Of a DNA stretch of 64,000 bases, positions 1 to 64,000 are shown piece after piece (within the stretch, counting starts at the first letter, position 1; the number at the start of each line of letters is the position of its first letter). Origin of the DNA: Azadirachta indica (lineage: Eukaryota > Streptophyta > Magnoliopsida > Sapindales > Meliaceae); NCBI GenBank assembly GCA_022749755.1, contig CM040450.1, positions 1,562,218 through 1,626,217 on the forward strand, in the 5' to 3' direction. A program made the position numbers and the translations under genes. Below the pieces are notes generated by a model. The model saw nothing but the letters and a program-made list of their open reading frames with translations. It did no database searches and was not told the DNA's origin.

Positions 1-2
1 GT

Positions 3-600
3 ATAGATTATAGAAAATTAAATGCTGTAACCCATAAGGACCACTTCCCTTTACCTTTTATTGATCAAATGCTTGAAAGGTTGGCTGGTCATTCTTACTA
101 TTGTTTCCTTGATGGTTATTCAGGTTATTTTCAGATTGCAATTGCTCTAGAGGATCAAGAAAAGATGACTTTTAAATGTCCATTCGGGACTTTTGGATAT
201 CGTCGTATGCCCTTTGGCCTTTGCAATGCCCCAGCGACTTTCCAAAGATGTATGGTTAGCATATTTTCATATTATATTGAGCATATTATAGAAGTGTTTA
301 TGGATGATTTCACAGTTTATAGAGACTCCTTTGATAATTGTTTGCATAACCTTACACTTAATCTTCAAACATGCATAGAAACTAATCTTGTGCTAAATTC
401 TGAAAAATATCATTTTATGGTTAAACAAGGTACAGTTTTAGGCCATGTTGTTTTCATCTAAGGGAATTGAGGTAGACAAAGCTAAAGTTGATATTATTCA
501 ATCTTTACCTTATCCCACTAGTGTGCGGGAATTTCATTCTTTTCTTGGACATGCAAGTTTATACTGAAGATTCATCAAGGACTTCTCCAAAATAGCATTA
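3..600 (+). pseudogene. Reverse transcriptase fragment of H1
   Basis: RT domain of a gypsy Pol, which copies element RNA into DNA in the cytoplasmic particle. In the frame starting at base 3, typical motifs follow in order: FLDGYSGYFQI near 110, RMPFGLCNAPATFQ near 205-245, and the catalytic FMDDF near 297-311. The frame is open to 461. One extra T near 450-455 then shifts it just after GHVV, and the downstream part continues in another frame with further stops, one of them within the conserved FLGHA block near 540-570. The N-terminal part of RT lies outside the window. The two catalytic Asp survive but the protein could not be made whole. Confidence 0.85.
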
Positions 601-1120
601 CCCCTATGCAAGTTGCTATAAAAGGATGTGGCTTTTGAATTCAATGAGGCATGTAATAAGGCATTTGATAAGCTAAAGGAACTGTTAACTTCTACCCTAG
701 TTATCTAGCCCCTTGACTGGAACGTTTCTTTTAAGATAATGTGCGATGCAAGTGATTATGCAGTAGGCGCTGTTTTGGGTCAAAGAATTGGAAAAGCATC
801 TCATTCCATTTATCATGCTTCAAGGACTTTGAATGATGCCCAGAGAAATTATTCTACTACTAAGAAAGAACTTTTAGCTTGCTTTAGAAAAGTTTTGATC
901 TTACTTGCTTGGTGCTAAAGTCATTGTTTACTCTGATCATGCAACTCTTCATTATTTGATAACAAAGAAAGAGGCAAAACCAAGATTAATAAGATGGATA
1001 CTTCTCTTGAGCAAATTTAACTTGGAGATCAAACACAAAAGAGGGATAGAAAATCGCGTTGCAGATCATTTAAGTCGTTTAGTTCATGTCGAGGATGAAT
1101 TTTCTCTGCAGGAAACACTC
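601..1120 (+). pseudogene. RNase H fragment of H1
   Basis: RNase H domain that would degrade the RNA strand of the RNA-DNA hybrid. The motif FKIMCDASDYAVGAVLGQR is read at about 730-785, and NYSTTKKELLA follows near 845-880. A frameshift near 885-905 moves the rest into the open frame 905-1300. That frame has [11 protein letters not shown], then RWILLLSKF and VADHLSRL, the usual end of this domain. A stop interrupts the start near 705-710 (a TAG before the PLDWN motif). This segment sits between reverse transcriptase and the integrase zinc region without a gap. Confidence 0.8.
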
Positions 1121-1179
1121 CTTAACGAGCAATCGTTCTCCGCAAGCGTGACATTACCTTTGTATGCAACTATTGTAAA

Positions 1180-2427
1180 TTATTTGGTTACTAATATGTT
1201 ACCTCCTGGTTTGTCCAAGGCTCAAAGAGATAAGATCAAGAGTGATGCCAAATACTATGTGTGGGATGACCCATACTTATGGAAGCATTGTGCAGATTAA
1301 GTGATAAGAAGGTGCATTCCTGAAAATGAAATTATTGCTATTCTTACCTTTTGCCATTCTTATGCTTGTGGAGGTCACTTTGGAGCTAAGAGGACAGCAA
1401 GAAAAGTGCTAGAATGTGGTTTCTATTGGCCGTCTTTATTTTGAGATTCATACTCTTTTGTAAGTCATGCGATCACTGCCAAAAGATGGGTAATATATTT
1501 AAAACCACAAACCCCCATACTATTTTGCAAAATATTTGATGTTTGGGGCATTGATTTCATGGGACTGTTTGCTATATCTTTCAACTATCTGTTAATTATG
1601 TCTCAAAAAGGGTAGAAACTAAAGCTACCAGGACTAATGATTCTAAAGTTGTTATAGATTTTGTCAAGTCTAACATATTCTCTAAGTTTGGAATTCCAAG
1701 AGCTCTAATAAGTGATCGAGGCACTCACTTTTGGAATCGAACTGTGGAGGCTTTGCTTAGAAAATAACATGTGACTCACAATGTGTCAACTGCCTATTAT
1801 CCGCAAACTAGTGGACAAGCAGAAGTGTCCAATCGATAGATCAAGTCCATCATTAAAAAGATGGTCAATCCAAATAAAAAAGATTCGAGTTTGTGCTTGG
1901 ATGATGCCTTGTGGACGTATAGAACTGCATATACGAAGCCCATTGGTATGTCACCTTATCGGTTAGTGTTTGGAAAACTATGCCACCTTCTAGTTGAGTT
2001 AGAACACAATGCTTATTGGGCAATCAAGCTTTTCAATATAAAAATGGATGATAGTGGAGAACACAAAAAGTTGCAACCACAAGAGTTAGAGGAAATTCGA
2101 TATGATGCCTATGAGGGCGCAAGGATTTACAAGGAAAAAACGAAGGCTTTTCATGACAAGATGATCTCTAGGAAGGAATTTAAAGTTGGTCAAAAAGTCC
2201 TTCTCTACCATTCACACCTTCATTTATTTTCAGGTAAGTTGCGTTCTTGTTAACTTGGACCTTTTGTTGTTACTAATGTTTTTCCTTACGGTGCAGTTGA
2301 AATTCGAAGTTTAGCAACTTCCAAAGTGTTCAAGGTGAATGGCCATAGACTTAAGCCTTTCTATAAAGGTGTACAAGTAAAGAATGTGGCACAATTGGAC
2401 CTTGAAGATCTGATTTATACTGATTGA
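1180..2427 (+). pseudogene. Integrase fragment of H1
   Basis: Integrase inserts the cDNA in the chromosome. Broken blocks can be followed in order. A zinc-binding N-terminus with His and Cys residues lies around 1340-1490. The core start, with GIDFMG, lies near 1545-1562. A SDRGTHF block follows near 1713-1733 and a [20 protein letters not shown] block near 1918-1977. The [14 protein letters not shown] block and the [13 protein letters not shown] end lie at 2190-2365. The stop is TGA at 2425-2427. There are several stops, for example at 1298-1300 and near 1765, and frame changes, so it is non-functional. The block order and the C-terminus match the minus copy at 41688-42682. Confidence 0.8.
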
Positions 2428-3271
2428 TAAAGGGAGCATTAAGTCGAGCTAACGGCAATAAACAAAAGCGCTACTTGGGAGGCAACCCAAAGGGAATTCC
2501 TTTTTCTTTTTCTTCTCATTTTTGAATTTATATTTTGGTTATGTTTGCTTTTTCCTTGCATTTCACCTTGCATTGGGGACAATGTAAGTTTTAAGTGTGG
2601 GGGAGGGGATTTAGATTGTGTTTGTGTTTTAAATATATATATATTTTTTTAAAAAAAAAGAGAGAGAGAGTTATTGCTCTTTGTTTTTAAGAATTTTAGT
2701 TGTGTATATTATGAGCAAGATGAATTAAGCTTGAAAAAATTCATAGCATGATTGAATAAGTAATCTTCCAGCTTAGAATTAGTTAGTCTAGTTATTTTCC
2801 TTGAGAATGGTAGTGACTGAATTCAGTAGACAAAAAAACTCGTGAGATTTTGAGCCTTTAGACTAACACATTCATATCAGTTTCATTATTTTCTTTCATG
2901 TGAGATATTCTTTCATGGATTTGTTTCTTTAGAACTTGCCTTGATTCTCTTTGAGGTCATATCGACACATGTATGCATGATTATAATTGAGGCCCTTTTT
3001 TGTTTTAAGCTACTTAAGCCAAATAGCCTACCTTGTAATTATTGTTTTTCCCTTTGTTAAACCCTTTGAGCTTTATTGGCTTTTGTCTTTGAGAGCACAC
3101 ATTACAAACTTTAAACCCGAAAAATAATGTCTTCATCCAAGCCATAGAGCTAGTGGAGCGTTGTTCATCATTATGACATTTATGGGTGTGCAAGAAATAA
3201 ATGTGGGCTTGTCTAGATTTGTGGTGTGGTTATTACTGGTGAAATGAAACATGATTTCATTCTCAATTTGT
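2428..3271 (+). other. 3' noncoding region of H1 with two hairpins and an internal G-rich tract
   Basis: No open frame of note. Three short conserved structures stand out. There is an inverted repeat TTGGG-AGGCAA-CCCAA at 2475-2490, a stem-loop CATTG-GGGA-CAATG at 2571-2584, and a purine tract AAGTGTGGGGGAGGGGA at 2593-2609. All three recur in the same order in the minus H copy at 41500-41640. The tract resembles a polypurine tract, but in the more complete H copy the 3' LTR lies about 2 kb further on. It would therefore be an internal, not terminal, tract. A short low-complexity stretch lies at 2630-2670. Confidence 0.6.
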
Positions 3272-5080
3272 TATTACTCACCATCGCGTAAGAATTATCA
3301 TGGTGCATTTTATTTCGAAAATGGAGAAGTTGAAAATGTACGATTTTCGTTTCCGCAATTGTAAAACGGGAAGTAGACATGAAAAACGACTTCGTTTTGA
3401 CATAATCCACCTGTATTGCTGCTCACCATCGCATGAGAATCAACATGGTGCATTTGTTTTAAAAAACGGAGAAGTTGAAAATATGCAATTTTCGGGGTCA
3501 GAATTGTAAAATAGGAAACGGAGTTGAAAAACGACTTCGTATCTAGATAAGCCACACATATTGCCACTCACCATCGAGTGAGGATATTCACAGTACATTT
3601 TATTTTGATAACGGAGAAGTGAAAATTGCACGATTTTCAGGGCTGAAATTGAAAAAAGGGAAACGGAGTCAAAAAACAACTTCGTATCGAGACAGGTTGC
3701 ATGTATTGCTACTCACCATCGGGTGAGGATCTTCATGATGCATTTTATTTTGTAAACAAAGAAATTTAAATTGCACGATTTTCTGACCCAGAATTGTCAA
3801 ACGGGAAACAGACTCAAAAAATAACTTTGTTTCGAGACGATAAAGCCATATTGTTACTCACCATCACGTGAAAATCAACACAATATTTTTTATTTTGAAA
3901 ATGCGAGATTTTTGGGGCTGAAATTGTTAAACGGGAAGCACACTCAAAAAATGACTTCGTATCGAGACAGGCCACACGTATTGCTACTCATCATCGTGTG
4001 AGGATCAACACGGTGTATTTTATTTCGAAAAAGTAGAAGTTTAAAATGTACGATTTTTGGGGTCAGAATTGTCAAATGGAAAGAAGACTCAAAAAACATT
4101 TTCGTATAGAGACAGGACGCACATATTGCTACTCACCAATTGAAAACGTATGATTTTCGAAGTCGAAATTATCAAATGTGAATGGACTCAGAGAAAGACT
4201 TTGTATCGACGCCAGCCACACGTATTGCAACTCACCATGGTGTGAGGATCAGCACAGTGCATTTTATTTTAAAGACGGAGAAGTTAAAAATGTACGATTT
4301 TGGGAGTCAGAATTGTCAAACGAAAATTGGAATTGAAAAATGACTTTGTATCAAGACGGGCCACGCATATTGCTACTCACCATTGAGCAAGGATGGTCAA
4401 GGGGCATTTTATTTGAAAAACAAAGATGTTGAAAATGTACAATTTTTGAGGCCGAAATTGTCAAACGGGAATCAAACTCGAAAAAAGACATTGTTTCGAC
4501 ACGACCCACCCAAATTGCCACTCACCATCGCGTGAGAATCAACAAGGTGCATTTTATTTAAAAAACGGACAAGAGGAAAATGCACGATTTTTTAGGCCGG
4601 AATTGTCAAAAGAGCAACAGACTCAAGAAACGACTCTATATCGAGATGGACCACGCGCATTGCTACTCACCATCGAGTGAGGATTATCACAGTGCATTTT
4701 ATTTAGAAAACGGAGAGGTTGAAAATATACAATTTTCGAGGTCAAAATTGTCAAAGGGGAAGTAGACTCGTAAAACAACTTCGTTTTGAAATGGGCCACA
4801 CATATTGCTACTTACCATCGTGTGAGGATTCTGATAGTATATTTTTATTTCAAAAATGGAGAAGTTGAAATTGTCAAATTAGAAACGGAATGGGAAAATG
4901 ACTTCGCATCGAGACGGGCCACACGTATTGCTATTTTGCATCACATGGGGATTAACACGATATATTTTATTTTGAAAATGGAGAAGTTAAAATTATACAT
5001 TTTTCTGGGCCGGAATTGTTAAATGGGAAACAGACTTAAAAAATAATTTCGTATCAAGATGGGCCACACATATTGCTATT
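3272..5080. repeat. ~145-bp satellite array, block 1
   Basis: Tandem repeat with a unit of about 145 bp. The landmark CTCACCATC recurs near 3276, 3422, 3567, 3712 and 3856, that is every 144-146 bases. It then recurs about 128 bases on, after an internal deletion. Other landmarks in each unit are GGAGAAGTTGAAAATG, ACGATTTTCGGGG, AATTGTCAAACGGGAA, and CGACTTCGTATCGAGAC followed by GGCCACACG. The block has roughly 12 units, diverged from each other. Open frames that cross it on both strands come from the repeat and are not genes. A minus-strand solo LTR ends the block at 5081. Confidence 0.9.
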
Positions 5081-5862
5081 TGATACGAACTTCGCCAATA
5101 TCATGACGAAACCCAACACCGAATATAGTAAAGAACTCCAAGATTTTCCCAAGACGCAAGTTTATTGAGTCTTGACTCGATACCTATCTAGATAAGAATC
5201 AAAATTATGATTTACTCAAACGCCACACCAAGAATTCTTAAGAAAATACTTAAAAATCTAGATGATAAATTTGGTTGTTTTGAACACCACAAGAAATTAA
5301 ACTTGAAGAGCTCAAGAATAAGAATTTATAAGAAATAGTTTAACACTCAAAATTGCTTATTTCATTTTAAGAAATGAAAGCTTTTTTATAGGCAAATACA
5401 AAAGGGAAATGTCAAAAGTTAGGCTATGAATCCTACCTAACAATTTAACAAAAATAAATTCAAACCTTATGAGTTTTAAAATCTACAAATTTCAAACATA
5501 AAAACGTAAGCAATGACGTCAAATGTGTATTATGTAAGTGATTACATAATTTTAAGATTCTTAAAATTATATAAATGGACTATAATTTTCGAACATTTTC
5601 ATATTAATCTTCTTGGATTCCGCTCGCTTGAATGATGTTCACTGGGCTTAATTCTTCCAGACGTGTATCTTGAATTGTATTTGAATCACACATATTTTTA
5701 ATTAGTCCATTTAAGGCACTTTCCAATGTCTTGGCTTTAGCTCTTGTAATCTGTTCACTCGGCACGCTTAGCGAATCATATAAATACTGCAATTGAGTGT
5801 CTCCAACCTTATGTCTAAGGTTCTGCTCTTATTTACGTGATTGCACAACTTCGTTTGCATCA
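5081..5862 (-). mobile_element. Solo LTR of family A inside the satellite
   Basis: The sequence runs from TGATACGAAC to GTTTGCATCA, the reverse complement of the A LTR ends seen at 9105-9900. The satellite is interrupted in phase. CTATT precedes it (5076-5080) and CTACT follows (5863-5867), a 5-bp target duplication with one mismatch. No PBS, tract or coding sequence adjoins it, so it is a solo LTR left by recombination between the two LTRs of a former element. The LTR still holds, antisense at 5604-5792, the C-terminal Pol tail with TRAKAKTLESALN that family A encodes inside its 3' LTR. Confidence 0.9.
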
Positions 5863-7699
5863 CTACTCACCATCGCGTGAGAATCAATTACGGTGCATTT
5901 CATTTTGAAAACAGAGAAGTTGAAAATATATGATTTTAAAGGCCAAAATTGCCATAGGGGAAACCGACTTGAAATACGAATTCATTTCTAGATGGGCCAC
6001 GAGTATTGCTACTCACCATCACGTGAGGATCATCACGGTACATTTTATTTAGCAAACAGAGAAGTTGAAAATATACAATTTTCGGGGCCGAAAATTGTAA
6101 ATTGGGAAACGGAATCGGAAAATGACTTCGTATCAACATGGGCTATACATATTGTTACTCACCATCATGTGAGGATTGTCACAGTATATTTTATTTTGAA
6201 AAAGGAGAAGCTGAAAATATAAGATATTCGGGGCCAGAATTGTAAAACAATAAATAGAGTTAAAAGACGACTTCATATCAAGACAGGCCATATGTATTGC
6301 TACTCACCATCAAGTGAGGATCTTCATGGTGCATTTTATTTTGAAAATAAACAAGTTGAAAATGCACGATTTTCGGGGTCAAAATTGTCAAACGGGAAGC
6401 AGACTAGAGAAACGACTTCATATTGAGACGGGCCACACATATCGCTATTCACTATCACGTGAAGATCAACACAGTATATTTTATTTAAAAAATGGACAAG
6501 TTGAAAATGTACGATTTTTTGGGGCTGAAATTGTGAAAAGAGAAACAGACATGAAAAACGGCTTTGTATTGAGACAGGCCACACGTATTGCTACTCACCA
6601 TCACCTAAGATCATCAAGGTGTATTTTATTTCGAAAATGGAGAAGTTGAAAATGTATGATTTTCATTTCCGCAATTGTAAAACGGGAAGTAGACATGAAA
6701 AATGACTTCATTTTGAGATAATCCACCTATATTGCTGCTCACCATCGCGTGAGGATCAACACGGTACATTTGTTTTCAAAAACAGAGAAGTTGAAAATAT
6801 ACAATTTTCGGGGCTGAAATTGTAAAATGGGAAACGGACTCGTAAAATGATTTTTTATCGAGACAGGCCACACGTATTGCTACTCACCATTGTGTGAGGA
6901 TCAACAAGGTGCATTATCTTTTGAAAACAAAGAATTGAAAATGCACGATTTTCAGGGCCAGAATTGTCGAATGGGAAACAGAATCTGAAAACGAGTTCCT
7001 ATCGAGACGAGCCACACATATTGTTACTCACCAGTGTGTGAGAATCGTCATGGTATATTTTATTTTTGAAAAAGAAGAAGTTGAAAATATACTATTTTCG
7101 AGGCCGGAATTGTAAAATGGGAAATAGACTCGAAAAATGATTTCGTATTGAGACGGGCCACACTTATTGCTACTCAACATTGCATGAGAATCCTCACGGT
7201 ACATCTTATTTTAAAAACAGAGAAGTTGAAAATGCACGACTTTCGGGTCTGGAATTGTCATTAGGGAAACGGAATCTAAAAACGACTCTATATAGAGACA
7301 GACCACATGTATTGCTACTCACCATCACTTGAGGATCATTATGGTACATTTTATTTAAAAAAAAAAAGAAGTTCAAAATGTACAATTTTCGGAGCCGGAA
7401 TTGTCAAACAGAAAGCAAACTCGAAAAAAAAAAAAAACGACTTTGTTTCAAGACGATCCACCTATATTGCTGCTAACCATCGCATGAAGATCAAGATAGT
7501 GTATTTTCCTTCGAAAACGGAGAAGTTAAAAATGGACAATTTTTGGGGTCGAAAATGTTCAATGGGAAACGGACTCGAAAAATGGCTCTGTATCGAGACG
7601 AACCACACATATTGCTACTCACTATCGTATAAGGATCATCATAGTGTATTTTATTTTGAAAACGGAGAAGTTGAAAATGTACGATTTTCGGGCTGGAAC
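5863..7699. repeat. ~145-bp satellite array, block 2
   Basis: This continues the same array after the solo LTR, with about 12-13 units and the same landmarks (CTCACCATC, GGAGAAGTTGAAAAT, ACGATTTTCGGGGC, CGACTTCGTATCGAGAC). A-runs near 7355-7365 and 7425-7438 lengthen some units. Many units have CACGTG at the CACCATC-RCGTGAGGATC segment, for example near 6020. The block ends at 7699 within a unit, just after GGCTGGAAC, where the B element starts. No gene is seen in it. Confidence 0.9.
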
Positions 7700-8165
7700 T
7701 GATATCAGAAAATGGAGGTATATGGAAAAATTAATGTTTGATAAGGAAAAATAGATTACTAAGCTCAATTCCTAATATTAACAAGAAAGAGATACAGAAA
7801 CACCACCCTAAAATTGTTATTAAAGGTTGTAGAGCTTCAAAGAAAATACTCACCACTTTATAGAAAATTCTTCAAGAGATACAAAGTATAAAACACAAGA
7901 ATTTTATTAAACTCAACTCAAAACAACTTGATTTCAATACTATAAGCTTTAAAATCTTTATATAGGCTCTTACAAGAAAAGAAATGTCAAAGATTAGGCC
8001 AACAACCCCTAAAAATTTCAATGGTTAGGCCAACAACAATTACCTAACTTTAACAAATGAATATAAACATTTAAAATTCTTTGAAAATAATCAAAACAGT
8101 TAAGATTTTGGATTACAACTCACCAAATCCTTTTATCATCTAGAAATTAAACAAAACAAATTGAA
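7700..8165 (-). repeat. 3' LTR of B, truncated
   Basis: Starts TGATATCAGAAAATGGAGG, matching the B LTR start at 15472 and the complete solo B LTR at 39621-40395. The match to the solo LTR runs to about GAATTTAAG near 8172, then stops. The solo copy continues for about 300 more bases, so the internal-side part of this LTR is deleted together with the end of pol. The left flank is satellite. GGAAC (7695-7699) would be the target duplication, but the partner side is lost. Confidence 0.8.
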
Positions 8166-9104
8166 TTTAAGTAATGGGTCCTTGAGTTACCTTGATAGCG
8201 TCAAAGCTCCTTTGCGCTTCTTCTGTCCCGTTGAAAGCTTCTCCCTTAAGACACTCAATAATTGGAGCAACAATTGTGCTAAATCCTTTAATAAAACTTC
8301 GATAAAATGATGCAAGGCCATGAAAACTTCGAATATCATGCAAAAACTTAGGCGTTGGCCAGTTGAGGATTGCTTCTACCTTGCTGGAATCCATCTTGAT
8401 GCCTTCTTTAGATACAACATAGCCCAAAAAGATTAGGCTGTTAGTAAAGAATTCACACTTCTTCAAATTTGCATATAGCTTTTGTTGTTACAGTGTGTCG
8501 AACACTTGACGGAGATGGTTGATGTGTTGTTCTTCATCCTTGCTATATACAAGAATATCATCAAAGTACACAACAACAAATTTTCCGATGAAAGGCTTGA
8601 AAACATGATTCATCAATCGCATAAAAGTAGTTGGAGCATTAGAGAGACGAAAGGGCATCACCATCCATTCATAAAACCTATCTCGAGTTTTAAAAGCAAT
8701 TTTCCATTCATCTTCAAGCCTCATTCTGATTTGATGATAGCCACTTCGAAGATCAATCTTTGAAAAGATTTTAGCCCCATGAAGTTTGTCTAAAAGATCA
8801 TCTAGGTGTGGAATTGGAAAGCGATAATGAACTGTTATCTTATTTACCGCTCTACTATCAACGCCCATACGCCACGATCCATCTTTTTTTGATACTAAAA
8901 GTGCAGGAACAGCAAAATGACTCTTACTTTCTCGAACCAATCCCTTTGCAATCAGCTCATCAACTTGTCTTTGTAACTCTTCATGCTTTTTTGGACTCAT
9001 TCGATAAGCCGCCTTGTTTGGTAGAACAGCTCTTGGTACAAGATCAATGCAATGTTGAATGTCTATCATCGGAGGAAGTTTGGGTGGGAACTCCTATGGA
9101 ACAA
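8166..9104 (-). pseudogene. Reverse transcriptase of B, 3'-truncated
   Basis: Read from 9104 down, it shows a pre-RT region ending [19 protein letters not shown], then [53 protein letters not shown] and [11 protein letters not shown], with both catalytic Asp. A stop or frame change lies near 8487, and the open frame 8167-8466 goes on with [11 protein letters not shown] and [18 protein letters not shown]. The text ends at [11 protein letters not shown], just where RNase H should begin, and runs straight into LTR sequence. The element thus lost RNase H and integrase. The 9104 edge is the A-element insertion point. Confidence 0.85.
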
Positions 9105-9900
9105 TGATGCAAACGAAGTTGTGCAACCATGTAAACAAGAGGGAAAACCTCAGACATAACGTTAGAGACACTCAATTACAGCATCTATATGATTCGCTAA
9201 ACATGCCGAGTGGACCGGTTACAAGAGCTAGAGCTAAGACATTAGAAAGTGTCTTAAATGGACTAATTAAAAAGATGTGTGATTCAAATACAATTCAAGA
9301 TACAATTCTTGAAGAATTAGGCTCAATGAACATCATTCAAGCAACCGGAGTCCAAGAAGACTAACGAAAATTATAGTTCATTTATATAATTTTAAGAATC
9401 TTAAAATGATGTAATCACTTACATCATACACATTCGATGTCATTGCTTACGTCATATATATATGACATCATTGCTTACGTTTTCATGTTTGAAATTTATA
9501 GGTTTTAAAAGTCATAAAGTTTGAATTTATTTTGTCAAATTGTTAAGTAAAATTGATAACCTAACTTTTGACATTTTTCCTTTGTATTTGCCTATAAAAA
9601 GGCTTTCATTTCTTGAAATGAGACAAACAATTTGAGTGTTAAGTTATTTCTTATAAGTTCTTGTTCTTGAACTCTTCAAGTTTAATTTCTTGTGGCGTTC
9701 AAAACAACCAAACTTATCATCTAAATTTTTTAATGTTTTCTTAAGGGTCTTGGTGTGGCGTTTGAGTAAATCATAATCTTGATTCTTATCTAGATAGGTA
9801 TTGGGTCAAGATTCAATAAACTTGCGTCTTGAGAAAATCTTGGGGTTCTTTACTATATACAATATTGGGTTTCGTCACACTATTGGCGAGGTTTGTATCA
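9105..9900 (+). repeat. 5' LTR of inverted A element
   Basis: Starts TGATGCAAACGAAG and ends GTTTGTATCA, 796 bp. It holds an open frame to 9364 with GPVTRARAKTLESVLNGLI, the C-terminal tail of Pol that A elements run into the LTR. A TATATATA-type stretch occurs near 9456-9466, and CTATAAAAAGGC near 9592 looks like a TATA box for the LTR promoter, just before the conserved stretch GAGTGTTAAGTTATTTC. It differs from the partner LTR at 12902 at about twenty places in the first 260 bases, so the insertion is old. Confidence 0.85.
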
Positions 9901-10140
9901 TTTGGTATCAGAACTTTAGTTTCAAGGCAAGTTTAAGTTATCTTCTACCGTTATCCTCTACCTCTTTATTGTTCCTTTACTTCTTAAATTACAATTCTGA
10001 AAAACAAAAAAATATATATATTGTGGCCAAATTCCTCCTTGATTGGTCCAAATTTGAATTTTGTGTTTTACTTCTTTCAATTTATTTTGAGTTTATATTT
10101 TTATTTCTACTTTCTACAAAAAAAAGAGAAAAAGGAAATT
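9901..10140 (+). promoter_or_regulatory. Met-type PBS and leader of inverted A element
   Basis: TGGTATCAGAAC at 9903-9914, two bases after the LTR, is one base off the initiator-methionine tRNA complement TGGTATCAGAGC found at 18785 in A1. Minus-strand DNA synthesis would start here. The leader then runs as in the other A copies through an A-rich stretch, and ends near 10140, before the gag start codon. The text switches there to reverse-oriented integrase. Confidence 0.75.
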
Positions 10141-10141
10141 C

Positions 10142-10904
10142 AACATGCGGCAAACAATCTTCCCAAATTTTTAGATTCTATTGTATGATAGTACGCAACA
10201 AAGTAGACAATGTCCTATTTACTACTTCGATTTGACCATCTATTTGTAGGTGACAAGTATTAGAAAATAATAATTTAGTTCCCAACTTTCCCCACAATGT
10301 TTTCCAAAAGTAACTTAAAAATTTTGCGTCTCGATCTGAAACAATAGTCTTCGGCATTTCATACAACCTAACAACTTCTTTGAAAAATAAATCAGCTATA
10401 TGTGATGCATCATCAGTTTTATGACATGCAATAAAGTGTGTCATCTTAGAAAATCTATCAACAACGACAAAAACTGAGTCTCTCCCCCTCTTTGTCCTAG
10501 GTAATCTTAAAACAAATTCATAAAAATGTCGACCCAAGGTACACTAGAAATAGGAAGTGGTGTATACAATTCATATGGTTATTGCCTAGACTTAACTTGT
10601 CTACAAGTAATGCATCTCGCACAAACCCTTTCTACGTCACGTTTCATGTGCGGTCAAAAGAAATATTCATGCATATGTGTAAAGTCTTATCTACGCCAAA
10701 GTGACCCATCAAACCACCACCGTGTGCTTCTCGAACAAGTAACTCAAGCAAGGATGAATATGGAATACACAATTTATTTTCTCGAAATAGGAATCCATCA
10801 TGCAAAAAAAACTTCCCACATGCTCCCTTAGTGCTATTCTTAAACAAGTCACAAAATTTAGAATCCGTTACATACAACTCCTTAATGTACTCAAATCCAA
10901 GCAA
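10142..10904 (-). pseudogene. Integrase fragment in the inverted segment
   Basis: Zinc region and catalytic core of an A integrase, read right to left. 10644-10904 has [20 protein letters not shown], which supplies the His part of the HHCC motif. 10178-10537 has [39 protein letters not shown] and [16 protein letters not shown]. The second Asp and the Glu of the DDE triad are seen. The first Asp position (expected in a MDFVL block) reads YEFVL here, so the site is damaged. Stops lie between the two parts. The C-terminal third is missing because the inversion junction cuts it. Confidence 0.8.
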
Positions 10905-11320
10905 TTTAACATCAAGGGTTAAAAGTAAAGCGACCTACATGATAGTGCATCAGCAACTACATTTTTTTTACCTTGTTTATATTTGATCACATAAGAAAAT
11001 ATCTCAATGAACTGCACCCATTTGGCATGACGTCTACTTAATTTGTGTTGTACTTTTAAATGTTTCAAGGAATCACAAACTCTTTGGGCCAAAGGTAATG
11101 CTGTCAAGTTTCTAGAGTTCGAACCAATGCATACAATTCTTTGTCGTAAGTGGGATAATTTAAAGCCGCGCCATTTGGTTTCTCACTAAAATACGCAATC
11201 GGTCTTCCTTCTTGCATTAGTACGCCTCCGATTTCTGTACCTGAAGCATCACACTTTATCTCAAATGTTTGAGTAAAGTTAGGTAAAACAAGTAAAAGTG
11301 CATTAGTCAATTTTTCTTTG
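10905..11320 (-). pseudogene. RNase H fragment in the inverted segment
   Basis: 11104-11310 reads [19 protein letters not shown] and [20 protein letters not shown] followed by [14 protein letters not shown]. 10919-11107 reads [20 protein letters not shown] and [11 protein letters not shown], the end of this domain. Two frames are needed. The block where the HTDHxSLK motif should stand, near 11080-11105, has a short deletion that joins text before and after it. It lies between RT and integrase in the normal order for a minus-strand gene. Confidence 0.8.
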
Positions 11321-12287
11321 ATAAGTTTGAATGCCTTTTCTTGCTCTTTTCCCCATTTGAATGGAACATTCTTCTTGATAACTTCGGTTAAGGGTGCAGC
11401 TATGCTACTAAAATCTCAAACAAAGCACCGATAAGAACTGGCCAATCCATGAAAGCTTCTTGCTTGATTCGTCGAAGTAGGCGTTGGCCATTTTTGAATT
11501 GCCTTCACCTTCTCCTCATCAACCGCAATCTCTTTAGTACTTACAACAAAACCAAGAAACACAAGCTTATCCATGCAAAATGTACATTTTTTAAAATTAG
11601 CAAATAGCCTTTCTTTCTTTAAAACCACTAAAACAGGTTTTAAATGTTCAACATGATCATTCAAGTTTTTGCTATAAATCAAGATATCATCAAAATAGAT
11701 TACTATGAATTTGCCAATGAAAGCACGAAAAACATGGTTCATAAATCTCATGAAAGTACTAGGTGCATTAGTTAATCCAAAAGGCATAACTAACCATTCA
11801 TACAAACCATATGTGGTTTTAAATGCAGTTTTCCACTCATCCCCTTCTTTCATCCTAATTTGATGGTATCTACTCTTAAGATCAATTTTAGAAAACACAC
11901 AAGATCCATGTAATTCATCTAACATATCATCTAATCGAGGAATGGGATGTCGATACTTTACCGTAATATTGTTGACAGCTCGGCAATCAACACACATCCT
12001 CCACATCCCATCTTTCTTAGGCACTAGTAACACCGAAACCGCACAAGGACTCATGCTTTTTCTATCATACCCTCTCTCCATCAGCTCATTAACTTGTCGT
12101 TGAAGTTCTTTTGTCTTTTCGGGATTACTTCTATAAGCTGGTCGGTTTGGAATTGTTGCACTGGGTACAAAATCAATTTGATGTTTAATTCCTCGAATTG
12201 GAGGTAAATCAGGAGGCACCTCTTCAGGAAAGACATCTTAGAATTCCTGCAAAAGAAACGTAACATTGCTCGGTAAAGATCCGGCAA
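11321..12287 (-). pseudogene. Reverse transcriptase in the inverted segment, long open frame
   Basis: The open frame 11416-12219 (267 codons) is the longest family A coding stretch in the window. It holds [76 protein letters not shown] and the catalytic IVIYFDDILIYS. It then has KCTFCMDKLVFLGFVVS and [13 protein letters not shown]. The catalytic Asp pair is intact. A TAG near 12240 and a change of frame separate it from the protease side, and the frame ends before RNase H. Its good state contrasts with the broken integrase next to it. Confidence 0.85.
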
Positions 12288-12901
12288 AACTGTCAGTACA
12301 CAAAAAGACCTCCTTGTACATAAGTACTATAAGGGGCTGTTGTGAAAGTAAAACTCTCTTGATCTCACTTTTTTTTACAATAAAATAGTATTTTTCCTCT
12401 CTCTCACACATTAACGTTGCAACTCTCTCATTTTCACATTTTTGCCTTTCTCATTTTCTTTTTTCTTTTCACTCGCTTTTTGTATCTTTAATTGGTCTTC
12501 GAGAATTTGTTTTGGAGTCAATGGTACAAGTGATATGGGTTGCCTTTTGATGGTAAAAGAGTATCTATTGGTAAAACCGTTGTGTGTGACTCGTCGATCG
12601 TACTACCATGGTCTGCCCAATAGAATGTGACATGCATGCATAGCAATCATGTCACAAAGGACCTCATCCTTATATTTGCCAATAGAGAATGCCACCAACA
12701 CTTGTTTTGTTATCTTGATTTCTCCACAAATTCGGTGCTAGCCACATTGGTGCAACTTCCTCCATCAATTATAACACTGCAAACTTTATTGTTGATGAAA
12801 TACCAAGTATGAAACAAGTTCTCCCGCTGATCATTTTCTTCTTCTTTAATCTGTGCGCTAAGAGCTCGTCTTGCCACTATATTCTCCTTCCGCAGAATAT
12901 T
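12288..12901 (-). pseudogene. Protease and gag-end remnant in the inverted segment
   Basis: Near 12710-12790 the minus strand reads VCSVIIDGGSCTNVASTEF. This is an aspartic-protease active-site block (D-G-G-S instead of the common D-T/S-G), preceded by QRENLFHTWYFINNKV. Further left, about 12520-12640, text like the A2 copy at 29859-30041 (HILLGRPW-type flap end, mutated) can be followed. Many frame breaks are present. The right edge is the clean start TGATGC of the 3' LTR at 12902. The gag sequence here stops where the intact A2 copy continues at about 30305. Confidence 0.7.
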
Positions 12902-13707
12902 TGATGCAAATAAAGTTGTGCAACCATGTAAACAAGAGGAGAACCTCAGACATAAGGTTGGAGACACTCGATTACAGCATCTATATAATTCGCTAAGCGT
13001 GTTGAGTGGACCGATTACAAGAGCTAGAGCCAAGACATTGGAAAGTGCCTTAAATGGACTAATTAAAAAGATGTGTGATTCAAATACAATTCAAGATACA
13101 CGTCTTGAAGAATTAGGCTCAGTGAACATTATTCAAGCGACCGGAGTCCAAGAGGACTAATATGAAAATGTTCAAAAATTATAGTGCATTTATGTAATTT
13201 TAAGAATTTTAAAATGATGTAATCACTTACATCATACATATTCGACGTCATTGCTTACGTCATATATATATGACGTCATTGTTTACGTTTTCATGTTTAA
13301 AATTTATAGGTTTTGAAAGTCATAAAATTTGAATTTATTTTGTCAAATTGTTAAGTAAAATTGATAACCTAACTTTTAACATTTTCCTTTGTATTTGCCT
13401 ATAAAAAGGCTTTCATTTCTTGAAATGAAATAAGCAATTTGAGTGTTAAGTTATTTCTTACAAGTTCTTGTTCTTGAACTTTTCAAGTTTAATTTCTTGT
13501 GGCGTTCAAAACAACTAAACATATCATATAAATTTTTAAGTGTTTTCTTAAGGGTCTTGGTGTGGTGTTTGAGTAAATCATAATCTTGGTTCTTATCTAG
13601 ATAGGTATTGGTTCAAGGTTTAATAAACTTGCATTTTGGAAAAATCTTGGGGTTCTTTACTACATTTGGTGTTGAGTTTCGTCACACTATTGGCGAGGTT
13701 CGTATCA
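12902..13707 (+). repeat. 3' LTR of inverted A element, with open Pol tail
   Basis: Starts TGATGCAAATAAAG and ends GTTCGTATCA, followed by the AACAA duplication, 806 bp. The frame 12918-13160 holds LSGPITRARAKTLESALN and ends LGSVNIIQATGVQED before TAA. It is the best kept copy of the LTR-coded Pol C-terminus. Unlike the 3' LTR of A2, no polypurine tract precedes it: minus-strand gag sequence abuts the TG directly. CTATAAAAAGGC lies near 13400. Confidence 0.85.
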
Positions 13708-14470
13708 AACAACATCATGAAACTCTTCAAGAAGTTGCTTCATGATTTGCGGTGGTTTATTGCCATCTTCATTTTCTCAAACACAACTAGAACATAAACT
13801 TCATTCCCTAAATTCAACTCCTTTCGACATTTTGATATGACAAGCAAATTGTTTCCCTAATTTTTTACAGGTTTAGGAATATTTTCCATCTTTGACGGGC
13901 CCAGAACTATCTTTGTTCCATCTTTAACAAAACTATAGTGTTTTTATACCCATCATGCATAACCTTTCTATCATATTGTCAAGGTCTTCCCAAAAGTAAA
14001 TGACAAGCATCCATGGGCACAACATCATACCAAACTTCATCCATATATTTTTTTTTCCAATTGAAAACAAAACAAGACAACGTTTGTTTACCTTTATCTC
14101 ATTGCCCTTTCGAAGCCAAGAAAGTTTGTATGGTTGAGGATGTTGCTCAGTTTTAAGGCACAACTTCTCCACCATTTCAGTAGACACCACATTCTCAAAG
14201 CTGCCACCATCAATGATGACGTTACAAACCTTGCCATTAGAAGTACATCTTGTGTGAAAAATGTTCTTTCGCAACCAATCTTCTCCTTCAAATGCAACGC
14301 TCAAACTTTGCCACATAATAAGGGATTCGTCATAATCAGCATATACAACATCATCTTCTTCTACTTCTTTTGGAACTTCAGCATCAAATTGTGGACCTCC
14401 CTCAATTTCTTCATGAGCATCTTCTTCAAAAAAGTGTGATAATTTTGTGATTAGGACATTCAGAAGCAAT
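13708..14470 (-). pseudogene. Protease and Pol N-terminus of B
   Basis: The frame 13933-14481 holds an acidic linker (EEVEEDDVVYADYDES), then NIFHTRCTSNGKVCNVIIDG with GSFENVVSTEMVEKL, the protease active-site block with D-G-G-S. A frameshift follows near 14050, where the flap-end LLGRPW-type block is read out of frame. 13713-13930 has no open frame, but on the minus strand it ends LLEEFHDVV at the A insertion point. This is the usual text just before RT, and it links to 9104 across the inserted element. Confidence 0.75.
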
Positions 14471-15446
14471 ATGCCCAACACCTTGACATTTGAAGCATCG
14501 TCGAGAATTCATGCTTGGTTGCTGCTTAGAGCTAGTTCCCACATCATTCTTGGCAGGAATCTTGGTTGTTGATTTCCCGGCAGAAGTATTTTTGGAAATA
14601 GAGGTGTTCCCACAATTGGAAGTGATGTCACGGGCTGAAAAACAACTGCCACTCCCTCGTGCTTCTCTTTGTTGCTTCTCCACCTTTAGAGCCAGTCTAC
14701 ACACATCATTGTAGCTCCAATAAGGTTGCAATTGGACTATATTTCCAATTTCTGATCTCAATCCTCCTAAATAACGAGCTATCGTTTGTTCTTTCGGCTT
14801 AACAATATCACACTTTAACATAAGGTGATTAAATTCAGCATTATATTCTTCCACAGATAGATCTTTTTAGTTGAAATTGTGAAACTTCAAGAAAATATCT
14901 TGCCGCTAATTTTTCGGTACGTATTTTCGCTTGAGTTCCCTCTTCATCTTTTCCCAAGTGACAATTTTACCTCTTCCTTCACGTACTCTTTGTCTCTTGA
15001 GATTTTCCTACCATAAAGATGCATGCTTCTTTAGCTTGATGGCAACAAGCTTCACCTTCATATGTTTAGGAACATCCTTGAACTCAAAAATTCATTCAAT
15101 GGTTTGGAGACAATCAACAAATTCTTTCGGCTGCATCCTTCCTTCGAAATCTAGAATATTAACTTTCATATTGAAATGTTTTCAAAATGAAAGTTTCATA
15201 ACTCTCTTGGGTGTGGGGGAGTGTTGCTGCCACTTGACAAGTGACTTAGCCCTCTTCTTCTACGCTAAGAGCTTCATGGATAGGTTCTATATGCTGCTGA
15301 ATTCTCTCTTGATTTTCAAATGTCTCAGACCGTTGTTGAAGTTGCTGGATTTGCCTCCTCATTTCTGCCATTAGAGCATCACGAGGATCAGCTTTTGTAT
15401 TTGAAGGACCTTCCTCAGATTGTTTTTGGCGAAGACGGGTAGCCAT
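14426..15446 (-). pseudogene. gag of B with intact CCHC zinc knuckle
   Basis: Capsid-nucleocapsid precursor. The ATG at 15446 opens MATRLRQKQSEEGPSN, a coiled-coil-like Gln/Glu-rich start (MRRQIQQLQQRSETFENQER), and runs to a stop near 15246. The middle, 14860-15240, is broken. 14426-14854 is open again and has MEEYNAEFNHLMLKC, ARYLGGLRSEI and the nucleic-acid knuckle CFKCQGVGHIASEC (CX2CX4HX4C, complete). The start codon is only about 25 bases from the 5' LTR, with the PBS between, so the leader is very short compared with the A family. Confidence 0.8.
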
Positions 15447-15452
15447 GGAACC

Positions 15453-15468
15453 TTGAGCTCTGATACCA
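15453..15468 (-). promoter_or_regulatory. Met-type primer-binding site of B
   Basis: On the minus strand this reads TGGTATCAGAGCTCAA, starting three bases after the LTR end at 15472. Its first 12 bases are the complement of the 3' end of plant initiator-methionine tRNA, as used by many plant gypsy and copia elements. The gag ATG follows within a few bases. Confidence 0.85.
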
Positions 15469-15471
15469 AAT

Positions 15472-15617
15472 TGATATCGGAAAATGAAGGTATGTGGAAA
15501 AATTAATGTTTGTTAAGGAAAAATAGATTACTAATCTGGATTCCTAATATTAACAACAAAGGGATATAGAAACACCACCCTAAAATTCTTATTAAAGGTT
15601 GTAGAGCTTCAATGAAA
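15472..15617 (-). repeat. 5' LTR of B, truncated remnant
   Basis: Begins TGATATCGGAAAATGAAGG next to the PBS and matches the left B LTR at 7700 for about 146 bases up to GTAGAGCTTCAATGAAAA. It then passes into satellite (CTCTCACGGTACATTTT). More than 600 bases of the LTR are gone, including the outer TG terminus, so no target duplication can be read on this side. Confidence 0.8.
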
Positions 15618-17983
15618 ACTCTCACGGTACATTTTATTACGAAAACGGAGAAGTTGAACTTGCACGATTTTGGAGGCTGGAATTGTAAAAAGGAAAACAG
15701 AATCGGAAAATGACTTCATATCGAGATGGGCCACACGTATTGCTACTCAACATCATGTGAAGATCCTCGCGATGCATTTTATTTTAAAAACAGAGAAGTT
15801 GAAAGTGTGCGATTTTTGGGGGTATAATTGTCAAATAGGAGGCAGACTCAAAAAATGACTTCGTATCAAGACGGGGCTGCACGTATTGCTATTTAACATC
15901 GCGTGAGGATCATTATGATGCATTTTATTTCGAAAACGGAGAAGTTGAAAATGTACGATTTTTGGGGCCAGATTTGTCAAACGGAAAGCAGACTTGAAAA
16001 AAACTACTTCGTTTCGAGACGATCAACCCGAATTGCTACTCACCTTCGCATGAGCATTAACATGGTACATTTTTTTTCCAAAAACAGAGAAGTTAAATAT
16101 GTACGATTTTTGGGGCCGGAATTGTCAAACGGGAAGTATACTCGAAAAATTACTTCGTTCTGAGATGATCGACCCGAATTACTACTCACCATCACGTGAA
16201 GATAAAACACGGTGTAATGTATCTCGAAAATGAAGAAATTGAAAATATACGATTTTAGGGGCTGGAATTTTCAAACGAAAAGTAGACTCGAAAAACGATT
16301 TCATTTTGAGACGATTGACTTGAATTGCTGCTCACCATCATGTGAAGATATAACATAGTATAATATATTTCGAAAACGGAGAAGTTGAAAATATACGATT
16401 TTTGCGGCCAGAATTGTCAAATTGAGTGCAAACTCGAAAAACGACTTCGTTTTAAGACGATGGACCCAAATTGCTACTTACCATCACGTGAAGATAAAAC
16501 ACAGTGTAATATATTTTAAAAATGAAGAAGTTGAAAATATACAATTTTAGGGAACGGAATTGTCAAACAAGAAACAAATTCGAAAAATGACTTTGTATCG
16601 AGATGGGCCATGAGTATTGCTACTCACCATCACGTGAGGATCATCACGGTGTGTTTTGTTTCGAAAACGAAGAAGTTAAAAATCACGATTTTCGGAGTCG
16701 AAATTGTCAAACAGAAAGCAGACATGTAAAACGACTTCGCATTGAGACTGGCCACACATATTGCTACTCACCATCACGTGAAGATCAACACGGTACAATT
16801 TATTTCAAAAATGGAGAAGTTGAAAATATACGATTTTTGGGACTGCAACTATCAAATAGGAAATAGACTCGAAAAACGACTTTGTATCTTGATGGGCCAC
16901 ACGCATTGCTACTCACTATCGCGTGAGAATTAACATAGTGTTTTTTATAAAAAATGGAGAAGTTAAAAGTGCACGATTTTTTAGTCTATAATTGCTGAAC
17001 AGGAAACGGACTAGAAAAATGACTCTGTATCGAGACAGAGCACATGTATTGGTACTTACCATTACGTGAGGATCATCACATTACATTTTATTTAGAAAAT
17101 GGAGAAGTTGAAAATATACAATTTTCGGGCCAGAAATGTCGAAGGGAATGCAGACTCGAAAAATGACTTTATATTAAGATGGGCCACACGTATTGCTACT
17201 CACTATCGCATGAAGATCAACATGATGCATTTCATTTTGAAAATGCACGATTTTCAAGGCCAGTATCATCAAATGGGAAGCAGACTTGAAAAACGAATTT
17301 GTATCAAGATGTTCCATACGTATTGCTACTCACCATCACGTGAGAATCATTACATTTTAAAAATAGAGAAGTTAAAAAATGTACGATTTTTGGGGCCAGA
17401 ATTGTCAAATAAGAAGTAAACTCAAAAAATGACTCGTTTCCAAACAATCCACTCGTATTGCTACTCACCATCGCCTGAGGATCAACAAGGTACACTTTTT
17501 TTTGAAAATCGAGAAGTTGAAAATGCACGATTTTCGGGGCCAGAATTGTCAAACGGGAAACGGACTCTAGAAACGACTCTGTATCGAGGTGGACCACACG
17601 TATTGCTACTCACCATCACGTGAGGATCATTACAGTGCATTTTATTTAGAAAACAGAGAAATTTAAAATGTATAATTTTTGGAGCTAGAGTTGTCCAATG
17701 GGAAGCGGACTCGAAAAACGACTTCATTTTAAGACAATCAACCCGAATTACTACTCACCATCATGTGAAGATAAAACACGCTATAATATATTTCAAAAAT
17801 GGAGAAGTTGAAAATATACGATTTTAGAGGCTAAAATTTTCAAATAGGAAGCAGACTTGAAAAATGATTTTGTTTTGAGATGATTGACCCGAATTGCTAC
17901 TAACCATCACGTGTAGATAAAACACAGTGTAATATATTTCAAAAATTGAGAAGTTGAAAATGTACAATTTTTGGGGCCAGAAT
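15618..17983. repeat. ~145-bp satellite array, block 3
   Basis: The longest block, about 16 units with the same landmarks as blocks 1 and 2. Several units near 16140-16560 and 17730-17940 share a variant (GACCCGAATTGCTACTCACC, GAAGATAAAACACGGTGTAATATATTTCG). This variant is absent from blocks 1 and 2 in the parts I compared, so sub-families exist and the array has some higher-order structure. Part of the variant group sits at each end of the block. The block is cut at 17983 in a unit (GGCCAGAAT) by the A1 LTR. Open frames here follow the repeat and are not genes. Confidence 0.9.
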
Positions 17984-18782
17984 TGATGCAAATGAAGTTG
18001 CGTAACCACGTAAATAAGAGGAGAAACTCATACATAAGGCTGGAGACACTCAATTGCAGCATTTATATGATTCGCTAAGCGTGCCGAGTATTATAAGAGC
18101 TAGAGCCAAGACCTTAGAAAGTGCATTAAATGGACTAATAAAAAGATGTGTGATTTAAATACAATTCAAAATACACATCTTAGAGAAATTAGGCTCAGTA
18201 CACATCATTTAAACGATCGAAATCCAAGAAGACGAATATAAAAAAAAAAAATTATAATCCATTTATGTAATTTTTAAGAATTTTAAAATGATGTAGTCAC
18301 TTACATCACACACATACGACGTCATTGCTTACGTCATATATATATGATATCATTGTTTACGTTTTCTTGTTTCAAATTTGTAGTTTTTTTAAAAATCATA
18401 AAATTTGTATTTTTTTTTATCAAATTGTTAGGTAGGATTGTTGGCTTAACTTTTGACATTTTTTCTTTATATTTATTTATAAAAAGGTTTTCATTTTTTA
18501 AATGAAATAAACAATTTGAGTATTAAGTTATTTCTTACAAGTTCTTATTCTTGAACTTTTGAAGTTTAATTTCTTATGACGTTCAAAACAATCAAATTTA
18601 TCATTTACATTTTTAAGTGTTTTTTAAAGGATCTTAGTGTGGCGTTTGAGTAATCATAATCTGAGTTCTTATCTAAATAGGTATCGGGTCAAAACTCAAT
18701 AAACTTGCGTCTTGGAGAAATTTTGGGGTTATTTACTACATTCGTGTTGGGTTTCGTCGTGTTATTGGCAAAGTTCGTATCA
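17984..18782 (+). repeat. 5' LTR of A1
   Basis: TGATGCAAATGAAGTTG to AAGTTCGTATCA, 799 bp. The Pol-tail frame is decayed here: a deletion removes bases of the GPITRARAK block near 18090, and later codons are out of frame. Near 18478, TATTTATAAAAAGG stands where the other copies have the probable TATA box. A PBS follows after two bases. Confidence 0.85.
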
Positions 18783-18784
18783 TT

Positions 18785-18796
18785 TGGTATCAGAGC
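18785..18796 (+). promoter_or_regulatory. Met-type primer-binding site of A1
   Basis: TGGTATCAGAGC, an exact 12-base complement of the 3' end of initiator-methionine tRNA as recognised in plant LTR elements. It is the best preserved PBS of the five A copies here. The others read TGGTATCAGAAC (9903, 23672), TGTTATCAGATC (33838) and, for A2, a variant with one change. Confidence 0.85.
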
Positions 18797-19322
18797 TTTG
18801 GTTTCAAGGCAAGTTTAAGTTATCCTTTACATCTTTATTGTTCCTTTATTTCTTAAATTAGAATTTTGAAAAAAAAATAGAAAAAAAATTATTATGGCAA
18901 AATTCCTCCTTAATTGGTCCAAATTCGAATTTTGTGTTTTACTTCCTTCAATTTATTTTGAGTTCATATTTTCATTTCTACTTCCTAAAAAAAAAAGAAA
19001 AGAAAAAGGAAACAAAGCAAAAAAAAAAAGAGAGAAAAAAAAAGAGAATTATTGTTATCTATTATATTCATGATTTCTTGTAATATTGGCCTAATATTCC
19101 TTATTCTTGATTCAATATTGTCATTACTTGCATCAATTTCTTAAGAATTGCTTATTGAATCTTGTGATTTGTTTTGCTTGCTTCTCATCTTAAAATTACC
19201 ACTGAAATTTTGATTAAGAGTGTTCGAGTGTGAGAATATTTGAGTGCTCAAACATAAGAGTGAATGAAAACATGTGAGAGAGTGCTTGTGAGGTTTCTAA
19301 CTTTGTTTTGCAAATTTTAAAT
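18797..19322 (+). other. Leader of A1
   Basis: About 525 bases between PBS and gag without an open frame. Two A-rich stretches lie at 18869-18890 and 18986-19045. The end, GTGAGAGAGTGCTTGTGAGG then TTTCTAACTTTGTTTTGCA, is conserved in all A copies just before the gag ATG. No other signal recognised. Confidence 0.7.
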
Positions 19323-20510
19323 ATGTCTCACAATTAAGAAGAAAATTCAATTACGAGGGTATGACAACCAACCACTCCGAACCTACAATTACAGGCGTTA
19401 TTGGGGGAGATGAGATGGATGATGAGAGCTGAGTTAGAACCAATCCGTGAGAAGATGGATCGGTTGGAAGAAGAGACATCAAAAGGACAACATTAAAGCT
19501 CTTCCATTAGACAACCACCTAGGCAAGTGCAACCAAGGGTACAATGGGGTAATGTTGAGAATGATGAGCAGTAAGATGAATCACCAATGAACCGGGGCAG
19601 GAATTTGCATGGTTATAGGAATAGAGAAGATAGGTTGGGTAGACCTAAGTTGGATGATGATTTAGGAAGTATTAAGGTGAAAATTCCATTGTTTCAAGGT
19701 AGAAATGATCCTCAAGCTTATTTAGAGTGGGAGAAGAAAATAGAGATGATTTTCGATTGTCACAACTACTTTGAGATCAAAAACATAAAATTTGCGGCCA
19801 TTGAATTTACTGATTATGCTATTATTTGGTGGGATCAATTGTTGAAGGATAGGAGAAGAAATCAAGAACGTCCTGTTGAAACGTGGGATAAGATGAACAC
19901 AATAATGAGAAGACGTTTTATTCCAAACTACTACCATTTGGAGTTGTGCAATAAATTGCAGCATCTCACTCAAGGATCTAAAAGCGTAGATGAATACTAC
20001 AAAGAGATGAAAGTTGCTAAGATCCGAGCAACTGTAGAGGAGGATAGAGAAACTACCATGGCTAGATTCTTACATGGTTTAAATCGTGAGATCGCAGACC
20101 TGGTAGAGATGCAATATTATGTAGAGTTGACAGATATGGTACACCAAGCCATCAAAGTTGAGCAACAATTGAAGCGAAGAAACATGGTTAGGAGAGGAGC
20201 AAGCACGACTGCTATAAACTCATTGAGATCAACTCCTAAACGGCAAGAATTTCCATTAATAAAGTCTAATTCCGAAGCTTCTAAGGATGTTAAACAAGTT
20301 GTTCTGCAAACACAAGGTAACATTGAATCCACCGCTTCTAGAAATCGTGACATTAAGTGTTTTAAATGTTTAGGCAGGGGTTATATAGCTAGCCAATGCT
20401 CAAATAAAATGGTAATGGTGATCAATGCTCAAGGGGAGATTGAGTCGGAAGGAGAAGAAGAAGACGAAATAGAAGACATGCCATCTCTTGAAGATAACTA
20501 CAAAGGGTAA
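19323..20510 (+). pseudogene. gag of A1
   Basis: The first ATG at 19323 (MSHN) meets a TAA four codons on, and more stops follow before the long open frame 19587-20510 (307 codons). In it are RPKLDDDLGSIKVKIPLFQ and AYLEWEKKIEMIFDCHNYFE, IWWDQLLKDRRRNQE, YYKEMKVAKI and [18 protein letters not shown], the capsid region. The knuckle CFKCLGRGYIASQC at 20358-20399 has Tyr (20382-20384) in place of the zinc-binding His. The C-terminus is acidic (EGEEEDEIEDMPSLED). It would form the particle, but zinc binding is probably lost. Confidence 0.85.
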
Positions 20511-21180
20511 TATGCTGCGGAAGGAGAATTATTAGTGGCAAGACAAGCTCTTAAGGAAGAAGAAAATGATTAGCGGGAGAACTTGTTTCATACTCGGTGT
20601 TTTGTCAACAATAAAGTTTGCAACGTTATAATTGATGGAGGAAGTTGCACCAACGTGGCCAGCACCAAATCAGTGGAGAAATTGTTGTTACCTACCATGA
20701 AAACATCCACGATTGTACCAGCTTCAATGGCTAAACAATTGTGGAGAAATCAAAGCAACAAAACAAGTGTTGGTGTCATTCTCTATTGGCAAGTATGAGG
20801 ATAAGGTTCTTTGTGACGTGATTCCTATACACGTATGTCACATCTTATTAGGCAGACCATGGCAATACGATTGACGAGTCACATATGACAATAGATACTC
20901 TTTTACCATCAAAAGGCAACCTATATCACTTGTACCATTGACTCCAAAACAAGTTTTCGAAAACTAATTAAAGATGCAAAAACCAAGTGAAAAGAAAAAA
21001 GAAAACAAGAAAGGCAAAAATTTGAAAAAGAGTGAGAGGAAAAATGAGAGTTGCAACGTTGATATGTGAGAGAGAGGAAAAATACAATTTTATTGCAAAA
21101 AAAGTGAGATCAAGAGAGTTTTACTTTCATAACAGCCCCTTATAGCACTTATGTACAAGAAAGCCTTTTTGTGTATTGAC
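20511..21180 (+). pseudogene. Protease region of A1
   Basis: A stop (TAA at 20508-20510) and a second one near 20571 separate it from gag. 20583-20798 has LFHTRCFVNNKVCNVIIDGG then SCTNVASTKSVEKLL, the aspartic-protease block. A one-base change near 20700 shifts the frame. The HILLGRPWQYD flap end is still readable near 20840-20870, followed by a stop. The rest to 21120 is a Lys/Glu-rich linker (KEKRKQERQK-like) out of frame. Confidence 0.75.
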
Positions 21181-21857
21181 GATTTTGCCGGATTCTTGTC
21201 GAGCAATGTTATGTTTTTTTTGCAGGAATTCGAGAATGTCTTTTCTGAAGAGGTGCCCTCGGTTTACCTCCAATTCGAGGAATTGAATATCAAATTGATT
21301 TTATACTCGGTGCAACAATTCCGAACCGACTAGCTTATAGAAGTAATCTCAAAGAGACAAAGGAACTTCAACGAGAAGTTAATGAGTTGATGGAGAAAGG
21401 GTATGTTAGAGAAAGTATGAGTCCTTGTGCGTAAGAAAGATGGGACATGGAGGATGTGTGTTGATTGCTGAGCTATCAACAATATTATGGTAAAGTATCA
21501 ACATCCTATTCCTCAATTAGATGATAAGTTAGATGAATTGTATGGATCTTGTGTATTTTCTAAAATTGATCCTAAGAGTGGATACCATCAAATTAGGATG
21601 AAAGAAGGGGATGACTGAAAAACTACATTTAAAACAAAATATGGTTTGTATGAATGGTTAGTTATGCCTTTTGGGTTAACTATTGGACCTAGTACTTTCA
21701 TGAGACTTATGAACCATATTTTGTGTGCTTTCATTGGCAAATTCGTAGTAGTCTATTTTGATGATATATTAAATGATCATGTTAAACATTTAAAACTTAT
21801 TTGAGAGGTTTTAAGGAAAGAAGGGTTATTTACAAATTTTAAGAAATGTATATTTTA
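21181..21857 (+). pseudogene. Reverse transcriptase of A1, truncated
   Basis: Text in several frames follows the A0 RT (11416-12219): FLQEFENVFSEEVP near 21215, KDGTWRMCVD near 21440, FSKID then [13 protein letters not shown] near 21560-21620, [14 protein letters not shown] near 21640-21680 and VVYFDDIL near 21750-21770. Both catalytic Asp remain. Small deletions remove codons near 21430 and after FDDIL (the ILIYSKNLND text is shortened). A stop replaces W at 21617. It ends at KKCIFY where a minus A LTR terminus TGATACGAAAC begins. Confidence 0.8.
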
Positions 21858-22107
21858 TGATACGAAACTCGCCAATATCGTGACGAAACCCAACACCAAA
21901 TGTAGTAAAGAACCCCAAAATTTCCCAAGATGCAAGTTTATAGAGTCTTGACCCGATACCTATCTAGATAAGAACCAAGACTATGATTTACTCAAACGCC
22001 ACACCAAAAATCCGTAAGAAAACACTTAAGAATCTAAATGATAAGTTTGGTTGTTTTGAACGCTACAAAAATTAAACTTGAAGAGCTCATGAGCAAGAAC
22101 ATATAAG

Positions 22108-23090
22108 TTTCGTTGTTCTATGTGTTGCCTTGCTTTCTCATGAATCTGCTTAATGAAATCAGATTTCTTCTTGCCATCTAAATTAACGCGCTTATTCAAA
22201 GGTAAAGGAGTTAAATTCAAAGGAGTTAGTGGATTAAAACCATAGACAATTTCAAAAGATGAAAACTTAGTAACAGAATAACCACAATGATTATAAGCAA
22301 ATTCAATATGCGGCAAGCAATCTTCCCAAGTTTTCAGATTCTTTTGTATGATAGTACGCAACAAAGTAGAGAATGTCTTATTTAATACTTCGGTTTGACC
22401 ATCTGTTTGTAGGTGACAAGTAGTAGAAAATAATAATTTAGTTCCTAACTTTCCCCATAATGTCTAAAGTAACTTAAGAACTTTGCTTCTCGATTTGAGA
22501 CAATAGTCTTGGACATTCCATGCAAACTAACAACTTTCTTGAAAAGCAATCAGTTATATGTGATGCATCATCAGTTTTATGACATGCAATAAAGTCTGCC
22601 ATCTTAGAAAATCTATCAACAATGAAAAAAATTGAGTCTCTCCTCCTCTTTATCCTAGGTAATCTCAAAACAAAATTCATAAAAATATTCACCCAAGGTA
22701 CACTAGGAATAGAAAGTGGTGTATACAATCCATATGGTTATTGCCTAAACTTAACTTGCCTACAAGTAATGCATCTCGCACAAACCTTTTCTACGTCACG
22801 TTTTATGTGCGGCTAAAAAAAATGTTCATGCAATATGTGTAAAGTCTTAACTATGCTAAAGTGACCCATCAAACCACCACCGTGTGTTTCTCGAACAAGT
22901 AACTTACGCAAGGATGAATATGGAACACACAATTTATTTTTTCTCAAAATAGGAAACTATCATGTAAATAGAACTTCCCACATGCTCCCTTAGTGCAATT
23001 TTTAAACAAGTCACAAAAATTAGAGTCCGTTACATACAACTCCTTGATGTACTCAAATCCAAGCAATTTAGCATCAAGAGTTGAAAGTAA
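22108..23090 (-). pseudogene. Integrase fragments of the reverse A piece
   Basis: 22026-22364 (integrase part from about 22108) reads [40 protein letters not shown] and [20 protein letters not shown]. 22474-22728 has [20 protein letters not shown] and [18 protein letters not shown], then a shifted frame with an altered SDRD-type block. The zinc region with GGGLMGHF is broken near 22870-22900. Stops and short deletions are frequent. Confidence 0.75.
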
Positions 23091-23477
23091 AACATACCTG
23101 CGTGATAGTGTATCAGCAACTATATTTTCTTTGCCTTATTTGTATTTGATCACATAAGGAAAAGTCTCGATGAACTCCACCCATTTGGCATGACGTCTGC
23201 TTAATTTGTGCTGCGCCTTTAAATGTTTTAAGGATTCGTGATCCGCATGAATCACAAACTGTTTGGGTTAAAGGTAATACTGCCAAGTTTTTAGAGTTCG
23301 AACCAATGCATACAATTCTTTGTCGTAAGTGGGATAGTTTAAAGCCGCGCCATTTAGTTTCTCACTTAAGTACGCAATTGGTCTTCCTTCTTGCATTAGT
23401 ATGCCTCCGATTCTTGTACCTGAAGCATGACACTTTATCTCAAATGTTTTAGTAAAGTTAGGTAAAACAAGTAAAAA
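23091..23477 (-). pseudogene. RNase H fragment of the reverse A piece
   Basis: The minus strand reads [20 protein letters not shown] (Asp of the CDAS block changed to His) and [20 protein letters not shown] then [15 protein letters not shown]. The VADxLS end with two changes follows near 23095-23150. The gap starts in the codons before LVLPNFTK, where the A2 copy has KLTNAP. Confidence 0.75.
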
Positions 23478-23577
23478 NNNNNNNNNNNNNNNNNNNNNNN
23501 NNNNNNNNNNNNNNNNNNNNNNNNNNNNNNNNNNNNNNNNNNNNNNNNNNNNNNNNNNNNNNNNNNNNNNNNNNNNN
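23478..23577. other. Assembly gap of 100 N
   Basis: Exactly 100 undetermined bases, the usual placeholder for a gap of unknown size. On the left is minus-strand RNase H, on the right the 3' end of a plus-strand A LTR. Continuity across it is not shown by the sequence. Confidence 0.99.
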
Positions 23578-25139
23578 AGACTCAATAAACTTGTATCTTG
23601 GGGAAATCTTGAGGTTTTTCACTACAGTCGGTGTTGGGTTTCGAGACACTATTGGTGAAGTTTGTATTATTTGGTATCAGAACTTTGGTTCCAAGGCAAG
23701 TTTAAATTATCCTTTACGTCTTTGTTGTTCCTTTACTTCTTCAATTAGAACTCTAAAACAAAAAAAAAAATACAAAAAATATATATATATATTGTGGCCA
23801 AATTCCTCCTTGATTGGTCCAAATTCCAATTTTGTATTTTACTTCCTTCAATTTATTTTGAGTTCATATTTTCATTTCTACTTCCTAAAAAAAAAAATGC
23901 AAGAAAGCAAAAAAAAATAGAGAAATAAAAAAAAAGAGAGAGAGAATTGTTGTTATCTATTATATTCATAATTTCTTGTAATATTAGCCTAATATTCCTT
24001 ATTCTTGATCCAATATTGTCATTGCTTGCATCAATTTTTTAAGAATTACTTATTGAATCTTGTGATTTGTTTTAATTACTTCTCATCTTAAAATTGCCAC
24101 TAAAATTTTGATTAAGAGTGTGCGAGTGTGAGAACATTTGAGTGCTCAAACACGAGAGTGAGTGAAATTACGTGAGGGAGTGCTTGTGAGGTTTCTAACT
24201 TTGTTTTGCATATTTTAAATATGTCTCACATTCAAGAAGAAAATTCAACTTCGGGGGTATAACAACCAATCACCCCGAACCTACAATTGCAGGCATTATT
24301 GGGGAAGATAAGACGAATGATGAGGGCTGAGTTAGAACCAATCTATGAGAGGATAGATAGGTTGGAAGAAGAGACATCAAGAGGGCAACATCAAAGCTCT
24401 TCCATTAGACAACCACCTAGGCAAGTGAAACCAATGGTATAATAGGGTAATATTGAGAATGATGAGGAGTTAGATGAATCACCAATGAACCGGGGCAGGA
24501 ATTTGCATGGTTATGGGAATAGAGAAGCTAGGTTGGGTAGACCTAAGTTGGATGATGATTCAAGAAGTATTAAGGTAAAAATTCCACCGTTCCAAGGTAA
24601 AAACAATCCTGAAGCTTATTTAGAGTGGGAGAAGAAAATAGAGATGGTTTTCGATTGTCACAACTACTCCGAGATCAAAAAGGTAAAACTTGTGGCCATT
24701 GAATTTACTAATTATGCTATTATTTGGTGGGATCAATTGTTGAAGGATAGGAGAAGAAATCAAGAACGTCCTGTTGAGATATGGGACGAGATGAAGATAA
24801 TAATGAGAAGACGTTTCATTCCAAGCTACTACTATCGAGAGTTGTTTAGCGTCTAACTCACGGATCTAAAAGTATAGATGAATACTACAAAGAGATAGAG
24901 GTTGCTATGATCCGATCAAATGTAGAGGAGGATAGAGAAGCTATCATGGCTAGGTTCTTACATGGTTTAAATCGTAAGATCGCAGACGTGGTGGAGATGC
25001 AACATTAAGGGTCTTGGTGTGACATTTGAGTAAATCATAGTCTTGATTCTTATCTAGATAGGTATCGGGTCAAGGCTCAATAAACTTGCGTTTTTGGAAA
25101 ATCTTGGGGTTCTTTACTACATTCGGTATTGGGTTTTGT
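23578..25139 (+). mobile_element. Family A fragment A4: LTR end, leader, gag, LTR piece
   Basis: The last 92 bases of a plus A LTR (to 23669, end mutated to GTATTA) are followed by the PBS TGGTATCAGAAC at 23672, a leader with A-runs, and gag from 24222. At about 25005 the gag text (GTGGAGATGCAACATTA) changes directly into the inner part of an A LTR (AGGGTCTTGGTGTGACATTTG). That LTR piece stops 20-25 bases short of its end at 25139. An internal deletion thus removed the rest of gag, all of pol and the start of the 3' LTR. D gag follows. Confidence 0.8.
24222..25005 (+). pseudogene. gag N-terminal part of A4
   Basis: It starts MSHIQEENSTSGV, then a stop. The open frame 24485-24856 reads NRGRNLHGYGNREARLGRPK, IKVKIPPFQGKNNPEAYLEW and IWWDQLLKDRRRNQER up to FIPSYYYRELF. 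A one-base loss then leads to a stop at LFSV. YYKEIEVAMI and [19 protein letters not shown] continue in another frame to the deletion point. The zinc knuckle is not reached. Confidence 0.8.
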
Positions 25140-25349
25140 CAATAATTTAAAAAGTTAAATACTAGATTGGTTGAATTGTAATCCGCATCTATTTGTAAAA
25201 CCACTAGAAGACGTGTGTTTGAGAAGGAAAAGGAAGATGACTCGAATTTGGAAGAATTAAGTTCTAAACGAGGCAAGAAAACAGTTTAAAAGATATAACA
25301 AATTTGAGCAGCATAAAAATAAAGATTCTGACTTTTCAAGGAAAGAATG
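25140..25349 (+). pseudogene. gag of family D, piece 1
   Basis: The plus strand reads LKDITNLSSIKIKILTFQGK then N up to 25349, the start of a gypsy capsid domain (compare SIKVKIPPFQGKNNPEAYLE in A4). Upstream, 25190-25270 is acidic and Lys-rich with stops. The A2 element interrupts it. GAATG (25345-25349) is the left target copy and AAATG (32838-32842) the right, one mismatch. The frame resumes correctly at 32838. No D LTR or pol is seen in the window. Confidence 0.7.
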
Positions 25350-26158
25350 TGATACAAACCTCGCCAATATCGTAACGAAACCCAACACTGAATATAGTAA
25401 AAAACCCCAAAATTTCTCCAAGACACAAGTTTATAGAGCCTTGGCTTGATACCTATCTAGATAAGAACCAAAACTACGATTTACTTAAATGCCACACCAA
25501 GAATCCTTAAGAAAATACTTAAGAATTTAGATGATAAGTTTGGTTGTTTTGAACGCCACAAGAAATTAAACTTGAGAAGCTCAAGAACAAGAACTTATAA
25601 GAAATAATTTAACACTCACAATTGCTTGATTCATTTCAAGAAATAAAAGCCTTTTTATAGGCAAATACAAAAGGAAAATATCAAAAGTTTGGCTATCAAT
25701 CCTATCTAACAATTTGACAAAAATAAATTCAAACCTTATGACTCTTAAAACCTACAAATTTCAGACATGAAAAGGTAAGCAATGACGTCATATATAAATG
25801 ACTTAAGCAATAACGTCGAATGTATATGATGTAAGTGATTACATCATTTTAAGATTCTTAAAATTACATAAATGAACTATAATTTTTGAACATTTTCATA
25901 TTAGTCTTCTTGGACTACGATCGCTTGAATGATGTTCACTGAGCCTAATTCTTCAAGACATGTATCTTGAGTTATATTTAAATCACACATCTTTTTAATT
26001 AGTCCATTTAAGGCACTTTTCAATGTCTTGGCTCTAGCTCTTATAATCGGTCCACTCGGCACGCTTAGTGAATCATATAAATGCTATAATTGAGTGTCTC
26101 CAACCTATGTTTGAGGTTCTCCTCTTGTTTACATGATTGCACAACTTCGTTTGCATCA
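25350..26158 (-). repeat. 3' LTR of A2, encoding the Pol C-terminus
   Basis: TGATACAAACC to TTTGCATCA, 809 bp. In the element's direction the pol frame crosses the polypurine tract into the LTR. NPFQEGENDANEVVQSCKQE spans the border, with the LTR starting inside the codons for N-D-A. The tail then runs on in LTR sequence to the stop near 25912. A one-base loss near 26104 shifts it in this copy. Such an overlap of pol and LTR is described for some CRM-type chromoviruses. Confidence 0.85.
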
Positions 26159-26173
26159 TTCTCCCCCTCTTGA
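26159..26173 (-). promoter_or_regulatory. Polypurine tract of A2
   Basis: On the minus strand AAGAGGGGGAGAA lies directly before the LTR start TGATGCAAAC. It is the usual primer for plus-strand DNA synthesis. It lies within the pol reading frame and codes for Q-E-G-E. Confidence 0.85.
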
Positions 26174-27400
26174 AAAGGATTTGTCCTCAAATCACGATCT
26201 ACATCAAAAGGAGATAAGTCAGAAACATTAAAGGTTGTGCTAACCCTATACTCGTCTGATAGTTCAAGTTTGTAGGCATTGTCATTGGTGCGTTCTACTA
26301 CTCGATATGGGCCATTTCCCCTTGGTAGAAGTTTAGAACGTCTTTGCTCAAGAAAACGCTACTTCCTCGTATGTAACCAAACCAAATCTCTTGGTTTAAA
26401 GACAACCTTTTTGCGTCCCTTATTGGCTTGCTTGGCATATTGTTTCATTTGTTGTTCTATATGTTGCCTTGCTTTCTCATGAATCTGCTTAATGAAATCA
26501 GATTTCTTCTTGCCATCTAAATTAATGCGCTCATTCATAGGTAAAGGAGTTAAATCTAAAGGAGTTAGTAGATTAAAATCATAAATAATTTCAAAAGGTA
26601 AAAACTTAGTGGTAGAATAAACACAACGATTATAAGCAAATTCAATATGCGGCAAGCAATCTTCCCAAGTTTTTAGATTCTTTTGTATGATAGTACGTAA
26701 CAAAGTAGACAATGTCCTATTTACTACTTCGGTTTGACCATCTGTTTGTGGGTGACAAGTAGTAGAAAATAATAATTTAGTTCCCAATTTTTCCCACAAC
26801 GTCTTCCAAAAGTAACTTAAGAACTTTGCATTTCGATTTAAGACAATAGTCTTGCGCATTCCATGCAACCTAACAACTTCCTTGAAAAACATATCAGCTA
26901 ATGTGATGCATCATCAGTTTTATGACATGTAATAAAGTGTGTCATCTTAAAAAATCTATCGACAACGATAAAAACTGAGTCTCTTTCCCTCTTTGTCCTA
27001 GGTAATTCCAAAACAAAATCCATAGAAATATCGACCCAAAGTACACTAGGAATAGGAATTGGTGTATACAATCCATGTGATTGTTGCCTAGACTTAGCTT
27101 GCCTACAAGTAATGCATCTCGCATAAACCCTTTCCACGTCACGTTTCATGTGTGGCCAAAAGAAATGTTCATGCAATATGTGTAAAGTCTTAGCTACGCC
27201 AAAGTGACCCATCAAACCACTACCGTGTGCTTCTCGAACAAGTAATTCGCGCAAGGATGAATGTGGAACACACAATTTATTTTCTCGAAATAAGAAACCA
27301 TCATGCAAATAGAACTTCACACATGCTCCCTTAGTGCAATTCTTAAACAAGTCATAAAAATTAGAGTCCATTACATACACCTCCTTAATGTACTCAAATC
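26174..27400 (-). pseudogene. Integrase of A2
   Basis: All parts can be followed in two main frames. The zinc region has [18 protein letters not shown] and [21 protein letters not shown] (HHCC). The core has [11 protein letters not shown] with the first Asp, then [16 protein letters not shown], where the expected second Asp reads Asn (near 26830-26842), and [14 protein letters not shown] with the Glu. The C-terminal part has HIEFAYNRC and [13 protein letters not shown] text, RGNGPYRVVERTNDNAYK and DVDRDLRTNPFQEGEN at the polypurine tract. A one-base loss near 26895 and a stop at LHTRK (26359) break it. Confidence 0.85.
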
Positions 27401-27965
27401 CAAGCAATTTAGCATCAAGAGTTGAAAGTAAAGCGTACTTGCGTGATAGTGCATCAGCAACTATATTTTCTTTGCCTTGTTTGTATTTGATCACATAAGG
27501 AAATGTCTCAATGAACTCCACCCATTTGGCATGACGTTTGTTTAATTTGTGCTGCACTTTTAAATGTTTTAAGAATTTATAATCCGTATGAATCACAAAC
27601 TCTTTGGGCTAAAGGTAATGCTGCCAAGTTTCTAGAGTTCGAACCAACGCATACAATTCTTTGTCGTAAGTGGGATAGTTTAAAGCCGCGCCATTTAATT
27701 TCTCACTAAAGCACGCAATCGGTCTTCTTTCTTGCATTAGTACGCCTCCAATCCCTGTACCTGAAGCATCACACTCTATCTCAAATGTTTTAGTAAAGTT
27801 AGATAAAACAAGTAAAGGTGCATTAGTCAATTTTTCTTTGATAAGTTTGAATGCCTTTTCTTGCTCTTTTCCCCACTTGAATAGAACATTCTTCTTCATG
27901 ACTTTGGTTAAGGGCGCAACTACACTGCCAAATTCTCGAACAAAGCGCTGACAAAAACTGCCCAA
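27400..27965 (-). pseudogene. RNase H of A2
   Basis: 27609-27965 has [40 protein letters not shown] (first catalytic Asp kept), [20 protein letters not shown] and [18 protein letters not shown]. The frame then breaks at a stop (27606-27608, PKEF block), and goes on in 27400-27596 with [20 protein letters not shown] and [11 protein letters not shown]. The Asp of the final VADALS is kept. Apart from that one stop the domain looks whole. Confidence 0.85.
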
Positions 27966-29500
27966 TCCATGAAATCTTCTTACCTGATTCGTTGAAATAG
28001 GCGCTGGTCATTCTTGAATTGCCTTCACCTTCTCCTCATCAACCCCAATCTCTTTAGCATTTATAGCAAAACCAAGAGACACAAGCTTATCCGTGTAAAA
28101 TGTACATTTCTTAAAATTAGCAAATAGCCTTTCTGATACGAACCCCGAGTATATTAAACTTGAGACCCAATATCTTTATGCATGGAAGCAATCTCTTGGA
28201 AAGCTAAATCAGATTCACCCAAGTTTACAACCCAATTTCAACTTGTGAAATAGAACCTTAGAATAAATACCCTCAAAGTAATTAGCTTTGATTGTAAGAA
28301 CCTTGATTCAAGCAAGAATCAAAACAAGAGAAAACACTCTCAACTTAATTTCATTCGAAAAAGTAATTCATCCTCCATGGGAGCATGTGGCTGAATATAT
28401 AAGGGTACAAGAGATAAGTAACCCTAATTGGAGTGTTTGGCCACAAAATTAAACTTATTCTAACTTAAAATAAAATAAACTAAATTTGGGCTTAATAATT
28501 AGCGTTAATAGCCCAAACACATAACAAATAAGACTAAAATAGATAATGGGTTTGAACAGCAACTTAGCCCAAACTGACACATGGAATCCGAAACTTGCAT
28601 CATGATGACGATTTGATTCAAACTGCAATTAAAAGACTTGAACATGTTTGCTTAGCCTTGAGACATCATTCGAATATGGCCTTATACAAATTTGAGAAGT
28701 TGAATTCCATAAAAGCTTTAATCTTTAGGTTTTGCCTTCTTGTATTTGTGTCAATGTTACCAAGCTCTGATTATTGTCTTAAAGTCCAAGCTTGATATTT
28801 GACTATTTCTTACACTCTTGAATTGTTGCAAGATCATCCCACAAACCTTGAATCATCCCATTCAATGCATCTTTGAATTTCTTCATTCTTGCTCTTGTAA
28901 CGGGACCATTAGGCAGTTGAATTGGATCATTGCTCTTGTGTGCATCCGTATTTGCATCACTTTCTTTCCTTAAAACCTCTAAAATAAGTTTTAAATGTTC
29001 AATATGATCATTCAAGTTTTTGCTATTAATCAAGATATCGTTAAAATAGACTATTACGAATTTGCCAATAAAAGCACGCAAAACATGGTTCATAAGTCTC
29101 ATGAAAGTACTAGGTGCATTAGTTAACCCAAAAGGCATAACTAACCATTCATAAAAACCATATTTTGTTTTTTTAAAACGCAGTTTTCCAATCATCCCCT
29201 TCTTTCATCCTAATTTGATGGTATTCACTCTTAAGATCAATTTTAGAAAACACACAAGATCCATGCAATTCATCTAACATATCATTTAATCGAGGAATGA
29301 GATGTCGATACTTTATCGTAATATTGTTGACAGCTCGGCACTCAACATACATCCTCCATGTCCCATCTTTCTTAGGCACATCCTCTATGTCGATACTTTA
29401 CCCTTTCTCTATCAGCTCATAAACTTGTCGTTGAAGTTCTTTTGTTTCCTCGGGATTGCTTCTATAAGCTGCTCGGTTTGGAATTGTTGCACCGGGTATA
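27966..29500 (-). pseudogene. Reverse transcriptase of A2, split by a solo LTR
   Basis: Right part 28960-29500: [80 protein letters not shown] and [13 protein letters not shown]. The catalytic FDD is FND (29040-29042 codes Asn), so it is inactive. A stretch before KKDGTW is deleted. Left part 27966-28133: KLFTDKLVSLGFAINAKEIG-type text and the shifted [12 protein letters not shown] solo C LTR with a perfect CTTTC duplication separates the parts at 28134-28959. Confidence 0.85.
28134..28959 (-). mobile_element. Solo LTR of family C in A2
   Basis: TGATACGAACCCCGAG to GTATTTGCATCA, 826 bp, with a perfect 5-bp duplication CTTTC (28129-28133 and 28960-28964). The minus frame near its right end reads [20 protein letters not shown] then [14 protein letters not shown] and a stop near 28803. 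This is a Pol tail in the LTR with the same TRAR-K-ALN block as family A, but otherwise different sequence. By chance it is in frame with the A2 RT before it. A plus-strand fragment of the same LTR is at 35925-36505. The open frame 28595-28795 is not a gene. Confidence 0.9.
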
Positions 29501-30404
29501 AAATCAATTTGATGTTTAATTCCTCGAATTGGAGGTAAACTAGGGGGCACGTCTTTAGGAAAGACATTTTCGAATTCCTGCAAAAGAAACATAACATTGC
29601 TCGTCAAAGATCCAGCAAAATTGTCAGTACACAAAAATGCCTCATTGTACATAAGTACTATAAGGGGTTGTTGTGAAAGTAAAGCTCTCTTAATCTCACT
29701 TTTTTTTGCAATAAAATTGTATTTTTCCTCTCTCTCACACATTAACGTTGCAACTCTATCATTTTCACTCTCTTTCACATTTTTGCCTCTCTCATTTTCT
29801 TTTTTCTTTTCACTCGCTTTTTACATATTTAATTGGTCTTCGAGAATTTGTTTTGGAGTCAATGGTACAAGTGATATGGGTTGCCTTTTGATGGTAAAAG
29901 AGTATCTATTGTAAAACCGTTGTGTGTGACTCGTCGATTGTACTGCCATGGTCTGCCCAATAGGATGTGACATGCATACACAGGAATCATGTCACAAAGG
30001 ACCTCATTCTCATACTTGCCAATAGAGAATGCCACCAACACTTGTTTTATTACCTTGATTTCTCCACAATTGTTTAGCCATTAAGGCCGGTACGGTCGTG
30101 GATGTTTCATGGTAGGTAACAACAATTTCTCCACTAATTCGGTGCTGGCCACGTTGGTGCAACTTCCTCCATCAATTATAACGCTGCAAACTTTGTTGTT
30201 AACGAAACATCGAGTATGAAACAAGTTCTCCCGCTGATCATTTTCTTCTTCCTTAATCTGTGCATGCAAAGCTCGTCTTGCCACTAATAATTCTCCTTCC
30301 GCAGCATATTGCACTTCGTAGTTATCTTCATGAGATGGCATGTCTTTTATTTCATCTTCTTCTTCTTCTTCCGACTCAATCTCCCTTTGAGCATTGATCA
30401 CCAT
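29501..30404 (-). pseudogene. Protease and Pol linker of A2
   Basis: 30081-30404 begins with an acidic gag end (ESEEEEEDEIKDMPSHEDNY), then NLFHTRCFVNNKVCSVIIDG then GSCTNVASTELVEKLLLPTM, the protease active-site block, well kept. A frame break near 30080 follows. 29859-30041 has LVAFSIGKYENEVLCDMIPV and CHILLGRPWQY, the flap end. The linker to RT, 29398-29778, is Lys/Glu-rich and ends SLPPIRGIKHQIDFIPGATI. Protease would cut the Gag-Pol precursor in the particle. Confidence 0.8.
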
Positions 30405-31495
30405 TATCCTTTTATTTGGGTATTTGCTAGCTATATGACCCCTGTCTTGACATTTAAAATACTTAATATCACGATTTCTAGAAGCGGTGGGTTCAATAAT
30501 ACCTTGTTTTTGCGATACAACTTGTTTAGCATCTTTAGAAGCTTCGGAATTAGATTTTATTAATGGAAATTCCTACCGTTGAGGAGTTGATCTCCATGAG
30601 TTTGTAGTAGTCGTACTTGCTCCTCTCCTAGCCATGTTTCTTCGCTTCAATTGTTGCTCAACTTTGATGGCTTGGTGTACCATATCTGTCAACTCTACAT
30701 AATGTTGCATCTCTACTACGTTTGCGATCTCACGATTTAAACCATGTAAGAATCTAGCCATGGTAGCTTCTCTATCCTCCTCTACATTTGCTCAGATCAT
30801 AGTAACTTCCATCTCTTTGTAGTATTCATCAACGTTTTTAGATCCTTGAGTGAGACGTTGCAATTTGTTAAACAACTCCCGATGGTAGTAGCTTGGAATG
30901 AAATGTCTTCTCATTATTGTCTTCATCTTATCCCACGTTTCAACAAGACGTTCTTGATTTCTTCTCCTATCCTTCAACAATTGATCCACCAAATAATAGC
31001 ATAATCAGTAAATTCAATGGCCGCAAGTTTTACCTTTTTGATCTCGGAGTAGTTGTGACAATCGAAAACCATCTCTATTTTCTTCTCCCACTCTAAATAA
31101 GTTTCAAGATCATTTCTACTTCAGAATAGTGGAATTTTCACCTTAATACTTTCTAAATCATCATCCAACTTAGGTCTACCTAACCTAACTTCTCTATTCC
31201 CATAACCATGCGAATAACTGCCCCGATTCATTGGTGATTCATCTAACTCCTCATCATCCTCAACATTACCCCATTGTACCCTTGGTTGCACTTGCCTAGG
31301 TGGTTGTCTAATGGAAGAGCGTTGATGTTGCCCTCTTGATGTCTCTTCTTCCAACCTAGCCATCCTCTCATGGATTGCTTCTAACTCCACCTTCATCATC
31401 CGTCTCATCTCCTCCAATAACACTTGCAATTGTAGGTTCGAGGTGCTTGGTTGTTGTACCCCTGAGGTTGAATTTTCTCCCTGATTGTGAGACAT
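30405..31495 (-). pseudogene. gag of A2
   Basis: ATG at 31495, MSHNQGENSTSGVQQPST. A helical charged stretch (LLEEMRRMMKVELEAIHERM) and an Arg/Gln-rich stretch follow to GRPKLDDDLESIKVKIPLF, then a stop near 31121. The capsid text goes on in broken frames ([50 protein letters not shown]). The knuckle near 30430-30475 reads YFKCQDRGHIASKY: the first and last Cys are Tyr while His is kept. This is the best copy of the gag N-terminus in the window. Confidence 0.85.
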
Positions 31496-32026
31496 ATTTA
31501 AAATCTGTAAAACAAAATTAGAAACCTCACAAGCACGCCCTCACGTGTTTTCACTCACTCTCGTGTTTGAGCACTTAAATGTTCTGACACTCGCACTCTC
31601 TTAATCAAAATTTCAGTGGCAATTTTAAGATAAGAAACAACTAAAACAAATTACAAGATTCAATAAGCAATTCTTAAGAAATTGATGCAAGCAATGACAA
31701 TATTGGATCAATAATAAGATATTAGGCCAATACTACAAGAAATTATGGATATAATAGATAACAACAATTCTCTCTTTTTTTTCTCTTTTTTTTTACTTTA
31801 TTTCTTTTTTTTTAGGAAGTAGAAATGAAAATATGAACTCAAAATAAATTGAAGGAAATAAAATACAAAATTGAAATTTGGACCAATCAAGGAGGAATTT
31901 GGCCACAATATATATATTTTTTTGTATTTTTTTTTTTTTTCAGAATTCTAATTGAAGAAGTAAAGGAATAACAAAGATATAAAGGATAATTTAAACTTGC
32001 CTTGGAACCAATGCTCTGATATCAAA
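31496..32026 (-). promoter_or_regulatory. Leader and PBS of A2
   Basis: The PBS at 32013-32026 reads TTTGATATCAGAGC on the minus strand, one change from TTTGGTATCAGAGC. The leader has the T-runs (A-runs in the element's direction) near 31775-31815 and 31917-31940 and no open frame. It is a little over 500 bases, as in A1. Confidence 0.75.
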
Positions 32027-32837
32027 TGATACAAACCTCGCCAATATCGTGACGAAACCCAATACCGACTATAGTAAAGAACCCCAAGATTTTCCCAAGA
32101 CGCAAGTTTATAGAGTTTTGACCCGATACCTATCTAGATAAGAACCAATACTAAGATTTACTTAAACACCACACCAAGAATCTTTAAGAAAATACTTAAG
32201 AATTTAGATGATAAGTTTGGTTGTTTTGAACGCCACAAGAAATTAAACTTGAAGAGCTCAAGAATAAGAACTTATAAGAAATAATTTAACAAGCAAAATT
32301 ACTTGATTCATTTCAAGAAATGAAAGCCTTTTTATAGGCAAATACAAAAAAGAAAATGTCAAAAGTTAGGCTATCAATTTTACGTAACAATTTGACAAAA
32401 ATAAATTCAAACCTTATGACTTTTAAAACCTACAAATTTCAAACATGAAAATGTAAGCAATGATGTTATATATATATGACGTAAGCAATGATGTCGCATG
32501 TGTATGATATAAATGATTATATCATTTTAAGATTCTTAAAATTACATAAATTGATTATAATTTTTGAACATTTTCATATTAGTCTTCTTGGATTCCGATC
32601 GCTTGAATGATGTTCACTGAGCCTAATTCTTCAAGACGTGTATCTTGAATTATATTTGAATCACACATCTTTTTAATTAGTCCATTTAAGGCACTTTCCA
32701 ATGTCTTGGCTCTAGCTTTTGTAATCAGTCCACTCGGCATGCTTAGCGAATCATATAAATGCTGTAATTAAGTGTCTCCAACCTTATGTTTGAGGTTCTC
32801 CTCTTGTTTACTTGATTACACAACTTCGTTTGCATCA
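32027..32837 (-). repeat. 5' LTR of A2
   Basis: TGATACAAACCTCGCC to TTTGCATCA, 811 bp, followed by AAATG, the right copy of the target duplication, and then by D gag. GCCTTTTTATAGGC near 32325-32340 is the antisense view of the probable TATA box. The region also holds the Pol tail text, antisense, near 32580-32760. Confidence 0.85.
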
Positions 32838-33064
32838 AAATGATCCCAAAATATATTTTGAGTGGGAAAGAAAGGCTGAACACATATTTTATTATCATAA
32901 TTACTTTGAGGAGAAGAAGGTAAAACTACCAGTTATAGAGTTCACAGATTATGCAAGCATATGGTAGGATCAATTGGTAATCAATAGGCATAGGAATGCA
33001 GAGCGTTCAATTTGGTCATGGGAAGAGATGAAATTGGTAATGTGCAAGAGATTTATACCCAACT
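32838..33064 (+). pseudogene. gag of family D, piece 2
   Basis: This goes on from 25349 in frame: NDPKIYFEWERKAEHIFYYH, NYFEEKKVKLPVIEFTDYAS, a stop in place of the second W of the IWWDQL block, then a line like SWEEMKLVMCKRFIPN. It ends where A3 is inserted. CAACT (33060-33064) on the left and TAACT (37580-37584) on the right form the duplication with one mismatch. Confidence 0.8.
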
Positions 33065-33835
33065 TGATGCAAACAAAATTGCGCAACCACGTAAACAAGA
33101 GGAGAAACTCAGACATAAGGCTGGAGACACTCAATTGCAGCATTTATATGATTCGCTAAGTGTGCCAAATGGACCGATTACAAGAGTTAAAGCCAAGACA
33201 TTGCAAAGTACCTTAAATGAACTAATTAAAAAGATGTGTAATTCAAATATAATTCAAGATACATGTCTTGAAGAATTAGGCTCAGTAAACATTATTCAAG
33301 CGATCAGAGTCCAAGAAGACGAATATGGAAATGTTTGAAAATTATAATCCATTTGTATAATTTTTAAGAATCTTAAAATGCTGTAATCACTTACATCATA
33401 CACGTACGACGTCATTGCTTATATTTTCATGTTTAAAATTTGTAGTTTTAAAAGTCATAAAGTTTGTATTTAACTTATCAAATTGTTAGGTAAAATTGTT
33501 TGCCTAATGCTAATTTTTGACATTTTTTCTTTGTATTTGCCTATAAAAAGGCTTTCATTTTTTAAATGAAACAAGCAATTTTGAGTGTTAAGTTATTTCT
33601 TACAAGTTTTTATTCTTGAACTCTTTAAGTTTAATTTCTTGTGGCGATCAAAAACAACCAAACTTTTCATCTAGATTCCTAAGTGTCTTTCTTAAGAATT
33701 CTTGGTGTGGCGTTTGGTTCTTATTTAGATAGGTATTCGGTCAAAACTCAATAAACTTGCATTTTGGGGAAATCTTGGAGTTCTTTACTACATTTGGTGT
33801 TAAATTTTGTCACATTATTGATGAGGTACGTATCA
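33065..33835 (+). repeat. 5' LTR of A3
   Basis: TGATGCAAACAAAATTG to GGTACGTATCA, 771 bp. The Pol-tail frame is open from before the LTR to 33338 (GPITRVKAKTLQSTLNELI). It lacks the TATATATATGACGTCATTG stretch present in other A LTRs between the two CGACGTCATTG-type blocks, which explains the shorter length. CTATAAAAAGGC is at about 33541. PBS TGTTATCAGATC follows at 33838. Confidence 0.85.
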
Positions 33836-34347
33836 TTTGTTATCAGATCTTTGGTTCCAAGGCAAGTTTAAGTTATCCTTTACTTCTTCAATTAGAATTA
33901 TGAAAAAAAAATACAAAAAAAAAATTATTGTGGCCAAATTCCTCCTTGACTGGTCCAAATTCGAATTTTGTATTTTACTTTCTTCAATATATTTTGAGTT
34001 CATATTTTTATTTCTAGTTCCTAAAAGAAAATAAAGCAAAAAAAAAAAGAAAAAAAAAAAAAAAAAAGAGAATTGTTGTTATCCATTTTATTCATAATTT
34101 CTTATAGTATTAACCTAATATTTCTTATTCTTGATCCAATATTGTTATTGTTTGCATCAATTTCTTAAAAATTGCTCATTGAATCTTGTGATCTGTTTTG
34201 GTTGCTTCTTATCTTAAATTGTCACTTAAATTTTGATTAAGAGTGTGCAAGTGTGAGGACATTTGAGTGCTCAAACACAAGAGTGAGTGAAAACACGTGA
34301 GGGAGTGCTTGTGAGGTTTATAACTTTGTTTTGCAGATTTCAAATAT

Positions 34348-35560
34348 GTCTCACAATTAAGAAGAAAATTCAACATCAGGGGTACAACTATCAACCACCC
34401 CGAACCTACAATTGCAAGCGTTATTGGGAGAGATGAGATGGATGACAAGGGCTGAGTTAAAACCAATCCATGAAAGGATGGATAGGTTGGAAGAAGAGAC
34501 ATCAAGAGGGCAACATCAAAGCTCTTCCATTAGACAACCACCTAGGCAAGTGCAACCGAGGGTACAATGGTTAATGTTGAGGATGATGAGGAGTTCGATG
34601 AATGACCAATGAACCAGGGCAGAAATTTGCGTGGTTATGGGAATAGAGAAGCTAGATTGGGTAGACTTAAGTTGTTGGACAATGATTTAGGAAGTATTAA
34701 GGTGAAAATTCCACCATTCCAAGGAAGAAACGATCCTAAAGCTTATTTAGATTAGGAGAAGAGAATAAAGATAGTTTTTTATTGTCACAACTACTCCGAA
34801 ATCAAAAAGGTAAAACTTGCGGTAATTGAATTTACTGATTATGCTATTATTTGGTGGGATCAATTGTTGAAGGATAGGAGAAGGAATCAAGAATGTCCTG
34901 TTGAGACGTAGGACGAGATGAAAATAATACTGAGAAGACATTTCATTCCAAGCTACTACTATCGGGAGTTGTTCAGCGTCTAACTCAAGGATCTAAAAGC
35001 ATAGATGAATACTACAAAGAGATAAAGGTTGCTATGATCCGAGCAAATGTAGAGGAGGATAGAAAAGCTATCATGGCTAGGTTCTTACATGGTTTAAATC
35101 GTAAGATCACAGATGTGGTGGAAATGCAACATTATGTAGAGTTGACAGATATAGTACACCAAGCCATCAAAGTTAAGTAACAATTGAAGCGAAAAAACAT
35201 AGCTAGGAGAGGAGTAAGCATAACTGCTACAAACTCATGGAGATCAACCCCTAAACGAGAAGAATTTCCATCAACAAAGTCTAAGTCCAAAGCCTCTAAG
35301 GATGTCAAACAATTTGTGCCGCAAAAACAATGTAACATTGAATCCACTGCTTCTAGAAATCGTGACATTAAGTGTTTTAAATGTCAAGGTAAGGGTTATA
35401 TAGCTAGTTAATGCCCAAATAAAAGGGTAATAGTAATCAATGCTCAAGGGGAGATTGAATCAGAAAGAGAAAAAGAAGACGAAATAGAAGGCATGCCACT
35501 TCTTGAACACAACTACGAAGGGCAATGCGCTGCGGAAGGAGAATTATTAGTGGCAATATG
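34348..35560 (+). pseudogene. gag of A3
   Basis: MSHN then TAA, as in A1. 34412-34612 has LQALLGEMRWMTRAELKPIH. Broken capsid text follows (GSIKVKIPPFQGRNDPKAYL then a stop, IWWDQLLKDRRRNQECPVET then a stop). 35184-35411 has a basic stretch and CFKCQGKGYIAS, with Tyr (35397-35399) for the zinc His, the same change as in A1, and a stop in place of the next residue. The leader 33850-34347 has A-runs at 33901-33930 and 34030-34070 and no gene. Confidence 0.8.
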
Positions 35561-35924
35561 AGCTTTTAGCGTACAGGTTAAGGAAGAAGAAAATGATCAG
35601 CGGGAGAACTTATTTCATACTCGGTGTTTCATCAACAACAAAGTTTGTAGTGTTATAATTGGAGCAAGTTACACCAACGTGGTCAACACCGAATTAGTGA
35701 AAAAATTGTTGTTACCTACCATGAAACATCTACGATCGTACCGGCTTCAATGGCTAAACAATTGTAGAGAAATTAAGGTAACAAAACAAGTGTTGGTGGC
35801 ATTTTCTATTGGCAAGTATAAGGATGAGGTCCTTTGTGACGTGATTCTTATGTACACATGTCACATCCTATTGGGCAGACCATGGCAGTACGATTGACGA
35901 GTCACACATGATGGTTTCACCAAT
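35561..35924 (+). pseudogene. Protease of A3, 3'-truncated
   Basis: The block NLFHTRCFINNKVCSVIIGA is read near 35605-35665. A three-base loss removes one residue of the D-G-G-S site, and Asp is changed. 35679-35897 is open with LVKKLLLPTMKHLRSYRLQW and LVAFSIGKYKDEVLCDVIL then CHILLGRPWQYD and a stop. The text stops near 35924 after THDGFT, where C LTR sequence starts. Confidence 0.75.
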
Positions 35925-36505
35925 AAAGGCTGTGCAAGGCCATATTCGAATGATGTCTCAAGACTAAGCAAGCATGTTCAACTCTTTTATTTGTAATTCG
36001 AATCAGATCTTCATCATGATGAAAATTTTGGATTTCATGCGCCATTGGGCTAAGTTGTTGCTCAAACCCATTATCTATCTTAGTATTATTTATAAACATA
36101 TGTTATTTAGTTTGTTATGTGTTTAGGCTGTTAATATTAATTATTAAGCCCAAATTCAGTTTGTTTTAATTTAAATTAGAATAAATATAGTCTTGTGGCC
36201 AAACACTTCATTTAGGGTTAATTAAATCTTGTACCTTTATATATTTAGCCACATGCTCCCATGGAAACATCATTACTCTTTGAATGAAAAAAAAAATAGA
36301 GTGTTTCTCTTGTTTTGATTCTTTCTTGAGTCAAGATTCTTACAATCAAAACTAATTACTTTGAGGGTATTTTATTTTAAGGTTTTATTTCACAAGTTGA
36401 AATTGGATTGCAGACTTGGGTAAATCTGATTTATCTTTCCAAGAGGTTGCTTTCATGCGTAAAGATATTGGGGTCTCAAGTTTAATATACTCAAGGTTCG
36501 TATCA
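35925..36505 (+). repeat. Family C LTR fragment in A3
   Basis: From about AAGGCCATATTCGAATG (35937) to GTTCGTATCA (36505) it matches the reverse complement of the left three quarters of the solo C LTR at 28134-28959. The first ~250 bases of the LTR are missing, as is the A3 DNA from protease to mid-integrase. A likely history is a C insertion in the A3 integrase, and then a deletion from the C LTR back to protease. The open frame 35917-36099 is not a gene. Confidence 0.8.
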
Positions 36506-37005
36506 ACTTTGTTCGTACTATCATACAAAAAAACCTAAAAGTTGGGAAGATTGTTTGCCGCATGTTGAATTTGTTTATAATCGTTATGTTCATTCTACCA
36601 CTAAGTTTTCACCTTTTAAAATTGTCTATGGTTTCAATCCACTAACTTCTTTGAATTTAACTCTACCTATGAGTGAGTGCGTTAATTTAGATGGCAAGAA
36701 GAAAGCTGATTTTATTAAGCAAATTCATGAGAAAGCAAGGCCACACATAGAACAATGAACGAAACAATATGCCAAGCAAGCCAATAAGGGATGCAAGAAG
36801 GTTGTCTTTGAACCTAAAGATTAGGTTTGGTTACATATGAGGAAGGAGCGTTTTACTAAACAAAAATGTTCTAAACTTCTACCAAGGGGAATTGGCCCAT
36901 TTCGCGTAGTGGAACGCATGAATGACAATGCCTACAAACTTGAACTATCAGGTGAGTATGGGGTTAGTGCAAACTTTAATATTTCTGACTTATCTCTTTA
37001 ATGTG
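36506..37005 (+). pseudogene. Integrase C-terminal part of A3
   Basis: The plus strand reads VLSYKKT-like text where IIQKNLK is expected. In 36555-36758 it reads [20 protein letters not shown] and [20 protein letters not shown] then [21 protein letters not shown] stop replaces Gln at 36756. Then QANKGCKKVVFEPKD, a stop for L/W, PRGIGPFRVVERMNDNAYKL and SANFNISDLSL, a stop, and the LTR. The catalytic part is absent. The polypurine tract is lost too. Confidence 0.8.
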
Positions 37006-37579
37006 GAAATGTTCAAGCGATCGGAGTCTAAGAAGACTAAAATGGAAATGTTCAAAAATTATAGTCCATTTGTGTAATTTTTAAGAATTTTAAAATGATA
37101 TAATCACTTACATCATACACGTACGACGTCATTGCTTATGTCACATATATATGACGTCATTACTTATGTTTTCATGTTTGAAATTTATAGTTTTAAAAGT
37201 AATAAAATTTGCATTTAATTTGTCAAATTGTTAAGTAGGATTGTTGGCTTAACTTTTGACATTTTCCTTTTGTATTTGCCTATAAAAAGGCTTTCATTTT
37301 TTAAATGAAACAAGCAATTTTGAGTATTAAGTTATTTCTTACAAGTTCTTATTCTTGAACTCTTCAAATCTAATTTCTTGTGGCATTCAAAAATAATCAA
37401 ACTTATCATCTAGATTCCTAAGTATTTTTCTTAAGGATTCTTAGTGTGGCGTTTAAGTAATCATAGTCTTGATTCTTATCTAGATAGGTATCGGGTCAAA
37501 ACTCAATAAACTTACGTCTTGGGGTTCTTTACTACATTCGGTGTTGGGTTTCGTCATATTATTGGCGAGGTTCGCATCA
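37006..37579 (+). repeat. 3' LTR of A3, 5'-truncated
   Basis: It starts at about GGAAATGTTCAAGCGATCGG in the last codons of the Pol tail and runs to GTTCGCATCA. It keeps the TATATATGACGTCATTAC stretch that the 5' LTR of the same element lacks. The right flank is TAACT and D gag. The first ~230 bases of the LTR and the polypurine tract are missing. Confidence 0.8.
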
Positions 37580-38057
37580 TAACTATTACTATAGAGATTT
37601 GCATAAAAAGTTGCAAGGGTTGGTTCAAGGTTCCATGAGTGTAGAGGACTATTACAGGGAGATGGAGATAGTTATGATTAGAGCAAACATAGAAAAAGAT
37701 CGAGAAGCAACAATGGCAAGATTTGTTGGTGGTTTAAACAAGGAGATTGCTGATGTTGTTGATTTATAACACTATGTGGAGATGGAGGAGCTATTGCACA
37801 AAGCCATTAAAGTGGAAAAACAAATCAAATAAAAAAGGTTCAGATTTAGATCGGTTTTTAGGTCTTTATAGAAATCTTATTAGAAGCACAATCAAGCTAC
37901 CTTAAAATAAAAGAAGTACGAAAGCAAAAGGATTCTGTTGTTGTTTCTAAAGACAAAATTGAAACTGAAACTTATTTTAAGTCACATGAAGTTTAGTATT
38001 TTAGGTACTAAGGATTGGGCATATTGCTTCTTAATGCCTAAACAAAAGATGGTATTC
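37580..38057 (+). pseudogene. gag of family D, piece 3
   Basis: It goes on from 33064: [59 protein letters not shown], a stop, HYVEMEELLHKAIKVEKQIK and then stops. A degraded zinc knuckle lies near 37996-38052, where the spacing of a CFRCQGLGHIASQC-like block can be seen only with Cys and Gln codons turned to stops and Tyr. It is cut at 38057 by the H LTR. TATTC (38053-38057) should be the left target copy. Confidence 0.75.
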
Positions 38058-39319
38058 TGTCGCAGGCACCAAAAGTAAAACTTAAACTCCTAAATAAGAT
38101 ACATTTAGTGGTGTGAATAAGGATCGTTCCTACGGAGAGTATCTAGTCTAGTTTTATAACTATGTGAACAAGGATTGTTTAGGGGGGGGGTGTGGAGATG
38201 TAGGGCTGTTGAATATAAAGAAAATAATTAAGGAACAATTCAAATGTGAAAATCAATCAAAAGAACAAAATTTGGTCTAAGTCAACATCCATCATCGATA
38301 TTTTATAACTAATCATCAATATTAAAATATATCAATTTACGCTTTGAATATTCATTGTTGAAGCTATCTTTCATATCTCTTCTTAGTCGTAGTCGATTAG
38401 AAAATAAGCGATCTAATCAACTCTAACTACTAAATAACCTAAGAAAAGTCCTAAAGGTTTCATTTAGTAGTAGTTTTAAGAATTAGAGAGACTAATTAAT
38501 CTAAACAACACAAGCACAAGCGGTTGCATTTAGTTTAGTTGAACATTCTTCCTAAGATCTAACAATTTTTGACGCAATAAATCATTAATTCTAGTTGCTT
38601 CACAAATCAGAAGAATCAAACAATTACAATTTGATATCTGGCATGGCAGTAGATTGCAACGAATAATAAACTAATAGGCCTCCTAGTAATTAAATGAGAT
38701 AATCATGAAAATAGGCGCAAAAGAACATTCGTTACTCAAGCATAAATTAAACAATAAGAATCAAATTAAATCTCATAATTTTATTAATTTTGAGACTTCC
38801 GTTTCCTTTGACCAATTATAAAAGTTTAATCACGTAGGGCCTTGATGACAATTCGAAAGAAAAATTAAAGAAGAGAATAGAGAGAAAGGTACCCATCTCA
38901 TGATTTCTCCTTGCTTTAATACACATTAATTCACCTACTAGAATTCTACCAAATCTCCTGAAATAACAATATTCAAATTTGACTAATCAAGGAAAAATAT
39001 TAAAAACAAAATAAAATCTTAATGTAAATAGGAGGGTGGTGATTTTAGCTCTAATTTTCGTGTACCAGATTTGAAAACTTTTAAAAATAAACTGCATTAA
39101 ATCCGTGTATTGAAATTGTGAGCTAAGGAACATTCCAGAGCGTCAACCACACAGAGGTAGCAACTTCAAGCCCAAATTCGTCCTTGATGCAGCCAGAATC
39201 TCCCAAAACTCAAAACATGAAAGTTGTAGATCCTTTTCTTAATGTTCTACGGCATCTTGAATCATCTCAATTCAAGCTTGGATTAAGGGAGAAAAATATG
39301 TCATTCTGTATTCTAATCA
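38058..39319 (-). repeat. 3' LTR of H
   Basis: TGTCGCAGGCACC to GAATTCTAATCA-type end (CTGTATTCTAATCA), about 1262 bp, chosen as the TG/CA pair that abuts the tract at 39320 and the D gag border at 38057. The block AAGGATCGTTCCTACGGAGA near 38120 resembles the ...GTCCACAGGGAATATG block at the same place in E LTRs, typical of Athila-like LTR ends. A G9-10 run is at 38178-38188. No open frame of note. Confidence 0.7.
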
Positions 39320-39337
39320 AATTCTCCCACACTTAAC
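39320..39337 (-). promoter_or_regulatory. Polypurine tract of H
   Basis: On the minus strand GTTAAGTGTGGGAGAATT lies directly before the LTR start. It has the AAGTGTGGGAG core that also occurs internally in both H copies (2593-2609 and the complement of 41503-41520). Confidence 0.7.
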
Positions 39338-39620
39338 TCTTACTCGTCCTTAGCCAAAACTCAAATTCACTTTCTCAAAGATAGTAAGGTTGCAACGCCA
39401 TCAACAAAGAACAACCAAGCTCTTCAAAACTCACAGCACACCAAGAACAAATATTCTTAAACAATTTACAATTACTTAGCAAGCATTTTCACTTGAAGAT
39501 GGAATAAACTAAATAAGTAGACCCTCACAAAAATAAACACTCGACTCTCATGTGTTTGTAGGGTAAGTTTTGCCCTTAAATTCATTCCAATGGAAATGAT
39601 CTACCTTAAGCTTGCATATC

Positions 39621-40395
39621 TGATACCGGAAAATGGAGGTTTGTGTAGGGATTTACGCTTTTAACTAAATAAGGGTTGAAATAAGCTCTCCGCCTAAGGT
39701 TTACAACAAAAGGGATATAGAAACACCACCCTAATTTGCTAACCAAAGGTTGTAGAACTCAAAAGAATACACTCACCACTCTATGGAAAATTCTTCAAGA
39801 GATAGAGAGTATAAAATACAAGAATTTTATTAAACTCAACTCAAAACAACTTTTTTTCAATACTACAAGTTGAAAGCCTTTATATAGGCTCTTACAAGGA
39901 AAGAAATGTCAAAGATTAGGTTAACAACTCTTAGAGATTTCAATGGTTAGGCTAACAACTATTACCTAATTTTGACAAAAGAATACAAACATTTAAAATT
40001 CTTTGAAAATAACCAAAACAGCTAAAACTTTGAATTACAACTCACCAAATCCTTCTATCATCTAGAAATTAAACAAAACAAATTGAATTTAAGCTAAAAA
40101 ATCCTTTGAATTCCATGCATCCTGATTCTGCTTTGAAAATGAACATGTTGTGAAAAAATTATCATAACTTTCACTAGAGAACTCTAAATGCTAAACCGTA
40201 AAATTCTATAGAAAGCTTACTTCTTCAGCTTTCTAGTGGCACCAACCTCATTTTGAAATATTACTTCAGTGAATACAGTTTATTTTCCGAAATTACCCCT
40301 CTGACAGTGTCTTCATAACTTAGTAAATTAGGGTAATCTTCTTAAACATATTGGCACTGAAGTTGTGCTCTTAATGTTCGGACACTCTTGTGTCA
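39621..40395 (-). mobile_element. Solo LTR of family B in H
   Basis: TGATACCGGAAAATGG to CTTGTGTCA, 775 bp, with a perfect duplication ATATC (39616-39620 and 40396-40400). It gives the full length of the B LTR, which is truncated in both copies of the B element at 7700-15617. Antisense, TATATAGGCTC near 39876 is the probable TATA region. Confidence 0.9.
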
Positions 40396-41530
40396 ATATC
40401 TTCTCATTCTCCACCACCAAGATCACAAGCATAACATGAATCATAAGGACTTTTCAAGGGTTGTAACGGGGTTTAGGATCAAGGTGGGAAATATTTGGGA
40501 ATTTGGTTCAAAAGCCGTTAAAACTAGTGGAGCAAAAATAAATCAACTCAAGCTCAAATGTACAAGACACGTAAAACCAATCACTCCATTCAGCAACTTC
40601 TTCAATTTGGCTGCAAAGCATTTAAACCATGAGAAACTCTTGCATTGAAAAAGAGACCGATCAAATGAACACTTTTCTTCCTCCACAAGAAACAATGCTT
40701 CGCAATGCTAGCTTCCACCTTTGTATATATCATGTATAAACAAACCCCTCTCTTAGAATTTTAGGAGGGATTATGAACATGGATAGTTTGTAACATCAAA
40801 AGCAATTTCCTCCATCACCCTTTTCTTTGTTTTTTTAAACAATAAAACTCACAAATTGAGAATGAAAACATGTTTCATTTCACCAGTAATAGCATAACAT
40901 AAATCTAGACAACCCCACATTTATTTCTTGCACACCCATATATGTCATAATGATGAACAACGCTCCATTAGCTCTACAGATTGGATGAAGACATTATTTT
41001 TCAAGTTTAAAATTTGTAATGTGGGCTCTCAAAGACAAAAGCCAATAAAGCTCAAAGGGGTTGAACAAAGGGAAAAATAATAATTACAAGGTAGGTTATT
41101 TCACTTAAGTAGCTTAAAACAAAAAGGGACCTCAATCATAATCATGCATGCATGTGTCGATATGACCTCAAAGAGAATCAAGGCAAGTTCTAGAGAAACA
41201 AATCCATGGAAGAATATCTCACAGGAAAGAAAATAATGAAATTGATATGCATGTGTCATTCTAAAGGCTCAAAATCTCATGAGCTTTTGTCTACTAAATT
41301 TAGTCACTACCATTCTCAAGGAAAATAACTAGACTAACTAATTTTAAGTTGGAAGATTACTTATTCAATCATGTTATGAATTTTTTTTCAAGCTTAATTC
41401 ATCTTGCTCATGACATAGACAACCAAAATTCTTTGACAACAACAAAAACAAAGAGCAATAACTCTCTTTTTTTTTTAAAAAAGAAAATTAAAACACAACC
41501 TAAATCCCCCCCCCCCACACTTAAAACTTA

Positions 41531-41544
41531 CATTGTCCCCAATG
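41531..41544 (-). other. Conserved stem-loop in H
   Basis: CATTG-TCCC-CAATG (element strand CATTG-GGGA-CAATG), next to a long G-run on the element strand. The same hairpin is in H1 (2571-2584) and, with a longer stem, in E1 (45077-45094) and E2 (56085-56102). Role unknown. Confidence 0.6.
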
Positions 41545-41687
41545 CAAGGTGAAATGCAAAGAAAAGGTAAAAATAACCAAAATATAAATGCGAAAAGAAG
41601 AAGAAAAAGAAAAAGGAACTCCCTTTGGGTTGCCTCCCAAGTAGCACTTTTCTTTATGATAGTTAGCTCGACTTAATGCTCCCTTTA

Positions 41688-42682
41688 TCAATCAGTATAA
41701 ATCGGATCTTCAAGGTCCAATTGTGCCACATTCTCTACTTGTACACCTTCATAGAAAGGCTTAAGTCTATGGCCATTCACCTTGAATACTTTAGAAGTTG
41801 CTAAACTTCGAATTTCAATTGCACCATAAGGAAAAACATTAGTAACAACAAAAAGTCCAATCCATGAGAACGCAACTCAACCAGAAACAAACAAAGACGT
41901 GAATGGTAGAGAAAGACTTTTTGACCAACTTTAAATTCCTTCCTAGGGATCATCTTGTCATGAAAAGCCTTCATTCTTTCCTTGTAAATCCTTGCACTGT
42001 CATAGGCATCATTTTGAATTTCCTCTAACTCTTGTAGTTTCAACTTTTTGTGTTCTCCATTATCATCCATTTTTATGTTGAAATGCTTGATTGCCCAATG
42101 AGCCTTGTGTTCTAGCTCAACTAGAAGGTGGTATGGTTTTTTCCAAACACTAACCGATAAGGTGACATACCAATAGGCGTCTTATTTGCAGTTCTATACG
42201 CCCACAAGGCATCATCCAAGTGCAAACTCCAATCTTTTCTACTTGGATTGGCCGTGTTTTCAAGGATGGACTTGATCTCTCGATTGGACACTTCCGCTTG
42301 TCCACTAGTTTGCGGATGATAAGCAGTTGACATCTTGTGAGTCACATGGTATTTTCTCAGCAAAGCGTCCACAGTTCAATTGCAAATGTGAGTGCCTCGA
42401 TCACTTATTAGAGCTCTTGGAATTCCAAACCTAAAGAATATGTTAGACTTGATAAAATTTGTAACAATTTTAGAATCATTAGTCCTGGTAGCTTTAGCTT
42501 AAATCCATTTTAAGACATAATCAACAACAAGTAAAATATAAACATAGCTGAAAGGTATAGGGAACGGTCCCATGAAATCAATGCCTCAAACATCAAATAT
42601 TTCGCAAAATAGTATAGGGGTTTGTGGCATCTCATTCTTTTGAGAGATATTACCTGTATTTTGGCAGTGATCGCATGACCTA
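41688..42682 (-). pseudogene. Integrase C-terminal two thirds of H
   Basis: 42121-42372: [35 protein letters not shown] with the catalytic Glu, and [19 protein letters not shown]. The SDRGTH block before it is at about 42385-42405 with a stop near. The first-Asp block (GIDFMG) near 42575 is broken by a stop. 41801-42070 has the GQKVFLYHSRL block, then a frameshift. The end [14 protein letters not shown] is near 41745-41790, with the stop at 41688-41690. E1 interrupts the zinc region at the CDHC block. Confidence 0.8.
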
Positions 42683-44077
42683 TGCTACAACTTAAAGGTT
42701 GTAACTCCCAAATATAGGTTGTCTCAAGTAATAAAGTTCGGAAGTCTGAGTGTCAGTCCACAGGGAATATGTTATATTAAGTCTACAAGTCCAAAGGTCT
42801 AAACATTACAAATCCGAATATTCCAATGGAGTGAATTTGCTTATTGTCAAATTTAAATTCTATATTATTACATATTAGGGCATTAGGGATCCATTTTAAT
42901 GATTTGTATAGAACTTATTCTTGATCCTTTTTTTTAAAGAAAAATACAATTAAGAATCAAAAGTAGTGATCTTAATTGGATGATGAAAAAAACAAAACAT
43001 TTAAGCACAAAGAAATCAAAGACTTACCTTTTAGTTGATGGTGAAAAACTATAAGTTGCCTTACTCTTGATATGTAAAAAATATCCAAGTATTCAATGTA
43101 CCATTTGTTAACAATGAATCAAGGTTTCTAACAATTCAAAATCACTTGCAAAATATAGTACTCAATCAATAAAAAGATTAACAATGAAGAACAAAACAAA
43201 GGATCAAAGAACAAAACTATAAAATCATCAAAAGTTCACCCTTAGCCCTAATTACGAAATTAGAAATACATCATTGAAATTCAAATTACAACAATAAAAT
43301 AGAAATGGAAAAACAAAACTGATCTCCCTCCTCACTTCCACGTCTTCCTTTATATAGGTAAAACAAAAGACATTCCATATGTGTGAACATAATTTGGTCA
43401 ATTTCTAATTAATCACGCTCTACCAACTTTTAACATATCTTTGACTATGAAAACCACTGAATTTCGTAAAGCATCCTTCTTCAAAGTTGTAGGTGGATGA
43501 CTCATCTTTCTAATGGTCCATATCTCGCTCTTATTTCTATTTTAGACCATGAGTTGTGCTGAAAATAGCCAGAGATATTCAAGTCACATTTCTCCACCGC
43601 CCTTCTAGAATGATAGCTCTTTGTGGTAACCGACCAGTTGAAATTTAAGAAAGTACAAAACATAAACAATTTAGATCCCTTTCTCAGCTTTCTAGGTCAT
43701 CCAACCATGTAATTTTTCGTTACATATTTAGGGAGATACTGCCCAAATACGGAAGCATATTGGGCTGCTTCAAAGATGCGCTTGAGTTCTGTTGAAGCCC
43801 AATTTCGTCCCATTAATTGCTCGAACTGGTCCAACCTTTGGCTTACAATGAAATGATGAGTTTATGTTTGTCTGGCCCAAGAATCGTATCAATTGATAAT
43901 TTAGATTGAAAGATACGCTCATTATACGAAACCTGCGCAAAACTAACTATTTAGTCCAATTCATGTTTTACAATTCAATATAAAGGAATATGCTTCATTA
44001 TTGGGGAATAGAAGGACATTATTAAGTGTAAATCATAATATTTCTCTTGATAAACCTACACTTTTAAACATTCATCA
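42683..44077 (-). repeat. 3' LTR of E1
   Basis: TGCTACAACTTAAAGG to AACATTCATCA, 1395 bp. Starts and ends match the E2 LTRs (53711-55091 and from 62692). It contains the GTCAGTCCACAGGGAATATG block and, antisense, TATATAGG near 43353, a possible TATA region. The right side abuts a tract of nine C (nine G on the element strand). Confidence 0.85.
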
Positions 44078-44090
44078 CCCCCCCCCAACC
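44078..44090 (-). promoter_or_regulatory. Polypurine tract of E1
   Basis: Element strand GGTTGGGGGGGGG directly before the LTR start TGATGAATG. In E2 the same site reads GGTTGGTGGGTG, two changes. A second, internal tract of similar text (GGTTGGGGGGAG-like) lies near 45058-45070, about 1 kb away. Confidence 0.7.
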
Positions 44091-45234
44091 AGCTTATTAC
44101 TAGTCCCTAGTAATATAAGCAATATTATTTAGAGTTGATTTATAGAATTTACATTCAAAGTAAAAATCATTCTTTTCTTTTTCATCTTCTCAAAATAAAC
44201 AAACTCTCACTTAAAAATTTACTATATATGTGCCCAATACTCATTAGTCGAATTATTAATAAACCTTCTTTTTGTGCTTTTATAACTAATACATATTATG
44301 GGACTTAATTAGAATCAAACAACATTGGTTCTAAATTTTGTCAAGGTAAACATCTTTGGGCAAAGATTATTTCTATCTCCATTTTTTTTTTTTTTTTGTG
44401 CATAACCTAACCCATGTAGCGAGCTTTGGGCCAATAACTCCCAAACCAGTTGGCCTTAGGGTATTAGGTATTAAAACACCCCTACGTGTTTAATTACTCG
44501 AGTTAAGACTATGAACTTATTCATATATCAAAACTTTACCGTTTTACGCAAACATTCACTGCTGATTAGGCAAGAAGCCCGGTTACTAAGTAAAAGTTTT
44601 GATTAGAATTCTTATTTATTTATTTTGTTTTTAACTTTTTTATTATTATTATTATTATTTTTTTTTTTGGAGATTTTTTTTTTTTGAACCCTTAGTTGCT
44701 ACTTTAGACAAAATTAAAGAGCTCAAATATTGTAAAATTTCAATATGTCATCCACAATCATGTATCAAAGTGTGTGTGTGAAAGATGGTTTATAAATATT
44801 TTACTGATTGAGTATTTGAGCATAATTTATTATGTGATGATGATGTGAGAGTTTGTATATTTGATCAATTCAAAAGAAAGTGAATGATAAATTCTTTGTT
44901 ATGAAATTCAAAAATCAAAACAAATGATCATGCATACCTACTAAGATATGTCTCAGGAGTAAGATTACTCCTTACTCTACCATCCTTACAAATTATGAAT
45001 ATAATAATTTTTTTTTTAGTTGTATATAAAAAAAAATGGTTACTTATGTCGACTACACTCCCCCCAACCAGATTGCAACATTGTCCCCAATGTTTAAAAG
45101 TAAAGAGGTACAGTATAGAGAATATTACCTGAGATAGTAGTTATCGAAACACAAGTAAAACTTGAAACAAACTTAAGCAAAAATAACGAAAAAATAACAA
45201 AATGCAATGAGTAAAAAAAAAGAGATAAGAAAAG
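44091..45234 (-). other. Noncoding region of E1 between LOG-like ORF and 3' LTR
   Basis: About 1.1 kb without a meaningful frame. It has a T-run near 44381-44397, a TTA microsatellite near 44643-44658, and long T-runs near 44659-44690. Near 45058-45094 lie the internal G-rich tract and the stem-loop AACATTG-TCCC-CAATGTT. The same parts occur in E2 at 55104-56244. Confidence 0.7.
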
Positions 45235-45885
45235 TTACAAATGAAGCGACAAATCCAACTTTCGCTTTTTACTGCTTTCACTTGACCATTCTAATCGTGC
45301 CATTGTTGGATCTGGTTCATAGACAAAGTTCTGCAACTGATTGATCAAGTCATTAGCAGTCAGAGCAGAAATGAGGAGTTTGCGAGCCATCTGTAAAATA
45401 AAATTTTGTTCTACAGCATGATCAAGAAAAGACAATAACTTGTTAAAGAAACCATTAACATTTAACAATCCTATGGGTTTTTGATGAACGATGAGTTGTG
45501 CCCAAGATGTAATTTGAAAAATTTCTTTTAACGTCCCAAAATCACCTGGTAACGCAATAAAAGCATCCACAGAATCAAGCATTTTAGCAATTCTTTCATG
45601 CATTGTTGAGACCATTAGTTCTTCTCCAATTGTTTTGCCAGTTATGTTACCTGCAGATAAAGCCTTTGTTATGATACCTATGACTTCACTTCCTCCTATA
45701 TGTGTGGCAGTAAATACACACCCTATTAACCCAAGGCTACCTCCTCCATACACTAGGTTAAATTTTCGCTCAGCTAAAACTCGACCCAGGTTGTCTGCTG
45801 CTTTTACAAACTCTTCACCTTTCCCAAAACTTGACCCACAAAAAACACAAATAGTTTTAATTTAATAAGCAGAAGCTCCTTTCAT
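45235..45885 (-). pseudogene. LOG-like gene in E1, catalytic motif lost
   Basis: LOG enzymes release active cytokinin base from its riboside monophosphate. On the minus strand the ATG at 45885 is followed by a TAA at codon 8, then ICVFCGSS-type text and YGGGSLGLIG. After that come STMHERIAKML, PGDFGTLKEI and PIGLLNVNGFFNKLLSFLDH, ending KKRKLDLSLHL. The total is about 216 codons, the usual LOG length, with no intron. The PGGxGTxxE motif is PGDFGTLKE: the second Gly and the Glu are changed, so it would be inactive. The stop at codon 8 is shared with E2. Confidence 0.85.
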
Positions 45886-46189
45886 TTTTTTTTTTTTGCA
45901 GTCTTTTACCCCCGTCAGTGATTCAAATTTCTTATGAAAATAAAGAAGTGAGGTCCTCCATTTATACAACTTAAAGAGAATGCATTAATGAAACCAATAG
46001 AGGTAAGCCAGCTGTTGTCATAAAAGTTAAAATTTAAAAATTTAAAAATGTCAAAGATAACAGCTAATATAGGAATCTAAAACATAAAAAATTTCAACAA
46101 TGACAGCTAAAAGTAAATATTTATAGATAGTTGTGACTGTGGCTCACATCTTCCTCTGGTTTTACGTCCAGTAACGGCTTAAACGCCCT

Positions 46190-46738
46190 CTATGGGTCGA
46201 GGATTGGCTTCCCATCCAATTTTCTTACAAATTGGCAAACAGGGTCTTTTAAAGTCAGATTCCCAAGACTATAACGATCACGTTCTTTTTGAAATACTGT
46301 ATACAAATTGAGAATTTCACGTTGCACATATCCACTAGGATGCGTCTCAAGAGTCAATAAGATATTATCTAAAGACTCCTTACTCAGTCCATCCTTGATG
46401 AATTTAATTTTATCTTCTCTATTAGTAGACACCATGCCTAGAGAACGACATCGCTTGTTACAGGTTGAACGTGCACAATTGTGACACACTTGTAACCTTT
46501 TCGCTCTTCGTTTCTTTGCAAAAGAGCTCTTACCTAAACCAAGCATGCATGAAACAAATGAATCAGAAAACTCACCTGCTAAACGTACCTTTGCTTCAAT
46601 TATCCATCGCACATCTTCAGGAATACCTTTTTGCATAAGCATTCTTAATCTTGCACACCTAGCTTGGTACATTTTTCGTAGAACATCTTTAGGAAAAGAA
46701 GGAAAATATGTTTGCAATTTAGAAAGAATGACATCCAT
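46190..46738 (-). CDS. Cys-rich basic protein of E1, viral NABP-like
   Basis: Open frame of 182 codons from ATG 46738 (MDVILSKLQ), stop at 46190-46192. Residues 1-70 look helical and charged. 71-82 are SSFAKKRRAKRL, then VCHNC, with Cys at 85, 88, 93 and 97 (CX2CX4CX3C) and another basic residue group. The tail to 182 is helical and ends DGKPILDP. A basic Arg/Lys patch directly before such a Cys cluster resembles the small nucleic-acid-binding proteins of carlavirus-type plant viruses. That is a resemblance by eye, not a search result. It is four residues different from E2. It lies between RNase H and the LOG-like ORF. Function unknown. Confidence 0.6.
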   Translation of the reverse strand: MDVILSKLQTYFPSFPKDVLRKMYQARCARLRMLMQKGIPEDVRWIIEAKVRLAGEFSDSFVSCMLGLGKSSFAKKRRAKRLQVCHNCARSTCNKRCRSLGMVSTNREDKIKFIKDGLSKESLDNILLTLETHPSGYVQREILNLYTVFQKERDRYSLGNLTLKDPVCQFVRKLDGKPILDP

Positions 46739-46870
46739 AATGAAAGAAAAGAATAGAAAAAGAGGTGAGAGAAAAAAAAAAGAGTATTAGTAATTTTGGG
46801 CAACTGAAAGAACCGACTTGAAGAGTCACGGAGTACCGTTATCCGCCACTTGACCGGGAAAGTAACTCCT

Positions 46871-47900
46871 TTAAAAATTTCTTTTTATCTTGAGCATTCT
46901 AATGATTTGGCATTTGACCTATAACAAGAAAATTGACAATATCAGCAAACCAAGGTAAAATAGAAACATTGAAAAGTTGCTCATTAGGGAAATTGTCATT
47001 AATCGGTGTTGTCTTAGTCGATTCTTCAAACATAAGTCTTGACAAATGATCAGCAACCATATTTTGTACGCCCTTTTTATCTTGAATTGTGAGATCAAAT
47101 TCCTGAAGTAGTAGAATCCACCTAATCAATCTAGGTTTAGCATTCTTTTTTGAAAGAAGATATTTTTTAATGCTGCATGATCACTAAAAATCACAATGGG
47201 TGAGCCAACAAGATAAGATCGAAATTTATCCAATGCAAATACTACTGCAAGTAATTCCTTTTCAGTGGTAGAATAATTCATTTGAGCACTATTTAAGGTT
47301 TTACTAGCATAGTAAATCACATAGGGTTTCTTGTCCTTTCGTTGTCCTAAAACAGCTCTAACAGCATAATCGCTAGCATCGCACATGATTTCAAAAGGTA
47401 AAGTCCAATTTGGAGGCTGCATGATAGGAGCATCTGTTAGCATGGTTTTATGTTTGACAAAAGCTTCTTGACATGACTCAGTCCACTCAAAGAGAGCATC
47501 TTTTAATAAGAGATTGCACAATGGTCTTGATATGACACTAAAGTCTTTGATAAATCTTCTATAAAAACCAGCATGTCCTAAAAATGATCTAACATCTTTA
47601 ATAGACTTAGGAATAGGTAAATTGGCAATTAATTCAATTTTATATTTATCTACTTCAATTCCTTTTGATGAGATAATGTGACCAAGCACAATACCATTTG
47701 TGACCATGAAATGACATTTTTCCCAATTAAGCACAAGATTCTTTTCTTTACACCCAATCAAAACTTTTTCCAAGTTAGATAAACAATCATCAAATGAATC
47801 ACCAAACACAGAAAAATCATTCATGAAAATTTCAAGAAATCGTTCAACCAGATCACTAAAAATACTAAGCATGCATCTTTGAAATGTAGCTGGTGCATTA
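46871..47900 (-). pseudogene. RNase H and RT end of E1, integrase deleted
   Basis: 46899-47129 reads [40 protein letters not shown] and [10 protein letters not shown], the RNase H end, and stops. Integrase should follow, but at 46862-46871 the text passes straight to the region before the Cys-rich ORF. In 47126-48850 are FEIMCDASDYAVRAVLGQRK and YSTTEKELLAVVFALDKF. A two-base insertion near 47165 (ATATTTTTTAAT against ATATTTTAAT in E2) shifts KYLLSK. RT ends with FLGHAGFYRRFIKDFS. The junction is simpler than in E2, which keeps a rest of integrase. Confidence 0.85.
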
Positions 47901-48850
47901 CACAATCCAAATGGCATCCTTTTATATGCAAAAGTTCCAAATGGACAAGTGAAAGTGGTCTTTTCTTGGTCTTCAGGTGCAATTTCAATTTGGTTATACC
48001 CAGAATACCCATCTAGAAAACAATAAAATGTATGTCCAGCTACCCTTTCTAACATTTGATCCATGAATGGTAACGGGAAATGGTCTTTCCTAGTCATTGA
48101 ATTGAGTTTCCTATAGTCAATGCACATTCTCCAGCTAGTAATTGTTCTAGTTGGAATTAATTCATTATTTTCATTTTTGACTACAGTAACTCCAGATTTC
48201 TTAGGTACAACTTGTGTAGGACTTACCCATGTGCTATCAGAAATAGGATAAATGATCCCTACATCTAAAAGCTTGAGAACTTCATTTCTCACTACCTCTT
48301 TTATATTAGGATTCAGCCTACGTTGCATTTGTCTAGATGATTTGGCATTATCTTCCAAATATATCTTACGTGCGCAATTCAAAGGACTAATTCCTTTTAT
48401 GTCAGCTATTGTCCATCCTAAGGCATATTTATGCAATCTTAGAATTTCGAGCAACTTACATTCTTGAAGAGCACTGAGTTTAGAAGAAATTATCACCGGA
48501 AAAGTTTCATTAGCACCCAAGAAAGCATACTTGAGGTCAGATGGTAATGGTTTCAACTCAAGTTTTGGTGGTTGAACACTCGATGGCGTCGGTTTATCAG
48601 CTCGTTGAGGTAAGTCTTCAAATTTTGGTCTCCATCCATTAATTTCCAAGACCTGAGAAGATTTTAAAAGAGAATAAATATGAGATACTTCAAAATTTTC
48701 ATCAAAATTGAAATCATTGCAACCATTTAAACAAGCATCCAAGGGATCAGAAAAAGATGAAACATTAAAGTAGTCATGAACGAGTTCCTCGATATAACTA
48801 ACTTCATGCATGTCATTATTTTCACTAGGTTGCTTGCAAATATTAAACAC
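47700..48850 (-). pseudogene. Reverse transcriptase of E1
   Basis: Part of a 574-codon open frame (47126-48850). It has a long linker, then DVGIIYPISDSTWVSPTQVV, SWRMCIDYRKLNSMTRKDHF, FYCFLDGYSGYNQIEIAPED, KRMPFGLCNAPATFQRCM and EIFMNDFSVFG. The catalytic Asp pair (normally F-x-D-D) is F-M-N-D at 47816-47827, so polymerase activity is lost though the frame is open. Four bases missing at 48850 (compare E2 at 60090) put protease in another frame, and no proper start codon exists here. Confidence 0.85.
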
Positions 48851-49206
48851 ATTTCCAATGTCATGTTTCCAAAGGATAATTTTAGAACTCCATTTCTACA
48901 ATTGATTATTGCATTAGATGTAGCAAGAAATGGACGTCCTAATATGACAGGAATTTGGGTGCTTGAGCTAGAAACAGGTTGTGTGTCTAAGACAATAAAA
49001 TCTACAGGAAAGTAAAATTTATCTACTTGGACTAACACATCCTCAAGTATTCCTCGTGGTATTTTCACAGAACGATCAGCAAGTTGAAGTGTTGTAGAAG
49101 TAGGTTTAAGCTCACCTAAACCTAATTGCTCATACACTGAATATGGCAACAAATTAACACTTGCACCAAGATCAAGTAAAGCATGGTTTATCCTAAAGTT
49201 TCCAAT
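48727..49206 (-). pseudogene. Protease of E1
   Basis: The frame 48727-49152 begins with LPYSVYEQLGLGELKPTST then LADRSVKIPRGILEDVLVQV, FPVDFIVLDTQPVSSSSTQI and PVILGRPFLATSNAIINC. The active-site block DLGAS lies just before, near 49155-49170, in line with E2 where it reads LLDLGASVNLLP. A two-base loss near 49255-49262 cuts it from gag and the four-base loss at 48850 from RT. Aspartic protease of the Athila type, which would cut Gag-Pol. Confidence 0.8.
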
Positions 49207-50887
49207 TACACAAGAAATGGTGGGACAACCAGGATCATTATATTTTGGTGGAGTGTTTGTTGAATAATCGAACTAACATTCTCAGTTAAAAATGCTTTCT
49301 TTTGAACATTAAGCTTCCTTTTAACAGTGCATAAATCTTTCAAAAATTTGGCATAAGAAGGAACTTGCTTAATTGCATCTAACAAAGGAATGTTAATTTT
49401 GACTTGCTTAAAAAGTTCAAAATTTTCAGAATTTTGGTTCAACTTTTGAATTGGTTGCAATCTTTGAGGAAAAGGAGAAGGGATTGGGCATTTTTTAACA
49501 TCGCCCATCTTAAGTTCAACATTATTTTCCTCACTCACTAATTTTGATGGTTCTTCAGGTTCAATCTCTTTCAAAGAAATGGTTTTATCAATGACCTTAC
49601 CACTTCGGAGAGTAGTGATAGAGTTAGCATTCTCGTGCTGTGTGCCATTTGAGTTAGAATCACTTACATGAAATTGACCCGCTGGATTTGGTTGTGGTTG
49701 AGCAGGAAATTTACCTTTCTCTTGACTGTGCAAAGCTGAGGTCAATGTTGAAAGTGTATTCTTGATATCATCAATGGCTTGTGATGTTTGATTGTTTATG
49801 CTTGTTTGCCCTTGCATGAATGTTTGCAATGTTTCCTCAAGAGTTTTCGAATGTGGTGAATGGTATGATGGAAAATTTGAAGGTCTTTGAGGTGGTGGAT
49901 GAGGATGATTATCATTTCTCCAACTAAAATTTGGGTGATTTCTCCATCCAGGATTGTATGTTTCAGAATATGGAGAATTAGAGGAAAAAGGCTTTTTGAA
50001 GGAATTCATAGAATTTGTTTGGTCATGCAACACTTCTTTAAAAATAGGAATATTTGGACAATCCCGAGTGGAATGTCCCATGACTTCACAAATTTCACAA
50101 ATTTCATCATTATGCACAGATTTGACCTCTTTAACTTTCCTTAATTCCATGGCTTCAATCTTTCTCGTTAAATTTGTAATTCTAGCACTTAGATCATTTT
50201 CTTGACTTAAATTATATTTACCCACACTAGAACTAGCCATGTTAGATCTAATTGAATTTTCAGAGGAACTAGTGGTTTGCCAGGATTGAGAGTTCTCAGC
50301 TAAATGATCTAAATACTCTAAAGCTTCTTCTGGGTCTTTGCCTAAAAATTCACCATTACACATTGTTTCAACAAATTGTTTTGTCTCTGGTGTTAACCCT
50401 TCGTAAAAGAAACTTATCGTACGCCATTTTTCAAAACCATGGTGTGGGCATCAATTCAACAAGTCTTTAAATCTTTCCAAATATTGAAAATAGGTTTCAT
50501 TTCCTTTTTGACAAAAATTTTGAATTTGTTCTTGAAAGCATTCGTTTTATGTATTGGAAAAAATTGCTTTAAAAACTTGGTTTGCATTTCTTGCCATGTG
50601 CCTATAGATCTAGATCTTAATGAATTAAGCCATGTTTTTGCTTTATCTTTTAAAGAAAAAGGAAACAATTTTAGCTTAATTATTTTTTCACTACATGTTT
50701 GATCCATAAATGTGGCACATACTTCCTCAAATTCTTTCAAATGTAAATAAGGACTCTCAGACTCTAAGCCATGGAAATTAGGAAGTAAAGGAATCATACC
50801 AGGCTTAAATCTGAAGTTATTTGCATTAAGCGGAAAAATAAAGCATGAAGGAGATGAATTTCGAGGAGGTTGCAAATATTCACGCAT
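49207..50887 (-). pseudogene. gag of E1
   Basis: 50456-50887 (MREYLQPPRNSSPSC) has the capsid text FHGLESESPYLHLKEFEEVC, KLFPFSLKDKAKTWLNSLRS and TKFLKQFFPIHKTNAF, then a frame break. 49206-50363 goes on with EFLGKDPEEALEYLDHLAEN, the knuckle CEICEVMGHSTRDC (CX2CX4HX4C, complete at about 50080-50125), a Pro/Asn-rich linker (HPHPPPQRPSNFPSYHS) and KSVH-type charged parts. Before the first ATG lies a frame MAENESIHGENENHHV ended by TGA, the same in E2. Confidence 0.85.
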
Positions 50888-51085
50888 AGTTCAAACATGA
50901 TGATTTTCATTTTCTCCATGTATACTTTCATTTTCAGCCATAGTGTTAGTTGTGTGTGAATTTGAAGATGAATCAAACAAATTTTCAAAGGAGGTTTCAG
51001 AATTATCTTTCACCAATCGATGAGAATGAGGATCACGATACCATCCAAGCATAAAAATAACAATAATAATAATAATAAAACACAA

Positions 51086-51627
51086 TACAATAAAATGTTA
51101 GCACAATAAAACAAATAAAAAAAGAAAAGAGGTGGTATAACCTTTCTCTCAATAAAATTATTGTAAATGAAAATAACAACACATATCCAAGTATGTGTTA
51201 CTCTTGATATCCAATTATTATAAAGTTGCCTTACTCTTGATATGTAGAAAATATCCAAGTATTCAATGTACCATTTGTTAACAATGAATCAAGGTTTCTA
51301 ACAATTCAAAACCACTTGCAAAATATAGTACTCAATCAATAAAAAGATTAACAATGAAGAACAAAACTATAAAATCATCAAAAGTTCACCCTTAACCCTA
51401 ATTACGAAATTAGAAATACATCATTGAAATTCAAATTACAACAATAAAATAGAAATGGAAAAACAAAACTAATCTCCCTCCTCACTTCCACGTTTTCCTT
51501 TATATAGGTAAAACAAAAGACATTCCATATGTGTGAACATAATTTGGTCAATTTCTAATTAATCACGCTTTACCAACTTCCAACATATCTTTGACCATGA
51601 AAACCACCGAATTTCGTAAAGCATCTG
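51086..51627 (-). repeat. Leader rest and 5' LTR fragment of E1
   Basis: 51086-51182 matches the E2 leader. From 51213 to 51627 the text matches an inner part of the E LTR (AAGTTGCCTTACTCTTGATA near 51221 to GAATTTCGTAAAGCATC). The PBS and both LTR ends are lost. Between them, 51183-51212 has short copies of LTR words (TATCCAAGTAT, TTACTCTTGATATC) out of order, a filler at the break. At 51627 H RT begins without a target duplication. Confidence 0.75.
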
Positions 51628-52010
51628 ATCAATAAAAGTAAAGGCAAGTGGTCCTTGCGAGTTATAGCATTTAATTTTCTATAATCTATACAAACCCACC
51701 ACCTATTCTGAACACAGGTAGGAACTAATTCATCATTTTGATTTTTCACAATAGTTATTCAGTCTTTTTCGGAGCCACTTGAATTGGGCTAACCCAATTG
51801 CTATCTGAAATAGGATAAATCACTCTAACTTCAAGAAGTTTGATGATCTCTTTCTTCACTACGTCCATCATAGGTGGGTTCAATCTTCTCTGTGGTTGAC
51901 AGGAAGGTTTTGCTTCCTCTTTAAGTAAGATACGATGCATGCATGTAAACAGGCTAATTCATTTAATATCTGTAATTGTCCAACCAATAGCTGTCTTATG
52001 CTCTTTAGGA
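51628..52010 (-). pseudogene. Reverse transcriptase N-terminal remnant of H
   Basis: 51755-51940: RILLKEEAKPSCQPQRRLNP, DVVKKEIIKLLEVRVIYPIS and DSNWVSPIQVAPKK. After a shift, 51640-51740 reads the NRWWVCIDYRKLNAI-type block. The last 80 bases match the reverse complement of bases 1-80 of the window, proving the family link with H1. The catalytic part is deleted up to the E1 border. Confidence 0.8.
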
Positions 52011-52800
52011 ACTTGCACAAGGTTTTCTTCTTCTTGCATTGCACTAAGTTTACTAGAGAAGATCACAGGTAATGTTCCTCTGTCTCCAAGGAACACGTAC
52101 TTAAGGTGACTAGGGAGAAGCTTCAAATCTGAAATAGGGGCCTACAAAATAAAGGGTAAAGGTCTCTTGTTAGGAATTGGTAACGTAATATTAAGATCGT
52201 TACCTGACCGTTGCAACTTCGGAAAATCATTCAACATTGCAATAGTTTCTTACAAATTAGTACTTAAGGCCAACTCCTTGTTCTTTTTCTCAAGATTCTC
52301 ACTAATGGCAACTTCTAATCTATCTTTTCCTTCATGTTCAAAGACTTCTTGTGCTAAAGAATAAATCACACCAATAGAATAAACAAGATTATCATCAATA
52401 GGATATTTCTTGGCATCATAAATATTAAACTCAACAATTTCACTATTAAATTCCATGGCAAGTGTGCCACTATGAACATCTATCTTAGTCTTGGATGTCT
52501 TTAAGAATGGTCTTCCTAACAAAATAGGAGTGTGGTTTGATCATCATTCTCTATATCAAGCGCATAGATATCAACAGGAAAAATCAAATCATTAACTTGC
52601 ACAAGAACATCCTCAACGACATCTTTAGGATAGGCATTAGATCAATCAACCAATTGAATCGCAACACCAGTTTTATTCAAAAGTCCAAGTTTCAAAAAAA
52701 CATATATAGAATATGGCATAACATTGATAAAAGCTCCTCAATCTAACATGGCCTTCTCAAATCTAGTGTTACCTATTATACAAGGGATAAAGGGGATGCC
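52011..52800 (-). pseudogene. Protease of H
   Basis: 52250-52522 holds LGRPFLKTSKTKIDVHSGTL and MEFNSEIVEFNIYDAKKYPI, the flap end and following linker of an Athila protease. Upstream near 52700-52790 the active-site region reads PCIIGNTRFEKAMLD, then a stop, then GAFINVMPYSIYVFLKLG. The D-L-G-A site is thus interrupted. A short deletion and stops lie near 52515-52545. 52011-52249 is the linker to RT with stops. Confidence 0.75.
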
Positions 52801-53710
52801 TTTATTGGAATCTCAACCTCTTTACCACTTCTCCAAATGATTGCATTTGCATTTTCTCCTGAATTTACTACCTTTTGAGAAGGTAATTTCCCAGAAGTTT
52901 GCACCTCTAGCCGACTAATTGCAATTGCCATCTGACTTATTTGATTGTCCAAACTTAGAATACTGGCCCTAGTCTTTTGCTGAAATAGTTTCATCTCCTG
53001 TTAAAATTGCAAAGTATTAGTGGCAAGAAACTTGACAATATCTTCTAAAGACATACCAGAATTAGAAGTTTGGCCTGGTTGTTGTCTAAGATTGGGGTTA
53101 TCCTTTCATCTGGGATTATACGTGCTCAAATAGGGATCATACTTCCTTTGCGGTTGTCCAAGAAAATCACTCGCAGCATTCACTTGTTCAATGGGCTCCT
53201 CTTGAAGAGTTGGGCATATATTAGTTGGATGCCCTTTTATTGAACAAATCCCACAAACCTTCACCGTTTGCATATTACCTACAGCCATTTGACGAACAAG
53301 AGAAGTCAGAATCGCAATTTGTTGTTCAAGGGAGGAAATACTTACTCATTAACATACTTTGATAGAGGGTCAAGCATAGTGCCAAATTGTTGAGAGTTGG
53401 CTGCCATATTTGCAATCAAGTTTCTTGCGTCCTAGGGAGTTTTATCCACCAAAGCTCCTCTACTAGCAGCATCAATCATGTTCCTATCAGTGGGTAAAAG
53501 GCCCTCATAAAAATATTGAATAAGTAGCTACTTGCTAATTTGATGATGGGGGCAACTTGCACATAATTTCTTGAAACGTTCCCAATATTCATGTAGAGAC
53601 TCTCCGTTGTACTGCCTTACACCACAAATTTCTTTTCAATTATTGGCCGCCCTCGAAGCTGGGAAATATTTCTCCAAAAACAACCTTTTCATCTCATTCC
53701 ATGTGGTAAT
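52801..53710 (-). pseudogene. gag C-terminal part of H
   Basis: 53106-53288: the knuckle CGICSIKGHPTNIC (CX2CX4HX4C, complete) and NAASDFLGQPQRKYDPYLST. 52776-52994: FQQKTRASILSLDNQISQMA and SGKLPSQKVVNSGENANAI. To the right, 53340-53700, broken capsid text (LLPTDRNMIDAASRGALVDK near 53440-53500, NGESLHEYWERFKKLCASC near 53550-53600) can be read. It is cut by E2 at 53711. The element strand of the rest lies past 64000. Confidence 0.8.
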
Positions 53711-55091
53711 TGCTACAACTTAAAGGTTGTAACTCCCAAGTATAGGTTGTCTCAAGTAATAAAGTTCGGAAGTCCGAGTGTCGGTCCACAGAGAATATGT
53801 TATATTAAGTCTACAAGTCCAAAGGTCTAAATATTACAAATCCGAATATTCCAATGGAGTGAATTTGCTTATTATATTATTATATATTAGGGCATTAGGG
53901 ATCCATTTTAATGATTTGTATAGAACTTATTCTTGATCCTTTTTTTTTAAAGAAAAATACAATTAAGAATCAAAAGAACTGATCTTAATTGGATGATGAA
54001 AACAAAACATTTAAGCACAATGAAATCAAAAGACTTACCTTTTAGTTGATGGTGAAAAACTATAAGTTGCCTTACTCTTGATATGTAGAAAATATCCAAG
54101 TATTCAATGTACCATTTGTTAACAATGAATCAAGGTTTCTAACAATTCAAAATCACTTGCAAAATACAGTACTCAATCAATAAAAAGATTAACAATGAAG
54201 AACAAAACAAAGGATCAAAGAACAAAACTATAAAATCATCAAAAGTTCACCCTTAGCCCTAATTACGAAATTAGAAATACATCATTGAAATTCAAATTAC
54301 AACAATAAAATAGAAATGGAAAACAAAACTGATCTCCCTCCTCACTTCCATGTCTCCTTTTATATAGGTAAAACAAAAGACATTCCACATGTGTGAACAT
54401 AATTTGGTTAATTTCCAATTAATCACGCTTTACCAACTTCCAACATATTTTTGACCATGAAAATCACCGAATTTCGTAAAGTATCCTTCTTCAAAGTTGT
54501 AGGTGGATGACTCATCTTTCTAATGGTCTATATCTCGCTCTTATTTCTATTTTAGACCATGAGTTGTGCTGAAAATAGGCAGAAATGTTCAAGTCACATT
54601 TTTTCACCGCCCTTCTAGAATGATAGCTCTTTTTGGTAACCTACCAGTTAAAATTTGAGAAGTACAAAACATAAACAATTTAGATCCCTTTCTCAGCTTT
54701 CTAGATCACCCAACCACGTAATTTTTCGTTACATATTTAGGGAGATACGGCCCAAATACGGAAGCATGTTGGGCTGGTTCAAAGATGCGCTTGAGTTCTG
54801 TTAAAGCCCAATTTCGTCCCATTAATTGCTCGAACTGGTCCAACCTTTGGCTTACAAAGTTTTGAAATGATGAGTTTATGTTTGTCTAGCCGAAGAATCG
54901 TATCAATTGATAATTTGGATTGAAAGATACGCTCATTATACGAAAGTTGCGCAAAATCAACTATTTAGTCCAATTCATGTTTTACAATTCAATATAAAGG
55001 AATATGCTTCATTATTGGGGAATAGAAGGACATTATTAAGTGTAAATCATAATATTTCTCTTGATAAACCTACACTTTTAAACATTCATCA
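53711..55091 (-). repeat. 3' LTR of E2
   Basis: TGCTACAACTTAAAGG to AACATTCATCA, 1381 bp. It lacks a few bases (TCAAATTTAAAT near 53872) that E1 has at 42847, as does the 5' LTR of E2. The frame 54907-55116 near its right end is not a gene. The polypurine tract follows at 55092-55103 (element strand GGTTGGTGGGTG). Confidence 0.9.
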
Positions 55092-55103
55092 CACCCACCA
55101 ACC

Positions 55104-56244
55104 AGCTTATTACTAGTCCCTAGTAATATAAGCAATATCATTTAGAGTTGATTTATAGAATTTACATTCAAAGTAAAAATCATTCTTTTCCTTTTCATCT
55201 TCTCAAAATAAACAAACTCTCACTTAAAAATTTACTATATATGTGCCAAATACTCATCAGTTGAATTAATAAACCTTCTTTTTTTGTTTTTACAACTAAT
55301 ACATGTTATGGGACTTAATTAGAATCAAACAACATTGGTTCTAAATTTTGTCAAGGTAAACATCTTTGGGCAAAGATTATTTCTATCTCCATTTATTTAT
55401 TTTTTTTTTGTGCATAACCTAACCCATGTAGCGAGCTTTGGGCCAATAACTCCCAGACCAGTTGGTCTTAGGGTATTAGGTATTAAAACACCCCTATGGG
55501 CTTAATTACTCGAGCTAAGGCTATGAACTTATTCATATCAAAATTTTACCGTTTTACGCGAACATTCACTGCTGATTAGGTAAGAAGCCCAGTTACTAAG
55601 TAAAAGTTTTGATTAGAATTCTTATTTATTTATTTTGTTTTTAACTTTTTTTTATTTTTTTTTATATATTTTTTTTTTGGAGATTTTTTTTTTGAACCCT
55701 TAGTTGCTACCTTTGACAAAATTAAAGAGCTCAAATATTGTAAAATTTCAATATGTCATCCACAATCATGTATTAAAGTGTGTGTGTGATAGATGGTTTA
55801 TAAATATTTTACTGAATGAGTATTTGAGCATAATTTATTATGTGATGATGATGTGAGAATTTGTATATTTGATCAACTCAAAAGAAAGTGAATGATAAAT
55901 TCTTTGTTATGAAATTCAAAAATCAAAACAAATGATAGTGCATACCTACTAAGATGTGTCTCAGGAGTAAGATTACTCCTTACTCTACCATCCATACAAA
56001 TTATGAATCTAATAATTTTTTTTTTAGTTGTATATAAAAAAAAATGGTTACTTATGTCAACTACACTCCCCCCAACCTGATTGCAACATTGTCCCCAATG
56101 TTTAAATGTAAAGAGGTACAGTATGGAGAATATTATCTGAGATAGTAGTTATTGAAACACAAGTAAAACCTGAAACAAACTTAAGCAAAAATAACGAAAA
56201 AAAATAACAAAATGCAATGAGTAGAAAAAAAGAGATAAGAAAAG
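55104..56244 (-). other. Noncoding region of E2 between LOG-like ORF and 3' LTR
   Basis: About 1.1 kb, the counterpart of 44091-45234 in E1, with small length changes in the T-runs at 55395-55409 and 55645-55700. The internal G-rich tract (element strand GGTTGGGGGGAG, 56066-56077) and the hairpin at 56085-56102 lie at the right end, next to the LOG-like stop codon. No gene seen. Confidence 0.7.
56085..56102 (-). other. Conserved stem-loop in E2
   Basis: AACATTG-TCCC-CAATGTT, a 7-bp perfect stem with a 4-base loop, identical in E1 at 45077-45094. The core CATTG-GGGA-CAATG (element strand) is the same as in the H elements, always with a G-rich tract within about 25 bases. Confidence 0.65.
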
Positions 56245-56895
56245 TTACAAATGAAACGACAAATCCAGCTTTCGCTTTTTACTGCTTTCACTTGACCATT
56301 CTAATCGTGCCATTGTTGGATCTGGTTCATAGACAAAGTTTTGCAACTGATTGATCAAGTCATTAGCAATCGGAGCAGAAATGAGGAGTTTGTGAGCCAT
56401 CTGTGAAATAAAATTCTGTTCTACAGCATGATCAAGAAAAGACAACAACTTGTTAAAGAAACCATTAACATTTAACAATCCTATGGGTTTTTGATGAACG
56501 GTGAGTTCTGCCCAAGATGCAATTTGAAAAATTTCTTCTAAGGTCCCAAAACCACCTGGTAAGGCAATAAAAGCATCTGCAGAATGAAGCATTGTAGCAA
56601 TTCTTTCATGCATTGTTGAGACCATTAGTTCTTCTCCAATTGTTTTGCCAGTTATGTTACCTGCAGATAAAGCCTTTGGTATGATACCTATGACTTCACT
56701 TCCTCCTATATGTGCGGCAGTTGACACACACCCTATTAACCCAAGGCTACCTCCTCCATACACTAGGTTAAATTTTCGCTCAGCTAAAACTCGACCCAGG
56801 TTGTCTGCTGCTTTTACAAACTCTTCACCTTTCCCAGAACTTGACCCACAAAAAACACAAATAGTTTTAATTTAATAAGCAGAAGCTCCTTTCAT
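56245..56895 (-). CDS. LOG-like cytokinin-activating enzyme ORF in E2, one early stop
   Basis: Homolog of LOG (cytokinin riboside 5'-monophosphate phosphoribohydrolase, lysine-decarboxylase-like fold). On the minus strand TICVFCGSSSGKGEEF leads to VYGGGSLGLIG, GGSEVIGIIPKAL, STMHERIATML and the nucleotide site PGGFGTLEEI, complete. ELTVHQKPIGLLNVNGF, SFLDHAVEQNFI and a Lys/Arg end follow. About 216 codons, family-typical, no intron. The best ATG (56895) is followed by TAA at codon 8, just before the conserved start. The next in-frame start is the GTG at 56763, which would cut off the first conserved block. Same strand as pol, about 300 bases after the Cys-rich ORF. Confidence 0.85.
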
Positions 56896-57198
56896 TTTTT
56901 TTTTTTGCAGTCTTTTACCCTCGTCAGTGATTCAAATTTCTTATGAAAATAAAGAAGTGAGGTCCTGCATTTATACAACTTAAAGAGAATGCATTAATGA
57001 AACCAATAGAGGTAAGCCAGCTGTTGTCATAAAAGTTAAAATTTAAAAATGTAAAAATGTCAAAGATAACAGCTAATATAGGAATCTAAAACATAAAAAA
57101 TTTCAACAATGACAGCTAAAAGTAAATATTTATAGATAGTTGTGACTGTGGCTCACATCTTCCTCTGGTTTTACGTCTAGTAACGGCTTAAACGCCCT
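56896..57198 (-). other. Spacer between Cys-rich and LOG-like ORFs in E2
   Basis: About 300 bases without a frame, nearly the same in E1 (45886-46189). A T-run (A-run on the element strand) lies just before the LOG-like ATG. The element strand has AGCTGTTATC and AGCTGTCATTG words and a TATAAATATTTAC-like AT-rich part near 57127-57140, which could be a promoter-like site for the LOG-like ORF. This is a guess. Confidence 0.4.
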
Positions 57199-57909
57199 CT
57201 ATGGGTCGAGGATTGGCTTCCCATCCAATTTTCTTACAAATTGGCAAACAGGGTCTTTTAAAGTCAGATTCCCAAGACTATAACGATCACGTTCTTTTTG
57301 AAATATTGTATACAAATTGAGAATTTCACGTTGCACATATCCACTAGGATGCGTCTCAAGAGTCAATAAGATATTATCTAAAGACTCCTTACTCAGTCCA
57401 TCCTTGATGAATTTAATTTTATCTTCTCTATTAGTAGACACCATGCCTAGAGAACGACATCGCTTGTTACAGGTTGAACGTGCACAATTATGACACACTT
57501 GTAACCTTTTCGCTCTTCGTTTCTTTGCAAAAAAGCTCTTACCTAAACCAAGCATGCGTGAAACAAATGAATCAGAAAACTCACCTGCTAAACGTACCTT
57601 TGCTTCAATTATCCATCGCACATTTTCAGGAATACCTTTTTGCATAAGCATTCTTAATCTTGCACATCTAGCTTGGTACATTTTTCGTAGAACATCTTTA
57701 GGAAAAGAAGGAAAATATGTTTGCAATTTAGAAAGAATGACATCCATAATGAAAGAAAAGAATAGAAAAAGAAGTGAGAAGAAAAAAAGAGTATCAATAA
57801 TTTTGGGCAACTGAAAGAACCGACTTGAAGAGTCACGGAGTACCGTTATCCGCCACTTGACCGGGAAAGTAACTGAAAACAAACAATGGAATAAAAAAAA
57901 AATTAACAA
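57199..57909 (-). CDS. Cys-rich basic protein of E2, viral NABP-like
   Basis: Open frame of 236 codons. The part shared with E1 starts at MDVILSKLQ (57747), 182 codons. The 54 codons before it are rich in Phe/Leu (FFFSLLFLFFSF), and E1 lacks an ATG for them, so I prefer the 57747 start. In the 182-residue numbering a basic patch KKRRAKR (75-81) precedes Cys 85, 88, 93 and 97 (CX2CX4CX3C) with His 86. E1 and E2 differ at 6 bases in this ORF, four of them changing the residue, so this pair gives no sign of purifying selection. A zinc-binding nucleic-acid protein is likely. Kinship to plant-virus NABPs is inferred from the motif layout. Confidence 0.65.
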   Translation of the reverse strand: MLIFFLFHCLFSVTFPVKWRITVLRDSSSRFFQLPKIIDTLFFFSLLFLFFSFIMDVILSKLQTYFPSFPKDVLRKMYQARCARLRMLMQKGIPENVRWIIEAKVRLAGEFSDSFVSRMLGLGKSFFAKKRRAKRLQVCHNCARSTCNKRCRSLGMVSTNREDKIKFIKDGLSKESLDNILLTLETHPSGYVQREILNLYTIFQKERDRYSLGNLTLKDPVCQFVRKLDGKPILDP

Positions 57910-57946
57910 GACAAGAAAACAAGTAATGTATATACAAAAAAAAAAA

Positions 57947-58111
57947 TCATCCAGTGTTGTAAACAGGATCGTTCAAACTGATAGACTCTAACTCACTTGG
58001 AAAATTCTTTGATAAACGGTGTCCATTAACTTTAGAAACATTACCATTTTTGGGGTTCTCAATCTCAACAGCGCCATGTGGGTAAACCTTCTTAACAATG
58101 AAAGGACCTCC
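57947..58111 (-). pseudogene. Integrase C-terminal remnant of E2
   Basis: The minus strand reads GPFIVKKVYPHGAVEIENPK, VSKVNGHRLSKNF and DPVYNTG before TGA (57947-57949), the usual end of an Athila integrase. The zinc and catalytic parts, about 1 kb, are missing. At 58111 the text changes to the RNase H end in another frame, so RNase H now ends in a false tail (LSLLRRFTHMALL). E1 lost this remnant as well. Confidence 0.85.
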
Positions 58112-59228
58112 CTTAAAAATTTCTTTTTATCTTGAGCATTCCAATGATTTGGCATTTGACCTATAACAAGAAAATTGACAATATCAGCAAACCAAGGTAA
58201 AATAGAAACATTGAAAAGTTGCTCATCAGGGAAATTGTCATTAATCGGTGTTGTCTTAGTCGATTCTTCAAACATAAGTCTTGACAAGTGATCAGCAACC
58301 ACATTTTGTACTCCCTTTTTGTCTTGAATTGTGAGATCAAATTCTTGAAGTAGTAGAATCCACCTAATCAATTTAGGTTTAGCATCCTTTTTTGAAAGAA
58401 GATATTTTAATGCTGCATGATCACTAAAAATCACAATGGGTGAGCCAACAAGATAAGATCGAAATTTATCCAATGCAAATACTACTGCAAGCAATTCCTT
58501 TTCAGTGGTAGAATAATTCATTTGAGCACTATTTAAGGTTTTACTAGCATAGTAAATCACATAGGGTTTCTTGTCCTTTCGTTGTCCTAAAACAGCTCCA
58601 ACAGCATAATCGCTAGCATCGCACATGATTTCAAAAGGTAAAGTCCAATTTGGAGGCTGCATGATAGGAGCAGATGTTAGCATGGTTTTAAGTTTGACAA
58701 AAGCTTCTTAACATGACTCAGTCCACTCAAAGAGAGCATCTTTTAATAAGAGATTGCACAATGGTCTTGATATGACACTAAAGTCTTTGATAAATCTTCT
58801 ATAAAAACCAGCATGTCCTAAAAATGATCTAACATCTTTAACAGACTTAGGAACAGGTAAATTGGCAATTAATTCAATTTTAGATTTATCTACTTCAATT
58901 CCTTTTGATGAGACAATGTCACCAAGCACAATACCATTTGTGACCATGAAATGACATTTTTCCCAATTAAGCACAAGATTCTTTTCTTCACACCTAATCA
59001 AAACTTTTTCCAAGTTAGATAAGTAATCATCAAATAATCACCAAACACAGAAAAATCATCTATGAAAATTTCAAGAAATCGTTCAACCATATCACTAAAA
59101 ATACTAAGCATGCATCTTTGAAATGTAGTTGGTGCATTACACAATCCAAATGGCATCCTTCTATATGCAAAAGTTCCAAATGGACAAGTGAAAGTGGTCT
59201 TTTCTTGGTCTTCAGGTGCAATTTCAAT
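58112..59228 (-). pseudogene. RNase H and RT C-terminal half of E2
   Basis: 57988-58683: [69 protein letters not shown] and [16 protein letters not shown], all RNase H blocks and acidic residues kept. A stop at 58710 separates 58708-59013 (KNLVLNWEKCHFMVTNGIVL, FLGHAGFYRRFIKDFS). The polymerase site FIDD is intact at 59055-59066, but one base is lost near 59030-59037, which shifts the frame. A stop at 59229 (Gln codon) precedes. Confidence 0.85.
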
Positions 59229-60060
59229 TTAGTTATACCCAGAATACCCATCTAGGAAACAATAAAATGCATGTCCAGCTACCCTTTCTAACATTTGATC
59301 CATGAATGGTAACGGGAAATGGTCTTTCCTAGTTATTGAATTGAGTTTCCTATAGTCAATGCACATTCTCCAGCTAGTAATTGTTCTAGTTGGAATTAAT
59401 TCATTATTTTCATTTTTGACTACAGTAACTCCAGATTTCTTAGGTACAACTTGTGTAGGACTTACCCATGTGCTATCAGAAATAGGGTAAATGATCCCTA
59501 CATCTAAAAGTTTGAGAACTTCATTTCTCACTACCTCTTTCATATTAAGATTCAGCCTACGTTGCATTTGTCTAGATGATTTGGCATTATCTTCCAAATA
59601 TATCTTATGTGTGCAAATCAAAGGACTAATTCCTTTTATGTCAGCTATTGTCCATCCTAAGGCATATTTATGCAATCTTAGAATTTCGAGCAACTTACAT
59701 TCTTGAAGAGCACTGAGTTTAGAAGAAATTATCACCGAAAAAGTTTCATTAGCACCCAAGAAAGCATACTTGAGGTCAGATGGTAATGGTTTCAATTGAA
59801 GTTTTGGTGGTTGAACACTCGATGGCATCGGTTTATCAGCTCGTTGAGGTAAGTCTTCAAATTTTGGTCTCCATCCATTAATTTCCAAGACCTGAGAAGA
59901 TTTTAAAAGAGAATAAATATGAGATACTTCAAAATTTTCATCAAAATTGAAATCATTGCAACCATTTAAACAAGCATCCAAGGGATCAGAAAAAAATGAA
60001 ACATTAAAGTAGTCATGAACGAGTTCCTCGATATAACTAACTTCATGCATGTCATCATTT
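59229..60060 (-). CDS. Pol linker and RT N-terminal half of E2, ends at a stop
   Basis: End of the 621-codon open frame 59229-61094. A long linker with SHIYSLLKSSQVLEINGWRP, LPSDLKYAFLGANETFSVII and LHKYALGWTIADIKGISPL, then the RT start LDVGIIYPISDSTWVSPTQV, SWRMCIDYRKLNSITRKDHF and FYCFLDGYSGYN, where TAA replaces the Gln codon of the YNQIEIAP block. E1 has this Gln, so the stop is recent and private to E2. Confidence 0.8.
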
Positions 60061-60480
60061 TCACTAGGTTGCTTGCAAATATTAAACACATTCATTTCCA
60101 ATGTCATGTTTCCAAAGGATAATTTTAGAACTCCATTTCTACAATTGATTATTGCATTAGATGTAGCAAGAAATGGACGTCCTAATATGACAGGAATTTG
60201 GTTGCTTGAGCTAGAAACAGGTTGTGTGTCTAAGACAATAAAATCTACAGGAAAGTAAAATTTATCTACTTGGACTAACACATCCTCAAGTATTCCTCGT
60301 GGTATTTTCACAGAACGATCAGCAAGTTGAAGTGTTGTAGAAGTAGGTTTAAGTTCACCTAAACCTAATTGCTCATACACTGAATATGGCAACAGATTAA
60401 CACTTGCACCAAGATCAAGTAAAGCATGGTTTATCCTAAAGTTTCCAATTACACAAGAAATGGTGGGATAACCAGGATCT
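60061..60480 (-). CDS. Protease of E2
   Basis: About residues 210-335 of the frame 59229-61094. The active site LLDLGASVNLLPYS is at residues 225-238 (about 60380-60422). ADRSVKIPRGILEDVLVQV, FPVDFIVLD and the flap-side VILGRPFLAT (302-311) follow. It is fused in frame to gag C-terminus and RT, without the frameshifts of E1, so this is the better protease copy. Aspartic protease acting as a dimer in the particle. Confidence 0.8.
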
Positions 60481-62131
60481 TTATATTTTGGTGGAGTGTT
60501 ATGTTGAATAATCGAACTAACATTCTCAGTTAAAAATGCTTTCTTTTGAACATTAAGCTTCCTTTTAACAGTGCATAAATCTTTCAAAAATTTGGCATAA
60601 GAAAGAACTTGCTTAATTGCATCTAACAAAGGAATGTTAATTTTGACTTGCTTAAAAAGTTCAAAAATTTCAGAATTTTGGTTCAACTTTTGAATTGGTT
60701 GCAATCTTTGAGGAAAAGGAGCAGGGATAAGGCATTTTTTAACATCACACATCTTAGGTTCAACATTATTTTCCTCACTCACTAATTTTGATGGTTCTTT
60801 AGGTTCAATCTCCTTCAAAGAAATGGTTTTATCAATGACCTTACCACTTCGAAGAGTAGTGATGGAGTTGTCATTCTCGTGCTGTATGCCATTTGAGTTA
60901 GAATCACTTACATGAAATTGACCCACTGGATTTGGCTGTGGTTGAGCAGGAAATTTACCTTTCTCTTGACTGTGCAAAGCTGAGGTCAATGTTGAAAGTG
61001 TATTCTTGATATCATCAATGGTTTGTGATGTTTGATTGTTTATGCTTGTTTGCCCTTGCATGAATGTTTGCAATGTTTCCTTAAGAGTTTTCAAATGTGG
61101 TGAATGGTATGATGGAAAATTTGAAGGTCTTTGAGGTGGTGGATGGGCATGATTATCATTTCTCTAATTAAAATTTGGGTGATTTCTCCATCGAGGATTG
61201 TATGTTTCAGAATATGGAGAATTAGAGGAAAAAGGCTTTTTGAAGGAATTCATAGAATTTGCTTGGTCATGTAACACTTCTTTAAAAATAGGAATATTTG
61301 GCAATCTTGAGTGGAATGTCCCATGACTTCACAAATTTCACAAATTTCATCATTATGCACAAATTTGACCTCTTTAACTTTCCTTAATTCCATGGCTTTA
61401 ATCTTTCTCGTTAAATTTGTAATTCTAGCACTTAGATCATTTTCTTGACTCAAATTATATTTACCCCCACTAGGACTAGCCATATTAGATCTAATTGAAT
61501 TTTCGGAGGAACTAGTGGTTTGCCAGGATTGAGAGTTCTCAGCTAAATGATCTCAATACTCTAAAGCTTCTTCTGGGTATTTGTCTAAAAATTCACCATT
61601 ACACATTGTTTCAACAAATTGTTTTGTCTCTAGTGTTAACCCTTCATAAAAGAAACTTATCGTACGCCATTTTTCAAAGCCATGGTGTGGGCATCAATTC
61701 AACAAGTCTTTAAATCTTTCCAAACATTGAAAATAGGTTTCATTTCCTTTTTGACAAAAATTTTGAATTTGTCTCTTGAAAGCATTCGTTTTATGTATTG
61801 GAAAAAATTGCTTTAAAAACTTGGTTTGCATTTCTTGCTATGTGCCTATAGATCTAGGTCTTAATGAATTAAGTCATGTTTTTGCTTTATCTTTTAAAGA
61901 AAAAGGAAACAATTTTAGCTTAATTATTTTTTCACTACATGTTTGATCCATAAATGTGGCACATACTTCCTCAAATTCTTTCAAATGTAAATAAGGACTC
62001 TCAGACTTTAAGCCATGGAAATTAGGAAGTAAAGGAATCATACCGGGCTTAAATCTGAAGTTATTTGCATTAAGCGGAAAAATAAAGCATGAACGAGATG
62101 AATTTCGAGGAGGTTGCAAATATTCACGCAT
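60481..62131 (-). pseudogene. gag of E2
   Basis: The start MREYLQPPRNSSRSC at 62131 opens to 61874 with FHGLKSESPYLHLKEFEEVC, then a stop (Trp codon of the TWLNSL block). 61250-61483 has the knuckle start CEICEVMGHSTQDC, intact in spacing. One base lost near 61302 shifts the frame after it. A second Trp codon is a stop near 61162. From 61094 the frame is open into protease. Trp-to-stop changes fit C-to-T decay on the other strand. The upstream TGA at 62132-62134 is shared with E1. Confidence 0.8.
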
Positions 62132-62332
62132 AGTTCAAACATGATGATTTTCATTTTCTCCATGTATACTTTCATTTTCAGCCATAGTGTTAGTTGTGTG
62201 TGAGTTTGAAGATGAATCAAACAAATTTCCAAAGGAGGTTTCGGAATTACCTTTCACCAATCGATGAGAATGAGGATCACGATACGATCCAAGCATAAAA
62301 ATAATAATAATAATAATAATAAAACACAACAC

Positions 62333-62668
62333 AGTAAAATGTTAGCACAATAAAACAAATAAAAAAAAGAAAAGAGGTGGTATAACCTTCCTCTTAATAA
62401 AATTATTGTAAATGAAAATAACAACACAATACGTAATAGAAAAAATTAAGAAAGGTGGCAAAACCTACCATGAACAAAAATTAGGTGGTATATGTAGAAC
62501 CAACCATAATGTAAAAATAAATGGGCGGCTGAGCCTCCCAATAAAAATAAACAACAACAAGTAAATTAAAAAAATATATATTGAAGTTAGAGTTAGAGTT
62601 AGGGTTAGAGGTTAAAGTTAGTACAAGAAAATTAAACAAGAACTAGTAAACTTTATACAAACCGTATT
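62333..62668 (-). other. Leader of E2
   Basis: 336 bases between the PBS and the gag-leading frame. It has a CT/GA-poor, A-rich text, a TAA microsatellite near 62300-62322, and a run GTTAGAGTTAGAGTTAGGG at 62586-62604 that looks like degenerate telomere repeat but is too short to be one. No gene. Confidence 0.7.
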
Positions 62669-62685
62669 CCCCGGCAGCGGCGCCA
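62669..62685 (-). promoter_or_regulatory. Asp-type primer-binding site of E2
   Basis: On the minus strand TGGCGCCGCTGCCGGGG, six bases inside the 5' LTR end. It fits the 3' end of plant aspartate tRNA, the usual primer of Athila-type elements, and differs from the Met-type PBS of families A and B. It fixes the direction of E2. Confidence 0.85.
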
Positions 62686-62691
62686 AAAACT

Positions 62692-64000
62692 TGCTACAAC
62701 TTAAAAGTTGTAACTCCCAAATATAGGTTGTCTTAAGTAATAAAGTTCGGAAGTCCGAGTGTCGGTCCACAGGAAATATGTTATATTAAGTCTACAAGCT
62801 CAAAGGTCTAAATATTACAAATCTGAATATTCCAATGGAGTGAATTTGCTTATTATATTATTATATATTAGGGCATTAGGGATCCATTTTAATGATTTGT
62901 ATAAAACTTAATCTTGATCTTTTTTTTTAAAGAAAAATTCAATTAAGAATCAAAAGAACTGATCTTAATTGGATGATGAAAACAAAACATTTAAGCACAA
63001 TGAAATCAAAAGACTTACCTTTTAGTTGATGGTGAAAAACTAGAAGTTGCCTTACTCTTGATATGTAGAAAATATCCAAGTATTCAATGTACCATTTGTT
63101 AACAATGAGTCAAGGTTTCTAACAATTCAAAATCACTTGCAAAATATAGTACTCAATCAATAAAAAGATTCACAATGAAGAACAAAACAAAGGATCAAAG
63201 AACAAAACTATAAAATCATCAAAAGTTCACCCTTAACCCTAATTACGAAATTAGAAATACATCATTGAAATTCAAATTACAACAATAAAATAGAAATGGA
63301 AAAACAAAACTAATCTCCCTCCTCACTTCCACGTCTCCCTTTATATAGGTAAAACAAAAGACATTCCACATGTGTGAACATAATTTGGTCAATTTCTAAT
63401 TAATCACGCTTTACCAACTTCCAACATATCTTTGACCATGAAAGCCACCGAATTTTGTAAAGCATCTTTCTTCAAAGTTGTAGGTGGATGACTCATCTTT
63501 CTAATGGTCTATATCTCGCTCTTATTTCTATTTTAGACCATGAGTTGTGTTGAAAATAGGCAGAGATGTTCAAGTCGCATTTTTTCACCGCCCTTCTAGA
63601 ATGATATCTCTTTTTGGTAACCTACCAGTTGAAATTTGAGACGGTACAAAACATAAACAATTTAGATCCCTTTCTCAGCTTTGTAGATCACCCAACCACG
63701 TAATTTTTCGTTACATATTTAGGGAGATACGGCCCAAATACGGAAGCATGTTGGGCTGGTTCAAAGATGCGCTTGAGTTCTGTTGAAGCCCAATTTTGTC
63801 CCATTAATTGCTCGAACTGATCCAACCTTTGGCTTACAAAGTTGTGAAATGATGAGTTTATGTTTGTCTAGCCCAAGAATCGTATCAATTGATAATTTGG
63901 ATTGAAAGATACGCTCATTATACGAAACCTGCGCAAAACCAACTATTTAGTCCAATTCATGTTTTACAATTCAATATAAAGGAATATGCTTCATTATTGG
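62692..64000 (-). repeat. 5' LTR of E2, cut by window end
   Basis: TGCTACAACTTAAAAG onward, 1309 bases seen. It follows the 3' LTR at 53711 base by base with scattered single changes and ends at TATGCTTCATTATTGG, where the 3' LTR has about 80 bases left. The outer terminus and the right target copy (expected GTAAT) are beyond the window. Confidence 0.9.

Follow-up and report, generated by a model that had tools for sequence, protein, structure and literature searches.

What are a gene for a nucleic-acid-binding protein (NABP) of viral type and a LONELY GUY (LOG)-like gene doing side by side in a plant LTR retrotransposon? The question arises from a 64,000-nucleotide stretch of the neem genome (the window), which holds two copies, E1 and E2, of a retrotransposon, element E. 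Each copy carries an NABP-like ORF followed by a LOG-like gene, both on the minus strand, between the remains of pol and the 3' LTR. An earlier note had described these two non-retroviral ORFs in this order and strand in both copies, and we found the same arrangement. The note was also right about the presence of the LOG ORF but not about its extent, as the ORFs then listed were truncated and the full genes have the limits given here.

Element E1
42683..44077, minus strand: 3' LTR, 94.1% identity to the E2 5' LTR
45235..45885, minus strand: LOG-derived gene interrupted by a stop at codon 8, with damage to the PGGxGTxxE motif (here PGDFGTLKE) and the tail KKRKLDLSLHL
46190..46738, minus strand: intact NABP-like gene of 182 aa, with the basic cluster KKRRAK and the cysteine array C85-x2-C88-x4-C93-x3-C97
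47126..48850, minus strand: pol, with reverse transcriptase (RT) and RNase H and no integrase match behind them
48727..50887, minus strand: gag and protease region in several ORFs; PF03732 in 50456-50887; protease assigned by similarity to E2
51219..51625, minus strand: 5' LTR remnant, about 0.4 kb

Element E2
53706..53710: target-site duplication GTAAT; second copy at 64074-64078, just beyond the window
53711..55091, minus strand: 3' LTR, 96.7% identity to the E2 5' LTR
56245..56895, minus strand: LOG-derived gene interrupted by a stop at codon 8, with an intact PGGFGTLEE, HERI where Arg99-Lys100 would stand, and the tail KKRKLDLSFHL
57199..57747, minus strand: NABP-like gene, 182 aa, intact
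57988..61094, minus strand: three ORFs that encode protease, RT and RNase H, without an integrase match
62668..62685, minus strand: primer-binding site TGGCGCCGCTGCCGGGGA, which we take to be tRNA-Asp-like
62691..64000, minus strand: 5' LTR, running on to 64073, past the window edge

Both window copies are broken. They share the stop at LOG codon 8, and a domain search found no integrase match in either, so that the gene pair lies directly behind RNase H in these copies.

Lineage of the element and distribution of the pair

On its sequence features, E is classed as a Ty3/gypsy element, and by exclusion as one of Athila type. The order RT, RNase H, integrase was found ahead of the pair, which lies in sense orientation, in 10 of 12 upstream stretches (with Pfam searches on copies L085 and L089), though not in E1 and E2 themselves. 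No chromodomain was detected in L085, whose integrase ORF, up to its stop, matched only rve (Pfam, E ≤0.01). Tat elements are set apart from Athila by a second, archaeal-type RNase H (PMC6317226); none was present in L089, where positions 1978-2901 contain RNase H followed by integrase H2C2 and nothing else at E ≤0.01. The scanned ORFs of E1 and E2 gave no match to the Athila ORF-1 domain PF03078, which is reported from only 16% of Athila elements (PMC6317226).

The pair is not confined to the window. In 60 of the 62 copies examined in the neem genome, the LOG-derived gene comes after the NABP-like gene, and the pair is retained through a large, diverged family. This agrees with the earlier proposal that the cassette moves with the element, as does the 5-bp duplication GTAAT on both flanks of E2, which marks it as a separate insertion. 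That E1 and E2 arose by segmental duplication or misassembly was rejected on the same target-site duplication, on the end of E1-E2 similarity at the LTRs and on the presence of the pair in 58 of the 60 other copies. The two genes also adjoin in Xanthoceras and Acer. Among the best 120 protein matches listed for each search, NABP relatives came from three rosid orders and element-type LOGs from four, with 60-84% and 58-84% identity to the neem queries, respectively. The database is made of predicted proteins, and broken copies are therefore under-represented in it; relatives without a label were assigned to elements by sequence similarity alone.

In the neem genome, dN/dS in the deepest bins was moderately below 1 for both genes (NABP, 0.50 and 0.35; LOG, 0.57 and 0.54) and similar for RT (0.58 and 0.54 over only 14 RT copies, the second value resting on one pair). 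Among the closest copy pairs, it was about 1.2 in NABP, LOG and RT alike, and no excess of differences at third codon positions was seen in these pairs.

A protein resembling viral nucleic-acid-binding proteins

The assignment of the first gene to the viral NABP type is borne out at the family level, with 75 of 83 NABP-like members matching PF05515 and 74 of 83 matching PF01623 (E ≤0.01; best E-values, 1.1e-8 and 3.7e-8). Each window copy narrowly exceeds the cut-off of one Pfam model and narrowly misses that of the other: E1 scores 24 bits against 23 for PF05515 (E = 4.4e-5) and 20.7 against 20.9 for PF01623 (E = 4e-4), and E2 scores 21.9 against 23 (E = 2e-4) and 21.6 against 20.9 (E = 2.2e-4). 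An NLS-like basic cluster (K75, K76, R77, R78 and K80) and four cysteines (C85, C88, C93 and C97) are each at least 90% conserved. The cysteine-rich NABPs of carlaviruses, allexiviruses and mandariviruses likewise have an NLS-like basic cluster immediately ahead of their Cys zinc finger (PF05515, PF01623; PMC12172455). The neem protein differs from them in being borne by a retrotransposon and in having, within its 182 aa, conserved N- and C-terminal regions on either side of the matched core; a role in silencing suppression is putative, by analogy.

The structure model of the protein is of low confidence (pLDDT 66); among the first 25 of its 41 BFVD matches, nucleic-acid-binding proteins or silencing suppressors of flexiviruses predominate, with none reaching E ≤0.001. 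A PDB sequence search reached an E-value of only 0.26. Scanning viral contigs with the NABP alignment returned 32 pattern matches and no relative, which is weak evidence since plant RNA viruses may be missing from that collection. The NABP stop codon, considered as a possible readthrough site into a conserved stretch, varies among the 62 copies (TAG in 47, TAA in 13, TGG in 2), and hence no selection for a leaky stop was seen. The whole spacer behind the gene is conserved at the DNA level.

A LOG-derived protein with an altered pocket and a new tail

The second gene is an intronless frame matching PF03641 (E1, 9.5e-34; E2, 1.6e-38). Phylogenetic analysis placed the sampled element-type LOGs in one clade, separate from cellular LOGs. 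Six of 10 extracted frames (L052 not among them) were used for the trees, of which the first includes and the second omits five long-branch sequences (P0239, P0240, P0160, P0172 and P0152). P0225 was rejected as a cellular LOG because it scores with the Xanthoceras element-type LOGs. Of 157 element-type LOGs in all, 152 were scored in a comparison that took in the tails and 150 in the count of pocket and catalytic residues, the latter over all 150 proteins without prior division by class.

Element-type LOGs share with plant LOG enzymes of the LOG7 type the fold, the PGGxGTxxE motif and the catalytic residues (Arg99 in 142 and Glu122 in 148 of 150). They differ in the adenine/prenyl pocket: 127 of the 150, those of neem among them (HERI, EEIFQ), have neither Lys100 nor Glu125, whereas all 47 cellular relatives keep both. 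The earlier description as a cytokinin-activating enzyme is thereby weakened. A minority class of 23 proteins keeps Lys100, 21 with Glu125 and two with Lys100 alone. These counts follow two clades and are not independent; moreover, an earlier division had defined the main class by missing Lys100, so that its 0 of 124 for this residue holds by construction.

Most element-type LOGs also end in a basic stretch and a terminal DLxLxL, a disordered tail resembling the EAR co-repressor motif, which was found in 104 of 120 element-type relatives and in none of 47 cellular ones. Its leucines are kept in most neem copies (among 60, L212 in 52, L214 in 48 and L216 in 51; 7-9 unread). Some element-type LOGs end otherwise: 12 Lys100-keeping proteins have RLD, RLA or the like. 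The comparison of alternating leucines covered 27 hand-chosen proteins, exclusive of the Xanthoceras/Acer type and of P0152 and P0180, whose ends differ. A C-terminal LxLxL in a foreign protein is also found in EAR-motif effectors such as HaRxL21 (PMC7446885); the element LOG, in contrast, is encoded by a resident retrotransposon, and its TPL binding and nuclear location are putative. LxLxL alone is reportedly insufficient for TPL binding, since ten other LxLxL effectors tested did not bind (PMC7446885).

Relation to earlier reports

Steinbauerova (2011) is said to have described a LOG/YgdH ORF in Athila-like or Gypsy elements. The earlier note did not know the combination of genes from described Athila elements; it is partly anticipated, since Citrus and Populus have published Gypsy elements with a LOG (YgdH) domain (PMC9289625, citing Steinbauerova 2011). 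These elements, likewise Ty3/gypsy with a LOG-type domain, very probably belong to the same lineage as E. What that source reports of them is the domain alone, to which our analysis adds that an NABP-like gene stands beside it, that the element-type LOGs sampled form a single clade, and that most have a changed pocket and a DLxLxL tail; in the open-access literature, we found no earlier report of the partner, the pocket change or the tail. In orchids, Ty3/gypsy elements bearing a domain of m6A demethylase type illustrate the acquisition and retention of a different enzyme by a plant Gypsy lineage, and the account of them in PMC9289625 mentions no second accessory gene.

A proposed accessory cassette and its alternatives

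These results suggest that element E encodes accessory proteins with which it deals with its host. We infer that the two genes form an accessory cassette whose target is the host nucleus and which is more than a plain cytokinin activator. The best explanation, which we hold tentatively, is that the two are nuclear accessory genes, with the NABP countering silencing or altering transcription and the LOG bearing an EAR-like tail and a changed pocket. The LOG would have been captured once, from RNA, and both proteins would be made from element RNA and act in the nucleus. There, by analogy with viral cysteine-rich proteins, the NABP-like protein may bind nucleic acid and counter silencing or alter host transcription. 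The LOG-derived protein may engage TOPLESS-type co-repressors through its tail, its pocket now fitting some purine nucleotide that is not the classic prenylated AMP, and together the two proteins would make the host nucleus more permissive to the element.

The view of the earlier note was that the element LOG still activates cytokinin; more free hormone would then promote division or meristem fate and thereby favor germ-line transmission. The retained fold and catalytic Arg and Glu are in its favor, and the Lys100-keeping minority indicates that the enzyme may still have worked in early elements. Nonetheless, we consider this view unlikely: most of the proteins, those of neem among them, have lost both pocket residues, and changing AMP-binding residues of CgLOG to Ala almost wholly abolished activity, and Lys100 is named among those residues, although individual mutants are not itemized there (PMC4979012). 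It is similarly improbable that the LOG-derived protein has a structural or dominant-negative role, pairing with host LOGs or Gag and relocating or poisoning them, with a tail that docks on an element protein instead of TOPLESS. Such a role would suit the dimeric state of LOGs, whose prenyl site is at the interface of the two subunits (PMC4979012), and a disordered tail at the very end of the protein; in plant LTR elements, moreover, ORFs in sense orientation downstream of pol have been termed env-like (PMC7264820). However, a mere scaffold would not need the catalytic residues that are still conserved, and DLxLxL closely matches the host motif.

That the genes are passengers, captured and carried along without function, would fit the broken window copies and a dN/dS just moderately below 1. 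We regard it as very improbable, given the identity that the 120 listed relatives of each protein still have to the neem queries, deep dN/dS values resembling those of RT, and the conservation of catalytic residues and alternating leucines. Returning to the nuclear accessory cassette, a more far-reaching version is possible but doubtful: a hormone enzyme captured only once, before or during rosid diversification, may have become a nuclear accessory protein with altered nucleotide specificity and a co-repressor-recruiting tail, beside a virus-type nucleic-acid-binding protein. The pair would then be a plant counterpart of retroviral accessory genes and could disarm silencing or nucleotide-based immune signaling.

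Some annotated LOG genes, such as "LOGL10" in Populus, fall in the element-type class. Extra genes are common in plant LTR retrotransposons and their use is mostly unknown; the pair in E belongs to two recognizable families that have been kept together, with specific residue-level changes in the LOG-derived gene (two pocket residues and the terminal DLxLxL). Hence, whether plant retrotransposons encode accessory proteins that act on the host, a long-standing question, becomes directly testable with assays of single proteins.

A NABP-LOG gene pair in both window copies of family E

Both window copies of the Ty3/gypsy retrotransposon family E, E1 and E2, carry on the minus strand an open reading frame (ORF) resembling plant-virus nucleic-acid-binding or cysteine-rich proteins (NABP), followed by a gene derived from the LONELY GUY hormone enzyme (LOG), as read from ORFs and domains. 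This agrees with the two-gene cassette described in an earlier note, although the LOG ORFs given there were too short. The actual genes are:

45235-45885, minus strand, LOG-like gene of E1, stop at codon 8
56245-56895, minus strand, LOG-like gene of E2, stop at codon 8, as in E1

E2 has two LTRs of ~1.38 kb each (96.7% mutual identity) and is flanked on either side by GTAAT, and is therefore a separate insertion, which argues against E1 and E2 being one duplicated locus, a possibility that the earlier note had raised. Assuming 1.3e-8 substitutions per site per year for plants, this LTR identity dates the insertion of E2 to roughly 1.3 million years ago. E1 retains a full 3' LTR and only a remnant of the 5' LTR, and scans of both copies found no integrase match. 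Because the codon-8 stop is common to E1 and E2 while their insertion sites differ, defective copies of this sort probably moved with the help of complete relatives.

Several further features were observed in the window. When 57875-58090 of E2 is set against 46849-46867 of E1, about 235 bases kept in E2 are missing from E1, and this gap starts ~15 bases from the break of E2's own pol frame before integrase, possibly reflecting successive deletions at one point. A stretch of ~22 codons (RAFKPLLDVKPEEDVSHNHNY) directly after the NABP stop (46110-46189 in E1) occupies the same place in other copies, is nearly identical between neem copies and an Acer protein, and is followed by TATAAATA in E1, in E2 and in copies close to them. 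A stretch of another gypsy element occurs twice in opposite orientation (40851-42627 and 1505-3271, 88.9% identity), with an integrase match at 41867-42372 in the former.

Family E in the neem genome

The neem genome searched totals 280.8 Mb, made up of 14 large sequences (14.8-25.3 Mb) and seven smaller ones. The best 150 of 285 candidates were scored for LOG and the best 150 of 337 for NABP; copy numbers are therefore lower bounds. We examined 62 copies: E1, E2 and 60 more drawn from the remaining 148 NABP places in the list (ranks 3-42 in full, ten from ranks 43-61 and ten diverged). LOG lay behind NABP on the same strand in 60 of these, E1 and E2 included, mostly at a distance of ~300 bases and fragmented in several copies, so that the pair does recur in other E copies, as the earlier note had proposed to check. 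No LOG was found behind the NABP in the remaining two (L036 and L050). Among 12 hand-chosen upstream stretches (seven high-rank, five lower), ten carried reverse transcriptase (RT), RNase H and integrase in that order upstream of NABP; one exception was interrupted (L083) and the other held only the integrase end (L092).

The primer-binding site resembles tRNA-Asp. Pfam searches with pieces of two complete-order copies detected protease, RT, RNase H, integrase H2C2 and rve domains, and neither a chromodomain nor a second RNase H. Compared with the Ty3/gypsy lineage criteria in PMC6317226, this domain set suggests, by exclusion, that family E belongs to the Athila lineage.

On one neem sequence (G000 C7), ~22 places of the diverged NABP/LOG type lie between 6.637 and 6.928 Mb. 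Most are spaced by 8-13 kb and several share identical scores, a pattern that looks like tandem amplification of the element. Two other places on this sequence (L079, 771 kb; L080, 5951 kb) share the same 3.44-kb stretch at 99.65% identity, with an intronless LOG7-like frame that is 61% identical to Melia LOG7 and keeps Lys100. The 4 kb examined gave no NABP, RT or integrase match, and the frame is a LOG retrocopy separate from the element.

LOG clade and pocket remodelling

In a tree of 45 element-type (retrotransposon-kind) LOGs, most of them labelled by similarity, 15 cellular LOGs of plants (mainly LOG7) and one bacterial LOG, a single branch (support 99/96, present in 100% of 200 bootstrap trees) separated the element-type proteins from all the others. 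An earlier tree (63 rows, without outgroup) likewise placed the element-type proteins together. The neem LOG frames read through without an intron, as expected of capture from RNA, given that cellular LOG genes have several introns.

Residues were counted in CgLOG numbering, following PMC4979012. Met96, His97, Arg99, Lys100, Glu121, Glu122, Glu125 and Trp129 were all kept in 47/47 cellular proteins. Among the 150 of 157 element-type proteins that were scored, the catalytic pair was mostly kept (Arg99 in 142, Glu122 in 148), whereas Lys100 was kept in 23 (replaced by Ile in 44, Met in 43, Leu in 39 and Thr in 1) and Glu125 in 21 (replaced by Gln in 72, His in 50 and others in 7). Glu125 was absent from all 127 proteins that had lost Lys100 (the main class) and present in 21 of the 23 that had kept it (the minority class); the base/prenyl pocket thus lost two charged residues together while the catalytic pair was retained. 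His97 was often altered as well (kept in 58 of the 124 proteins that made up the main class in a separate count). The loss of Lys100 and Glu125 weakens the earlier proposal of a cytokinin-activating enzyme for the main class; proteins of the minority class may still be such enzymes.

Relatives in other plants

Protein-database relatives were taken from the best 120 of 418, of 3826 and of 7997 matches, in a database where broken copies are rare. Among the matches listed, named NABP relatives came from Xanthoceras, Acer, Populus and Rhamnella, and named element-type LOG relatives from these four genera and Melia (the closest of the named), Diplodiscus, Reevesia and Pterospermum. These named relatives fall in Sapindales, Malpighiales and Rosales, with Malvales for LOG only (orders looked up for five species). 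NABP and LOG adjoin in Xanthoceras (tags 032186 and 032187), one Acer gene model joins part of NABP and LOG in a single protein, and two contigs (8723 and 4511 bases) are common to the NABP and LOG match lists (best 120 each). Three Populus proteins annotated as LOGL10 (P0194, P0201 and P0219) have the element-type pocket and a terminal DLxLxL, and hence what passes for ordinary host LOGs here may be genes of a retrotransposon or domesticated descendants of such genes.

Selection and the NABP partner

Pairwise dN/dS at dS 0.3-0.5 was 0.50 for NABP, 0.57 for LOG and 0.58 for RT (14 copies), and above 0.5 it was 0.35 (9 pairs), 0.54 and 0.54 (one pair), respectively. These similar deep values, all from copies within one genome, are moderate evidence that both accessory genes are about as constrained as RT. 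At the greatest divergence, the third-position share was 0.36-0.37 in all three alike. The closest copies showed dN/dS of ~1.2 in NABP, LOG and RT with no excess at third codon positions, which plausibly fits most change having happened in dead copies.

Across 83 aligned NABP relatives, Lys75, Lys76, Arg77, Arg78, Lys80, C85, C88, C93 and C97 were at least 90% conserved, and Pfam (E ≤ 0.01) matched PF05515 in 75 and PF01623 in 74. The AlphaFold model of NABP was weak (pLDDT 66, pTM 0.34), and its top viral fold matches, none reaching E 0.001, were mostly flexivirus nucleic-acid-binding proteins or silencing suppressors. According to PMC12172455, such viral proteins suppress silencing, and one of them is a transcription factor that causes hyperplasia.

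In searches of an open-access library we found no earlier report of a NABP partner of LOG in such elements, nor of the LOG pocket change or DLxLxL tail. The anatomy of the cassette, its spread through the family and its residue changes are directly observed; from these we infer its expression, localisation, binding to the co-repressor TOPLESS (TPL), substrate and effect on silencing. The pair is best read as an accessory cassette that would act on host nuclei, combining a viral cysteine-rich-type protein with a LOG-fold protein that has an altered pocket and a tail similar to the EAR co-repressor motif.
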